64,000 nt of DNA, taken from assembly GCF_000003815.2 (NCBI RefSeq), contig NW_023365706.1:167127-231126 (forward strand), read 5' to 3'. Of the stretch, positions 1-64,000 are shown piece after piece. Position 1 is the first letter of the stretch. Each line of letters opens with the position of its first letter. The notes beneath the pieces are model-generated. The model did no database searches. It was not told the origin of the DNA and worked only from the letters and a program-made list of their open reading frames with translations. The DNA comes from Branchiostoma floridae. Its lineage: Eukaryota > Chordata > Leptocardii > Amphioxiformes > Branchiostomatidae. Position numbers and translations under genes: made by a program.

Positions 1-114
1 AGGCATCAGTTGGAGGACCAACCTGGAGTGTCCTACAAAATCGGTGTCCAGAGCTGCATCAAACGATGGGAGAAATGCATAACTCTGGGTGATTCCTATG
101 AAGAGAAAGACTAA
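1..114 (+). pseudogene. C-terminal fragment resembling a mariner-type transposase
   Basis: An open frame runs in from the window edge and ends at TAA 112-114, giving 37 residues. The tail contains RWEKC followed by a Gly and a Tyr-Glu-Glu-Lys end. This layout is typical of the C-terminus of mariner-family transposases (RWEKC, then a short spacer, then GxY). Upstream sequence is missing, so the catalytic DDD/E region cannot be checked. It could instead be the last exon of a host gene with a similar tail. Family assignment is from memory of the motif only. Confidence 0.3.
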
Positions 115-642
115 TAACTGTGCCAAGTTTCATTAATCTCCTGCTATGGGAAATGGGTCAGGACCATTACTAATTGCACGCCCCTCGTAGTCAAGGTGGT
201 GACCCATTTGGAATCTGTAGGTAAACACAGTACGGCGATACACACAATAAATGAATAAATGAATAAAAAGATACATTTGCTTCTGATTCTTCCGTGAGAT
301 AAAGTTTTAGCCAACGAATACATCTCTTACCTGTGCGAAATAATTTATGCATTAAACTAGTATTTAATTCTTAGTCTCATAAACGACTGGTTCTACCGCT
401 TCTGAATTCCAATTCCTGTCACCCTCGCAAATCTGGCCGTTGTCTCCATCTTCGCCATTACATCCTGTCACTCTATTTTATTCAAATAGTTATGGATACA
501 TATACACACCCTTTCGAGAATATTGAGTTTATTGGGATGTCCTTTAGCTCAGATTAAGCTAAAGAATACAAACACACTGACAATAAAACCTCCGTACCAA
601 GATAAACAGTAACAAGATAAACGGATATGTTAATGATTGCAG
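115..642. other. No gene recognised
   Basis: AT-rich sequence between the transposase-like tail and the Death-domain exon. The last bases before 643 form a usable 3' splice acceptor with AG at 641-642. No other structure was recognised. Confidence 0.5.
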
Positions 643-791
643 CTTGTTTGAAATGGAGTACCTAAAACCCGGCGGGAGCCCGACCCGAGCCCTGCTGAAC
701 GCCTGGGGGACCCGTAACGCCACCGTACGGGACCTGCTGGACGCGCTGAGACAGATCGGACTCCTTAACGTCGTGGACATGCTCTCAAAAG
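643..791 (+). CDS. Internal exon encoding part of a Death domain
   Basis: The exon is bounded by an AG acceptor (641-642) and a consensus donor (G|GTGAGT at 792). Codons start at 644, so it enters with one base and leaves with one base over. The 49 residues include GSPTRALLNAWGTRN, then ATVRDLLDALRQIGLL and NVVDML. The W-G-T-x-N-x-T-V-x-D-L order is the helix 4-5 signature of Death domains of the IRAK/MyD88 type, which mediate homotypic assembly of innate immune signalling complexes in the cytoplasm. The N-terminal helices are not in the window, so the gene must begin to the left. Whether it is an IRAK-like adaptor, a kinase or another Death protein cannot be told from one exon. Confidence 0.6.
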
Positions 792-822
792 GTGAGTTAC
801 CTGACAGTATATTAGTAGTAGC

Positions 823-1297
823 TGTAGCATGCGAAGCTCAGTGGTTAGACGTTAGCGTGCGTAGTTCAGTGGTTAGACGGTAGCGTGCGTAGTTCAGTGG
901 TTAGACGTTAGCGTGCGTAGTTCAGTGGTTAGACGGTATCGTGCATAGTTCAGTGGTTAGACGTTAGCGTGCGTAGTTCAGTGGTTAGACGTTAGCGTGC
1001 GTAGTTCAGTGGTTAGACGTTAGCGTGCGTAGTTCAGTGGTTAGACGTTAGCGTGCGTAGTTCAGTGGTTAGACGTTAGCGTGCGTAGTTCAGTGGTTAG
1101 ACGTTAGCGTGCGTAGTTCAGTGGTTAGACGTTAGCGTGCGTAGTTCAGTGGTTAGACGTTAGCGTGCGTAGTTCAGTGGTTAGACGTTAGCGTGCGTAG
1201 TTCAGTGGTTAGACGTTAGCGTGCGTAGTTCAGTGGTTAGACGTTAGCGTGCGTAGTTCAGTGGTTAGACGTTAGCGTGCGTAGTTCAGTGGTTAGC
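823..1297 (+). repeat. 28-bp tandem array built from a tRNA-like A box (17 units)
   Basis: Seventeen units with an exact 28-bp period (gtggttag recurs at 841, 869, and so on to 1289). Most units are identical; the first and a few early ones carry changes. Each unit contains TAGTTCAGTGGTTAGA, which fits the D-arm/A-box consensus of tRNA genes and tRNA-derived SINEs. The last unit runs into sequence with a B-box-like GCTCGATCC about 39 bp downstream, normal A-B spacing. The array starts about 30 bp after the donor of the Death-domain exon, so it is intronic. Confidence 0.9.
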
Positions 1298-1335
1298 GGC
1301 CCTGGAACAAGAAGCCTTGAGCTCGATCCCGGTTG
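1276..1335 (+). repeat. tRNA-derived SINE head (A and B box)
   Basis: The final array unit supplies an A box (about 1282-1292) and gagctcgatcccgg at 1319-1332 supplies a B box, matching GWTCRANNC at 8 of 9 positions. It does not fold as a full tRNA because acceptor-stem partners are absent, so it is read as a SINE promoter remnant rather than a tRNA gene. Confidence 0.5.
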
Positions 1336-1901
1336 TTAAGGTTTCTCGACATGCACGCTACTGGAACGGGTTGCAGTCCTCATGACAGGACGTTAAGCTG
1401 TGGTTCAGTGTTCATTGTGCTTGTCGAAAAGAGCCAGGGGGATTTCCCCGGTCAACGTTTCCAGTTAGGGTGGGATTGTACATTCTCTAATTACTTACAA
1501 ATCTTCAGACCTCATCAGTGCATATTGACTTGACAAAACTAACTCTCTTATCTGATACCTCAATGGTCGCCACGTAAAGAACCGAATGCCACTCCAATGA
1601 TAAGCATTACGTTAATGGGGCTGCAACAGTATCTCGTCTGAAACATCGTGATGGAGAGCAGATTTTGTACTTTTTTTGTATTTTGAGATTTTGTACTTTG
1701 TGTAATAGTCGTTGCCATACATTGTACCATGTACAAATGTCGAGCAATAAAGTTCATCTGATCAGCACAACTATTCAATAACTAATCCAATAGGAGAACC
1801 CTTTGACGTTTTCAGACGCAATGTTCTGCAAACATTTTTACATGATCTGGTTTATTTTTTGTCTTTATCGGTTCATGACCCTCACTTTCAATTGTTTTCA
1901 G

Positions 1902-1927
1902 CCGAATCTGATGACGAAGAGGCTTGA
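1902..1927 (+). CDS. Possible terminal exon of the Death-domain gene
   Basis: A pyrimidine-rich acceptor (ttgttttcag) precedes 1902. Joined in phase to the donor at 791, the sequence reads A-E-S-D-D-E-E-A and stops at 1925-1927, a short acidic tail. The phase agreement is the only support. Another reading frame through the same place is open to 2015, and a later exon could be the true partner. Confidence 0.2.
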
Positions 1928-3540
1928 AGAGAAAGCTACAGCTGACCTCTCGTCTCATATTACTTCGCAAAGTGCGTCATTGTTCTTCCATCACAAGATG
2001 AGCGTCCAACAGTGATGAAACAATCATGTATATCAGTGGAGAAAATTATGTACCGGTACATTGAATGATGATGAATACTTAAACAGATCATGAAATAGTT
2101 TAGTACACAGTCGTGTCATTTATGCTTAATCGTGCTTTTATATACAAGATCCATATATTTTGGTAATTCAACAAAATACTATGAGTCATACTTTATGAGA
2201 ATCTAAAGGTAACATTTTTGTGCTAGGAAATATTTTTGTTAGAACAGAGAATTTTGAATGACATTTATAAAAAATATGTTTTGTAATCGAAGGTTTTCAT
2301 CATCACCAATTTGCCTAGCAAGTGTATCTATTTCTCATTCTTCTACGAAATTTATACAGTGCCATACTGTAATAGTCTCTTTTCAACGACTTAACTGTCC
2401 CTGAATGATGTGAAATAATTGATTAAACAACTGCTTTAAGTCTTTTGTTTGTCATCTGTAACGGAACACCCCAATGAAATGTGGACTAGTCCAGGTATGT
2501 CAAAGGTTAGCTTGTGAACGCCATCCAGCCATGTGACTCTCAGTGTAAACAGACGCTTGTCACGTTTCATGGGACACCTGGAGTTTGCTGTGAAAAGCGA
2601 AAAACAACATTATAAGTAAAGGTAAGTTTCTGAGGTCAAATTTCCGTCTAATTATGATCTTTTGGCTTCCAAATTAGACAATATGGGAAGAGCTTTGAGG
2701 ATGCCTGGTCTCTCCTACCTAAGTGATGTCGTGTTGTTGTTATATAGTGGCAAAGACGAGATTAGAAGAAAAGTTACTAATGATTTGCCTAGGCACGTTA
2801 AAAATCTCGTTTAACATGTTTGTGACATTTCATATATAATAAATAGCTTGTTTACTACTTTGCTGTGTTTGGGTTGTAGGAGAGACAGAGCCTATTGCGC
2901 AACACCTGTCGTGTATATGCAGATTACCGGTACTGCAAGTGTCTGCAACGATTATAATATCAACTGGTACATTAACTACAGTTAAACCATTGCTAATGTC
3001 TCACGAGGGATTAAAGCAAAGGCAACCTGACTATGTATACTAAATTGTAGTACATTGTTATTACACGGGTGGTATACGGGGTGACGGTGCACGGGGGTAT
3101 CCAAAGGCCTGTGGGGTCCAAAGATCGATGGGTCCAAAGGTCACCCATGTGTTACAAAACATTGTTGCGGAGATACGCATGGTATAGGTGTCTGCACATG
3201 ATAATGACAACTTTGCAAAACCCTTATACAAATTTGTCACATGTTGGTTTAAGCCAAACAGATAAAGATGGACAAAATCGTACGAGCTCGGCCTTCTGTG
3301 CAAGACGCAACCTTATCGAGGGCATGGTCTTTGGAACTCTTGAATTATACAGTAGCCGGATAGTCTACATGTGAACGATACCAGCATGAATAAGAAGGAA
3401 ATTGAAAAGTTGCAAAAAATCAGTTTTCACAACTGCAGTTTTCTATATTTTTCTTTTCTGTTCAAATGCAGTGCAATGAGACAAATTATTAAGAGAATGT
3501 ATGCGGTCGTGGGACTCTAGTTGAATGTTTGTTGTTTGAC
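1928..3540. other. Intergenic, no gene recognised
   Basis: AT-rich sequence with short unsupported frames on both strands. Nothing with recognisable protein similarity was seen. It should contain the promoter and any 5' UTR exon of the endoglycoceramidase gene, but no TATA box can be assigned with confidence. Confidence 0.4.
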
Positions 3541-3960
3541 TGTAAGCTTCTTTTGTTACAGTAGGTGAGAAATCATGGCTGTTATCCGGTTCCTTCTGGC
3601 GCTGTGCTGTGTCCTGTGGGCGTGGGTGTGCCGCGGTACTGATATAGATACAGAAGCTGGTGTGAAAACTGTGCGCCTCTGTTGTTACAGAAGTAGGTGA
3701 ACCATGGCTGGAATCCGGTGCCTTCTAGCTCTGATCTGTGCCCTGTCCGCGTTTTATTGTGCTGTCACGCCGATATCTTATGGTGAATGTAGGTAAAACT
3801 TTAACTGTGCGTCTTTGTAATTACGGTACAGGTGAAGAACCATGGCTGGAGTCCGGTATCTCCTGGCACTGAGCTGTGCCATGGCCGCGGGTTTGTGTTT
3901 CCACTCCACAGGTGTGTTACGGTGAATGTTTGTAGGATAAAACCGTGTTTGACTGTGCCA
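3541..3960 (+). pseudogene. Three decayed tandem copies of the endoglycoceramidase signal-peptide exon
   Basis: Upstream of the working start at 3988 the same block (ttacag acceptor, about 15 bp, then ATGGCT and a hydrophobic run) occurs three more times, with ATGs at 3575, 3704 and 3842. Spacings to the next ATG are 129, 138 and 146 bp. The copies encode MAVIRFLLALCCVL, MAGIRCLLALICAL and MAGVRYLLALSCAM, clear variants of MAGIWLLLALSCAV in the working copy. Each copy then hits a stop and none has the conserved enzyme start. They could act as decoy starts or alternative first exons only if spliced onward; the tandem decay suggests dead duplicates. Confidence 0.75.
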
Positions 3961-3987
3961 CCCTGTTGTTACAGTAAGTGAGAAACT

Positions 3988-6068
3988 ATGGCTGGAATCT
4001 GGTTGCTTCTAGCACTGAGCTGTGCTGTGACCGCTGATGTGAGCGCCGCCGCGCCATCCCGGATCCACGTCAACCCGGACAACCACTGGTTCCTGGACGC
4101 CTCCGGCCGCGCGCGCATCTTTCACGGCATCAACGCAGTCCAGAAAGGGTTTCCATGGTAACTAGCTGTTCATTGAATTTTGATGAAAATGTTTCATTGG
4201 CAAAAGAAGAAGCTATGTTATCGGTATCGTTACAATTGACGTTGTGCATTTGTTTAGAAACGGGTTTGGCTAAATTTTTGATAATTCCTGATCCAGGTGC
4301 TGAACCAGTCACGACATAAGATATAGTACTTACAGGGGGCGTTTCAGTAGTCTTTACCCTCCCCTGTGCAGGTATCCCGTCAGCATAACATGTAGTACCG
4401 ACAGGGGCTGCTAGGTGGCGTTTCAATAGTTTTTACCCTCCCCTGCGCAGGTATCCCGTCAGCATAACATGTAGTACCGACAGGGGCTGCTAGGTAGCGT
4501 TTCAGTAGTTTTACCCTCCTCTGTGCAGGTACCCGGCCCAGATGCTGAACCAGTCCCGACTGGACGAGCTGCAGAGTTGGGGGTTCAACGCCCTCCGGCT
4601 GGGGATGATGTGGGCTGGGGCAGAACCACAGGAGGGGAGGTGGGGACTGTTTGTTGTTTGTTTGTTTGTTTGTTTTGTTTGGCACCTGATGTCTTTAGAT
4701 AAAGTATTGCTTCAAAAGTAAATGGCCTCTGTACAAAGGATGGTACAGAGGCTATCATGTTTCAGTCAAGTCACATATACCCTAATTTTGGACCCCTTTC
4801 CTCCATCCAGGTACAACCAGACCTACATGAGGATTATCCGGAACATCACGGCTGAGCTGGGGAGGCGCGGCATCTACACCATACTGGACATGCATCAGGA
4901 CAGTCTCGACTCCTTTTACGACGGTGTGCCTCCGTGGCTCGTCGCGAGTTTCCCGCCACCAGAGCACCCCTACCCCTGGCCGCTGAAAAACGTGACGTCA
5001 TGGGACGCCAACTACCTGACGCAGCGCTGCAGCCACAACTTTCAGTGTCTCTATGACAACTACAAGGGTGCTGCCGACAAAATGGCGGGCTTCTGGAAGT
5101 TTGTAGCGACCGAGTTTTCAAACCAGACGTCGGTGCTGGGTTACGAGCTGATCAACGAGCCCTGGGTCGGCGATTGGACGAAGGACCCGGAACTGTTCCT
5201 CCCAGGGCATGCTGGGAAGAAGAACGTTGCTCCTCTGCATGACCGCGTGAGCCGCGCCATCCGAACTGTGGACGACGAAACACTGATTTTCTACGAGCCT
5301 GTGATTTGGGGGTACGTCTTCTCAGAAGACGGCGTGCTAGGGTCGGGTTTTGAGCATGTACCGGGAGGGGCGGCGTACAGAAACCGTAGCGTCTTCTCCT
5401 ACCACTACTACTGCCCGCTGTACCAGCCATACCAGCAGCAGTACCCCAAGTACAAGAAAGTCGCCTGTGATGACGTATACGGCCCCAAGATGTTCTCAGC
5501 CGTACAGGAGGACTTAGAAACACTCGGTGGAGGGTCTTTCCTCACGGAGTTCGGACTTTGCCGGCCAAACGCGAGCGATCCGACTTACCCGGACACGGTG
5601 GAATGTGGGTATGTCTTGAAGCAAGCGGACAGTTTCTTACAGTCGTGGACCTATTGGGACGCAACTCCTGGAAGTAGAGTGTTCTGGGACAGCACTGGAC
5701 GTGCTATCCCAGAATCCATCAGCCTTTTCGCCCGAACCTACGCACGCGCAGTGGCGGGTATTCCCACGGCGATGACCTTCGACATCGACACCAGCCATTT
5801 CCAACTGACCTTCACCTCCGACCCCTCCATCAAGGCCCCCACGGAGATTTTTGTACCCAGGATGCATTACGAGGCAGGGTACACCGTGCTGAGCTCCGCG
5901 GAGCTGGAGTGTGAGGTCGATGAGAAGGACCACAGCCTCCTCTACATCAGGCACAAACAGACCAATCAGGTGCGAGCTTTACTGACAGACGAGTCATCCG
6001 TAACCATCGTGCCTTCTTCTGACGCCAACAGCATCTCAGGAAACATCTGCCTCAAGGTCAACTGGTAG
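3988..6068 (+). CDS. Endoglycoceramidase-like glycoside hydrolase (GH5), secreted
   Basis: Three exons, 3988-4157, 4529-4639 and 4811-6068, join in phase to 512 codons. A signal peptide (residues 1 to about 20, MAGIWLLLALSCAV start) precedes the catalytic domain. Landmarks are FHGINAVQKGFPW near the N-terminus, LRLGMMWAGAEPQEG, LDMHQD, the acid/base Glu in ELINEPW, the HYYCP strand and the nucleophile Glu in FLTEFG. These are the GH5 endoglycoceramidase motifs. Such enzymes cut the bond between the glycan and the ceramide of glycosphingolipids; related animal genes are known in cnidarians and other invertebrates. A C-terminal beta-sandwich-like part (about 415-512) follows the barrel. Length is normal for the family and both catalytic residues are present. 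The start was chosen because it is the last of four tandem ATG copies and the only one open into the enzyme. Confidence 0.88.
4320..4528 (+). repeat. Tandem copies of the exon-2 splice acceptor
   Basis: The stretch TTACCCTCCCCTGTGCAGGT before exon 2 occurs three times with a period of 78-79 bp: AG at 4370-4371, 4449-4450 and the used one at 4527-4528. The two upstream copies lead into non-coding sequence instead of the YPAQMLNQ coding start, so they are decoy acceptors created by local duplication of the intron end. Confidence 0.75.
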
Positions 6069-6145
6069 ATATGACCTTCAACAAAAAGATCTCAGGGAGT
6101 CATGAAATGTTCTCAAAATATTTGTGGAATTGAATATGATAAGAC

Positions 6146-6151
6146 ATTAAA
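6146..6151 (+). terminator. Polyadenylation signal of the endoglycoceramidase gene
   Basis: ATTAAA lies 78 bp after the stop codon, a common variant of the animal poly(A) signal at a plausible distance. Confidence 0.5.
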
Positions 6152-6739
6152 GAAGTTGACGAATCTAGGCTTATGTCATTTGATGTAATCTGTGTTAGGC
6201 CTAACGCACTTAGTATGTTGTCATTGATTGCTATTCTGTCCAGGTCAAATTCCGTGTTTGACGTATGTTCATATACATGTTAATGTGGTTATAAAGTTTC
6301 TTAAACAATCTATATTATATCTATATGATAAAAGTATACAATAACAATTTGATAATGTCAAGAAAATTGCGCGCCTGAAAAGCGTATGACGGTCCAACAA
6401 AGTGATTTTCTAGTGGTAGCCGAAAATCCTGGGCAATTGAGGCCTGGTTCCAAAGACTTCTTTGGTCGAAATGCATATCTATCAATATTTATCTACCTAC
6501 CCACTCGTAATTTATTCCTTGCTTTCTTATCTCAGATCCGTTTCCTTATATTTCGCGGATCCCGGATCTCAAGAGAATTTGGCCACGCAAACGCAACAGC
6601 CAGCTGAAACAGCGCCGAAAGACTTTTTTTCTATATTCATTTTCCACATTCTGGGTAAAATAAAAGACGTTCCATATGCTTCTGACGCCCAAAGTATACC
6701 GTTTCCTTATATTACGATTGAATTTATTTCAGTTTGCTT

Positions 6740-6930
6740 CATACTTCGTTCCATTTCGTTCATCTCGTTCCATTTCGCATTATCGGTACTTTCCTTTTCG
6801 TTCCTTTTCCGTTCCTTATCGTTCATTTCGTTCCTTATCACATTTTCAGTACTTTCCTTTTCGTTCCTTTTTTGCACTTTCGGTACTTTAGTTTTCATTC
6901 GTTTTCGTTCCTTTTTGCACAAACTCTCAA
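6740..6930. repeat. Pyrimidine-rich imperfect minisatellite
   Basis: Degenerate repeats of ttcgttcctttt and tcggtactttcc, strongly strand-asymmetric. The long open frames here on both strands are low-complexity by-products. Flanks (6152-6740) show no gene. Confidence 0.7.
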
Positions 6931-7020
6931 GGGAGACGTGGGCTCTGTCATGGTACATGTTATGTACGTATTTTATTCGAAATAACAGGAAGGGTCTGCG
7001 ACGTCTCCAGAAAAAACACT

Positions 7021-7067
7021 AGAAGGTCGGTATGAAAGAACTCTTAAAAGACTCGTACCGACCTTCT
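7021..7067. repeat. Perfect 12-bp inverted repeat with 23-nt loop
   Basis: AGAAGGTCGGTA (7021-7032) is the exact reverse complement of TACCGACCTTCT (7056-7067). It could be a small foldback or the joined ends of a decayed MITE. Confidence 0.7.
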
Positions 7068-7084
7068 GATGTTTCTCCCTCCAG

Positions 7085-7251
7085 CCCAGATTAACTCATT
7101 TTCTCAGAAATTAGTCTCCTATTTGAAGAAAGACAAAATTCCATTTGCACCACCTGATGCCACGTCATCCCTCCAGATAAAAGAAAATGTGGCCTTACTT
7201 CGTCAGACTAATCAAAACCAGGCTACACCCAGTACATCAAAGTTTCTGTAG
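7085..7251 (+). CDS. Possible terminal exon, unknown protein
   Basis: After a good acceptor (ctccctccag, AG 7083-7084) a frame of 55 codons runs to TAG at 7249-7251. It contains FSQKLVSYLKKDKIPFAPPD and ends PSTSKFL, with protein-like composition. AATAAA follows at about 7275. No family recognised; it may be a transposon relic. Confidence 0.22.
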
Positions 7252-7534
7252 ACTGCTTGCCATCAACTGAGAGAAATAAAACTTAGCACATTCCTTGCCT
7301 TTAAATAGTTGTTAACTGTGTAAAGTTTCGTTTCTTTTGCTTAATAAAAAGTAATCTTTTAAACCAACAGTTCATGGATTCGTGTATAAATCCAACTGGC
7401 TCTATCTCAGCTTACTCCATCCTAGCAGCTGTGATGAAGGAACCATTGAGAGTTTAGAAATGAAAATTGGCATGTAATTTACAGATACAATTGTTATCAT
7501 ATATGTGTAATTTCAACCTCCTACAGTAATTTTC

Positions 7535-7738
7535 AGTGGATCAGATTCAGAGAAAATGAGCTTACAAAGGTGTAGTCATGTTGAAAGCATCTCAGTCACT
7601 CATAGAATAACAAAGGCTAAATTTAAAAAACTTCAATCTCAAGAGGACATATCCCTGTACTTTTTGCCAAATTTTAACTCTGTCAAAAATGTGTGTGTTA
7701 TGAAACCACTTGCATTACTTTCTGGCTCACCCTCGTAA
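7535..7738 (+). CDS. Possible terminal exon, unknown protein
   Basis: A cag acceptor (aattttcag) precedes an open frame of about 67 codons, GSDSEKMSLQRCSHVESISV onward, ending SGSPS at TAA 7736-7738. Composition looks protein-like but no family is recognised and no upstream exon can be assigned. Confidence 0.18.
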   Translation, partial: SGSDSEKMSLQRCSHVESISVTHRITKAKFKKLQSQEDISLYFLPNFNSVKNVCVMKPLALLSGSPS

Positions 7739-7984
7739 GTATAATTCTGAGTCTACCTCCCCCTCCCCCGAAGGAATAGTTCGTGCCAACTCTTCAATCT
7801 AAATTGACCAATCACATCTCATCATTAGCATAATGACATACAGCCATCATGTTAATCCTATAATATCACATATGTTTTATGTTATGCATATTAAATATAT
7901 AAACACACTGCATCTAGCCTGGTGATAAGTGATCAGATCGCAGTCGCGGTAAAAGCACTCAAATAGCCACCGCCACCTGGAACT

Positions 7985-8150
7985 TTAGTCGCATCTTCAG
8001 GAAGAGCGGTAACGTCTTAAGTCCCATCTTCAGGTGACGTCTTCAGTCACATGTTCAGGTAACGTCTTCAGTCACATTTTCAGGTAAAGTCTTGAGTCAC
8101 ATCTTCAGAAAGCAGTAACGTCTTAAGTAGCATCTTCAGGAAGCGGTAAC
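7985..8150. repeat. About 25-bp minisatellite (cttcaggtaacgtcttcagtcac)
   Basis: Six or so degenerate copies of a unit containing ATCTTCAG followed by GTAACGTCTT. The unit contains CAG|GTAA, so it resembles repeated splice-donor junctions, but no exon was identified beside it. Confidence 0.65.
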
Positions 8151-9160
8151 GCCTTGTCCTAGCTAGCAGGTTGGTTAGAACCGCTGTTGAGGTCGCGCGT
8201 GAGTAGGGATATCTGATATTCACTTCATCTCCTTTGCTTTCCCTACATACTAGCTTGCCCGTCTCATTCTGAAGTAGCTTTTTCATTAAGGAAATGGTTT
8301 GGGCGTGTCCTTTCTATAACAACAGTTTCAAACCAAATAGACTGGTTCTTGGTATGTATTTACGTGGATTACATTAATACTTGTAGTTGTTTATTGTCCC
8401 TAATGACATTTAAATTTACATTTGAATGGGTGGACCCCAAACTCTAGAAAAGTACAATATCTCAGGAAAAACATTTCATGTCTGAAAAGTATACGCCCAG
8501 CCACAAGCCCAGCTAATAAATGTAGCACTTCAAAGCAACAAGTAGGGACTTCAAAGCTCCGTGTTGATTGGATTTGTCTGCTGCTCCCAACCACCTTTAC
8601 AGCCTTCTACGGGCGTTGGCGGTTATTTTTTCGGGGAGGCGCTGATTTGCTATTTTCGGCCAGAGATTGCAACCAGGTTTTCATACCGATATGGTCTTAA
8701 AATAATTGGTTTATTGGTTCAATGCAAGAACACTAAAATACCTTGCAGCGGCATCTGCACAGCAAAAGACGCTGAATTGCGCACTTCAGAATAATACATA
8801 TGCAAACATACGATACAATTACTAGTAAATGTTATCATACAAGGAAATCGAATAAAATAACAACTAAAAAGCTTCGTATGATGCATCGAAGATGTTTTCA
8901 GGTACTTGTATTCAGAAGTTGCGTGAAATATGGGATGGTGATGTTTTGATAGCGGTTAGTTTTTGCCAATGGGATACAAAGTTGGTTCGCAGCACCTTTT
9001 AGGTTTTATGCCGACAGATCGGGAGGGAATAAGAGATAAAGTATGCGGTGCGCCTCATGTTTCACATGATGTGCTATGGCTTCTCTCCATTTGACTTAAT
9101 CATGCAGTTCTTATTAGTCGGTTGCCATGACGATTTGATTTGCACATAAAAGGAATGCGT
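8151..9160. other. No gene recognised
   Basis: A short frame at 8294 (MVWACPFYNNSFKPN) ends at a donor-like GTATGT and could be a first exon, but it lacks the second Cys of a THAP zinc finger, so it is not called. The rest is AT-rich without recognisable coding. Confidence 0.35.
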
Positions 9161-9164
9161 ATCT

Positions 9165-9225
9165 GTATCTGTATCTATATAGCCGATATAACCGCCCTTC
9201 GGCGTAACACACCAGCTAATACGGT
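9165..9225 (+). repeat. Single dispersed copy of the 56-bp repeat unit
   Basis: Contains tctgtatctatatagccg, then ATAACCGCCCTTCGGCG and TAACACACCAGCT, the unit that forms the 21-copy array at 20394-21570. Further isolated copies lie at 37011-37055 (+) and 17880-17916 (reverse). The copy at 37011 continues into a longer interspersed element. Confidence 0.8.
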
Positions 9226-9687
9226 AGGTAGCGTAAGGTGGTGCGATTGGTTAATTGTAATGATGATCAATTGATGATCCAGGCAGAAGAATCGGCCAGG
9301 GGCTATATATATATATATATTTCATTAATATTTTAGGTGTTTTCTGTGTTTCGATAGCCTGGTAACCATACCATCGAGGCGCTCGCGTTATGCTCTTCGG
9401 CGTTTTAGGGTTGGCTGCCCCGTACAGTTAATTAGCACAGGCCGGGGGAGTTCTTACGGGGTTTGATTTCGTCGCGCCCCGACGTAAACTCAAAAGGCCG
9501 GCTACAGGCTCTGGCGGCGAAAACTCAAAGGGCAGCTAATCAGACAGGCTGACAGAAGCAGGTCGGTGCCTTAGAACCGGGCCGGGTAAAGCACCTCAAA
9601 GCCGACCAGCGCAGAATGGAACCCTGGCTAGTGTTTCGACGGTGTTATGTAATGCTGCACGCTTTCTTTACGTGTTTGATGATCATT

Positions 9688-9800
9688 ACCTCCATGAAAA
9701 ATGGAGGTATAGTTTTGGCTCCGTGTGTCTGTGTGTGTGCGTGAACCCATGTGTCTGTGTATGTGCGTGCACCCATGTGTCTGTGTGTGTGCGTGCACCC
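9688..9800. repeat. MITE-like palindrome followed by TG-rich minisatellite
   Basis: acctccatgaaaaatggaggt (9688-9708) is a near-perfect palindrome, and related palindromes sit at 47616-47639 and 47973-48000. A tgtgtctgtgtgtgtgcgtg repeat follows, which creates spurious open frames on both strands. Confidence 0.65.
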
Positions 9801-10883
9801 AGAGCAAGAACGTAAGAACCTCAGGATGGATTGTGACGATATTTAGTATGTTGGTAGGTGTTTTGACGCAGCGTTCAAGGTCGATATTGGGCCTCATGGT
9901 GGCTGACCTTAGTACTGCAGCATCACCGATTTTTGTATCTTTTGCCTCGGATATGCTCTGCTCCTGATTTTTGAGAGGCACATAGCTTTTAAATGTAAAG
10001 GAGAACGTTTGGGCTCCCGCCCCTAGCCCTTTACAGACGGATAACTGAGTAAAATGATACTCGGCATGCAGGTAGCATAGTCAATCGTCATCATCATCGG
10101 TCGATGTGCTTACACACGACGGGGTTATACGACCGCCCCTTACGGGGTGATGTACCCTTTCTTATGGTTAATTACAAGACGGTTATGCACCAGATCTTCT
10201 GTCCGGGTGAATGGTGTAAGTTTCAGTTCAGATGACGTAATCTTTTCAATACTCCTGTCTATGGGAGAGAGTTATATATTACACATAGTCATATCTTTAT
10301 TTCTTAGATACGTCGATGAAGATTAAACACCCAGGTAATAAGATATGCCAAAAAGCAGTTACTCAAGCTACTGGATTTTATTTTGGAAACGGTCAGACGT
10401 ATAGTATCCACTATCCTTCGTCAGTGACACTGAATTGATCTGGAAGAAACTGATCTTTTATACCCTAACTATGAATGATGACAATTTTAGATGTCTAATA
10501 TGAGACATTGTAAGACAAAGTCAGGCTGGATTCCAATAGAAACAAAGATAAGGCAAAGTCAAGCTGAGACAATGTTGGATTTCAATGGGAAACAAAGCTA
10601 AGACACAATTAATACAAATTAGTAAATTAGCTCCTGTTGTTTCAGTTACAGGAGATAAACGTTTGAAAATTGTCTTCAGCTTAATTAAGTTAATAATCAG
10701 ATAATGAGCAAAACAGTTAGCTGGCCGAGGAATATGAGTTGCAAACAGACAACTTGTTCGGCATGTTATCTGTCTATATTTGCCAACTACCTGTCGAGCC
10801 TGCCACCCAAAATATTTGCATGATTAATTTGGAAATCGTCTAAACTCGCTTCGGTCCATTGTAGGAATACTGCAACCTGTCAC
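9801..10883. other. Intergenic, upstream of gene A
   Basis: Contains degenerate repeat fragments (for example gaccgccccttacggggtg at 10130-10148). No TATA box or upstream exon of gene A could be fixed. Confidence 0.35.
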
Positions 10884-13800
10884 ATGGCCTCCAACCCGGT
10901 GTACGGACAAGACCCGAAGGGCACGGATCCTGATACTGACTTGCGACCAGCTAGCATGCAGCCATATGTTGTTAGCACTGTCGAGAATGATGCTGGCATA
11001 TCCGGATCCGGGAATGATGCTGGCACATCCGGGAATGATGCTGGCACATCCGGGAATGATGCTGGCACATCCAGGAATGGCGCTGACACCTCCGGGAATG
11101 ATGCTGACACTTCCGGAAATGATGCTAGCATGTCCGGGAATGATGCTAGCACATCCGGGAATGATGCTGTCACTTCCATGACCATACCCTATAAAGGTAA
11201 AGCTACAACCCAGAGCGGACAGGGAAAGCACACTATTCAAACAAACAGCGATACATACATGTGCCATACCCTTGCGATGAAGACACGTTCGAAAGATACC
11301 AAGACCAAGGCGCCCATTCAGAAAAAAATAATGGCTTCAACCAGCAAAGAAGATTTCCCAGTTCACTTAGCAGGACGTGATAGAGCCGAGAACAGTGCTG
11401 AGGCTCCAGCCCTTTCCGGGGGCGGCGGTACCATGCACGAGTCTCCACATCCTCCAGACGAAGCCTCCGTGCCCATAAACCCCCAACCTAACCTCACGTA
11501 CGAGCACATGTACAACCCGTGGCCCTCTGACCCCATGCGTGCACAATACGCCTCCAACCCGGTGTACGGACATGACCTGAAGGGCACGGATCCTGATACT
11601 GACTTGCGACCGGCTAGCATGGAGCCAGATGCAGTCAGAAATCAGGAGGAGGATGCTGATGATAATATTGACCATCAACCAGCTATGATGGAGCCATATG
11701 CCGTCAAATATCAGGAGGAAGATGATGATGATGATAAAGACCATCGACCAGCTAGCATGCAGCCATATGCCGTTGCATATCAGGAGAAAGATGATGATGA
11801 TGATAAAGACCATCGACCAGCTAGCATGGAGCCATATGCCGTTGCATATCAGGAAAAAGATGCTGATGATGACTCTAGCCTGTCACATGAAAGAGGAGCT
11901 GCTTGCACTTCCGGGAATAATGCTGGCACATCCGGGAATGATGCTGGCACTTCAGTCCCACGAAGTAATGACAGGAGCAGACGCGGCACTCGCAAACCCA
12001 AGCACGCACAGGGTGTTCCACACGGTCCTCGGGAAGCAGCTGGCGGTAAGATGATATGTCTACATTAACGACGTACTTGTACTTCAATTTCAAGGGGAGT
12101 CAAGTAAGTTTATCGACGCCATTTTAATTTTCTAATTTTCCTCCAGGCACCACACCCATGCAGCAGACTGATTGGCAGGCACGTGCCGACGCCGCTGCGA
12201 GTATACCCAACCCTATGTACGCCCCCGGAGCAGGTAAGACTTTATAATACTTTGTCAGATTCGTCGTACGATTGCCGTACGATAACAAGCTGATTACGTT
12301 CCTGAGTCGCGAAGGTGCTGTACAAGCTTTAGCTGTCTTGTTACGAAATGACACCAACTCGACTGCAAATGCAATACAGACAAATCTGATTTCTTAAGCA
12401 AACTATCGACGTCATCTTAATTATCAGACAACAACAAACGGTCCAAAAACTTCAAAGAGCACATCATACAATAATTAAACTTTTTTCTTTTGGCAGACGG
12501 TTGTAATGTACTTTTTTGTACTGAGTTATTTTTGATTTGCCTATTTTGCATGAAAATTAAGCTGTATATGTAATTTCCAGCACGAAAATTGGACGAACCC
12601 AAATTTTCGACTGTCCATTTCCGGTCTTTCTCAGTCTTTGTATGTCTTTGACAAAGACTGGAGTTTGGCACTCTCGTGTTAATTTTCGTGTTGGAAATTA
12701 AAGTTCAAAGTTTTGAAAAAAATCCTTGTTTTAAATCCTCTTATTTTCTAACAGACCGCACGTATCCGGGTGGAGCAAGCGGCCGCTGTGCTCTCTGCAG
12801 CTTCATCCGCTCCCAGCTTATATACATGGCCGCGGGTATTGCCGTGCTGCTTAGCCTGGTTGCTATGGTATTTGCCCTCCTGGCGTTCATCAACAATGGG
12901 GTAAACAAACACTCCCGTATCATAAAGGCCTGTTGTAAAGCGATTTTTCCGACACAACTTCTGTTCTGTCTATTGAGTTCATCAAGCCATATCTTTCTGT
13001 TTTTCCATATTGTTTTTTGACGTTTGGTCTGACGTACATTTATACGTCTATACGTTTGTAGGGGATATCTGAACTATCCACCACTGTTGACTCCTTGAAG
13101 AGCAACCAAGACAACACGTCCACTGCTGTTGACGCATTGAAATGTGACCAAGACGACATGCGCCAACTGTCCACTACTGTTGACGCCTTGAAGCGCAACC
13201 AGGACAATATGTCTGCCTTTGTTGATGCCTTGAAACTCGACCTGGACAAGGAACGAAACCGAACCGCCGCCTTGGAGCAGCGTCTTTACAAGTTGCCAGG
13301 TAGGTTTTTAGCTGTCAAATGTACTATTTATGATGGCAACGTCAGTAGTATAACAGCAGGAAAGTCTGTCACTATCATTACTTCATTAATGCTATATTTA
13401 CCTTATCAACAATTCCCATACCTACATGATTTCTAGCATGAATGAAGCACGCACACATGTGTGGTATTCAGTATCATCTTATTTACTTCATCAATAATGT
13501 CCTTACATGTACATGTGTATATATGCCTGTTATGTTTTACTTAGTTGTTCACTAAAACCATTTACTAATTATGCTGGTATTGAATAAAACTAATGGGAGA
13601 TATGGCCTTCTGATGCAGTAAATGTAATGGTTTGTCAGTGATGCGATTCTGGAACATTTGAAATATCACCAATATTTGTTTACTTGTTCATTAATTTGTT
13701 TCGCACTTAGATAAAATAAATACATGACAATGAATTTTGAAACTGCACATAATGATGCATAAGTTTCCAATTCTTATGTATAATTATGCATACGTTCAGG

Positions 13801-16800
13801 TTATATATAATTATGCATAAGTTTCCAATGGTTATGCATAATTATGCATAAGTTTTCAATGGTTATGCATAATTATACATAAGTTTCCAATGGTTATGCA
13901 TAACTATTTATTGAGGTCACCTGAGTGGCGCCGAATGGCAGCTCGCTCCAGACGCTTGCGATTTAGCCCCGCCTATTGTAAGCTCCTCGCAATTCAGCCC
14001 CTGGATGCCAGGCCCACCCAATAACCCCCCCCCCCCCATATGACTACATTTATGGCTTTTTATTTTTACTCTTACAAGTGTTTTTATAAAAAAATAGGAA
14101 AGTGGTCAGATGTATCAGTCACTAAGAGGCCTGATACATAAGTGTCGTTCAGGAGTTGGAGGTACTCAAATTTGGCTGGCAAAATTCGATCCACTTGGTG
14201 GTTGGAAACGCTACGGGCCAGTGAGGTCTGTCTGTTAGCACAGGGTTCTTTATATTGGAATTCAAAACAAATGTTTACTTTGATTTTCTTTTTTTTAATC
14301 GTTTTCTAGAGGAAGACTGTGCCGAGTACCAATCATCAGGATGGACAACAAGTGGAGTCTACAGAATCGGCATTCTCCCTACTTATATGAAGGCGTACTG
14401 TGACATGGATACCGCAGGTAGGGTTTTTTTGCAAAACATGGCAAGTTATGCCTTTACCTTTTATTCTACATGTGTGTGCGTGTGCGTCTGTGTGTGTGTG
14501 TGTATGTGTGTGTGTCTGTCTGTCTGTGTCTGTGTGTTTGTATTTGTGTGTATGTTAGTGTGTGCGTGTGTATATACGGGCGTATGTGTGTATGGATTAT
14601 TGTATGCATATTTGTGCGCGTGTGTTGTATGTTTGTATGTATGTATGTGTGTGCGTGTATGTTTTCCCTTTTCACTAACAAATTGCTTACATTTTTTCCT
14701 ATTTCCTACCTTTTATTCTACATGTGTGCGTGAGTGCTTACATTTCTGTCCTATTTGCTAACCTTACTTTCTCCCCACAGGAGGCGGTTGGACCGTGATC
14801 CAGCGGCGGCAGGACGGGTCGGTTCCCTTCAACCGGACCTGGGAGGAGTACAAACTGGGCTTTGGGAACAAGAACGGGGAGTACTGGCTGGGGACCGAGA
14901 ACATACACTTCCTGACCAATCAGAAGAACTATCGCCTACGGATTGACCTAAATGACTGGAACAATCAATCACGCTACGCAGAGTACAGCACCTTCAGGTA
15001 AGTCATACACTTTCAGGTGAGTCAAACACCTTCAGGTGAGTCAAACACCTTCAGGTGAGACAAACACCTTGAGGTGAGTAAAACACCTTCAGGTGAGTAA
15101 AACACCTTCAGGTGAGTAAAACATCTTCAGGTGAGTAATACACCTTTAGGTGAGTAAAACACCTTCATGTGAGCAAACAGTGCACAGTTCTTCTGCGACA
15201 GGTAGTGTGCAACAACAAAAAAGTGACGAAAGGCTTCCGAGGGTCGACTATATTTGAATTTACTAAGCCAAGTTGCAATGCGGCGTACCGTGGAATTTTC
15301 TTTATAATTGGCTCGATTACTCGCAAGGCTTACTAGTATCTCATTTGACAATATCAGTTGTGTTTGCCGATTTTATCCACTTCAAAAAGGCCTGTTTTTT
15401 GCGCATTATTTTCTATTTGTAGAAAATATTGTAATTTCCCTCTCATTTTTCCAAATTAGAGAAGTTGAAGGATCGGAACTCAGTCTTGTACCTGAAGGAA
15501 TATCCTCTCACCCCATATACAGTTATTACGCTTCAGGATAATTCCCTGGTAGAGCTGGTCGCTAGACTTCAGGGTGTGTCGCCTCCAATTGAAACCCCAA
15601 ATAAACTGGGGTGTGCTCCCTTAAAAGCACCCATCCTGAAAAAAGTATTAGCCATGACAGCGAACAAATTGCATTTTTCCCATGAAAGTGTGTAGCCCCG
15701 AACCGGATTTCGTAAGCTTTGATATGATTCCATGCTGTCATATAAACGAACGGATTTGCCCCCCTCTCCAAGCCTTCCCCGCAAACACGGTCGCAAAGCC
15801 TTCGAAGTGTGTGTGCTAAGCATAGATTACATAACATCTACCGAAACATTGGGTTTTCTTCTACTGCATTCTTTGGGGCACATGGAAATAGCATCTGTAT
15901 GTTTCAAAGTTGCTCCTAGATCGAGGAGCAGATGTTTTCCTATGAAAAAAGCCATTTTTGTACTTTCCTTTCGAATCAAGTGTCAAGTTCGGTGTGGCGC
16001 TAGTTCTCAACATTGAGACAAATAACTGACACTAATCAGAAGATACACCCCAAGGTCTGTTTATTTAAAGACACTGACACCAAACTGTACAGCCTTATCT
16101 TAGCAGATGTCCTTTTTATTCCTCCATAGCAGCGAGAAGCACAGCAAAATTCTCCATCCTAACCAAAGATACAACATCTAACCTAAAGTTCTTGATCAGG
16201 ATCCGGACTGGTTCGCGTGGGGTGTGCAGGAGGCCATCCAGATCCGTCGACAGAAGAGCACTTTGAATAAGGACAGGGGGCGCCACTATCTGAGACCTGT
16301 GTATGACTGTGTCTTGTCACGTGACAATGTCCATCAAACGTCACGTGACAGAGAAACTCCAAGATGAGATCCCCGGGTTGACGAAGAGACAGAGTTCGTC
16401 TCGAAAGCTTCCCCAAGCTAATTGAAATTTAGTTGTGTGTATGTTGTTTAAATCTTTGTCAAAAGTAAAACATATAACTTTACTTTTCTACAAAATAAAA
16501 GGAACCTGGTCTAACGAAAACGCTTGAACAGGAATGCTAGGTCTATTCTCTACCAGATAAGAGCAAAGATTAACGTTTTAGGTGCATCCCGTTGAAATGC
16601 GGAACTTAAGACTGCATCATCCACACTTTAAAACATAGGTTAGTGGCAAGCATTTCGACTTCATGATCTTAACTACGTCTTCTATGTGTTTTTTTTTCTA
16701 TTCCAGTCAGAAATAGAAGGAAAGTGTATTCAATCGCAAGAGCGCCCCCTGTCGTTCCAACATGGCGCAGATGACGTCAAATTAAAAGCCTGACACATCA

Positions 16801-17418
16801 AGCACGCATTTATGGACTAAAACCTCTTCCTTAGGAGGGGCGCCACTATCTTAGACCTGTGTATGACTGTGTCTTGTCACGTGACAATGTCCATCAAACG
16901 TCACGTGACAGAGAAACTCCAAGATGAGATCCCCGGGTTGACGAAGAGACAGATGATTGTGCAGCCTCCAATTGAAACCCGAAATAAACTGCGGTGTTCT
17001 CCCTAAAAACCTGCAGGTGAGTAAAAAATCTTCTGGTGAGCAAAACAACTCTGTAGTTGATATTTGTTTGATATTCCTATCCAGGGTTTCCGGTGAGTCG
17101 GACGGATACCGGCTGCACATTTCCGGGTATTCGGGCACCGCGGGAGACTCCATCACATTCTACGACAACGGGTATATGTTCTCCACTGTGGACAGGGATA
17201 ATGATGGCTGGGCCGGCCATTGTTCTCAGCAGCATGGACAGGGTGGCTGGTGGTTTGGGAGTGGCTGTGGTCACTCCTTCCTCAACGGCCGCTACCTGGG
17301 CAACTGTGGGAACTCCTGTCCAGCCTTGCAAGGTGCAAACGCGCAAGGTTTGATGTGGGTCCTCTGGAGAGGCGGGCGTTACTCCCTAAAATATGTGTCT
17401 ATGAAGATCAGGCCATAA
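10884..17418 (+). CDS. Gene A: type II membrane fibrinogen-related (FReD) receptor
   Basis: Seven exons join in phase: 10884-12045, 12147-12233, 12755-12900, 13062-13299, 14310-14417, 14781-14997, 17085-17418; 763 aa. There is no signal peptide. The long N-terminal tail (1 to about 437) holds GNDAGTS repeats and repeated MEPYAVAYQE-type blocks with Asp runs. A juxtamembrane RCALC precedes one transmembrane helix (about 438-462). A coiled-coil stalk with STTVDALKRNQDN repeats (466-545) leads to a FReD (546-763) with GGGWTVIQRRQDGS, the calcium-site DRDND, GWWF, LNGRYL and the SLKYVSMKIRP end. Tail-TM-coil-FReD is the layout of vertebrate FIBCD1, a type II receptor for acetylated ligands. A pattern-recognition role is inferred. 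The ATG was chosen because no in-frame upstream exon is visible; an extra 5' exon is possible. Confidence 0.85.
10990..11185 (+). repeat. Coding 21-bp minisatellite (GNDAGTS heptapeptide)
   Basis: About nine copies of gggaatgatgctggcacat-type units encode GNDAGTS and variants in the cytoplasmic tail of gene A. A further short run (NNAGTSGNDAGTS) lies at 11908-11958. The unit is a multiple of three, so copy number can change without breaking the frame. Long minus-strand frames here are shadows of this repeat. Confidence 0.85.
11600..11880 (+). repeat. Coding repeat with Tyr motif and Asp-rich block
   Basis: Four diverging copies, 66-75 bp each, encode the order R/Q-P-A-x-M-x-P-Y/D-A-V-x-x-Q-E-x-D followed by Asp/Lys-rich residues. 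The tyrosines sit as PYAVKYQE and PYAVAYQE. They do not fit a strict ITIM (no I/V/L at +3) but could be phosphorylation sites. Confidence 0.75.
13740..13912 (+). repeat. AT-rich intronic minisatellite, about 32-bp unit
   Basis: Repeats of ggttatgcataattatgcat plus aagtttccaat within intron 4 of gene A. Each unit carries the palindrome TTATGCATAA, similar to POU/octamer half sites. Confidence 0.75.
14466..14665 (+). repeat. (TG)n-rich microsatellite
   Basis: Intron 5 of gene A. tgtgtgcgtgtgcgtctgtg and similar runs produce the Cys/Val-rich frames on + and Thr/His-rich frames on -, which are not genes. Confidence 0.9.
14987..15176 (+). repeat. 19-bp array repeating the splice-donor junction of gene A exon 6
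   Basis: The exon end and donor, caccttcag|gtgagt, are repeated with an exact 19-bp period: GT sites at 14998 (used), 15017, 15036, 15055, 15074, 15093, 15112, 15131, 15150, with a decayed one at 15169. Each unit reads GTGAGTAAAACACCTTCAG or close. Reading past the first donor gives AGG TAA, so use of any later donor truncates the protein after STFR. The homologous intron of gene B has the same kind of array. Confidence 0.92.
15177..15625 (+). mobile_element. Degenerate copy of the TTAA-flanked MITE at 35312
   Basis: Starts CAGTGCACAGTTCTTCTGCG and ends AATAAACTGGGGTGTGCTCC next to CTTAA, matching both ends of the 35312-35974 element. The 5' TTAA is lost. It lies in intron 6 of gene A directly after the donor array. 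Another copy of the right-end sequence is at 16962-17008. Confidence 0.65.
16275..16952 (+). repeat. Pair of about 115-bp direct repeats
   Basis: Positions 16276-16390 and 16838-16952 are almost identical. Each contains GTCACGTGACAATGTCCATC followed by AAACGTCACGTGAC, two palindromic GTCACGTGAC sites. They flank about 450 bp of otherwise unremarkable intron sequence in gene A. Confidence 0.85.
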
Positions 17419-17480
17419 ACAATATAATCCCTAGACTACACGTGTAATATCTGCTGACACTTTCAAAGAATGTATTTATC

Positions 17481-17486
17481 AATAAA
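17481..17486 (+). terminator. Polyadenylation signal of gene A
   Basis: AATAAA 62 bp downstream of the stop codon. Confidence 0.65.
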
Positions 17487-17879
17487 ATCAGAAAATAGAT
17501 AAAGCTATAACCAATTCCTCCCCGAATAATAATTGCATTTGGTACGCACATTAAAAATCACCATACATTCCTTACCGATCGGCAATTGGATCACTAAAAT
17601 ACTTTTATCTTTCCTAACGTACTAATCATTTGCTGCAAGAGTTGGTGAGATTTTATTACTGTATATATGTTTACCTTCATGACCAGGGAAACACATTGTT
17701 TTTGCTCCTTTTTTTTTCTTCTCCCAAGCATATAAGGTCGATGACGTCGACCTGGACCAGACAGCTGGCACCTTGCATGGTTAATGGTGACGTAGTAGAC
17801 GACCTGTTGTGTTCGATTATATTGTGTATCGAATTCCTTTTGGACAGAACTAGCCCCAGTCACCATAGTTATGCCGAAA

Positions 17880-17916
17880 GTGGTTATACCGGATATATAG
17901 ATACAGATACAGAATA
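17880..17916 (-). repeat. Inverted fragment of the 56-bp unit
   Basis: ggttataccggatatataga followed by tacagatacagaa is the reverse complement of the unit found at 20394-21570. Confidence 0.7.
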
Positions 17917-18194
17917 GTTGACTTATCATTCTATACAGTACTTGTAGATTTATAATACTGTGTGTGATATAAACATCTCTCAATGTATTGTACCATGATA
18001 ACTTTATAATAAGATAACCGTGGCTTGTTGTGACAATTAAAAAAATTCAGAATGCTGTAATGTCATTTTGTCTTGTAATTATATCATGTGCTGATGGATC
18101 AAATCTTTGTGAAATCGTACATAATGGTAATAATAGCTGCAAGAAAGCTGTAATACTGATGTCTTCTGACATGATAAGACAATAACATTCATTG

Positions 18195-18620
18195 ACATGG
18201 CGTTTACGTTCTGATCGACAGTCGGTGCAGTGTAATTTGGGACTGGTTAATCAGGACACGATGAAATCGGTATAGGTCGTATACCATGACTACTTTGGGG
18301 TGTCCTGGTTACCCCATTTATCACAGTTCGACCGACTGTCGATCTATAACCCAACTTTCCTGTATGAGATAACTCCATGCTTTGTTTCAAAACTAAGTAA
18401 AGAAGACCTATTGTAGTATCATTGTGGTTTTATCTTTGTTAGCTGTAATAATGGTCATTTCTGACACTATAAGATAAGAAAATCTATCGCGTTTTGATCG
18501 ACAATCGGGTAATCAGAACATGACATAACTTGCCCCTATGACCTTTACTCCGGTCGGCATGTCCTGGTTACCCAATTCATCTCACTACCACCGACTGTCG
18601 TTCTATGACCCATTGGACAT
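18195..18620. repeat. Two inverted-repeat elements with GATCGACAGTCGG ends
   Basis: The first (about 18210-18345) opens gatcgacagtcggtgcag and closes gaccgactgtcgatc, with an inner pair ggttaatcaggacac / gtgtcctggttacccc. The second (about 18497-18607) is a diverged copy. Another is at 28980-29100, and half copies lie at 30450-30480 and 48190-48220. Confidence 0.7.
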
Positions 18621-18699
18621 TCCTGTATAAACAGTGTATTAGATAACTCCATTCTTTGTACCTGTAACTAATAGAGGACTTGATGATGTGTCTTTGTGG

Positions 18700-19300
18700 T
18701 TTATATATTTGTTATCGTTGCTTTCGGGCACTGTAACAATGTAGACAAACGAGTTTGCGAAGAGCACTGGTTGCAGTACTTAAGCCGGCCGAAGAGTGTC
18801 CCTTTTGGGCTGTGCTGACTGTGGAAGACACAAGTTACATTGTTTTTTTACACTATTAAAGAGCAAAAAAGACAAACTGCATTTTTTAGTCAGTAGATTT
18901 TGGTACGTAAATGCTCTTGTGTAGGTATTCTGTGCAAAGGTTCGACTCGTGGTGACCCCCTGGCGGAATGCAAGCCGCCCAAACCGGTACCGTGTGGGGA
19001 CCGAGATCTCCTCGGGGGCAGTGGCAGAGTCACCCGTAAGAATTCCCGTTGCGCCACCCGGTGGCACGAAAGGTTCGGTTCGACCGATTGAAAAGCACCG
19101 ATGGTCGATTTTATACCGTACGTAACAAGTCTGACCACTTTAGGATTGATAACGGACTATCATGGTTCCTTTTAACAACACTGCGTACGGATTTTGAAGA
19201 ATGGCCGGGACGTGGCAGAATTGCTGACGGGTGGATTTGCACCTGCCCCCGCCGGCTAACGTCAGGCGACCCGGTCAGATCCCTGTTGTTTATCTGTATA
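18700..19300 (+). repeat. Dispersed repeat R1, copy 1
   Basis: Contains gccggccgaagagtgtccct, a block ending GGTTTTGGTACGTAA, and CGTTGCGCCACCCGGTGGC. Related copies are at 29190-29760 and 45777-46180. All three lie downstream of FReD-type gene blocks or their relics, so R1 probably travelled with segmental duplications. No coding sequence is recognised in it. Confidence 0.75.
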
Positions 19301-20390
19301 GCTTGTTAAAAAAAATGCGTCCTCACGATTTCCCACTAGAATAAACTTTATTGCCACCATACAAGCATAGACTAAAGTCATGTAATAGCAAATTATTCAG
19401 CATCTAGAAGGACACAATCAGCGATAAATACAATCAGCCAGTAAGACGGCCTGTCTCGGGATTGTCTGCAGACATAAGAAGTGTATCTTTCTCGATAATG
19501 AACAAGTTTAGCTATCAGTGCTTGAGTGGCAATCCATCGACAATTTTTCAAGTACAAGTAACATGATCCTAACTGTGGAATCTCGACTCTCCCCTTAGAA
19601 AATGGGAGAATGACAGAATCAATCCCCTCTTTAACACCTGCCCGTTCCGAGGTTTTTCCTCTAACATAGACAGCAACCGAAGACATACCTGTGCTGGGGG
19701 TGAGGCTCGTTCTCAATCAGGTGTAACGTAGCCAATAATAGAGTCCATCGTATAGGGGTGCCTGTGGGAATATTTCTTGTGGGCATGTTGGTTCTGGAGC
19801 CAAGAAAACCCTGAAACTGTTTTGTGCCCCAGAATCTTTTCATTTAGATGTTGAAAGGTAATGCTCGTGTTATCTTTGTTGGTGTGTAATCAAAAATGGC
19901 CGTCAGACGATTAAAAATGTACAGAACATAAAGGCCAGCAAAGGAGACGTAAGAAGTGTTTCTTTCTCGCTGATGAACAAGTTTAACTTTCAGCGATGAC
20001 AAAATTTTTCAGATTTTTAACTTACGTCCTACCTGTGGAGCCTTGACTCCCTAATATGGCAAACCACAGTGGGTAACCCCCTGCCTTATACCTGCTCGTT
20101 CCAGTTGCGCTCACGTCATTCACATCTTAAGTTCTACCTGTGCTGGAGGCGAGCCAAACGCCCGACAGGTCGTTCAGCAGCAGGTGGGACGCAGTTCCTT
20201 AACTCAGCTTCCTCCAAGCCATTCAAGTTCTTAACGTTAGACGTTTTCCTTCACATCTTTCCTTTGTTGATAGGTAAATAAAAACCACAGCGGGATGATT
20301 CAAAAGTTAAAGAACCTAAAAGTCATCAAATCAGACATAAGAAGTGTTTCTTTCTCAGTAATGAACAAGTCTGTCATTGCTTGCGTGCCT
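19301..20390. repeat. Repeat-rich upstream region of gene B
   Basis: Holds copies of the promoter-proximal repeat: cctgtgctgggggtgaggct at 19689, and at 20131-20215 acctgtgctggaggcgagcc, then AGGTGGGACGCAGTTCC, then TTAACTCAGCTTCCTCCAAG. No gene recognised. Confidence 0.5.
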
Positions 20391-20393
20391 CAT

Positions 20394-21570
20394 CTGTATC
20401 TGTATCTATATAGCCGGTATAACCGCCGTTCGGCGTAACACACCAGCTTCTGTATCTGTATCTATATAGCCGGTATAACCGCCGTTCGGCGTAACACACC
20501 AGCTTCTGTATCTGTATCTATATAGCCGGTATAACCGCCGTTCGGCGTAACACACCAGCTTCTGTATCTGTATCTATATAGCCGGTATAACCGCCGTTCC
20601 GCGTAACACACCAGCTTCTGTATCTGTATCTATATAGCCGGTATAACCGCCGTTCGGCGTAACACACCAGCTTCTGTATCTGTATCTATATAGCCGGTAT
20701 AACCGCCGTTCCGCGTAACACACCAGCTTTTGTATCTGTATCTATATAGCTGGTATAACCGCCGTTCCGCGTAACACACCAGCTTCTGTATCTGTATCTA
20801 TATAGCCGGTATAACCGCCGTTCCGCGTAACACACCAGCTTCTGTATCTGTATCTATATAGCCGGTATAACCGCCGTTCCGCGTAACACACCAGCTTCTG
20901 TATCTGTATCTATATAGCCGGTATAACCGCCGTTCGGCGTAACACACCAGCTTCTGTATCTGTATCTATATAGCCAGTATAACCGCCGTTCGGCGTAACA
21001 CACCAGCTTCTGTATCTGTATCTATATAGCCAGGATAACCGCCCTTCCGCGTTACACACCAGCTTCTGTATCTGTATCTATATAGCCGGTATAACCGCCG
21101 TTCGGCGTAACACACCAGCTTCTGTATCTGTATCTATATAGCCGGTATAACCGCCGTTCCGCGCAACACACCAGCTTCTGTATCTGCATCTATATAGCCG
21201 GTATAACCGCCGTTCGGCGTAACACACCAGCTTCTGTATCTGTATCTATATAGCCGGTATGACCGCCCTTTGGCGTAACACACCAGCTTCTGTATCTGTA
21301 TCTACATAGCCGGTATAACCGCCCTTTGGCGTAACACACCAGCTTCTGTATCTGTATCTACATAGCCGGTATAACCGCCCTTTGGCGTAACACACCAGCT
21401 TCTGTATCTGTATCTACATAGCCGGTATGACCGCCCTTCAGCGTAACACATCAGCTTCTGTATCTGTATCTATATAGCCGGTATAACCACCCTTCAGCGT
21501 AACACACCAGCTTCTGTATCTGTATCTACATTGCCGGTATGACCGCCGTTTGGCGTAACACCCCAGCCTC
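20394..21570 (+). repeat. 56-bp tandem array, about 21 units
   Basis: The unit runs ctgtatctgtatctatatag, CCGGTATAACCGCCGTTCGG, CGTAACACACCAGCTT and repeats head to tail with a 56-bp period. Variants such as CCGTTCCGCG and CCCTTTGGCG are spread unevenly; the right third has its own variants. CGCCGTTCGGCG can form a small hairpin. The unit is the head of an interspersed repeat whose single copies lie at 9165 and 37011. It ends about 320 bp before the gene-B ATG. Confidence 0.95.
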
Positions 21571-21779
21571 ATGTTATAACTTCTTGCATATATTTACTGT
21601 ACACGATCCTGTCTGCGGAATCTCGACTTTACCATTTTATGCAAAATGGGAGAATCAAACCCCTATTTTACACCTGCCCGTTTTACATCTACAAGTTCTG
21701 CCTCTTGCATTCACAACCTCTTAAGACACACCTGACCTGACGGACGTTTTTAGTCAGGTGTTGACGTAGTTCCCTAACG

Positions 21780-21887
21780 TCAAACATGTACCTGTGTTGC
21801 TGGGAAAACAACACCGATCAGGTGTCAGGGTGTGACGCAGTAGCAATATTTTACTTCCTCCAGGTGTTTTAGTTTATTTCCTCCAAA
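21780..21887 (+). promoter_or_regulatory. Promoter-proximal/5' UTR segment of gene B
   Basis: Carries GATCAGGTGTCAGGG, GTGTGACGCAG, then CCTCCAGGTGTTTTAGTTTA and TTTCCTCCAAA before the ATG. The same order precedes first exons C, D and E, so it is a conserved 5' segment. No TATA box is obvious; the transcription start is not determined. Confidence 0.45.
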
Positions 21888-24800
21888 ATGGCGAGTGCCG
21901 TACTGCTCGCTGTGTTGGCCCTGTGCGTTAGTTTCCCTGCCCGAGCCCAGGATGTTAGACCCCACCAGGAGTATGCAGATAAGGGCTACTGTACCTACAC
22001 CTATGTGGTTCCGCCTGGGTCCCGTACTGGGAGCTTTTCTCCGCCACGTCTAGAGGAACAGCTCGCCGAGACCAAGGAGGAAACGGGCCGCTTGAAAAAT
22101 CAGGTGGATCTCTTGGTGCAAACCTTGCTGGGTCTGCAGTCAGTTCTCACGTCCAGGGTGGACAGTTTGAGCGCTGAACTGTCAGAGGAGAAAGTCAGGA
22201 GTGCACAGCTGGAACAGAACCTGACACAGGAGCTACAGGAACAAGAAACCCGTCTCCAAACCCAGGTACAGAACCTGACCCAGGAGCTACAAGAACAAGA
22301 AACCCGTCTCCAAACCCAGGTACAGAACCTGACCCAGGAGCTACAAGAACAAGAAACCCGTCTCCAAACCCAGGTACAGAACCTGACCCAGGAGCTACAA
22401 GAACAAGAAACCCGTCTCCAAACCCAAGTACAAAACCTCACACAGGAGCTACAAGAACAAGAAACCCGACTCCAAACCCAGGTACAGAACCTGGCACAGG
22501 AGCTACAAGAACAAGAAACCCGTCTCCAAACCCAGGTGCAGAATCTGACCACAACCTTTTACGAGCATGACGTGATCATCAAACAACTGCTGCAGGTGAG
22601 TGACAAAATTCTATCTTTATTCCTGTTCATACTGCACAAAAGTAAACCCTTAAGCATGGCTTGAATTAAGCCTCCATAAGAGCAGTCATATTTTTTCGTG
22701 CCCAGAAGGTGGGACTGGTGAACTCAGCCGAGTGTCGGTCACTCGCGGTCAAAACCAGAACGATTCATAAGAATTGTGTTGTCCTGAACAATAGAGGATT
22801 CACCACAGTTGGAAGAGGGCCCTGCCGGACTGTTTTTTGGCTCTCTCGTGTGGCCCCGTGGGACACCTTGCGGCTTTTTGAGTACGTACGCCTTGGCCCT
22901 GGGCTCATTTTGACTCCGTTTTAGTTGTTTTCTTGTGTGTGGCTTTGGAGCCAAACCGGGACTTCATCCGACACGGGATCCCTTACAAATGTACCATAAA
23001 CAAGCCCTACGTCTTTCAGGTTCACTCGAGCGTCCGGAGGTCAATATGCATATGTCTTGCGCGCTTGTATAGTGCCAGCACGAGTCACACTCCGTTAAGT
23101 TCACCCTCGGTCATTTTTTATCAGACCGGCCTATAGTGTACCCCTGTTACTGTGATTAGCTGCACTATATGAAGTTGCACTGTCTTTCAATTTAACCCTA
23201 TCCAGACTGGGCTTGTTTGGATTAGCTTGTCGGGGGGGGGGGGGGCTTTATAATTTCCGAACGGCTTACTCTACGATCACCAAATTCGCAAGGGGTGATG
23301 TTCTCGTTGATTTTTATAATTTGTGAAAGTTTGATATCATTATAACGTAGTATGACGTAATTGTGACGTCATGGCTTGTTTTTGTTGGGGAATTCCATAA
23401 TACCTAAAGATATCACACAAAAAGTTACCAATAAAGGGTTTCTTATGAATATTCAAGTCTTCTGACTTTTGTTGTCAAAGTTTAATTTAGAAATTTGTGA
23501 ATTTTGTAAAATATGCCTTACAGAAACCCACTACCATGGCACGAAATATTGTAAACGTATTATATTTTCTGTAGCTTGTTGCCAAGAAGAAAATCCTATC
23601 GCAAGCCGTAAAGGAGTTATATACAACGTCAAAGTTGGCGCAGGCACTTTTAGCCTCTCCCCCCGTCTGGATAGGGTTAAAACTGTGATGATCATGCCTT
23701 TGGGAGCCTCGTGTACAATTTCTTACCACGTGTACTGAATGATTCACAAATAGACAATTCCTCAAATCCTTCAATTCAAAAAGATAACAAGCCCCCCTTT
23801 GGACACACTTCAGTGAAGTAATACCTCAAATTAGGTAAATTAGGCATTGATTTGTATGATTTGCAGGGGTGATTTCTGAAAAATTACATTACTTATAAAA
23901 CAGCTGCAATTCACAACATGCATGATCTCGCACGTACGGGCTATCGACAAGTCAAACTACATACGCATGCAGCAAAAGGATCTTGAGATACAGCTGCGAA
24001 CAGCATAACCATCCGGACTCAATCAGGGGGTGATTCTCCTTCCTGGAGTAATGACGTCATGTTTCCCACCTTCCATGTTTGTGTTCTTGTGAGTAGCTGG
24101 TACCGGATGACGTCAGCACCACGCTGCCTAGTGACGCAGTGCCCAACACTGTCGCCCCAATAACTGGGATGACGTCACCTATGGAGATACAGCCTTCCAC
24201 TGGAAGCGCCGAAAGTAGAGCAGCTGAGATCACCACAACAACTTCAGCCACTCCTGGCGCGGCGCCTGTAATCGGTGAGAAATCTACAGTCTGTATAGAT
24301 TAGAACATCTAGTGACATGTACTGTTTGCTCTCCTTTTGTAAGAAATTTACAATGAATCTTTTTATTTCTCAATGTTTGGGAATTGAAATAAAATACATC
24401 TCTCGTAACGACCATCTAGCTACCTGCCCATCTGTCAGTCAATCTTTTTTTCTTCTCCCCCCTCTCTCTCTCTCTTTCTGTCTCTCTCGCGATGATGATT
24501 ATGCAGTGTCGTTTTTAGGAATGCAACTTCAAATCCGTCTTGTTGGCGGGTCTACTCTGCTTGATGGCCGAGTGGAGGTCCGAAACGGTACCGGCCAATG
24601 GGGCTCCGTCTGTGATGACAACTTTGACCTGCAGGACGCTCATGTTGTCTGCAGACAGCTCGGCTTCGGGGCGGCCCTGGAGGTGAAACCGGCGGGTCAT
24701 TTTGGGGAAGGTTCGGGGAACGTCTGGCTGGACGAGGTGGCCTGCAGGGGCATCGAGACGAACCTTGGAGACTGTCCTGCTGACTCCTGGGGACGGAGTG

Positions 24801-27800
24801 ACTGTTCACACAAGGAGGACGTGGGGGTCGTCTGTGCAGGTACGGGCGGCTAAGATATAGAAAACATTATGGGAAGGTTTGGGTGATACCTACGAAGCAT
24901 TTGTGCCAAATTAAAGACCTTTGTTGTAACAGAAGCAATACACATTGCCCAAAACGGAAAATAGAATATGTTTTGTTGTGCCCAGGAAACGCAGCTCTTC
25001 GGCTGGTTGGCCTTCCGGCTCCCTGGAAAGGACGGCTGCAAATCCGGCCGTGGCGAGCGTTAGAGTGGGGTGCCGTGTGCAACACCGGCTGGACCGAGGC
25101 TGAGGCCGGGTTCGTGTGCAGACAGATGGGTTATACCGGCGGGGTGACGTCATCTGGGCAGGCAGACATCGGAGAAGGGTCGGAGAACATCTGGCTGGGT
25201 GACGTCACCTGCAGCGGAGACGAGACCAACATCCTGTCCTGTGACTTCAGCTGGGAACCTTCTGACTGTGATCATAGCCAGGATGTACAGATCATCTGTA
25301 CAGGTTAGAGACACATACATACATTAGTTCGCGTCATTAAATAGGTCAGCCATATAAAAATTATATGATCTAGAAAATAAGGCTAGACATGTTTAGGTTA
25401 TGTCGAGCAGGTGAATAGAAAATTCAGTGTCAATATTTTTTCACAACAAGTGAAGGGGAAAGTTGATGATTTATCAGTAGTTGTGATGGCACATATACAG
25501 GTGGTGTGTCAGTCCGCCTTACTGGCAGCCAAAGTCCGTTACAAGGCCGAGTGGAGGTCCGGAATCGCCATGGAGACTGGGGGACGGTCTGTGGTGACGG
25601 GTTTGACGACAGGGACGCCCAGGTGGTCTGTAGACAGCTCGGGTATCGGGATGGAGTCGCCACGGCAGGAGGAGACTTCGGAGAAGGGACGGGAAACATC
25701 TGGTTACAGAATGTCGACTGCAGCGGGGCAGAATCTTCTGTAGGTGACTGTCAGATTCAGAGTTGGGGCAATCAAGACTGCAGCCACAGTCAGGACGCAG
25801 GGGTCGTCTGTACAGGTATGGAGTTTACGTTACATCTGTTATGCAAAGTCGTTACTTTGTTTTTTTGTATTTACAAATGCAGAATGGCATTGCCTTTACT
25901 GACATCTTTACCATAAATAACATTCAGGATTAGTCTTCATTTACGCATACATTTGGTGGTTTCATGTAATATGTTAGTTTTCAAGAGTATAAAAAAATGA
26001 CAAATGAAATAGCTGTCATCTATCGACTTTCTTTTATAAATTCTGCAGAATCAGTTTGATGACTGAAGTAAAACGGTTAAAATAGTAATTGATTAAGGAA
26101 TGTTTTTAACTTAAACCATCTCAATAGAACGACAAGTATTCAATGATAAGATGCCCTCCTATAATCTTAGGTGCCGTGTCCGTCCGACTTACCGAAGGCC
26201 AGACTTTATCAGAAGGCCGAGTGGAGGTCCGGCCCGGAAATGGAGACTGGGGGACGGTCTGTGATGACGGGTTTGACGACAGGGACGCCCAGGTGGTCTG
26301 TAGACAGCTCGGATATCCTACAGGAGTTGCAAGGGTGGGGGGAGTTTTTCCAGAAGGAACAGGAAACATCTGGCTGGACAATCTCAACTGCACGGGGAAC
26401 GAGTCTTCTGTAGCGGACTGTGAGATCAACAGGTGGGGAGACCACGACTGTACCCACAAGGAAGACACAGGAGTCGTCTGTGAAGCAGGTATATGCTATA
26501 GAATCATGTACATCTTTTGTTCTAATGTTAACTGTAATTGAAGCATATTGTCGGCATTAATATTGGAAAAAAATTTTTTTTTACTTAGGCCATGTTGGTT
26601 TGATCTTTGATGACATATGCGCGAATCAGCTTTCATCCGTTTCCAAAGAAAAAAGTTTTGGACCGTACTGTAAATCGTATAATGCAGTTGTAAAATGAGC
26701 ACATATATATCGAAAAAAGACATGATAGTGTCATAGAATGCCAAAGTAAATTCAAAAGTTAAAGAAGTAGGTGTAAAAGAACAAAAATGGAGATGTTTTT
26801 TGGTATACGATACTCTGTATTTAGTCATATTTTCATCCTTCTTGACCGCATCTATAGATTTCATAATGAAGGCAATTTCTTTTTGGCTAAACTTTTATTT
26901 CATTTACACGCTCGCATCGGTTTTGGGGATCCCAGAGAATGCCATCCAAATAATCAAATCAACATGATCTTATTAACCATTTTGTAGGGGAAGACTGTGG
27001 CAAGTATCATTCGTCAGGATGGACAACAAGTGGAGTCTACCCAATCGTTCTCGGACTCCCCGCTGATGTGGAGGCGTACTGTGACATGGATACCGCAGGT
27101 ACAAATGTTGTGAAGCATGGTGGTCTGTCGTGTATATGGTGTTTCTTGATAATGTCGTGTTTCTACATTTATTTGTTCATGCGTATGTAATATTGTGTAA
27201 AAAAAGAAGAAAAAAATTAAACTTATTTGATCATAAAGGCCTTCAACTTTGGCGTGGTGAAATTATGAATGTTTTTGTTGAATATGACTATGAAGTTCAA
27301 TTTAAAATTTCTATAATCACTACTTGCTTCTCCCCACAGAAGGCGGGTGGACTGTGATCCAGCGGCGGCAGGACGGGTCGGTTCCCTTCGACCGGACCTG
27401 GGAGGAGTACAAACTGGGCTTTGGGAACAAGAACGGGGAGTACTGGCTGGGGAACGAGAACATCCACCTGCTGACCAATCAGAAGAACTATCGCCTGAGG
27501 ATTGAACTTTTGGACTGGCAAGGGGAGTCATGGTGGGCAGAGTATAGCACCTTCAGGTGAGTAAAACACCTTCAGGTGAGTAAAACACCTTCAGGTGACT
27601 AAAACACATTAAAGGGATCAAAAATAGCACCTTCAGGTGAGTAAAACACCTTCAGGTGAGTAAAACACCTTCAGGTGACTAAAACACATTAAAGGGATCA
27701 AAACAACTATAAGTGAATAAAACAACTTCAGGTGAGCAAAACCCCTTAAGGTGACTAAAATACCTTCAGGTGAGTAAAATACCTTCATCCATATGTGTTC

Positions 27801-28211
27801 GTGTTGATGTCTGCGTGTACTTATTTTGTGTACGTAATCATTATTAGCAGAATCAAACAGTTTACTTATTTTCTTAGTTTGATGTTCCCATCCAGGGTGT
27901 CCGGTGAGTCGGACGGGTACCGGCTGCACATTTCCGGGTATTCCGGCACCGCGGGAGACTCCATGGCTTACCACAACAGGCAGAAGTTCTCCACTGTGGA
28001 CAGGGACAATGATGACTGGAGCAGCGGCCATTGTTCTCTGCTGCGCGGACCGGCCGGCTGGTGGTTTGGGAGCTGCAGCCAGTCCCTCCTCAACGGCCGT
28101 TACCTGGGCAACTGTGGGGACTCCTGTCCATCCTCGCAAGGTGTGGTGTGGTACCACTGGAGAGGCTATCACTACTCCCTGAAGTCTGTGTCTATGAAGA
28201 TCAGGCCATAA
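21888..28211 (+). CDS. Gene B: secreted coiled-coil / 4xSRCR / FReD protein
   Basis: Nine exons keep phase: 21888-22595, 24097-24274, 24519-24839, 24986-25303, 25501-25815, 26171-26488, 26988-27098, 27340-27556, 27896-28211; 933 aa. A signal peptide (1 to about 20) precedes a CTYTYVVPPGSRTG motif and a coiled coil to residue 236, including six copies of an 18-residue repeat. Exon 2 is a Ser/Thr/Pro-rich, probably O-glycosylated linker. Exons 3-6 each encode one SRCR domain with six Cys (V-C, VVCRQLG, C, DC, DCSH, VVC). Exons 7-9 encode a FReD with GWTVIQRRQDGS, DRDND and SLKSVSMKIRP. A soluble multimeric ligand-binding protein is inferred. The join from exon 1 to exon 2 is the least certain (1.5-kb intron, phase 0 on both sides). 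Confidence 0.82.
22205..22545 (+). repeat. Coding 54-bp repeat (18-residue coiled coil)
   Basis: Six near-identical units encode NLTQELQEQETRLQTQVQ. Hydrophobic residues fall at positions 2, 6, 13 and 17, and 18 residues equal five helical turns. Nearly every unit starts with an N-L-T glycosylation sequon; one reads N-L-A. Cys/Trp-rich frames on the minus strand here are shadows. Confidence 0.92.
23192..23680. mobile_element. TTAA-flanked MITE with piggyBac-like ends
   Basis: TTAA at 23192-23195 and 23677-23680 flank 481 bp whose ends are CCCTATCCAGAC and GTCTGGATAGGG, exact inverted repeats. TTAA target duplication and CCC-starting termini are hallmarks of the piggyBac superfamily. It encodes no transposase and lies in intron 1 of gene B. 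Confidence 0.75.
27547..27785 (+). repeat. 19-bp splice-donor array of gene B exon 8
   Basis: caccttcag|gtgagt is repeated after the used donor (GT 27557): GT at 27576, 27595 (gtgact), 27637, 27656, 27675 (gtgact), 27732, 27751 and 27770. A higher-order duplication of 80 bp (27547-27626 and 27627-27706) includes the exon end. Reading through the first donor gives AGG TGA, a stop, so later donors would remove the C-terminal half of the FReD. Confidence 0.92.
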
Positions 28212-28344
28212 ACAACTTTCTGCATTACCTGTGTTAAATCGGTTGAGAGTTTTTTATGAATTTATAAAACACCAACATTATAAAATGCTGCCTAGGCAGA
28301 CCCGTGTAATGAGTTGTATCATTGTCAAGAAAGAAAAGAAAGAA

Positions 28345-28350
28345 AATAAA
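28345..28350 (+). terminator. Polyadenylation signal of gene B
   Basis: AATAAA 134 bp after the stop codon. Confidence 0.5.
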
Positions 28351-29189
28351 CCCAGTAATATTACTTGTCTGGTCATGGCCAACCCTCTATCAAATCACCT
28401 TTGATTAACAGATAAAACTTGTTTGCTCATGATCGGACATTAAATTTTGCATATGTGCACTAATAATTTGCTGCGTTTTGTAAGATTTTCACTTTTTGTA
28501 TTATATCCTTAATCAATGGTTGTAGCATTTTGGCTGTTGCTGCTTGCATTATACCTCACGTGGAGCATAACACAGCAAACGGTAAATGAAACTTAGATAT
28601 TATTAAACGAATACATGAAAATACTTCTTTTCACTACGGTAATCAGAAGATAACATTTACTATTTCCAAAAGTATGAAGAGCAAATTCATTTCAGTGATG
28701 CAAATAATATGTAATGGCTATCATCAAGAATTAGATGACAACTTAATACATTCAAACCTTTGTACGTGATGTCTCTCTTACAATGTACAGTTGTATCATG
28801 ATGATCTTGATTAGAAGCACAACCTTGTCTTCTAGGGACATTAGTTTCAGAATGTTGAAATGCGCTTTGCCCTGTACTTCTATCATGTTGTGATCAGGAA
28901 GCCTTGGTAGAATATTACATAATGGCAAGAAAATCGGTAATAACACTGCTTTTTGAGCTGATAAAGACAATCACTTGCGTTTAGATCGACAGTCGGTGCA
29001 GTATAATCTCTATCTGGGTAATCAGGGCACATCACAGTTTGACCCTATGATCTGGAGTCCTAGTTACCCCATTCAGCAAAGTACGACCGACAGTCCATCT
29101 AGACCGAAAGAGACTCCTGTAATCGATAAGTAAACGCAATTCTCTGTACCTTAAGCTTATAAAAGAGGAATTGATACAGCGTCTTTGTG
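28351..29189. other. Intergenic, repeats only
   Basis: AT-rich sequence; from 28980 to 29100 a copy of the GATCGACAGTCGG inverted-repeat element. No gene. Confidence 0.5.
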
Positions 29190-29760
29190 GTTTTTATATT
29201 TGTAAGCGTTGCTCTAAGGCACTGTAACTGTGTAGATGGATGCAATACTTTAGCCGGCCGTTGTGAGTCTCTTTTGGGCCGTGCTGACTGGAAGACACAA
29301 GTCACATTGCTAATGGTTTACACTAAGAGCAAACAAGACTTTTGTTCAGTCAGCAGGTTTTGGTACGTAAGTGCTCTTGTGTTGATATTCTGTGGAAAGG
29401 TTCGACTTGTAGTGACCGCCTTGACCAAATACAAGCTCAAACAGGCTCTGTGTAGGGACCTAGATTTCCTCGGGGGCAATGGCTGCGAGGGTCTCCCGTA
29501 ATATTCCCGTTGCGCCACCCGTTGGCGCGAAAGGTTCGCTTCTACTGATTTCAAAGCGTCAAATGGTTTTTTCATATATAACAGTTTTTAGCACTTTCAT
29601 ATTGATCAGTTAAACCATACAACGGAATAATAGTTTCTTCTACAGAACTATGTACGCCGTTTAAAGAATCACCGGGTCGTGGGAGAATTGTTCACGGGCG
29701 GATGGGTACCTTCCCCGCCGGCCAGTGAGAGGCGACCCGGTCGGATCCCCGTTGTGTACA
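29190..29760 (+). repeat. Dispersed repeat R1, copy 2
   Basis: Matches 18700-19300 through gccggccgttgtgagtctct, GGTTTTGGTACGTAAGTG and CGTTGCGCCACCCG. It lies downstream of gene B as copy 1 lies downstream of gene A. Confidence 0.75.
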
Positions 29761-30269
29761 CGATGACTGAACCGATTTACGTCTACTAGTTACCTTGTAA
29801 CTAACATGAAATAACTGAAGCGGGTATTGATTTGTGAGTCGCAAATTTCATGTAACGCCAGTTCACCTTTATTCGTTGGGTAACCTATATCCGTTGCTCT
29901 TAAAACAGGGTATTTGGGATTATCACGGACGTTAGTTTCAAATTGCGATATTTTCAGGATATTGCAGTATAAAACTACTAACCGTCGACTTGATGTACCC
30001 AAATGTATACCCAGTTTTCAAAAAAGCAACGGATATAGGTTACCCATCTGATAAAGGTGAACCAGCGTTAGATGCGAACTATTTGATCCCTGTAGATACA
30101 GCCCACCGTAATACATACCTGTATGTGCTGGAGATGAGCCAAACGTCCGACCGGTCGGTCAGAACCAGGTGTGGCGTACATGTAATTCCTTCACAGATAT
30201 TTCCAGAGACATTTATTGCACTAAAGCTAGTCATCTGAAGTGTAAATGTATAATGAAATATTTCGTATG

Positions 30270-31605
30270 AGCTGGCATCCAGTATTAGCTAAGTTACATG
30301 AGTTTACCCTGCATTACATTGTATGCAATTTCAATAAATCTAAGATCTAAATCTTTCTTGTTAGATCATCAAGGCAAAGCAACTTTGACCCAATATGACC
30401 CTCCTTTCCTTCTTTTGACGTGTGCTGGTCATCCAGACGAAAATCATCCAGCACAGTACGACCGACTGTCCATCTAAGCTATCAGAATAGGGTTTGATGC
30501 AGTGTCTTTGTGGTTCGTATGAATGTTAGTGCCACTTTGTGGCACTGTAACTGAGTAGATCAGCGAGTTTGCAAAGAGATCACTGGTTGCAGTACCTTTG
30601 CATGCCGTAGAGTGTCTCCTTTGTGCCGTGCTGACTGCAGGCACTGCATTCTTAAACTTGATACCACCCCCCTCCCACCCGATAGTCACAGCCAAGAATG
30701 AGATTATGCCTGTGCTGGAGGTGAGCCAAACGTCCGTCAGATCGCTGTCAATCAGGTGTGAGGTTGTTCCTTAACTCAGCTTCCTCCGAAAGTACCCATT
30801 GTACTAGATATAACCAGCTTTCTTCTTAAGATTATCAAGGCAATAGAAAAAGATGTTAATAATGTTTAATGTGTGGACAACATTCAACGCCCCACCCTTC
30901 TCCAGTCGAAGCTTGGCAATCATCTGCCGCAGGTGTTTTAGTTTACTTCCTCCAAAATGGGGACCGTCGTGTGCTCACTGTCTTCCTTCTTCCGTCAGTT
31001 TCTTGCCTGAGCCCAGGATACGCTCCATGTGAAATTCCACCATTTTTGGAAATCCCCGTTGCCATATAGCAACTGGTAACCACAGACCTAAAAATTTCCA
31101 TTATTTTCATTTGGGGCTACCGACACAAAATTGAGAAAAGTCGATTTTTAAAAATAGGTTGGCCACCTAATGGTAAGTTTTCACATTACAGAGCTTCTTA
31201 ATGTCTTCTCATGTGGCAGCAGATTTTAAGAACGAGATGTTCCAAGCCTTGAACCAATTACAATAATACTAATGTTTTGCTGCGTCTTTTACAAAACATA
31301 ATAGATCTGGTGGGAAAACAAAATTTGATGTTGCCTGTATTTTTGCTTCATATCAAGTCGTAAAAACTGTTTGCGACATTTCGAAAATATCAATAGTAAC
31401 GAGCCACCTGTGCTGGTGTGACGCAGTTTCTTCCAACTTCCCCCAAGAAAATTATTGTCTTTAACTCAGCCCCCCCCCCCCCTCTAAAATAAGATCAAGG
31501 CAAAAATCAGAAAAATGCTGGTGACGATTGGTTTGTATATGTGGTCAATTTTACACACCGCCCTTCCCCAGCCCGGGCAATTTTCAATGATAACGGGCCA
31601 TCTGT
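30270..31605 (+). repeat. Segmental duplication R2, copy 1
   Basis: About 1.3 kb aligned almost throughout with 48010-49312, including a dead first exon at 30957 and the poly-C run with its flanks. Small indels separate the two copies. Confidence 0.85.
30957..31025 (+). pseudogene. Dead copy of the gene-B-type signal-peptide exon
   Basis: Preceded by caggtgttttagtttacttc and ctccaaa like the live genes. It starts ATGGGGACCGTCGT, then shifts frame relative to the intact copies and stops at TGA within 20 codons, although the CTGTCTTCCTTCT and GAGCCCAGGA landmarks are still recognisable. The downstream CTYTYVVP region is absent. Confidence 0.8.
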
Positions 31606-31650
31606 GCTGAGGGTGAGCTAAACGCCCTATAGGTCGTTCAGAAGCAGGTG

Positions 31651-31749
31651 TGACTCACTCACTCACTCACTCACTCACTCACTCACTCACTCACTCACTC
31701 ACTCACTCACTCACTCACTCACTCACTCACTCACTCACTCACTCACTGT
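31651..31749 (+). repeat. (TCAC)n microsatellite
   Basis: About 25 tetranucleotide copies. It sits exactly inside a promoter-proximal repeat: agcaggtgtgac precedes and tgtgacttagttccttaact follows, so it grew from the gtgactca part of that motif. Confidence 0.95.
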
Positions 31750-31984
31750 GACTTAGTTCCTTAACTCAGTTTCATCAATGATTTTTATTGTACTTAAGTC
31801 TTCCCCCTCCATTCCTAAGATCACCAAGGTAAGAGTCGAAGAAACTTCATGATGATAGATGAAAAATATATTTTTCAAGTGACTGTAATTTTACGCTCCT
31901 TTCCGGCATCCCTCCCGAAGTTGTGCTCTGATATTCACAGCCGAGTTAACAACATTCCTGCGCTGCACGATCAGAACACCCCGT

Positions 31985-32037
31985 GACATGCTCAAATATC
32001 AGGTGTGACGCAGGTGTTTTAGTTGAATTCTTCGAAG
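31985..32037 (+). promoter_or_regulatory. Promoter-proximal segment of gene C
   Basis: Contains tcaggtgtgacgcaggtgtt followed by ttagttgaattcttcgaag directly before the ATG, as in paralogue D. Confidence 0.4.
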
Positions 32038-32847
32038 ATGGCGATCGTCGTACTGCTCGCTGTCTTCCTTCTGTCCGGCAGTTTCCCTGCCGGAGCCCAG
32101 GACACCAGAACCGACCAGGCTGGGTCCGTCCTGCGGGAGTATGTAGACAAGGGCTACTGTACCTACACCTATGTGGTTCCGCCTGGGTCCCGTACTGAGG
32201 GCTGCACACCGCCGGGCCTCGAGCGGCAGCTCGCCGAGACCAAGGAGGAAACGGCCCGCTTGAAAAATCAAATGTCGTCGATGTTGAGTCAGCAGTTCGA
32301 TCTCACGTCCAGGGTTCAGAACCTGACACAGGGTCTGCAAGAGCAGAAAACACGTCAGCACGGCCAGATAGATAGTCTGTCAGAAGAAAGAGTCAGGAGT
32401 GCACAGCTGAAACAGAACATAACAAGGAAGCTAGAGGAAGAAGAGTCTCGTCTCCAAACCCTGATACAGAATCTGACACAGGAGCTACAAGACCAGAAAA
32501 CAAGTCAGCAAGGCCAAATAGACAATTTGTTCAATAAACTGTCAAAAGAAAGAGTTAGGAGTGCACAGCTGGAGCAAAATCTGACACGGGAGCTGCAAGA
32601 ACAAGAAACTCGTCACCAAACCCAGGTACAGAATCTGTCCGACAAACTGTCCGAAGAACAAATCAGGAGCGCACAGCTGAAAAAGAACTTGACGCAGAAC
32701 CTACAAGAACAAGAGACCCGTCTCCAAACCCAAGTACAGAATCTGACACAGGAGCTACAAGAACAAGAAAGTCGTCTCCAAGCCCAGATGCAAAATCTGA
32801 CTTCAACCTTGTACGAGTATGACGTGATCATCAAACAACGGCTGCAG
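32038..32847 (+). CDS. Gene C: intact orphan first exon (signal peptide plus coiled coil)
   Basis: From ATG 32038 to a consensus donor (CAG|GTAAGG at 32848) there are 270 codons ending in phase 0, the same phase and end (DVIIKQRLQ) as gene B exon 1. It has a signal peptide ending AGAQD, the two-Cys motif CTYTYVVPPGSRTEGC, and a long coiled coil of varied LQEQETRLQTQ-type repeats with many N-glycosylation sequons. No linker, SRCR or FReD exon follows on the + strand in the window before the next paralogue. Either the partner exons lie past the right edge, which would need a very long intron, or this is an exon stranded by segmental duplication. Confidence 0.6.
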
Positions 32848-33059
32848 GTAAGGGACAACATTATAACTTTCCTCATATTTACAAAACATAAAAAATCATA
32901 AGACAAATCATTATACATAAAAATATATATTCGTGTCCTAGTCCGAAAACAATACCTAAAACTAATATCTGACAACAATTATAACAAAGGCTGTTGGTTC
33001 ACACACTGTCATATACAGAATTATTCAACGTTTCTTCTGTACCTAACCATGGAAAACCC

Positions 33060-33310
33060 TGCGGCAGTATTTAAGTATACTCGAGCGTCCACCTATTACT
33101 GGGCACACTGGTTAAACCCACTTGTATAGCGACACGACATGCCGCATTCTACAAAGCTCCCTCCCTGCAAGAAACACAATTATTCATGATCCTTTTTTGC
33201 GTATACTGAACAGTGAACCTGTGACAAATAACTAGAGTCCAGTACGATCAGGAGATACTAGTAAGTGGCACGTTTTTGTTAAAGTCAGTAACCAGTGGTA
33301 ACAACCTGTT
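33060..33310 (+). repeat. Intron-1 duplicate shared with paralogue D
   Basis: Aligns with 37340-37570 (ctcgagcgtccac / ctcgggcgtccac, attattcatga, cgtatactgaac, ataactagagtc). It shows that C and D arose as a block of at least about 1.5 kb including intron sequence. Confidence 0.75.
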
Positions 33311-33589
33311 GACGGACAACGAAGAGGAATTTGTGCACTTCAAATAGAAAGAAATCTTTATTGACACGACAAAAGTACAGCGACTTTCGTCAGGTCTATC
33401 TATAACAACCACTTACTATACAACATGAACAGACATATATGGATATCTATAGGTATGGATAAGTCAACATATTGGGTCTAGCATGTCATTTACACTATTG
33501 GTTAATAGATATCGTAAACGTCAATGAATCAGAAGAGTTGTTTGGTAATGAGAGGATTACCATACGGAACGGAAGACAGCTAACTTTAG

Positions 33590-33690
33590 CACAATGAATA
33601 TCTTGGAGGTGTCCGGGTTGAGGAATTACGCCGCATCTGCTTCTGAACAACTTGTCAGACGTTTGGCTCACCTTTAGCACAGGTTACTCA
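33590..33690 (-). repeat. Inverted copy of the promoter-proximal repeat
   Basis: Reads on the minus strand as acctgtgctaaaggtgagcc, AAACGTCTGACAAG, TTGTTCAGAAGCAGATG, then a degenerate CTTAACT/CCTCCAAGAT end. A second inverted copy is at 45597-45690, with the same following sequence (gcaaattacagacaac). Confidence 0.7.
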
Positions 33691-34377
33691 TATATCATTG
33701 GAATATGAAATATGCTGTTGCCAGTCCTTACAATTTGGTATGAAGCAAATTACAGACAACTTCGATGCTTTCTTTGTTTTCCTACAACATCTAACGTTAT
33801 TAAGTTTTACAAAAGATGCATCTAACATTTATAGTGTTGGCTAAAGGCTTGAAAGAGTTCATAGCCATGGTTGGGCATCCAGCAATTTAAAAATGACTGT
33901 CGCCTGAGAAGACATGAATAAGTCAAATAGCAACAGAAAACAAAACAATTCAAATCTTAGATTATAGTTTGGTAGGTGAAACCAGCAAGACAGGCCATCA
34001 GACAGATCAAGTCAGATCGCTCCCTTCTTTGATCTTGAAACCTGCAGCTGCGTAAGGTGGGGCATGCGGTCGTAACATTTACATGAGTCACATTTACATG
34101 TAAAAACAAGAAGGCCGTTTCTGCAACGCTATTTCTGGCTTTAATAAGGAACAAGTTAGGATCATTTGCTGTCATTTGTAGCGCTGCGTTTTGAAATACT
34201 TTACTATAATAACTGTAATAACAAACGTTATCATAATTGCTCAATATTTTTTTGCGTTATCTACTTACCCTGATGTATAAAAGCAGCCCACTTTTTGATA
34301 AATGTCTCTATGGGCGTCCTCTAAAATCTAAAGGATGTGGTACACTGGTGTAACAACCATTACTGGGGACGTTACTG

Positions 34378-34440
34378 GGTAAGGTAAGTTAAGTTAAAGT
34401 AAGGTGAGGTGAGGTAAGGTAAGGTAAGGTATGGTTGTTA
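34378..34440 (+). repeat. (GGTAA)n-like microsatellite
   Basis: aaggtaaggtaaggtatggt and variants over about 60 bp. Confidence 0.8.
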
Positions 34441-34744
34441 CGCCTGCCTAACACATAATCAATTGGTTGGAAAAAAATCAGCTGTCATCTTTTGGCTATC
34501 ATTAACTTAATAGAGGAATCCTCCTAGGGAGGCTTGACATAAAAATGAGCTGATCTATTTTTCTAATCTAATATCGGTATCTTGCACATTTCAATAAGCA
34601 ATTAGCATTACACACAACCCTTCCCCAGCCCGTACTTGTGTTGTGCCCCAACATTTCCTACATTTCAAAGATAACGAGCCATCTGTCCTGGTAGGGAGTC
34701 AAATGTCCAACAGGTCGCACGGACGCAGGTGTGACGCAAACTAT

Positions 34745-34983
34745 TTAATACCCCCGTCACATTTGGCGAAAATCGATCGGACGACGATTTTGCGGCAATC
34801 GCCCGAGCCTCGCTTATAGTAATCATTTTATTGGACAACAATTGTACAAGGTACAAAGTATGGCTTGTATGTGACTGGGACGGTTTTCAGGCGAAAAATA
34901 CGCGCAACCCTCTGTCGATCTGAAATATGGCCGATCTTCCATCGATCTTCGCCCGAAGATCGTGGATAATATGACAGGGGTGT
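34745..34983. mobile_element. MITE with CCCCCGTCAC / TGACAGGGG ends
   Basis: Left end taccccc-gtcacatttgg and right end atatgacaggggtgtt form an imperfect 14-bp inverted repeat around about 240 bp rich in CGATCTTC motifs. No coding capacity. Target duplication not certain. Confidence 0.5.
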
Positions 34984-35307
34984 TACTCAGCTCCCTCAAT
35001 GATTTTCATTGTGGAAAAGTCAGCCGTCTTCCTTCTTCTTGTTTTCACACTGCTATGAACATATAACGGGGATTAGCGACAGTGCGCATATGTTAGTAAC
35101 AAGTTGGCGGAACAAACTAACATAGGGGAGTACAGGTAGAGACGCTACGGAACATATTAATCAACTGATTGTCAATGCAAAGAACAAGACAAGTGAATGA
35201 TTTCTTTGCTAAGATCATCAGGGAAAATGATTGTAGAAGGACATTTTTCAAGTGACATTCCCTTTCCCATCCCATATCGGAGTTGTGCTCTGATATTCAC
35301 AGCCGAG

Positions 35308-35978
35308 TTAACGGTGCACACACCAATTTTTCCGCGACAGGGGTCCGAGATAGTGCGCGACAAAAATGTGACGAAAGGGTCTCGAGGGTCCGTGTTTGAG
35401 ACCAAATTTCTCATAATCTGCTGCGAAGTGGCATTTAATACTGGTATGGCTAAAAAGCGTAAGAAGTGATGTGTTTTTGGTGCAAATTGGTTTTGGGCCC
35501 GAGTGTCACTTCCTTGTATTTCTACGCGTTGGAAATGATTCGCCCGTTGTCCCAGATTCCCCGTCCATATGCGGTCTGTGAGCCGTGTTGCTATGCCTCG
35601 CGCGTCGGGTTATTGTAAAAATCTCAGTGTTACGATTTTCTTTATTTTTTGCTTGATTAATCTTAGATGTATTCTCTTTCCGACAATATCAGTCATTTTC
35701 ATGACTAAACTATAGGTGATGGGTTTATTTCCACGTCAAAATTCCCCTTTTTTTGCATACTTTTTTACGTGAAAAAAACTTTTCTCCCCCCAAAATTATG
35801 ACAAGTAGAGAGAGTGAAGAAACTGAAAACCGGCTGTTCTTAAAGCTGGAGTGATACCCTTCATTCCCATATACGGCTTTTCTGCTTTAGATTTATTTTC
35901 TTGAAGAGACGGCCTCTCGACTTGAGGGTGCGCAGCCTCGATTTGAGACCCCAAATAAACTGGGGTGTGCACCGTTAA
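35308..35978. mobile_element. TTAA-flanked MITE in the upstream region of pseudogene D
   Basis: TTAA at 35308-35311 and 35975-35978 flank 663 bp with ends CGGTGCACACACCA and TGGGGTGTGCACCG. The unoccupied site exists in the paralogous block of gene C: cagccgagTTAAcaacattc (31939-31958) against cagccgagTTAA, element, TTAAcgacatacc. This proves insertion with TTAA duplication, as in piggyBac-type transposition. The element encodes no transposase. A degenerate relative is at 15177-15625. Confidence 0.85.
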
Positions 35979-36066
35979 CGACATACCTGCGTTGCACGAT
36001 CAGAACATCCCGTGACATGCTCAAATATCAGGTGTGACGCAGGTGTTTTAGTTGACTTCTTCGAAG

Positions 36067-36960
36067 ATGGCGATCGTCGTACTGCTCGTTGTCGTCCTTC
36101 TGTCCGGCAGTTTCCCTGCCCGAGCCCAGGACACCAGAACCGACCAGGCTGGGTCCGTCCTGCGGGAGTATGTAGACAAGGGCTACTGTACCTACACCTA
36201 TGTGGTTCCGCCTGGGTCCCGTACTGAGGGCTGCACACCGCCGGGCCTGGAGCGGCAGCTCGCCGAGACCAAGTAGGAAACGGGCCGCTTGAAAAATCAA
36301 GTTGACATTTTAAGCGATCGGTTAGAAAACCTGACACAAGAGCTACAAGAGCAGAAAACAAATCAGCAAGCTCAGATAGATAGTTTGTCTGAGACCAAGG
36401 AGGAAACGGGCCGCTTAAAGAACCTGGCACAGGAGCTACAAGAACAAGAAACCCGTCTCCAAACCCAGGTACAGAACCTGACACTGGAGCTGCAAGAACA
36501 AGAAAGCCGTCTCTAAACCCAGGAACAGAACCTGACACTGGAGCTGCAAGAACAAGAAAGCCGTCTCCAAACCCAGGTACAGAACCTGACACAGGAGCTA
36601 CAAGAACAAGCAACCCGACTCCAAACCCAGGTACAGAACCTGACACTGGAGCTGCAAGAACAAGAAAGCCGTCTCTAAACCCAGGTACAGAACCTGACAC
36701 TGGAGCTGCAAGAACAAGAAAGCCGTCTCCAAATCCAGGTGCAGAACCTGACACAGGAGCTACAAGAACAAGCAACCCGACTCCAAACCCAGGTACAGAA
36801 CCTGACACTGGAGCTGCAAGAACAAGAAAGCCGTCTCCAAACCCAGGTACAGAACCTGACACAGGAGCTACAAGAACAAGCAACCCGACTCCAAACCCAG
36901 GTACGGGATCTGACTGCAACCTTGTACGAGCATGACGCGATCATTAAGCAACGTCTAAGA
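36067..36960 (+). pseudogene. Pseudogene D: first exon with three nonsense mutations and lost donor
   Basis: The sequence follows gene C from ATG 36067 through the two-Cys motif, then breaks at TAG 36274-36276 (GAG to TAG by comparison with paralogues). Two further in-frame stops at 36514-36516 and 36676-36678 are CAA to TAA changes inside the 54-bp coiled-coil repeat. The two changes are identical, 162 bp (three repeats) apart, so one probably spread by repeat duplication. The end (cgatcattaagcaacgtcta) lacks the CAG|GTGAG donor of B and C. Long minus-strand frames here are shadows. Confidence 0.85.
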
Positions 36961-37010
36961 GACAAACCTTTAATTTTCTCAGATTCACAAACCATTCAAA
37001 GTCATATACA

Positions 37011-37290
37011 TCTGTATCTATATATCCGCCGTTCGACGTAACACACCAGCTTCGCAGGCACGCAGCGTGGCAGCAGCCGGTTATATTACACCGAACGACT
37101 CGTCACACCTAACTTTTGTACATCTATCTGCAAGCGTTCTTTAAAACTTCCCAGAGAAGATGCCCCTACTGTACTTGGTGTTAACAAATTCCACTCTACG
37201 ATAGTTCTGGGAAAGTACGAATTTTTTCTCATCTACGCATCCAGAAACACAAACAATACCTAAAATACCGTTACTATTATAACAAAGGCG
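37011..37290 (+). repeat. Interspersed element whose head is the 56-bp unit
   Basis: Begins catctgtatctatatatccg, then CCGTTCGACGTAACACACCA, and continues through ggcagcagccggttatatta and ccactctacgatagttctgg, sequence not present in the 20.4-kb array. It shows that the array amplified only the first 56 bp of this element. Confidence 0.6.
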
Positions 37291-38005
37291 TTCGGTTCAC
37301 CCTCGGTCATATACAGTATATTTGAACATTCTTATACTCAACCATGAAAAACGCTGTGAAAGTATTCCAGGTCTACTCGGGCGTCCACGTATGATTGGGG
37401 ACAGGCCAATCCCATTGGTATAGCAACACGACATATCACATTCCGTAAAATTTACTCTCTGCCAGAAACAAAATTATTCATGAGCCTTTTGTTTCGCGTA
37501 TACTGAACCATAAACAACACCTGTGGTGGATAACTAGAGTCTCCGTACGATCAGAGGACAGGCGACACGTTTGTGTACTAGTCACTAAACAGCTGACAAT
37601 GAATAGGAAGCTTGTGCAGTTCAAATAAATGTCGTAAAAGTCAATGTATCAGACGAGCGACTTAAGCCTATTATTCAGGAGACCTCAAGGGGTTTGATAG
37701 ACATTCCTACTCAAGTTTTCTTGTTGAGGATTGCCTGGTGCTTTTGTTTACGTTGTCTCGGCAAGATACAAATAGTTTGTTTATATGTAATGGCAACATG
37801 TTATTCAGAGACTTATACAATCAGGTGCATAGTGTGTTTTGTGTATTGTTACCACATCTTTCCGTCCAAGAAACAAGACTAGTGTACTTCAGCTGAATGT
37901 GTTCATAGCTGCAGTCCTAGGAAAGGTTCTCCTACCCTATTCTGCATTCTTTGCAGTAAATTTGTACCGTACTGGGAGCTGTTACCATACCAAAGAGAGC
38001 AACGG
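37291..38005. other. Duplicated intron-like sequence, no gene
   Basis: 37340-37570 is the counterpart of 33060-33310. The rest shows no recognisable coding. Confidence 0.5.
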
Positions 38006-40590
38006 TAATAATAATAATAATAATGATAATGGTTTATTGGGTTCATTAAAAGTACAGATTCGCAGGACTGGCCCTGAATTGCTCATGTACTAACGTAGAT
38101 AGTTGTAACATGGACAACATAACGAGGACAATTAAAATCGTTTACAGAAATCAAACGTATTAAAATATATACAGATTTATATACAGATTCGGTTGACCGA
38201 TAAAATCGACAGATAAGTTAAAAACGGCACAGTTCATGAGTTCAGTAGTCGGACGATGTGCGGAATGGTACTGTTCTTATACCTCTCCGTCCTGGCATTG
38301 ATAGTGTTCAGTTTGTTGTGAGATCTGGTACACCGTCCACTGGTCTCACCTCGGGTTGGTGGGAGCCACTGTCGGAATGTTGTTGATTGCAACAAGGTGG
38401 AGCCGAACTTCTTAGTAAGCTGTTCCCGTCGTTGCTGGAGTGTGGGTAGTCCTAGACGGTCACATGCTTCCGAGTACTTTGAGTAGCTTGTACCGAGGAT
38501 AACTCGACAGGCGCGACGCTGAATGCTCTCTATCTGGGCTGTTTGGGTCGACGTAAGGCCAGGACTCCAGACGGGGCAGGCATACTCACACAGCGGACGC
38601 ACGTAGGTTATGTAGACAGTGACCAGGTCAGGTACGGGAAGTTTGAATCTTTTGAGATGGCGTAGGAGGAAGAGTCGTCTGCTACTCTGACTGATGATGT
38701 GGTTCACGTGGCCGTTCCATTTCAGGTCGGACTGCACTATCACCCCTAACAGCTTGGCAGCGGTGACTTGCTGAAGGGCGTGACCATCAATCTACAACGT
38801 TGGGAGGGGAGGGGGAACTTTTGCAAACCATACGTGCATAACTTGGCATTTTTTTGGGTGCAGTTTCATATGGCTGTTAAAAGTCCACTGTTCCAAGGCA
38901 TTGAGGTCGTGCTGCAGGAGTGAGGGTTCATGTACAAGTCTGCTTTCGACCATTGAAAGATCGTCCACGAACTTCCAGTTTTCCGATCGGCTATCGTTGG
39001 CGGCGCTGTTAATCATGGCTACGAAGATGATATGAGCAAGGACAGTGCCCTGTGGCAAACCGCAGGTAAGTATCTCCCATACTGAATAAGAGCCCTGGTA
39101 CAAGACACGTCACCTCTCAGTGAGAAAGTTGCATATCCAAGCTGCTAGTGAAGGTCTACAGCCTAACTCCAGCAGCCTTGTCATAGCGGTCGTGTGTTCA
39201 ACGCGATCGAACGCCTTGGAGAAATCGGTAAGGACCATGCTGCTAACTGTTCCTCTCCGGTCCGAGGTGGAGCTGAGATGGTGTAGAATATCTACCAGGC
39301 AATGTGTTGTTGATTTCCCAGGCAGTCCGCCAAACTGTTTAGGATCGATGTTGGGGTTGATGTCTGACAGTGTCCACTTGGCTACAAATCCTTCGCACAC
39401 CTTTGCTAATATTGAGGTGACCGAGACTGGTCGGAGATCTTCCACAGTCGGGGGTCTAGTTTTGGGGATAGGAATGACGGTTGCTTCCCTCCATTCACTA
39501 GGAACACGGCCTTCGTGCAGGGATGTATTCAGGATACGCGTCAGTGGCTGGCTGAGTTCATATGCAAATTCCCTTATCAACCGCCCCGTGATGTTGTCCG
39601 GGCCGGCCGCCTTCCGCACACGTACCCTCTGCAACCTGTCGTACATCTCCCATACTTCCACCTGTGGTGGTTGTGGTGCAGGTAGGAATGCGGGCAGGTG
39701 GCTGATGTCCAGAGGGGGTAATGACTGTGTTATTTTACTCAGGTTAGCATTGATGGCGTCGGCAGTAGCTTTGTTGTTGTCTGGAGCGACTCCGTCGAGA
39801 TGGATAACTGGGTTAGATTTGCCAATGTTGGCCATCGTCTTAATGTCCTTGTGCCAGTTAGCTGGGTCGTGTCGTCTTAAGTTCTGTACCTTGCTACTGT
39901 AGAAGTTCTGTCTCGCATGTTGGATTTTTGCTTGTAGTTTGTTGCGTAGATTTTTCCATTCCGACTTCTTTCCGTTGTGGAGAGCTTTTTGACGTAGGGT
40001 TATGAGATTCTTTATTTCAGGAGTCATCCATGGTTTGTCCTTATTGTGAACTCTGATACGGCGGGTTGGGAAGTGTTCAGAGATTTTCTGATGAAGTGTG
40101 TTGTACATCGCTGTTGTCATGGCTTGGCTTCCCTTCTCTTGTGTGATCTCGGGCCAGTCATACGATGTGATCCAGGCACCAAAAGAGCGCACTTTGAAGC
40201 TGGCATTGGACGAACGGTTCTTTTGTTAGTTCTGTTTGATTTTGTTTGTTGTTTGGGTCGGAGGACAACAGGTTGGTGATCACTCATCCCTAGTGGTGCG
40301 ATAACAGAGCATGGGTTGTAGAAACGTCCTAGGTTGGTGATAATCAGGTCCAGAATGGCATCTTCCCTTGTGGGGTGTTGACTATCTGTTTCATGTTTCT
40401 GTGTTCTGGCACAGATTGTGGACATCCATTCTGTTGAAGTCTCCTCCAATGTAGAATCCAATGTCGGTGTACTTGGCGCGCAGTTGGTCGATAGGCGAGG
40501 AAGGAAAATAGTTTCATATGATGTTGCAAGTACCGTCTTTGTCACAAGTGGACGGACTTGTCGTGCCATACTATGCGTACGCTTATTTGA
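38006..40590 (-). mobile_element. Damaged, 5'-truncated non-LTR retrotransposon (Jockey/CR1-like)
   Basis: Minus-strand frames in order: 40569-40117 (endonuclease C-terminal part with GMSDHQPVV), 40192-39110 (linker and RT with KAAGPDNITG, FGGLPGKSTTH and TDFSKAFDRV), 39103-38792 (LPQGTVL and the catalytic FVDD box) and 38743-38234 (RT thumb and tail with YVRPLCEYACPVWSP). At least two frame breaks and a stop near 39105 kill it. The N-terminal half of the endonuclease is missing. The 3' end finishes in an (ATT)n microsatellite (38007-38030), usual for CR1/L2-type elements. The exact clade is not resolved here. Confidence 0.85.
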
Positions 40591-40689
40591 TTAACGCTAG
40601 TTAACCCTTATTCGTTGCATTTTTCATTAAGAGTCAGCTTATTCCAATCTGGCAGAAGAACATAGCATAATTTCTGTCTTTAACATAGT

Positions 40690-43600
40690 GAAATTTCTTT
40701 ATTTCTTTATTTGAATTTACCACATGCAAAAACAAGTGGAAGGGAGGACAAAACAGGTGTATCAACACCTTTACAAGTTGTCCTCCCAAACCTGAATGAT
40801 AATAGAAAACAATACAAAACCAAAATCAAACAATAAACATTAGACATCAAAAGTCAGTAGACATGAATATACAATTCGGTGACAATTATACACAGAATTG
40901 ATTATATACAAAATTATCAAATATCATTATATACAGAGTAAAAAGCTAATTACAATACAAGAGGCACACCCACAAGATGTGGACCAAGAGCAGGGGACGT
41001 CGATATTGAACTGGGTGTCAAATCTCACAAACGTGGCTCTCACAAGCGATCGCTTGAATGTCAAGATGTTAGACTTTTCAGTGGCTTGAACCCCAATATT
41101 ACGGAGGACAGGACTCAGCTGATTCCAGATGGTGACCAGCCTTGGTATGTAAGAAGAGCTGAAGGCTGATGTCCTTACTCTAATGGGGGTAAGCATGTGA
41201 GATCTGAGATATCTAGAGGGTCTGGAAGGGAAGGATACATACTTGTGAACAATTGGTTTAGACTTGATAAACACCATGACGTCGCATACTTCGCGCCTGT
41301 GCGTAAGAGGCAACAGACCAAGGGTGGAGAGACGTTCCTTGTAGGTCAGGGTGTTCGAGTGGGCTCCTAGAATGAATTTAGTCGCCCGCCGTTGCACCCC
41401 TTCCACAAGGGACATGAGTTTGCGGGACTGAGGGGACCACAAAGGTGAGCAGTATTCTAAGATGCTTCTCACCAATGTGGTGTACAGTGCCTTGCGTACA
41501 TCAGTGCTAGAGTTGAACCCGATTGTTCTTTTGATGAAACCAGTCATAGAATTGGCCCTGGCTACCATCTTTAAGACGTGTCTGTTCCACTGAAGGTCCG
41601 ACTGGACAATGACCCCAAGGTCAGGCATACTGTCTACAGATGTTATTGTAGTACCAGACATGTGATAAGAGTACACAATAGGACTCTTAGAGCGAGTTAA
41701 ACGGATAAGTTTACACTTGGAAGGATGAAAAGACATCTTCCAACTAAGACTCCAGTTGTACATGGCAGTGATGTCATTTTGCAGCTTAACACAGTCATTT
41801 AGCTTGCTGACTTCCCTAAAACATTTAGAGTCGTCAGCGAAGAGTGCTACAGTAGATTGAGTTGCTGCACAAGGTAAGTCATTGATAAACAGAAGGAAGA
41901 GAAAGGGCCCAAGAATGGAGCCCTGAGGAACACCTGAAGTCACCGGGAGCCATTTGGACTGGCAACCTTCCACTACCACACGCTGACGACGATCGGTTAG
42001 GTAGGAGGTAAACCACGCCAGGAGGTTACCACCGAAACCAAACATCTGCAGTTTGTGGATTAGCAAAGTGTGGGAAACTGAATCGAACGCTTTCGCGAAG
42101 TCCAGGAATAACATATCTACCTGCCCCCCCTTATCGAGTATGGATCCTACTTGATGGTAGGTTTCTACTAGTTGAGTTGTAGTAGAACGGCCGGCAATAA
42201 ACCCGTGTTGGAATTCGTGAAGCGACCCTCTCAAAAATGGAATCAACTGATTGTACATACAGCGCTCCATCAACTTGCTTACAAGGGATAACAGAGATAC
42301 TGGCCTATAATTGGCCACATTCTCCTTGTTTCCCTTCTTATGCACTGGTAGTACGTTTGCATCCTTCCATCTACTCGGTACACAACCAGCGGATAGTGAT
42401 CTATTGAACAGCAAGGTCAAGGAAGGAGCAAGAGCCTTGGCACAGCCCTTAAGAACATGAGCAGAGATGTTATCCGGACCCACAGCCTTACTAGTGTTGA
42501 GATTAACTAACACATTTTCCACGGATTCTACAGCAAGTAGCAAATTACACAATCTTTCATCAACTATCACGTCGATGTCAGGCTTGATAACATTAGGGTC
42601 AGGTGCAGAAAAGGTGGAGAAAAAGTAGTCATTGAACAAATTGGCCTTATCGGGTACAGACTGAACGACCGTGCCGTTGAGATGAACGTCAGTCGGAAGA
42701 GACCTGGATTTTGACTTAGCTCGTACAAAAGCCCAAAATCTCTTCGGCGACTCCTGTAAAGTGGAAGAGAGGCTAACAAGATATTTGTTATACTTAGCTG
42801 ATAACAAGTTCTTCAGTTTGTTTCTTAGTTTACGGAACTTCTCCCAGTGAGAGGGGGAGTCGGAACGCTTCGCCCTTTTCCACGCTGTCCGCTTCTTGTT
42901 CTGCAAGTTGCGTACCTCGCCGTCGATCCAAGGAGGTGATGTTGATACCTTGAGCTTCCGACTGGGCACGAACATGTCAACAGCCGACTGAACGGCTGAA
43001 GACCATGCTTCCCAGTCAGAGTCAATGTCATGGTGGTGAGTAACTGACTCTGATAGCCTCAGTGACTCTAGGTGAGCACTGAGACCAAGCCAGTCGGCTC
43101 GTGTAAAGTTGTACACTTTACGAGGAAGCTCCTGCCTAGTTTGGATACGACAGCAGAGAGAGAACTCGAGAACAGTGTGGTCGGTATCAAAGTCAGCGGG
43201 AAGTTCCCTGATCGTAGAGAACCTCTCAGGGAAGTCCGTAAACACAAGATCTAACAGGTTGTGAGTGGAGTTTGAGGGAACATGATTGATTTGTTTTAAA
43301 AAGTAGTTATTAATCATGTTGCAAAAGTCAGCTTCCCTACCCTCGTTTAACACTACACAATTGGCCCAGTCGATTCGAGGCAGATTGAAGTCCCCGAGGA
43401 CACAGCACAAGTTATACTCTTTGTTCACGCTCTCTAAAGTCGAGCCCAGGTTGTGCGTAAAAGATGACAAGTTACCAGAGGGAGGTCTGTAGCAAAGAAT
43501 AACAGCAGTTTTGCCCATAGCTGGAGGACGGATTTCACATACAAGAATCTCATCCTGAGGCTCCAAGTCAAGTCTACGACTACTACATATTGACGATTTA

Positions 43601-43990
43601 ACAGCGAGTAGAATCCCCCCACCAGACTTATTATTATGAGTAACATGACGATCCTTGCGATAGGTCACAAATTCAGGGGGAATAACCTCTAAATCATGCA
43701 CATCAGAAGTCAACCAAGTCTCAGTGATTGCGAGAAGATCCGGAGCATTAAGGTGTATCAGGTTGGTGAGCTGTACCAACTTGTTCCTACTCTGGTTAAC
43801 AGATTTCACACTCCTAGCATTGAGATATATAGCATTAAGAAAATTGGATGACATCATTAAAATGAAGAACAACAGGAGGCACACATGTGCTAACATACTT
43901 CTACTGATTTGCAAATCAATAGCTCAGACCACAATGGGAATTTGCATATCAATTGGCTACTAAGGCAGATCTAAATTCTACAGCTAAAGC
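40690..43990 (-). mobile_element. Non-LTR retrotransposon with intact ORF (CR1/Jockey superfamily)
   Basis: Contains the complete ORF at 40927-43896. The 3' end on the minus strand runs into AAATAAAGAAATAAAGAAAT (about 40690-40715), an 8-bp tail repeat like that of CR1 elements. The 5' boundary is uncertain and may extend to about 44300; no separate ORF1 was recognised. Confidence 0.8.
40927..43896 (-). CDS. Endonuclease/reverse transcriptase polyprotein of LINE
   Basis: The frame is uninterrupted, 989 aa from the first ATG at 43896 (18 bp inside the longest frame, which begins with TTG). The AP endonuclease domain (about 20-240) shows LNARSV, ITETWL, GGGILLAV, VLGDFNLP and the catalytic FDTDH. 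The RT domain (about 460-760) shows KAVGPDNIS, ANYRPVSLLS, LFLDFAKAFDSV, SGVPQGSILGP and the FADD catalytic box. A thumb/C-terminal part with LEYCSPLWSP and LTYKERL follows. It nicks target DNA and primes reverse transcription there. All catalytic motifs are present, so the copy may be young. It also has a hydrophobic start not needed by the enzyme, so translation may begin further in. Confidence 0.93.
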   Translation of the reverse strand: MLAHVCLLLFFILMMSSNFLNAIYLNARSVKSVNQSRNKLVQLTNLIHLNAPDLLAITETWLTSDVHDLEVIPPEFVTYRKDRHVTHNNKSGGGILLAVKSSICSSRRLDLEPQDEILVCEIRPPAMGKTAVILCYRPPSGNLSSFTHNLGSTLESVNKEYNLCCVLGDFNLPRIDWANCVVLNEGREADFCNMINNYFLKQINHVPSNSTHNLLDLVFTDFPERFSTIRELPADFDTDHTVLEFSLCCRIQTRQELPRKVYNFTRADWLGLSAHLESLRLSESVTHHHDIDSDWEAWSSAVQSAVDMFVPSRKLKVSTSPPWIDGEVRNLQNKKRTAWKRAKRSDSPSHWEKFRKLRNKLKNLLSAKYNKYLVSLSSTLQESPKRFWAFVRAKSKSRSLPTDVHLNGTVVQSVPDKANLFNDYFFSTFSAPDPNVIKPDIDVIVDERLCNLLLAVESVENVLVNLNTSKAVGPDNISAHVLKGCAKALAPSLTLLFNRSLSAGCVPSRWKDANVLPVHKKGNKENVANYRPVSLLSLVSKLMERCMYNQLIPFLRGSLHEFQHGFIAGRSTTTQLVETYHQVGSILDKGGQVDMLFLDFAKAFDSVSHTLLIHKLQMFGFGGNLLAWFTSYLTDRRQRVVVEGCQSKWLPVTSGVPQGSILGPFLFLLFINDLPCAATQSTVALFADDSKCFREVSKLNDCVKLQNDITAMYNWSLSWKMSFHPSKCKLIRLTRSKSPIVYSYHMSGTTITSVDSMPDLGVIVQSDLQWNRHVLKMVARANSMTGFIKRTIGFNSSTDVRKALYTTLVRSILEYCSPLWSPQSRKLMSLVEGVQRRATKFILGAHSNTLTYKERLSTLGLLPLTHRREVCDVMVFIKSKPIVHKYVSFPSRPSRYLRSHMLTPIRVRTSAFSSSYIPRLVTIWNQLSPVLRNIGVQATEKSNILTFKRSLVRATFVRFDTQFNIDVPCSWSTSCGCASCIVISFLLCI

Positions 43991-44925
43991 GCATTGGTTT
44001 CATACATTTAAAAGATCGTGACTTAACAGTATATAAAATTCAAATGCTACAGTGAAAAGTACACCCCGCTGCACACTTGATATTGTACAGATTATGACAA
44101 ATGAGCCACTATTGATCTTGTACAAAACATGCTCAGATAGAAAGATTATTACTACATTATCGCTAATGTTGCAAAGATCTAAATTCTATACAAGGGCTAA
44201 GGTTAAAATAACATGACTCAAGTGCATTTGTACACAAATCTAGTCTAGCATATCAAGAGGAATGTAAGGTTGGAGAGCCTGAGGTCTGCAAGGAGGTGCG
44301 CCCTCCCCACTCAACATACAGCAATGGTGAGGATGACAATCCAGCAAAATTACATTAAACAGATTACGGAAATTTGAAAATAGTAACAGGAATTGATCCA
44401 CTAGTGTCTTGGCCAAATAACAAATATTGCGATATGGATCGATTGCCTAAGGGTAGTTTGATATTAGCGGATTTCTAGTAGAACGTGTCTGTGAAATAAA
44501 ATATGGTTCCTCACCACCTTGATGACCTCTGACCTCTATCAAAATTGGTGTTTACCTTTGTCATTCATCCCATCCACGATATAGTTTCTCTCCTGACATG
44601 CTAATATGAAAATATCTCTATTTGAAAACACCGTGGCGTTGCGTTGAGAACGACCGCGCTCCCGGGGGGCGTGACATTTATTCGTTCTGACGAGACTCGT
44701 TATGTTTGTTCGCTGCTAATTACTTTATGCTGAAGCTATTGTTCCTGTCTTGATATTAATGGGGTGGATTAAAAAATTATTCAGGCAACAAAAAAATCCC
44801 GGAGCTCTTAGTAGCAAACTTTGAAAGAAATGTCACTTTCTTCACAATGAACAAATAAGACAAAATAATGTTTGCCGTCTGATGTTCTGGGACAGAGAAT
44901 TCGCGCGCAGATTTCTGGGAAAAAC

Positions 44926-45158
44926 ATGGCGACGTTCGATCGTACGCCACAAGTGCGGGAGGTGGTGGCAATAAAGAGACGGTTTTCAACAATTGATCAC
45001 CCTTTGAGTCCAGTTGCTGGTTAGTAAAACAAACTTTATTGAGTTGTTATCATGATAATTGTGAACTGGAAGCGGATGTGATAGATCTCTGCCATTCCAG
45101 CTAACAATGCGGTGATGCAACCTCCCATGGAGCGGTCAGGCTATTACAAGAAGGGACG
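44926..45158 (+). CDS. First two exons of an unrecognised gene
   Basis: Exon 1, 44926-45019, encodes MATFDRTPQVREVVAIKRRF followed by STIDHPLSPVA; donor G|GTTAGT. Exon 2, 45101-45158, joins in phase 1 and encodes ANNAVMQPPMERSGYYKKG, then a donor-like CG|GTATGT. The frame also stays open past that donor (RYVFDLDVFECVVIGAFSGI) to TGA near 45225. A CpG-containing upstream region and an aacATGGCGACG start look like a genuine promoter-start context. No domain recognised. Downstream exons are not visible; LINE debris begins at about 45194, so the gene may be truncated. Confidence 0.45.
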
Positions 45159-45193
45159 GTATGTTTTTGACCTCGATGTGTTCGAATGCGTGG

Positions 45194-45541
45194 TCATCGG
45201 AGCCTTTTCAGGAATATTCTGAACATTTGAGTCTCTCGGTTATGCATTCCTGTGGTTATTACTGATGTTGCATTTACCGTATCTCTGTAGATTCCCTGTT
45301 GTTGACAAAACGAATTAAGGTAACAGAACGAATAAAGTTTGACTAGCGTTAACACTGTACCTACATGTGTGGCCCATTTAAGTTCTTTATCAACTGTAAC
45401 ACGTAAGTACTTGTGTGCTGAAACTACATTCAGCACTTCGTTACTTAAATGCACATGTGTCGTTTGTGGTCCCAATGAGCATTGCTTTGACAAGCTGTTT
45501 GCTACCGACCAGTTTGAAAGTCTATCTATATCTGATAGCAA
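45194..45541 (-). pseudogene. LINE reverse-transcriptase thumb fragment
   Basis: The minus frame reads LSDIDRLSNWSVANSLS, then HVHLSNEVLNVVSAHKYLRV and TVDKELKWATHV, the standard post-FADD region of Jockey-superfamily RTs (…W…N…K…YLGV..D..L.W..H). It is 5' and 3' truncated and from a different family than the two elements at 38-44 kb. Confidence 0.7.
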
Positions 45542-45596
45542 AGCCTCTTGATATGTAATCGGATATATGCAATACCTAGAAGGAAGGCAGCTAACT

Positions 45597-46180
45597 TTAT
45601 CACAATTAGTATCCTGGAGGAAACTCAGTTAAGGAACTACGTCACATCTGATTCTGAACAACTTACCAGAACATCTCCAACACAGTTGGCTCGTTATTAT
45701 TGAAATGTGTAACATGCTGTCGCCAATCTTTACGACCTCATATTAAGCAAATTACAGACAACATAGGAGCGCTTGGTACAGTACCTTAGCCGGCCGTTGT
45801 GAGTCTCTTTTGGGCCGTGGTGACTTGAAGACAAAATTCACATTGCTTGTTTTACACTAAGAGCAAACAAGACAAACTACCTTTTATAGTCAGTAGGTTT
45901 TGGTACGTAAGTTATCTTGTGTTCATATTCTGTGGAAAGGTTCAACCTGTAGTGACCCCCTTGACCAAATACAAGCCCAAACTAGCACTGTGTAGGGACC
46001 TAGATTTCTTCGGGGTAGTGCCTGAGGGTCTCCCGTAAGAATTCCCGTTGCACCACCTGGTGGCACGAAGGATTCGCTTCGACCAATACAAAAGTACAAA
46101 ATAGTCTTTTTCATACATAACAGTTCTTAGCACTTTCAGATTGATCAGTCGAACCATACAACCGAATTATAGTTTCGTCT
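45597..46180 (+). repeat. Inverted promoter-proximal repeat, then repeat R1 copy 3
   Basis: 45597-45690 is a minus-strand copy of the promoter-proximal repeat. From 45777 gccggccgttgtgagtctct, GGTTTTGGTACGTAAG and CGTTGCACCACCTGG match R1 at 29190-29760. Confidence 0.7.
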
Positions 46181-46280
46181 GTTACTTTGTAACTAACATG
46201 AGTTAACCTAAGCGGGTATTGATAACTCTTTGTGAGTCGTAAATGCTAAGTACTTGATCCTCGTAAATGCAGCCCACCGT

Positions 46281-46500
46281 AAAGCCCCGGTCACAAAGCG
46301 CGTACGATTCCTTGCGATTCCTTCCGATGCGCAGGATAAGCGCAGCGCGTCGTAAGTCGGGGGAGAATCGGAAGCAATGGTTTAAGTATATAAAGCCGTG
46401 GTCACAAAGCGCGTAGTGCATCGTACGATGCGGTCATAAGAGCGTGCCTGCGTCAATCGCAGTGAATCATAGTAAATCGGGGAGCGTCGTATGGCGAAAA
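46281..46500. repeat. Two copies of a ccggtcacaaagcgcgta element end
   Basis: ccccggtcacaaagcgcgta at 46284 and ccgtggtcacaaagcgcgta at 46398, both followed by CGTACGAT-type sequence. They look like nested MITE ends; the opposite end is not identified. Confidence 0.45.
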
Positions 46501-47454
46501 ATAGAGCTGAAATGGATTTTGAACATGTTCAAAATTTCGCTATCGTCGTAAGATTTTATTTGCCCCCATAGCAGACTTCATTATGGCAATTTTTGTCTAC
46601 TGATGAGGTTATAGATCTATAAATTGTTAGCATGTTGTGATGGTTTCAGTTTTCCCTGATATTGTGGATATTGACGAAAAGGGAAAATATATCAGTCGCA
46701 ACTGCCACAGTCGCAACCAGAGAACAGCGCGCCCCGCACAGGTGATGCAGACAATTGTTTGATCGCTTCATGCACGTGAGTTTATAATTAGATCAAATCT
46801 AAGCTCTCGTCGGTCTTGGGTCAGTTTACCATAATCGTACTAACCATGGGGACAACTCGAACATAAAGGCAGGCTCCATGAGTCGGAAATATATATGATA
46901 CAATGCTTATGATATGATTTTTGTATGATGGCATCTTTTTGTTGATAGCATATCATGATACGATCTTCGAAAGAGCCTGACACGCAGAGCCGGCAAGCAG
47001 GCCGAGATAATAATACCAGTACTCACGCTTGATCTGAACTTTGCTTGTAATACTCTTGTTATCATGGTCTCTTTTAATTTATTTTTACAGTTAAATATAT
47101 TATAGGAAGATATTCAACAGCTTAGACCACATTTTGTTGGTTAAAGAAGCACAAAAGCGGCCAGGCGGCTATTCAAAAGAGACACAAGTGAAAAATCGTA
47201 CGACGCTGGAAAAATTTTGAACACCATCCGATGCGTTGCGATGGCTGATTTTGCTTAATAGTCGGTTGTATTTGAGAGTAAGGGTTATAAATGTTATGGG
47301 AAAGTAGTGGTGTATTTATTTAATGACACAGAGGATGTCCATCTGATTAGTAATTATTAAAATGTGACAATTGTGTAATGTGCGTTTAAGAGGTCGACGG
47401 CATATGGTAGCGTGGTGTTCCTTAAGCTTTATGTTTGGCATTTAAACTGTCTAA
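46501..47454. other. No gene recognised
   Basis: AT-rich sequence with scattered CGTACGA motifs that probably belong to the decayed element at 46281. Confidence 0.35.
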
Positions 47455-47469
47455 GGTTGTCAGCATTAT

Positions 47470-48002
47470 TGAGGTTCGACTATGTACGGCGCCCAAAATC
47501 ATATCGATTCGAGCTTTCATCACAGCCCACCAACACAACAAGTATGAAACCAATCCATCCAGCCGTTCTTGAGTAATCTTGTACACAGAAAATAATCTTG
47601 TACACAGAAAATATAACCTCCATGACATTTCATGGAGGTAACTACTGTGCCAACTGTTACAAATATTTCAAACAGTCCTTAGCAGACATAAATAAAACTA
47701 CTGGGGGTTCCCCAAACAGCTGTCACCTCACTATCTGCTTGCAGCTAAGCCCATTAACAAACACATACAGCACGATGCCTGTACCAATATATTTCAAATA
47801 TAGGGGTGATTTCTGATATTATTACATCGATTATAACGACAGATACGGCTCCCAAGATCTCATCGATTCGAGCTTTCATCACACCCCACCAACACAACAA
47901 GTATGAAACCAATCCATCCAGCCGTTCTTGAGTAATCATCTACACAGACAGAGACACATAACAGAAAATATAACCTCCATTCCATGACATTTCATGGAGT
48001 TA
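47470..48002 (+). repeat. Two direct copies of a MITE-like repeat
   Basis: 47478-47640 and 47846-48000 share tcatatcgattcgagctttc-type starts, ccaatccatccagccgttct and a terminal acctccatgacatttcatgg palindrome. The same palindrome type occurs at 9688. The element is non-coding. Confidence 0.8.
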
Positions 48003-48009
48003 AATATTA

Positions 48010-49312
48010 TGTACGAGTTGGAAACCAGTATCAGCTAAGCTACTACCTGAGTTTGCCATGCATTACATTGTCTGCAATTTCAATAAATCTAAGATCTAAA
48101 TCTTTCTTGTTAGATCATCAAGGCAAAGCAACTTTGACCCAATATGACCCTCCTATCTTTTGACGTGTGCTGGTTATCCAGACGAAAATCATCCAGCACA
48201 GTACGACCGCTTGTCCATCTAAGCTATCAGAAGAGGGTTTGATGCAGTGTCTTTGTGGTTCATATGAATGTTCGTGCCACTTTGTGGCACTGTAAATGAG
48301 TAGATAAGCAAGTTTGCGAAGATCACTGGTTGCAGTACCTTTGCATGCCGTAGAGTGTCTCCTTTGTGCCTTGCTGACTGCAGGCACTACATTCTTAGAC
48401 TTGATACCACCCCCTCCCACCCGATAGTCACAGCCAAGAATGAGATATGCTTGTGCTGGAGGTGAGCCAAACGTCCGTCAGGTCGCTGTCAATCAGGTGT
48501 GACTCAGCTTCCTCAGTATTCATTGTACTAGACATAACCAGCTTTCTTCTTAAGATTATCAAGGCAATAGAAAAAGATGTTAATAATGTTTAATGTGTGG
48601 GCAACATTGAACGCCCCACCCTTCTCCAATCGAAGCTTGACAATCATCTGCCGCAGGTGTTTTAGTTTACTTCCTCCAAAATGGGGACCGTCGTGTGCTC
48701 ACTGTCTTCCTTCTTCCGTCAGTTTCTTGCCTGAGCCCAGGATACGCTGAATGTGAAATTCCACCATTTTTGGAAATCCCCGTTGCCATATAGCAACTGG
48801 TAACCACAGACCTAAAAATTTCCATTTTTCATTTGGGGCTACTGACACAAAATTGAGAAAACTCGATTTTTTTAAATAGTTCGGCCACCTTATGGTAAGT
48901 TTTCACATTACAGAGATTCTTAATGTCTTCTCATGTGGCAGCAGATTTTTTGAACGAGATGTTCCAAGCCTTGAACCAATTACAATTATATGATACTAAT
49001 TTGTTGCGTGTTTTACAAAACATAATAGATCTGGTGAGAAAACAAAATTTGATGTTGCTTGTATTTTTGCTTCATATCAAGTCGTAAAAACTGTTTGCGA
49101 CATTTCGAACATATCAATAGTAACGAGCCACCTGTGCAGTTTCTTAACTCAACTTCCTCCGAGAAATTATTGTCTTTAAGTCAGCTCCCCCCCCCCCCCC
49201 TCTAAAATAAAATCAAGGCGAAAATCAGAAAAATGCTGGTGACGATTGTTTTTTATATGTGGGCAATTTCACACACCGCCCTTCCCCAGCCCGGGCAAAT
49301 TTCAATGATAAC
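48010..49312 (+). repeat. Segmental duplication R2, copy 2, with dead first exon at 48681-48749
   Basis: Near-identical to 30270-31605. The dead exon again begins ATGGGGACCGTCGT and carries the same frameshift and TGA, so the damage predates the duplication. Confidence 0.85.
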
Positions 49313-52140
49313 GGTGTTAAAAGTGTTACCTTTTCTGACATCAAAATAAACTGTCAATACTCGAAGCTGTGCTTATGATACACAGCAGTGTCTGTGGGTA
49401 AATCAAGTGTTCGGTACAACTTCGAAATCAGGTCTGACGCAGTTCCTTAACTCAGCTTCTTCCAAAATATCTATTGTCTTTAAGACAGCCGTCTTTCATA
49501 AGACCGGGGCAAGAGTTTTTTCATGTGTGTTCAGCTTTACACAGACATCATCCCGTGCTTGTGCTGATATTGACACCTGTATTTGCTGAAGGTCAGTCGA
49601 GCGTCCGACAGGTCGTTCAGAAGCAGGTGTGACGCATTTCCTAAACTCAACTTCCTCTAAGATTTTCACTGCTATGGGACCGGTGAGGTGAGGTGAGGTG
49701 AGAGTGTCTTTGGGTAAATAGAGTGTTCGTTTCAAGCTTTGAAATCAGGTGTGACGCAGTTACGTAACTCAACTTCTTCCAAGATATCGATTTTCTTTAA
49801 TACCACCGTTTTTCATAAGATCATTTCACCAAGCTTAAGAGTAAAAAAAAATGATTATGATAAAATGGATAAAGACCAAATTTGAGTCGTTTCTTCCACG
49901 TGTGTCTATCATTAATAAAACCGCCAATACATACCTGTGCTGAAGGTCAGTCAAACGTCCGAAAGGTCGTTCAGAAGCAGGTGTGGCGCAGTTTCTTAAC
50001 TCAACTTCCTCTAAGATTTTCTCTATCTTAAAGTTAATCTGAGACTACCTTCTTAAGGCAATAGTAAGGAAAAACGATGACGATAACAAGAATAAGCACA
50101 CCATTTGATGTTGAATAGTTTGTTTATGTGAGACCATCATTACATAACCCCCTCCCCAGCCCATGCTGGAGTTGCGCCCCTGTTACTCACGAAGTTATGA
50201 AGACATGGATGGAAGTATGCCTACAATGAAGACGAACATGTGCTTGTGTGTACACAAAAACGTTCGTCAGACCACCAAAGAAGACAGTAAAGGTGTTGAC
50301 AACAAGATAAACTGTCAATAGTCGAAGCTCTGCCTACGATACACAGCAGTGTCTGTGGGTAAATATAGCGTTCGTTAAAAGCTTCGCAGTCGGGTGTGAC
50401 GCAGTTCCGTAACTCCGTTTCTTAAGATATTAATTGTCTTTAAGACAGCCGTCTGACGTAAGATCATTGGCACAAGAATAACAAAAGATGATGACAAAAA
50501 GGATAGATTCCATCGTTGAGTCGTTTCTTTCATGTGTGTCTATCATCAAACCTCCGGACCTTCCCCAGCCCAGAGTTGTGTGCTTGTGGATAAACAAACC
50601 GTCCCTGAGATCACCAAAGCAGACACTAAAAGTGTTTTCATCACAATAGTCGAAGCTCTGCTTCTGACACAAAGCTGTGTCTGTGGGAAACAGAACCTCC
50701 CGTGAGATACAACAAAATCATGTAACGCAGGTGTTGTAGTAATACTTCCTCCAAGATCCTGTCTTTTCTGTCCGGTAGTTCAGAAGCAGGCCTGACGCAA
50801 TTTCTTAACTTCCTCCGTGGTTTTCATTGTCTTACTGTAACCCGCTTCCCCTCTCGAGACCCCCAAGGCAAGAGTCAGAAAAAATGCTCAAGGGTTACCA
50901 CCAAACTAGAGTTTGTTTTCCATGCCATGCCAACTTAGGTTAAGAATCCTGCCCTCCCCCATCCCGTTCCAGAGCTGTGCCCCTGAACTTAACAGCTTAG
51001 ACATACCTGTATGTGCTGGAGGTGAGCCAAACGTCCGACAGGTCGCTCAACTCAACTTCCGCATGAGTCAGAAAAACGATGATGATCAAAAGGGTTACCA
51101 AAGTTGAGTTTGTTTTTTCATGTGTGGTGTGCTTGACACGTGCTGACATTGACATCTTAAGACATACCTGTATGTGCTGGTCAGCCAAACGTCCGACAGG
51201 TCGTTCAGAAGCAGGTGTGACGCAGTTCCTAAACTCAACTTCCTCTATGATTTTCATTGTCTTAATGTTGATCCTTTTCCTTCTTAAGGCAATAGTAAAG
51301 ACAAATGATGACGATAACAAGAATAAGTATGTTTAATTGTTTGTTCGTGCGAGACCATTACAACCCCCCTCTTGAGCCCATGCTTCAGCTTCGCCCCTGA
51401 TATTCACGAAGTTATGGAGAAAAGGATGGAAGGATGCCTAAAATGAACACAAACAAGTGCTCGTGAATAGTTTGTTCATGTAAGACCATCATTACAGCCC
51501 CCTCCCCAGCCCGTCCGTGAGTTGCGCCCCTGATATTCACGAAGTTATGAAGACAAGGATGGAAGGATGCCTACAATGAAGACGAACATGTGCTTGTGTG
51601 TACACAAAAACGTTCGGCAAACGACCAAAGAAAACAGTAAAGGTGTTGACCTTAGACCTTAGGTCTTCCCGTGCCGAAGGTGTTGACAACAAGATAAACT
51701 GTCAATAGTCGAAGCTCTGCTTACGATAGTAGCAGTGTCTGTGGGTAAATATAGTGTTCGTTAAAGGCTTTGAAATCAGGTGTGACGCAGTTCCGTAACT
51801 CCGCTTCTTCCAAGATATCCATTGTCTTTAAGACTTGTCTTATATAAAATCATCGGGGCAAGAGTAACTAAGATTATGATGACAAAAAGGATAGGTTCCA
51901 TCGTTGAGCCGTTTCCTTCATGTGTGTCAATCATCAAACCTTTGGACCTTCCCAAGCCCAGAGTTGTGTGCTTGTACATAATCAAACCGTCTGTGAGATC
52001 ACCAAAGCCATTAAAAGTGTTTTGCCTTTTTAAAACAATAGTCGAAGCTCTGCTTATGACACAAAGCTGTGTCTGTGGGAAAACAGAACCCCCCGTGAGA
52101 TGCTTCAAGACCAGGCATGACGCAAGTGTTCTAGTAATAT
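49313..52140 (+). repeat. Array of degenerate promoter-proximal repeats
   Basis: At least eight copies of CAGGTGTGACGCAGTTCC, CTTAACTCAACTTCCTCCAAG lie near 49431, 49624, 49747, 49977, 50392, 50786, 51213 and 51778. Many are preceded by cctgtgctggaggtgagcca, AACGTCCGACAGGTCG and followed by ATTGTCTTTAAGACAGCCGT. Two unit types alternate (TTGAAATCAGGTG and TTCAGAAGCAGGTG). The last member leads straight into gene E. No exons are visible between copies. Confidence 0.8.
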
Positions 52141-52150
52141 TTCCTCCAAG

Positions 52151-52645
52151 ATGGCGAGTGCCGTACTGCTCGCTGTCTTCCTTCTGTCCGGCAGTTTCCC
52201 TGCCCGAGCCCAGGACACCAGAACCGACCAGGCTGGGTCCGTCCTGCGGGAGTATGTAGACAAGGGCTACTGTACCTACACCTATGTGGTTCCGCCTGGG
52301 TCCCGTACTGAGGGCTGCACGCCGCCGGGCCTCGAGCGGCAGCTCGCCGAGACCGAGGAGGAAACGGGCCGCTTGAAAAATGAAGTGGATCGCCTGTCGT
52401 CGCTGTTGGAGACTCTGCTGTCAACGGTGGACAGTTTGTCTGCTGAACTGTCGGAGGAGAGAGTCAGAAGTGCACAGCTGGAACGGAACCTGACACAGGC
52501 GCTACAAGAACAGAAAACAAGTCAACAAGGCCAGATAGACAGTCTTTCCACCCAACTGTCAAACCGTGCAGAGCTGCAGCAGAACCTGACACGGAAGCTA
52601 CAAGAACAAGAAACCCGTCTACAAACCCACCCCTGTAAAAATTAG
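52151..52645 (+). pseudogene. Gene E: first exon truncated in its coiled coil
   Basis: ATG 52151 opens a signal peptide (MASAVLLAVFLLSGSFPARA), the two-Cys motif CTYTYVVPPGSRTEGC and about 100 residues of coiled coil close to genes B and C. At 52629 the repeat (CGTCTACAAACCCA) breaks into unrelated CCTGTAAAAATTAGCCCGTC sequence and the frame ends HPCKN at 52645. There is no DVIIKQ end and no donor. It could make a secreted short coiled-coil peptide, but a broken exon is more likely. Confidence 0.7.
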
Positions 52646-53045
52646 CCCGTCCGAACGCGTCTGAACGGCCCGTTCGGAACGGGTCCGTTCGTACATTGAA
52701 CGGACTCGGGGACGCTTTTACGAACGCTCATGAACGTCTTGAACGCCCGGGAACGTACCATTTTGGCCGATTTGAACGGCCGAACGGCCGTTCCGAACGG
52801 CCACGTGAACGTTTATGCGAACGGCCATGAGAACGGCCCGTTCAGAACGGCCGTTCAGAACGGGCGCTGAACGGCCGTCAGAACGGGCGCTGAACGGCCG
52901 TGGAACGGCCCCCAGCTGCCGCCAGGACGGCCGCGGAACGGCCCCCAGCTGCCGCCAGGACGGCCGCGGAACGGCCTCGTTGTGCGGTCTGAATGGTACA
53001 GAACGCCCAGCAACAGCCGTCGGAACGGCGCGGAACGGCCTCAAA
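52630..53045. repeat. GAACGGCC/GGCCGTTC-rich element
   Basis: About 400 bp packed with gaacggcc, ccgttcgg and relatives in both orientations, including two direct copies of aacggcccccagctgccgcc plus aggacggccgcgg (52913-52977). It begins exactly where the gene-E coiled coil breaks. A weak outlier (cggaacgccgttcc) is at 53297. The open frames through it are low-complexity. Confidence 0.8.
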
Positions 53046-55972
53046 ACAATGTGAAGCGGCTGCTTAGGATAGTACAGTACACAGGCACACAAGTCACTTT
53101 TTAACTCCTTTAGCTCTGTTGCATGTGGTAGCTACTCTTCAAGGAAGAACTAAACACACACACATACATTTCCAGCAAACATAACGTTTCAGCATTTCAA
53201 AATTGCAATAACAATAAGCACTGCTTTCTCCGGGGAATTTTCGTATAATTTAAACTCATTGAGCTAAATCTATTTTCGCTACGAAAGCCTCCGGTCGGAA
53301 CGCCGTTCCTAGCCTGTGTTTGCAATGTCCATTAGGTTAATATCGTAATTCTTCAAAATGCGCTGAATCACACACGTATTGGTCCCAAACATTTTAAGTA
53401 ACTTTAAGTTGCTCACTATGGAAAACTAAGCAGATGTCTATTATTATCCCCAGGGGTTCCCATGCTGATTTACAACATGTGTGTCAGTTCCCCCCAGTTT
53501 ACGAAACTACTCGTACTAGTTATAATTTAATAAACAAGACGAATGTCCACAACAATGCAATATAACAATCTGGAATTTCATCAGACCACGACGTTGCTTT
53601 CTATAAGGACAAAATTAACATCATCTAACCTACGACAGAACAATTTGCGTTTATTTGATACTGAGTCTTTACTGACCGAGGACGTAATATTATACTATAA
53701 TTCTCCCTCCCGCATCAATGTCAATGATTGATAGGGTGATAAAAGCCTGACAGATATCCATTTGCGATGTTCTCTTAATTAATTATGGGGTTCAGCCCTG
53801 CCATAAAGAGCTTGGCTATCTGACTTACGACCGTCACTCTAACTGGGAGCAAAATTACGGTCTTCTGGCGATGTGTACAATTGTAAATCAGTGGGGGTAA
53901 CTGGACCTCCAGCGTTGTCGGAAGTCGCCACAGACTTCCTTTTTTGCGCCGCCCAATTTTTCGTGTAAATTTCAAGGGAAAAAGCACAATTCTAGCGCTC
54001 TCCGTTACAAACTCAGTCGGACACTTATTTTAATGAACTATAGCAGTTTTCTGATAGATTCCGAGATCCTCTAGGACTGTAAACGTTTTTGTTTACATTG
54101 CCCGTTTTTGTTTACATTCATCAATCTAAAGTGGCACGTGCGGGCGGCAGCCACCACACTGTTGGAGTTTTCTGATAGGTCTACCCCAGAGGCTACGCCC
54201 CTTAGAGGGCGGAGTTTATTATCTGAGTCCCTTTGAGCGCTTTCCCGCTCGGACTTTGTTTTCTGTGATTGACAGTGCAACCATGGGAACCTTACCCCCA
54301 GGAGCGGAAGGCCGTCTTCTTGGTGCATATATTAACCATCATAAGGGTATGAACTTTTAAAGTACATGCAGATACGCGATGCTTCCCTGCCCTGGTCTGC
54401 CACAGGAAAATATTCCTGGATAAAAGGAGTTGTAGAGACCTCTATCCTCAGTTCCAGTGTCCTGTCAGGGGACCATGCGCTGGAATCTATCGCAGACAAT
54501 ATGAAGAACATATGTTTGCTGGCGCGGCACTGCCGCGAGCTAGCGAACAAAAAAAAAGTTTGGCCAAAGAAAAGTTGCCTTCATTGTGAAATCTAAGTGG
54601 TCAGGAGGGCTGGACAAATAAATAAAAGGCACAGAGTGTTGTATGTAACCGAATAATATCCAACCGACACTAGCAATAACGTGGCTTGCCTGCTTCTCTA
54701 CTGTATTCTAGCCTCCTACTCAAAAAGTTTGTGACAAGGCTGATCAGATGGTCACTGTTGATTGTAAGTAAAACTGCGATTGACATGTTAAAGATAAGTT
54801 ATTCCTAAGTTAAGTTATGTGACTGTGTAGTTCCCAAGTATTGTATGGTGTCTGTTTCTATAATTGTCCGGGGAGTCCTGAAAAACAGGCTGAAGCCTGA
54901 GCGATGTACTCTGGTAAAACAAATAAAAACGAAAACGAAACGAGATAGAAATCATACTGTACAAATTGTGCCCCAAAAAAAGTAGGACCTCGGAAAGACA
55001 ACAAAAGTTGAAACCTGTTAGAGTATCTCATTGTTATCGTTGAAGTACAGGACGACTATAGATTCTTACTTCTAAACAAGTATTTTCTCTACTTTCACTT
55101 TCATGCACCATTGTCTTTCTGGGTCGATCAGAAAGTATTACCCCTAGTCCCACCGCGTAAAACTTCTCTCGGTTTTGAAATACTACCCCGGCGGCAGATA
55201 GATAAAACTCTCCCGAAGAGAGCCTGGCCAAGCTACAATAGACTGCATACCAGGATACAGCAAAGTTTAGAGGGTCAAACAAAACTCAACCTGTTTTCAG
55301 GTGGGAGGTATCCTACTGGGTCTCTAGGGAGACCGGCGTACAACCGATATAATCTTGGGACAGTTTACTCTAATCTCCAAGCAGATCCTACGGTGCCATA
55401 AGATAGTATGATTTTCTATCAAAGCTGGCCAGGGACTATAGCCGGCTAAGGGAGCCAAACGGGCACCTATGGGGAGTTTGATACTATACATAACGCACCG
55501 TGGAACTGGTTCGAGATAAAGTTTACTCCCGAAATAGCATTACCTACTATATAGCTCAACCCCTCAAGAGCACAAGCCACGCACGGTATACAACTGTTGC
55601 GCACACCAACATCTATCAGTATTCTGAAACTATTGGTTATGGATTGCTGGAAGTGGAACTGGAAAAGTCGTGTAGTAGAGAAATTATGAGTTCAAGAGGA
55701 TAGGAGCGGTTTCAACTGGAGCGAGACTCTTGCCTAACCGAAGAACTCTACAGACTACTGTACTCAAATCAAGGAGGTTATATCGTGATAAAACCTCTTT
55801 GCTCAAATCAAACAAAAGCACTTCGTGCAATCAATCACAGCCGCGGACAGAACTTTGGTAGGGCGATATTGGTGCATCACCAACTTCGTTTTTAGACGGA
55901 GTGGCCAAGGGAGTCAGTGCATGCTTTAGGTCCGGAGTGGCTACGCGGCCGAAACCCTCTGGTAGCAAAATG
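53046..55972. other. No gene recognised
   Basis: Several short frames (for example MQIRDASLPWSATGKYSWIK from 54366, and MELVRDKVYSRN at 55500 after a non-ATG start) lack splice or family support. From about 55110 the text has a mosaic, transposon-like look (ctctagggagaccggcg, ctggccagggactatagccg). Confidence 0.35.
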
Positions 55973-56035
55973 ACCCCAGCCCGATCTAAAAAAAATATCT
56001 ATCGTGTGATAGATATTTTGAGATCGGGCTGGGGT
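55973..56035. repeat. Long foldback hairpin, about 27-bp stem
   Basis: accccagcccgatct plus aaaaaaaatatctatc pairs with gatagatatttt plus gagatcgggctggggt across a gtgt loop, with only one or two unpaired bases. Size and pairing resemble a miRNA precursor or a collapsed MITE. Confidence 0.85.
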
Positions 56036-57385
56036 CTGGTATCCAGGCTAGTAGCAAAACTCCCCTGGCAAATAATTCCCCCTGTAATAGCCAGCGTGAG
56101 TCTGGTAGAGACTACTGTACTTGGCGGCCACTCCGGCCACACCTAGAGAAAATGCTTCCCCGGCCAGATGTTCTGGCCTATCAACCATCGGGGCGAAAAT
56201 TTAAATGGTCTCTGAGCCAGAGAAATACACTTTGAGCAGAAAAATAACAGAAATCACCGAGTCAATGTATCCCATATGATGCAGTAGTACACATCACCCT
56301 CTATTCTATTAGAAGACAAAATAAAAGTCTGCCTTCTTGAATTCTTTCCATGTTTTAAGAATTCTGAGGAGACGTTAAAAAGGGCCATAGCAACACATCT
56401 GCTTGGAGGTAAGAAAATAACTTCACAGCGGGGAAGGAGCATTGGGGACGGACCCGGATTCTTGTTTCCTCGCATCCTTGGGAAATAATTATTTGGCGAT
56501 TCAAACTGATACCAAGTTCCATCTCCCTATCAATTAGTCAATAAGAAGTTTGTTATGACTCAGACTACCCCGGTTAAATATCGGACGACGGACAAAGTCC
56601 AAATTATAGTCCTGGACTAAGGTCAGATAAACTGACGGGGTTCTGACGTCTGACATATATCCGGATCTCCGGAGGCAGCGCTGAATTTATAAACGTCTGT
56701 ACTACTCTGTCGCATATCATTTTCAACGAAAAACAGCAAGTGACTGTGCTGCCACACAAAATGAGCACATGATTAGTTCCTATCTTAATTCAAGTGTATT
56801 TTCTTAACGCCCCCCTCCCCCAAGCCTACAGACTAGACTGTTAGATTCACATGAAAAATATTAGACAAGAGAGTGCCATTTTGATCAAACTATTATGTCA
56901 GCAACATAAAAGAGGATACCTTACCTCATTTATCTAGCAGGGACGTGTGTTGTAGCTATATGTTGTAGCACCAGGGCGGTCCATAATTTCTGGCGGGCAG
57001 CTAGTCCGCCAAAAATCTTAACATCATAACATGGTTTCCTAGAGATCCCCATCCTAGTATATCCTGAATCTGGATGAAATAGTAGAGATGATCCCGTTCC
57101 CACCAAGAATAATCCACAGTCAGAACGCGACGATACAGGCCATAATTGAAAAACACGAAAGAAACGGCCGGCTACCATTCAAATTTGGATAAACCGCTGG
57201 TGCAGTCACATGACTGTTCTCATACCAACCCCTGTGGAGGATTATCTGGGTCACTGAGATTGGGGTGTCTTCAGTCGTTGGACCGTATAATAACAACCAG
57301 GACAGGACAGGACAGACCCATCTGAACATCTCGGTCGGGGGCAACAGATTTGAGAATCAAAGTTGGAGGCGTGTTTTGGACTCTG
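56036..57385. other. No gene recognised
   Basis: Short frames only; no splice-supported exon, RNA gene or repeat structure identified. Confidence 0.35.
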
Positions 57386-57387
57386 GA

Positions 57388-57665
57388 ACGAAAGGAGCTA
57401 TTTCAAAACTGTTTTCAGTTTTGTAAGTCTGATTGTAACCTCTTTCCATCGATGTCATCGTTGAACAGCGGGTTGCCATAACCGAAACTTCAAACTTTCA
57501 ACACTGATAACCCTAGAATAAAAGACGCTATTTCAAAACTGTTTTCAGTTTTGTAAGGTGGACTGTAACCTCTTTCCAACGATATCAATGTTAACCTGCT
57601 GGAATAGCGGGTTGCCATAATCGTAACGTGAAACTTCAAACTTTCATCATTGATGATAACTCGAA
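57388..57665 (+). repeat. Tandem duplication, about 130-150-bp unit
   Basis: ctatttcaaaactgttttca at 57399 and 57528, each followed by gttttgtaag, GTAACCTCTTTCCA and AGCGGGTTGCCATAA. Each copy contains the small hairpin CAAAACTGTTTTCAGTTTTG. Confidence 0.85.
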
Positions 57666-58257
57666 CGAAAGACGATATCCTACCTTTTTCGCTGCTCTAA
57701 ACATCTGTGATTATCACAGTAAGGCTCAAACCTGACCAAGACGACCACCCTGGGGACCGGACAAAAGCGGTCGTGCTGTACAGGTGGTACTCGCAAGAAG
57801 CGAGGTCTTTAATGTCAAATACAACACGCACACTGTAAATTGTAAATTTAACCCCAAGCTTTTATCGAGCTTTTATTCGATACATTGACTGTTTTTAAAG
57901 CTCAATATTTGTACACTAGCGTTTTAGACAGTAATGGAACTTTGATGCTGTCAGTTACCATACAAGCCTTTATGCGTCGCTGTGTTCTTGATCGCCGTTT
58001 CTGAAATAACTACGGCGCACTTTTCGAATTCGGTACGTCCCGATAGCGTACTTACCCACGGGTGAATGTACAGTACAGTTAGACAAAAGCACTCACACAG
58101 ATCTTTCTTTAAAAGGTATTAGCTACACAGATCTTTCTTTAAAAAGTATGAGGCTAAATACGTTTCAGCATTCGTTCAATTTATAATGATATAGATTTTA
58201 AATAAAACTTCTGTGACAAATAAATTCGGATTTTCTTACAACGCAATTTCCTCCCAC

Positions 58258-58905
58258 ATTACAGTAGAATGCCCCATTGACCCACCCATTGACCGCCGCC
58301 ATGTTTCTTATAAATAAAAATAAACATAACATCGTAATGGCAGTCAAAATCGGACGCAAACAGGCCGATGTCGGCACAAACTCGCTCTAGTTATCATCAA
58401 AAATCAATGAAAACGTCAATTTTGAAAATGATGCGGTCGTTATGGGTCCCAACTTGGGCCGATCGCGGTCGCGTTGGCCAGGTGGTCGTTGAGAAAAGGT
58501 CGCTGAATGCTTACGTCAATGGGGAAAAAAATCGGGACCGAGAAAAAGCGGTCGAAATGGCCAGGTGGTCGCTGAGAAGAGGTGGTCGCTCGGGCAGTTA
58601 TTACAGTAGACTGCCCCATTGACCCACCCACGTGCATCTGCGGTACCTTTATTTTAAACATAACATCGTATGGTAGTCAACGCAAACTGGCCGATTTCGG
58701 CACAAAATCTCATCGAAAATCGATGACATCTAAAAGTTTTAAATGGTGCGGTCGTTATGGGCAGGTATTTGGTCCTGTGCGGTCCCAATTTTTGGCGGTC
58801 ACGGTCGCGTCGGCCAGGTGTTCGTTGTGAAGAGGTCGCTGAATGCTTACGTCAATGGGGAAAACTTTCGGGACCGAGAAATAGCGGTCGTAATGGCCAT
58901 GTCGG
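58258..58905 (+). repeat. Tandem duplication, about 345-bp unit
   Basis: ttacagtagaatgccccatt (58259) and ttacagtagactgccccatt (58604) start two copies that both run through GCGGTCGTTATGGG and GAATGCTTACGTCAATGGGG to cgggaccgagaa. A related stretch lies at 57740-57810 (ggtcgtgctgtacaggtggt). Confidence 0.85.
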
Positions 58906-59314
58906 TTTATTCAACTGTTTTATGTTTTTTTATGACAGTTGGCCTTTAAGCCATGAAATCATCACACAAATTGATGACCTACATTTCCCGAAATTAAAGG
59001 CATTCGTCTCTTGAGGTCAGTTGAATTGTTCTTATAGATGAGGAAGAAACTTGTCGGAGCGGAACGGAGAAGCTTCATAATTACATTAGGTATTACAAAG
59101 ATGAAATGCGTTTTATGCCTTCTATAACATGCATTGGCATAATACCGGTAGTAAGACTTATACCGGTAGATTAAAAATACTGGAACTTAAAGAGATCTAC
59201 ACATGCAACAATAGTTATTTCTGAGCTTTGCACACTTCAGACATCTAGGTGTCCAATACACCATTTACAAAGCATCGATAACAATGCATTCGAAGACAAC
59301 AAGGCCAAAAGTTT

Positions 59315-59554
59315 TCAGTATCCTTTTTTTTTAATTTCGGGGTAGGCAGCTCGTCGTGGGACGAACACACTGTCACATTCATTGCCAAATTTATATAGAT
59401 CATAATTACACATGCTCACGGCACAAGACGAACATGATTCAACAAAATCTTGAATTTCTGTTGGTGACCTACAACTTATGTAAAAGTGTGAAGAACCGTT
59501 GCATAATAGCCCGGATCTACGACTGAATGGGCAAAATTGAACGTACGCAGCCAT
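59315..59554 (-). CDS. Cys-rich 79-aa frame, possible first exon
   Basis: Minus-strand ATG at 59552-59554 opens MAAYVQFCPFSRRSGLLCNG with nine Cys in 80 residues and ends after PEIKKKGY. The ATG sits just downstream of an E2F/YY1-type motif pair, typical of animal transcription starts. No domain recognised and no clear internal donor was fixed; the real coding part may be shorter and spliced. Confidence 0.33.
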   Translation of the reverse strand: MAAYVQFCPFSRRSGLLCNGSSHFYISCRSPTEIQDFVESCSSCAVSMCNYDLYKFGNECDSVFVPRRAAYPEIKKKGY

Positions 59555-59572
59555 TTTCCCGCCATTTTTATA
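59547..59572 (-). promoter_or_regulatory. E2F-like and paired YY1-like motifs at a putative start
   Basis: gcagccattttcccgccatt contains TTTCCCGC (E2F-type) and two GCCATTTT (YY1-type) matches, immediately upstream of and overlapping the minus-strand ATG at 59554. Such combinations mark TATA-less promoters. Confidence 0.35.
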
Positions 59573-59998
59573 TCTACGCTAGCAGTGAAGTGTTACGTCA
59601 TAGCGGTTGTGACGGACAGAAGTTAAATGAAAATTCTTGACAGTATACGTCCGTTTTCTCATGACATTTTGTATGCTCATGCAGGTTTATGGTTTATGCA
59701 TTTACTGACAGAAAAGGAAGGAACATCAGAGGATGTATAAATGTACATAGTGGCAGTTAATTGTGCCGTGTTTCTTCCTACCGGTATTTTGTACCCCCTC
59801 CCAACCACGCGCCCGTTCGCCGTGTAATTCCGAGGCGTGTTACAATTACAATATTACGCTTTTAGCAGGACAAGAGTGGCAGAAAAGTTACACAGAAGAA
59901 GTGGCAAGGGTAACCTATAACAGCAACATGTAACTGGAGAAAATGATGCGTTGACAATTTGTCAAATCAGTATGGCTAGAGAAATCGTCGTAAACGTA

Positions 59999-61118
59999 CA
60001 GGTGTGACAGCGTTCTCGCCCCCCCGTGATCTCGCCCCCCCGGGGGCGAAATCACTAGCGATCTCGCCCTCCCCGGCTAGTGATCTCGCCCCCCTACCTC
60101 GCCCCCCTTTAGCGATTTCGCCCCCCCCCAAAAAAACGGGTTTACATGACATTTTAGAAGTTGATTGGTATAAATCACAAAATGTAGTTTCAGAATGATA
60201 TAAGTACACGAGTTTGATACATAACTCCATTCATAGTATCAATATTAACGTAATTACATGGTAATAAGATAGTTGAACTTGTTTCAGACAAGGAGAGTTT
60301 GGTCCCTTGTATTCCCATTATTGCATATACCTGAGTCTTGACATAAGATGTATTTCATTGTATTCACCTGTCCTCAAGCAACCTATATATCTCCAATATG
60401 AAGTCTCTACAATGAAGTGACCACAAAAGAACTATGTAATGTCTTTATTAATTATGCAAATATTAGGTATTAATTAGAATAACGCACATTTTGGTATATG
60501 TGGATAAGGGATATCTTCACCTCCAACATGACTGTCTTTTCTAGTATTTAGGAACTGATGCCTTTACCCGTGTTTCTTAAGACAGGTACTATACCAGTGT
60601 TTGTGTAGCATTTAGCAACAGCTATATCAACTTGCGCGTAGATAGAGTTTATAATGAGAAACTATTATTCACGTGTGTTTTTGTTAGTGCTTTGGACATG
60701 TTTCCAGCACAAGAAAGAAAACACTGTGACAAATTGAAAACATATAGCTGACGTATTCCGTACCATAGACGGTGTTGATTTATACGTTCGCAGTAGCACT
60801 GTTTTATGCCACCTCAGCTGCAAAAATTGTCTTTTTTCATTTCAATGTCATGTTTGCACCGAACAATATAATATCGACTTTCGAGGTATGACATCTTACG
60901 GTACGGTAATAAGGTGCCATATAAGTACCAGGTAACACACCATATACGTTACTCCCCAGGTGCAGTATTATAAGTACCAGGTAGCGCACCTGTAATATGT
61001 AGTAGCCAGCTGCTCTGGAGGGGGGGGGGCGAAAACGCTAAAGGGGGGCGAAAACGCTAGTGATCTCGCCCCCCGGGGGGGCGAGATCGCCGGGGGGGCG
61101 AGATCGCTGTCACACCTG
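59999..61118. mobile_element. 1.12-kb non-autonomous DNA element with C/G-run inverted repeats
   Basis: Left end CAGGTGTGACAGCGTTCTCG and right end CGAGATCGCTGTCACACCTG are inverted repeats that extend for about 75-120 bp of CGATCTCGCCCCCC modules. TA flanks both ends (59997-59998 and 61119-61120), fitting a TA target duplication as in Tc1/mariner-type transposition. The interior is AT-rich and non-coding. Confidence 0.8.
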
Positions 61119-61123
61119 TATTA

Positions 61124-61278
61124 TGATAATAGTTGTTACACTGAACGAAACAGTGTACAACACATTTCAACAGGACGTAAGAGTAGAAAAACTGCGTTAC
61201 GTGCCCCTAGAGCGGATTCTATACCGGCGGCGCAACGACCTCAATCGTGTGTTTACACATTACGGTAGAAAATGTTAA
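61124..61278 (+). CDS. Short coding-like frame, unknown
   Basis: After the TIR element a frame reads TLNETVYNTFQQDVRVEKLR and YVPLERILYRRRNDLNRVF, ending at TAA 61276-61278. Composition looks protein-like. It may be a remnant of the element or of the LINE that follows. No family recognised. Confidence 0.15.
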
Positions 61279-61299
61279 AGGCATTACGATGCCCAGTAC

Positions 61300-62401
61300 A
61301 TCGACTTGAAGTTTTCTATCGCCAAAAAGCACGAAAAGCTGTTTTCGGTCTCAAACCTCTATTCCGCTCATCATTGACATTGTCTCCGACGGCCTTATGA
61401 ATATGAAGAATTTATGACGCATGTATTAAGTCTATCATGTTGTACTGTTGTGAAATTTGGGGTAAGGATTTTCTGAATGACAGTTGTCCTATTGAAATGA
61501 TTCAGAACAGATTCTGTAAAAATATTCTCGGAGTACAAAGGAGTTCTAGTAACTCAGCATGTAGAGCAGAGCTTGGTATATACCCAGTTGATATAGATGT
61601 TTGAATCCGTTTAGTCAAATACTGGCTACGACTCAGACAACTGCACATTTCTTCACAAGTATACGCGCTTCAGTCAAAACAACATTTACCAGAGATTAGT
61701 CGCAGGAAAAATTGGGTTCACCATGTAAAGGACATACTTAACAACAGCGGCTACTAATACATCTGGAATACAGACATCATAGACAACGGCTATTCCTGTA
61801 CAGAAGGCTGAATGACATTTACATTCAAAGTTTCTTTCACAAGTTATCTGTAGACGAAGGAAAACTTAGATTTTACAAAAACTTATATCATACGACATGG
61901 AAAACTCCTTGTACCATAGCAATTTTGAATTCCGCTCAGCGATATGTAAGTTAAAAATTACTTCGCACCCATGAGGAATAGAGAAAGGAATATATAAAAA
62001 AGCTATATGCTCATAAAAGAATTTGTAAGCAGTGCACAACGAATGCAGTGGAAAATGAAACACATTTCATCTGTGAGTGTCCCCTATTCGATGCTATAAG
62101 TAACACACTGTTTGAAAGAGCGTCCAAAATCACACCAAACTTTTCATTTTTAAAGAACACACAAAAGCCACACCTGCTAAGATCATTGAATCAATCTATC
62201 AGAGAAATTGTCAAAAAATTTCATTTTCAACTGTTTTCAAAGAAGAAGTCAAACACCACAATAGTAATGTGGGTTTTAGAATCGTATTCGATATCCTGTA
62301 TGCACGTACAATCAGTTAATCTTTGTATGTTAGAATTTAGGTTATATACACGTTTTTATGTATTTGATTTTGTTCACTTGCAATTAGCCCCATGGGCATG
62401 A
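61300..62401 (+). pseudogene. Decayed LINE 3' portion (post-RT region)
   Basis: Across several frames and stops the text reads ARKAVFGLKPLF, SIMLYCCEIWG, EMIQNRFCKNILGVQRSS, AELGIYPVDI, RLVKYWLRLRQ and CKQCTTNAVENETHFICECP. This is the order seen after the RT domain in several non-LTR retrotransposons, ending in a C-x2-C…H…C element. Stops at about 61602, 61756 and others, plus frameshifts, make it dead. Confidence 0.65.
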
Positions 62402-64000
62402 AATTGCTATAAAACATTATCATTATTCATCGATTTGAATACGTTTTATGTTACTCAAGAATGATTGCGTGTTTCACGTTTTCGTAGACGCTCTTCAGTA
62501 CTCGACGTCATAGCGCAAATTGAAATCTACAAATACGGCACCTGTAGTTATGGTACCGTTGTACCACTTGTCTTACAGCTTCTGTCTATTTCTACAGAAC
62601 GTCCTCCAAATGTTTCGTTTGGGACCACCTGTTATATAATAAACCCATAAGAGACACGTCTGTACATTCATCTGATGATAATGCAGAAACGCAAACTTTG
62701 ATATTTTTTTGCGACACCCCAGCGTATGAACTGCTCATTATTTGTACTTTGAAAGCAAACAGGGATGTTGCGAATCGGTACGGCATCCTACAAATCTTAT
62801 AGCGCATATCTAGTTTAATTACGTCAATGACAATAGCTATGAGCCACTGTGCATTATCCTGATACAAGTGGCAACCCCTGTTGCAATCGCTGTACAACCG
62901 GATGGTTCGAGTTTCTGTAAACTCTAGCCCAAACCTTCGTCGGTCGCGATTTCATGAGTGTTGACAGACGTTTAGCCGTTGCTAAGAGTAACGATACTAT
63001 TGACTTGTCGAAATTTTCTACGATACCATAGGCCAGCACCACGGTTCAGCTTCCTCCTCGTTGAGCACAAATGTGGGGTGAAATGTTGAGAGAGAATTCA
63101 GAGTGTTTCTATGGCTTTCCCAAGAACGGTATCACCGCGCCTTATGGACGATACCTAGGACAGCTTGTGAAGTGTGATATCTGGCGCTTTCACGCTTGCA
63201 AACATGCTTTGCTTTGCATTGATTAGAACTATAGCGGAAAATTTGGTTAGGTTTAACGAACGAGGTGCGGGGAATGGAAACCATTCATAGTCGCTTTTGG
63301 AAAAAAAGACAATATCATTGGCACCGGTCATAACTCGGGTACAAGGCATTGACTCAGTTAAGTAACGCCCGTTAAGACATTTACAATCTCATAGAACAAA
63401 CAGAGACGACGTTATCTATCAGCATCCGTCCATGATAGTTTCCCAACCCAGCTGCAATGATGTAATTTGTAATTTACTCCGGCAGATTGTAAAACGAGAT
63501 TTATCGTTCCAAATATCTTACTTGGCACGTTGAACAAGTGACGCAGGGATAAAATCCAACACGATTTTATGCTAACTTAATGATGAACGAAGCCCGGCTA
63601 TACCTACCAGAAGGCAAGGCGGCCAACAGGTGGTCACAGAGCTATCGTGCCTTAATTTAATTATGCCAAAATGACGATTTCAAATGTCAACTTGAGTCTT
63701 ATGAGATATCAAAAGTTCAAGCTATTCACAAGTGCTGAGAACTAATGTCGTGACCTGTTGATTCGAACATGATAGACTTGCATATTTGAGTGTCGCCCTG
63801 ATGGGAGTTTAGTTATTATTATAATATTTGTCGCACTTTAACAAAGTAACCCGTACGTAATCTCAGCTTGAAATGTCAAATGACGACTTTATTCAGTCAT
63901 GAATCCGACTCTATGACATCGATCGATGTCGAACACAAAACGTTCCTCACAGAAAGACAAGATATCAATAAATGTTTTTTCTTTTGTTGTCGTAATTTTT
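62402..64000. other. No gene recognised
   Basis: Only short frames without splice or family support on both strands. Confidence 0.4.

Follow-up and report, generated by a model that had tools for sequence, protein, structure and literature searches.

ANGPTLs are described as proteins in which a signal peptide is followed by an N-terminal coiled coil, a linker and a C-terminal fibrinogen-like domain (FReD), in that order (PMC5237311). Lancelets, in turn, are reported to shuffle domains by means of 1-1 exons, with SRCR and FBG domains among their fast-evolving receptor families (PMC4284660). Against this background, we analyzed a 64,000-nucleotide stretch of the genome of the lancelet Branchiostoma floridae (the window), in which a gene on the forward strand, like all the features described below, has the ANGPTL layout of leader, coiled coil, linker and FReD; however, where an ANGPTL has no further domain between the coiled coil and the FReD, it carries four SRCR domains. 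Since its N-terminal half and its FReD resemble those of angiopoietin/ANGPTL proteins, it looks like an ANGPTL-type gene to which phase 1-1 SRCR exons were added. The preliminary description had set this domain order against vertebrate proteins, a comparison that was off target given that the source is a lancelet.

The gene extends exactly from its start ATG at 21,888 to its stop codon at 28,211. All nine exons are bounded by GT-AG and, as had been claimed of their phases (0/0, 0/1, five times 1/1, 1/2 and 2/0), join into a reading that stays in phase without a stop codon. The product comprises, in order, a leader, a coiled coil, a Ser/Thr/Pro linker, four SRCR domains and one FReD, and the domain search that had been asked for beforehand bears out the SRCR and FReD parts: a Pfam scan returned SRCR (PF00530) in four stretches (E 7.5e-113) and Fibrinogen_C at residues 724-937 (E 1e-68). 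The same scan gave no Ig family up to E 1, and neither it nor the product sequence revealed a collagen-like region before the FReD; an Rfam search gave 0 matches and an NCBIfam search nothing above a cut-off. The product has 937 aa if exon 3 starts at 24,507 and the originally claimed 933 aa if the acceptor 12 bases later is used; the longer form is favored because the S/T-F-x-G residues at the exon 3 start match in nine of the 12 aligned units, this gene among them. Hence, 21,888-28,211 is a real gene encoding one predicted protein, and the combination of coiled coil, linker, four SRCR and FReD in a single, probably secreted, chain fits the Pfam, repeat, hydropathy and recurrence evidence.

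Exon 1 (21,888-22,595) is an open frame with the donor GTGAGT, encoding a hydrophobic leader, a CxYTYxVP motif and a predicted coiled coil of 18-residue units, which correspond to a 54-bp tandem repeat in 6.2 copies; here, the signal peptide is called from hydrophobicity only and the coiled coil from the repeat pattern only. Exon 1 reaches a hydropathy of 3.39, and beyond its leader there is no second hydrophobic stretch, all other 19-residue windows of the product being at or below 1.6 on the Kyte-Doolittle scale. A PDB search with the exon-1 profile reached a best E of 0.023, with apolipoprotein and other mostly helical proteins. The first 110 residues have 29 matches across the 513 Mb genome, which led us to reject the idea of a chance open frame. 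Exon 2 (24,097-24,274) is a Ser/Thr/Pro-rich linker that adapts phase 0 to phase 1, and the sole open 0-to-1 exon passing the filters in 22,596-24,500. Taken alone, the evidence for it is weak: of the 128 in-phase pairs that the window contains, 11 are open, and its content of 26 Ser/Thr/Pro among 60 residues is reached by 19 of 765 open stretches of 59 aa in the window. We accepted it, and dropped the notion that it is spurious, because similar exons with fitting splice sites are present in seven of 11 paralogous units (one of these, m5, being a weak match).

Each of the four SRCR domains, placed by Pfam and unit alignment on one phase 1-1 exon apiece, has six Cys, in line with the conserved cysteines of secreted SRCR proteins. 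As exons 3-6 are all of this phase, we predict isoforms in which SRCR domains are missing. The cation-binding residues of such domains form a D-D-E set, namely D1019, D1020 and E1086 in SALSA (PMC7043408); the equivalent of E1086 was placed by eye. This set is kept in SRCR1 (exon 3, 24,507-24,839) and SRCR4 (exon 6, 26,171-26,488) of all 12 units. In SRCR2 (exon 4, 24,986-25,303) the Asp pair and the Glu are absent from all 12 (one unit comprising the second half only), and in SRCR3 (exon 5, 25,501-25,815) the Glu is absent in nine of nine. A plasmid search with SRCR1 and a viral-contig search with FReD exon 9 yielded nothing of use.

The gene belongs to a family of tandemly arranged genes whose products are predicted to be secreted. 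On C148, the contig holding the window, exon 1, SRCR and FReD follow one another co-linearly on the same strand in 12 units, one of which is this gene, and the same order is found at one locus each on C11, C8 and C6; as order and strand recur at so many further loci, the combination is not due to chance. The number of SRCR domains varies from three to five, and in one C148 unit (p1) exon 1 is partial. Seven of the 18 exon-1 matches on C148 lie outside any modelled unit, and two of 11 exon-1 copies showed no candidate donor; thus, some family members may be dead. Three orphan paralogues of exon 1 fall within the window: one with an open frame and the donor kept, after which no SRCR or FReD match follows in the window (32,038-32,844); one with stop codons and the donor lost (36,067-36,950); and one truncated (52,151-52,627). 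Upstream, at 12,652-17,415 (outer limits approximate), lies a neighboring gene for a probable membrane segment (hydropathy peak 2.85), a coiled coil and a FReD encoded by the same three exons as in this gene. We do not favor C148 being an alternative haplotype of another array, exon 1 being 78 percent identical to its best match elsewhere.

The FReD is encoded by exon 7 (26,988-27,098, matching Fibrinogen_C), the conserved exon 8 (27,340-27,556, ML omega 0.16) and exon 9 (27,896-28,211, to the stop codon), which holds the calcium site and a hypervariable pocket. The pocket positions are the FIBCD1 residues given in PMC3908420, aligned to 4M7F, so that contacts are assigned by homology to FIBCD1: Tyr405 corresponds to 28,044-28,046 (uncertain by one codon), Asn413, Cys414 (kept) and His415 to 28,071-28,079, Tyr431 and Ala432 to 28,131-28,136, and Trp443 to 28,167-28,169. 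In FIBCD1, five side chains line the acetyl pocket; this gene has other residues in place of four of them and, like ficolins, Tyr as the fifth. The earlier view that two classic pattern-recognition folds are joined here therefore needs qualifying; an acetyl-specific lectin like FIBCD1 is not supported, and the replacements could mean that sugar binding was lost. All of 47 exon-9 sequences retain the Asp pair of the calcium site; of the disulfide Cys, one is retained by 47 and the other by 46.

It is in exon 9 that the copies part ways: the ligand pocket differs strongly between them and the remaining regions are conserved. Across up to 12 paralogues, pairwise dN/dS is 1.09 for exon 9 (codon bootstrap 0.76-1.58, an interval that includes 1), against 0.33-0.48 in seven other regions, none of which has an upper bound above 0.75. 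An own-coded M1a/M2a site test with fixed relative branch lengths, assuming no recombination and run on exons 9 and 8, SRCR1 and SRCR4, gave 2dlnL of 77.8 (P about 1e-17), 0.0, 15.7 and 24.8, respectively; since gene conversion can occur among tandem copies, these values may be inflated. Given the signals in SRCR1 and SRCR4, the constancy of the SRCR arms is incomplete. The six pocket-homologous columns show 1.35 nonsynonymous differences per pair against an average of 0.29 (0 of 200,000 permutations), and the same columns are hot in the FReD arrays on C3, C14 and C170 (0, 1 and 3 of 100,000 permutations), where the site test gave 2dlnL of 50.9, 23.1 and 19.8. As whole-exon omega is below 1 on C3 (0.64) and C14 (0.75), the excess change is confined to some codons. 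Tandem duplication and apparent positive selection at ligand-contact positions are thus found together, these positions being identified by homology. This diversification of the pocket is our strongest result; it was absent from the preliminary description, as were the tandem family and the angiopoietin-like look of the N-terminal half.

An exon 9 omega near 1 and the replacement of most FIBCD1-type pocket residues would both follow if constraint were relaxed, with an idle pocket drifting and the fold maintained because stability requires it. We consider this unlikely, for at the six pocket columns pN/pS is 1.54-1.95 in four arrays (pS is also raised there), a codon class with omega of 3.2-5.9 is favored in all four, and 56 of the 107 columns of the exon 9 alignment are invariant, besides the near-universal retention of the Asp pair and the disulfide Cys. 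A comparably low probability attaches to a growth-factor-like ligand, i.e., an angiopoietin/ANGPTL-type signaling protein that gained SRCR domains and whose FReD varies with co-evolving host receptors rather than microbes. The order of its parts is that of ANGPTLs, the whole FReD finds its best match among solved structures in Angiopoietin-2 (1.4e-60), and the N-terminal motif scores above all 2000 of 2000 shuffles against ANGPTL1 and ANGPTL2; yet for exon 9 of paralogue p2 the best solved relative is FIBCD1, with tachylectin 5A also ahead of angiopoietin, and many tandem copies, a diversified pocket and added SRCR domains would be unusual for signaling ligands.

Far less probable still is that two genes were joined in error, exon 1 and the linker belonging to one transcript and SRCR-FReD, with a separate first exon, to a second. 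Exon 1 does have orphan copies, and intron 1 contains a 15-codon hydrophobic ATG frame at 23,298 with a donor-like GT inside it (by eye); but 22,596-24,500 holds 11 ATG frames of at least 15 aa, whose hydropathy reaches a maximum of 2.66 against the 3.39 of exon 1, and exon 2 supplies the phase change that joining exon 1 to SRCR requires and recurs in paralogous units. The co-linear recurrence of exon 1, SRCR and FReD in the 12 units and at the three further loci argues for one gene, answering from the genome sequence a doubt that the preliminary description had itself raised.

To account for what was observed, namely the structure of the gene, its recurrence in tandem, the conservation of cation and calcium residues and a diversification centered on pocket positions, we propose, with a probability of about 0.7, that these genes encode a multimeric recognition family, diversified in the germline, in which the SRCR arms are nearly constant and the FReD pocket varies; its secretion, multimerization, ligands and immune role are inferred. 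Briefly, the coiled coil would assemble several chains. SRCR1 and SRCR4 would bind common anionic ligands via bound cations, much alike in all members. The FReD would keep its calcium site and fold, while the residues that bind acetyl groups in FIBCD1 differ gene by gene; hence our proposal that each member binds a different ligand. The resulting multimers would then coat or clump microbes. The pattern is as expected of a germline-encoded repertoire for microbe recognition. More tentatively, and at slightly less than even odds, we envisage in this non-vertebrate chordate a germline-diversified humoral repertoire of multimeric two-headed proteins, with near-constant, cation-binding SRCR arms and a FReD in which some 16-20 residues in the pocket and its surroundings are hypervariable, this variable cassette having been exon-shuffled in several arrays onto a coiled coil, a coiled coil plus SRCR, or a membrane anchor. 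If true, the logic would be analogous to that of joining a binding domain that varies to effector parts that stay constant; diversified recognition repertoires that do without antibodies are known from few lineages. The layout of the family is clean, with an invariant scaffold, few hypervariable pocket residues and modular exons, and the hypervariable positions are those where a relative's ligand contacts are known from crystal structures. This permits a direct test: do the ligands bound on microbes differ between neighboring paralogues, and is the pocket variable among members of a population?

Among known systems, the angiopoietins and ANGPTL1/2/6 share with this family the leader, a CxYTF-like N-terminal motif (in the human sequences), the coiled coil, the linker and the C-terminal FReD; unlike them, it carries three to five SRCR domains after the linker and ahead of the FReD, forms a large tandem family and has a diversified pocket. 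The Biomphalaria FREPs (IgSF plus FReD), as they are described, likewise form a large diversified invertebrate family of FReD proteins; in contrast, this gene has SRCR and a coiled coil in place of an Ig domain, and variation here lies between germline genes and is centered on the FReD pocket. FIBCD1, ficolins and tachylectin 5A have in common with it the FReD fold, the calcium-site Asp pair and the disulfide Cys pair, whereas it lacks conserved acetyl-pocket residues, a collagen region and a membrane anchor; the type II anchor of FIBCD1 is missing, and the residues of its acetyl-binding S1 pocket are largely replaced. The soluble multi-SRCR proteins DMBT1/SALSA, CD5L, SSC5D and PIT54, and also CD163, resemble it in their tandem SRCR domains and in the D-D-E residues seen in its SRCR1 and SRCR4; they are not known to have a FReD or coiled coil. 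The 1-1 SRCR exons agree with lancelet exon shuffling as outlined in PMC4284660, though neither this architecture nor the pocket variation is among what the portions of that paper available to us describe. Likewise, the accessible literature gave no report of this architecture or of selection on a FReD pocket in lancelets, though the supplementary table of SRCR combinations of PMC2575513 may list the combination. What may be new here is the placement of predicted SRCR domains within an ANGPTL-type layout, together with a diversified FReD pocket.

The main gene lies where the preliminary description placed it (21888-28211, plus strand): its nine GT-AG exons encode a leader and coiled coil, a linker, four SRCR domains and a FReD in a spliced frame without a stop, and its splice phases agree throughout (0/0, 0/1, five times 1/1, 1/2, 2/0). 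A Pfam search of the product identifies SRCR in four stretches (7.5e-113) and Fibrinogen_C once, at residues 724-937 (1e-68). The proposed length of 933 aa holds if an acceptor 12 bases downstream is used; otherwise the product has 937 aa, and the residues with which exon 3 starts in this longer form are matched in aligned paralogue exons. Apart from a single hydrophobic leader, the product has no 19-residue window with a Kyte-Doolittle value above 1.6; it is predicted to be secreted. The coiled coil repeats an 18-residue unit (54 bp) about six times; the core of this unit, Leu, Leu, (Thr), Leu and Val, is spaced, by eye, 4-4-3-4-3, i.e., as one hendecad plus one heptad. A 56-bp tandem repeat of 21 copies lies just 5' of the gene (20393-21567). 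Further, a 19-bp tandem repeat extends from the exon 8 donor both here (27540-27787) and in a neighboring FReD gene (14981-15177); it comprises many copies of the exon 8 end with its splice donor, thereby offering alternative donors.

Could the coiled-coil exon and the SRCR-FReD exons instead belong to two separate genes? The window alone leaves this open, since it holds three orphan exon-1 copies 3' of the main gene, after which no SRCR or FReD match was found in the window. The genome (a 513 Mb assembly of 431 contigs) mostly answers the question in favor of a single gene. On C148, the 452 kb contig that includes the window at 167127-231126, we read the window and 237 kb outside it, and found runs matching the main-gene protein on the minus (57-153 kb) and plus (189-382 kb) strands, ordered as exon 1, often a linker, SRCR exons and three FReD exons. 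Twelve units were modelled (m1-m7, the main gene and p2-p5), with three SRCR domains in four, four in five and five in two; the twelfth, m4, has three and an assembly gap. Exon 1 was found in 11 of them; it is absent from the stretch searched at p2, where an exon-1 match is 13 kb upstream. An additional unit, p1, shows two SRCR domains and FReD exons 7, 8 and 9, preceded by the last part of the coiled coil. Thus, with p1, the order exon 1, SRCR, FReD recurs in 12 units of this contig, the main gene included. Candidate donors are present in nine of 11 exon-1 copies, and a linker with fitting splice sites in eight of 12 units, again including the main gene. Exon 1 has 29 matches genome-wide, of which 18 are on C148 (11 in modelled units); the others comprise one each on C11, C8 and C6, two on C13 and six partial ones on C14. 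In the parts of the C11, C8 and C6 loci that were read, SRCR and FReD exons follow exon 1 on the same strand, with exon 8 of C6 falling outside those parts. Two more short, leader-like exon-1 relics (~30957 and 48680) belong to a block of 1.3 kb whose two copies, at 30256-31596 and 48002-49314, share 91 percent identity.

The same FReD occurs with other partners. C148 has FReD exons without SRCR domains at three FReD-only places and in the neighboring gene (12652-17415), which has the same three FReD exons with intron positions equal to those of the main gene (dS 0.22-0.26), preceded by a probable membrane segment (hydropathy 2.85) and a coiled coil. Around the FReD arrays of other contigs, 150 of 459 SRCR candidates were scored and positions were compared by hand. 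On C3 (32.77-32.99 Mb, plus two copies at 30.2 Mb), nine of 13 close FReD exons on the minus strand have a scored SRCR match within 5 kb upstream on the same strand, and the genome-wide search found no exon-1 match at this array. Of the seven close FReD exons on C14 (0.83-1.01 Mb), four have a coiled-coil match no more than 5 kb upstream, with no SRCR in that range among the 150 of 459 candidates scored. The C170 array likewise has no SRCR partner among scored candidates, and its pocket is hypervariable as in C14. Thus, one FReD cassette is combined with several N-terminal modules. In the simplest order of events, SRCR exons would have entered a phase 1 intron of an angiopoietin-like coiled coil-linker-FReD gene; the reverse, with SRCR exons lost in the other layouts, is equally possible. 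In comparisons with angiopoietin-type sequences, the N-terminal motif of the main gene beats 2000 of 2000 shuffles for ANGPTL1 and ANGPTL2 and 1993 of 2000 for ANGPT1; that of the 32038 paralogue beats 1993, 1999 and 1997 of 2000 for ANGPTL1, ANGPTL2 and ANGPT1, respectively.

Among C148 units (9-12 sequences per region), pairwise dN/dS is 0.36, 0.43, 0.36 and 0.33 for SRCR1 to SRCR4, 0.48 for exon 1 (first 70 residues), 0.39 for exon 7, 0.35 for exon 8 and 1.09 for FReD exon 9 (1.02 without gapped codons). The exon 9 excess is on the amino-acid side, because its dS (0.137) resembles that of SRCR1 (0.151) and exon 8 (0.160). A self-coded site test covering four exons (M1a against M2a on each exon's own iqtree tree, gene conversion being outside the model) gave 2dlnL of 77.8 for exon 9 (22 percent of its codons having an omega of 4.8), 0.0 for exon 8, 15.7 for SRCR1 (codons 1, 3 and 16 above 0.9) and 24.8 for SRCR4 (26171-26488 and paralogues; eleven codons, mostly in the first quarter).

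The diversification of exon 9 centers on positions homologous to the FIBCD1 ligand pocket. According to PMC3908420, the acetyl pocket of FIBCD1 comprises Tyr405, His415, Tyr431 and Trp443, Ala432 forming the base, and a cis bond between Asn413 and Cys414. By alignment with 4M7F and a FIBCD1 segment, these correspond to exon-9 columns 53, 64, 82, 94, 83 and 62-63, respectively, with pairwise support of 9/12 votes for column 53 and 10/12 for columns 82 and 83. The six pocket columns, excluding the conserved Cys, show 1.35 nonsynonymous differences per pair versus an average of 0.29, a value reached by none of 200,000 random column sets. Posteriors exceed 0.9 at columns 62, 82, 83 and 94, and also at 52, beside 53; in this C148 test columns 53 and 64 do not exceed 0.9. 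As a control we used 31 further exon-9 sequences; close matches (130 bits or more) numbered 50, of which 47 were kept: two were omitted for an internal stop and one for lying on the opposite strand of C3. The same columns are hot in C3 (n = 12; 0/100,000 random sets), C14 (n = 7; 1/100,000) and C170 (n = 7; 3/100,000), where the site test is also positive (2dlnL 50.9, 23.1 and 19.8) and selects five, three and three of the six.

Plain relaxation of the pocket is a possible rival reading. Counting against pocket selection are the whole-exon omega of 0.64 in C3 and 0.75 in C14, and a pocket pS of 0.27-0.38 versus 0.14-0.20 elsewhere. Counting against relaxation are the site tests, and the retention of the calcium-site Asp pair in 47 of 47 exon-9 sequences and of the disulfide Cys pair in 47 and 46. 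A receptor-ligand family with co-evolving receptors is likewise possible. In SALSA SRCR8, according to PMC7043408, D1019, D1020 and E1086 hold a cation required for ligand binding. With E1086 mapped by eye, this set is retained in SRCR1 and SRCR4 of all 12 units. It is missing from all 12 SRCR2 domains, one of them represented by its second half only, and SRCR3 lacks the Glu in nine of nine. We favor a role in immunity, in which family chains would form a secreted multimer, the SRCR1 and SRCR4 arms might bind common anionic ligands via cations, and the FReD pocket of each gene might bind its own ligand, such that the family as a whole would cover many targets.

Elsewhere, the window encodes a glycosyl hydrolase family 5 domain with its C-terminal domain in a single 448-aa open frame (4722-6068), which we take to be endoglycoceramidase-like, and two retroelement reverse transcriptase open frames on the minus strand (39113-43923), one of which is 998 aa long and includes an endonuclease domain.

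In the literature searched on the architecture and on FReD selection, as far as its available text goes, we found no report of a tandem family with pocket-centered diversification. Among solved structures, Angiopoietin-2 is the best match of the whole main-gene FReD (1.4e-60). PMC4284660 reports that lancelets acquire domain pairs at a higher rate than other animals, that exon shuffling in them favors 1-1 exons, and that SRCR and FBG belong to the fast-evolving receptor families; amphioxus is also reported to exceed comparable animals in the diversity of SRCR combinations (PMC2575513). Given these reports, the pairing of SRCR with FReD in a lancelet is unsurprising in kind.
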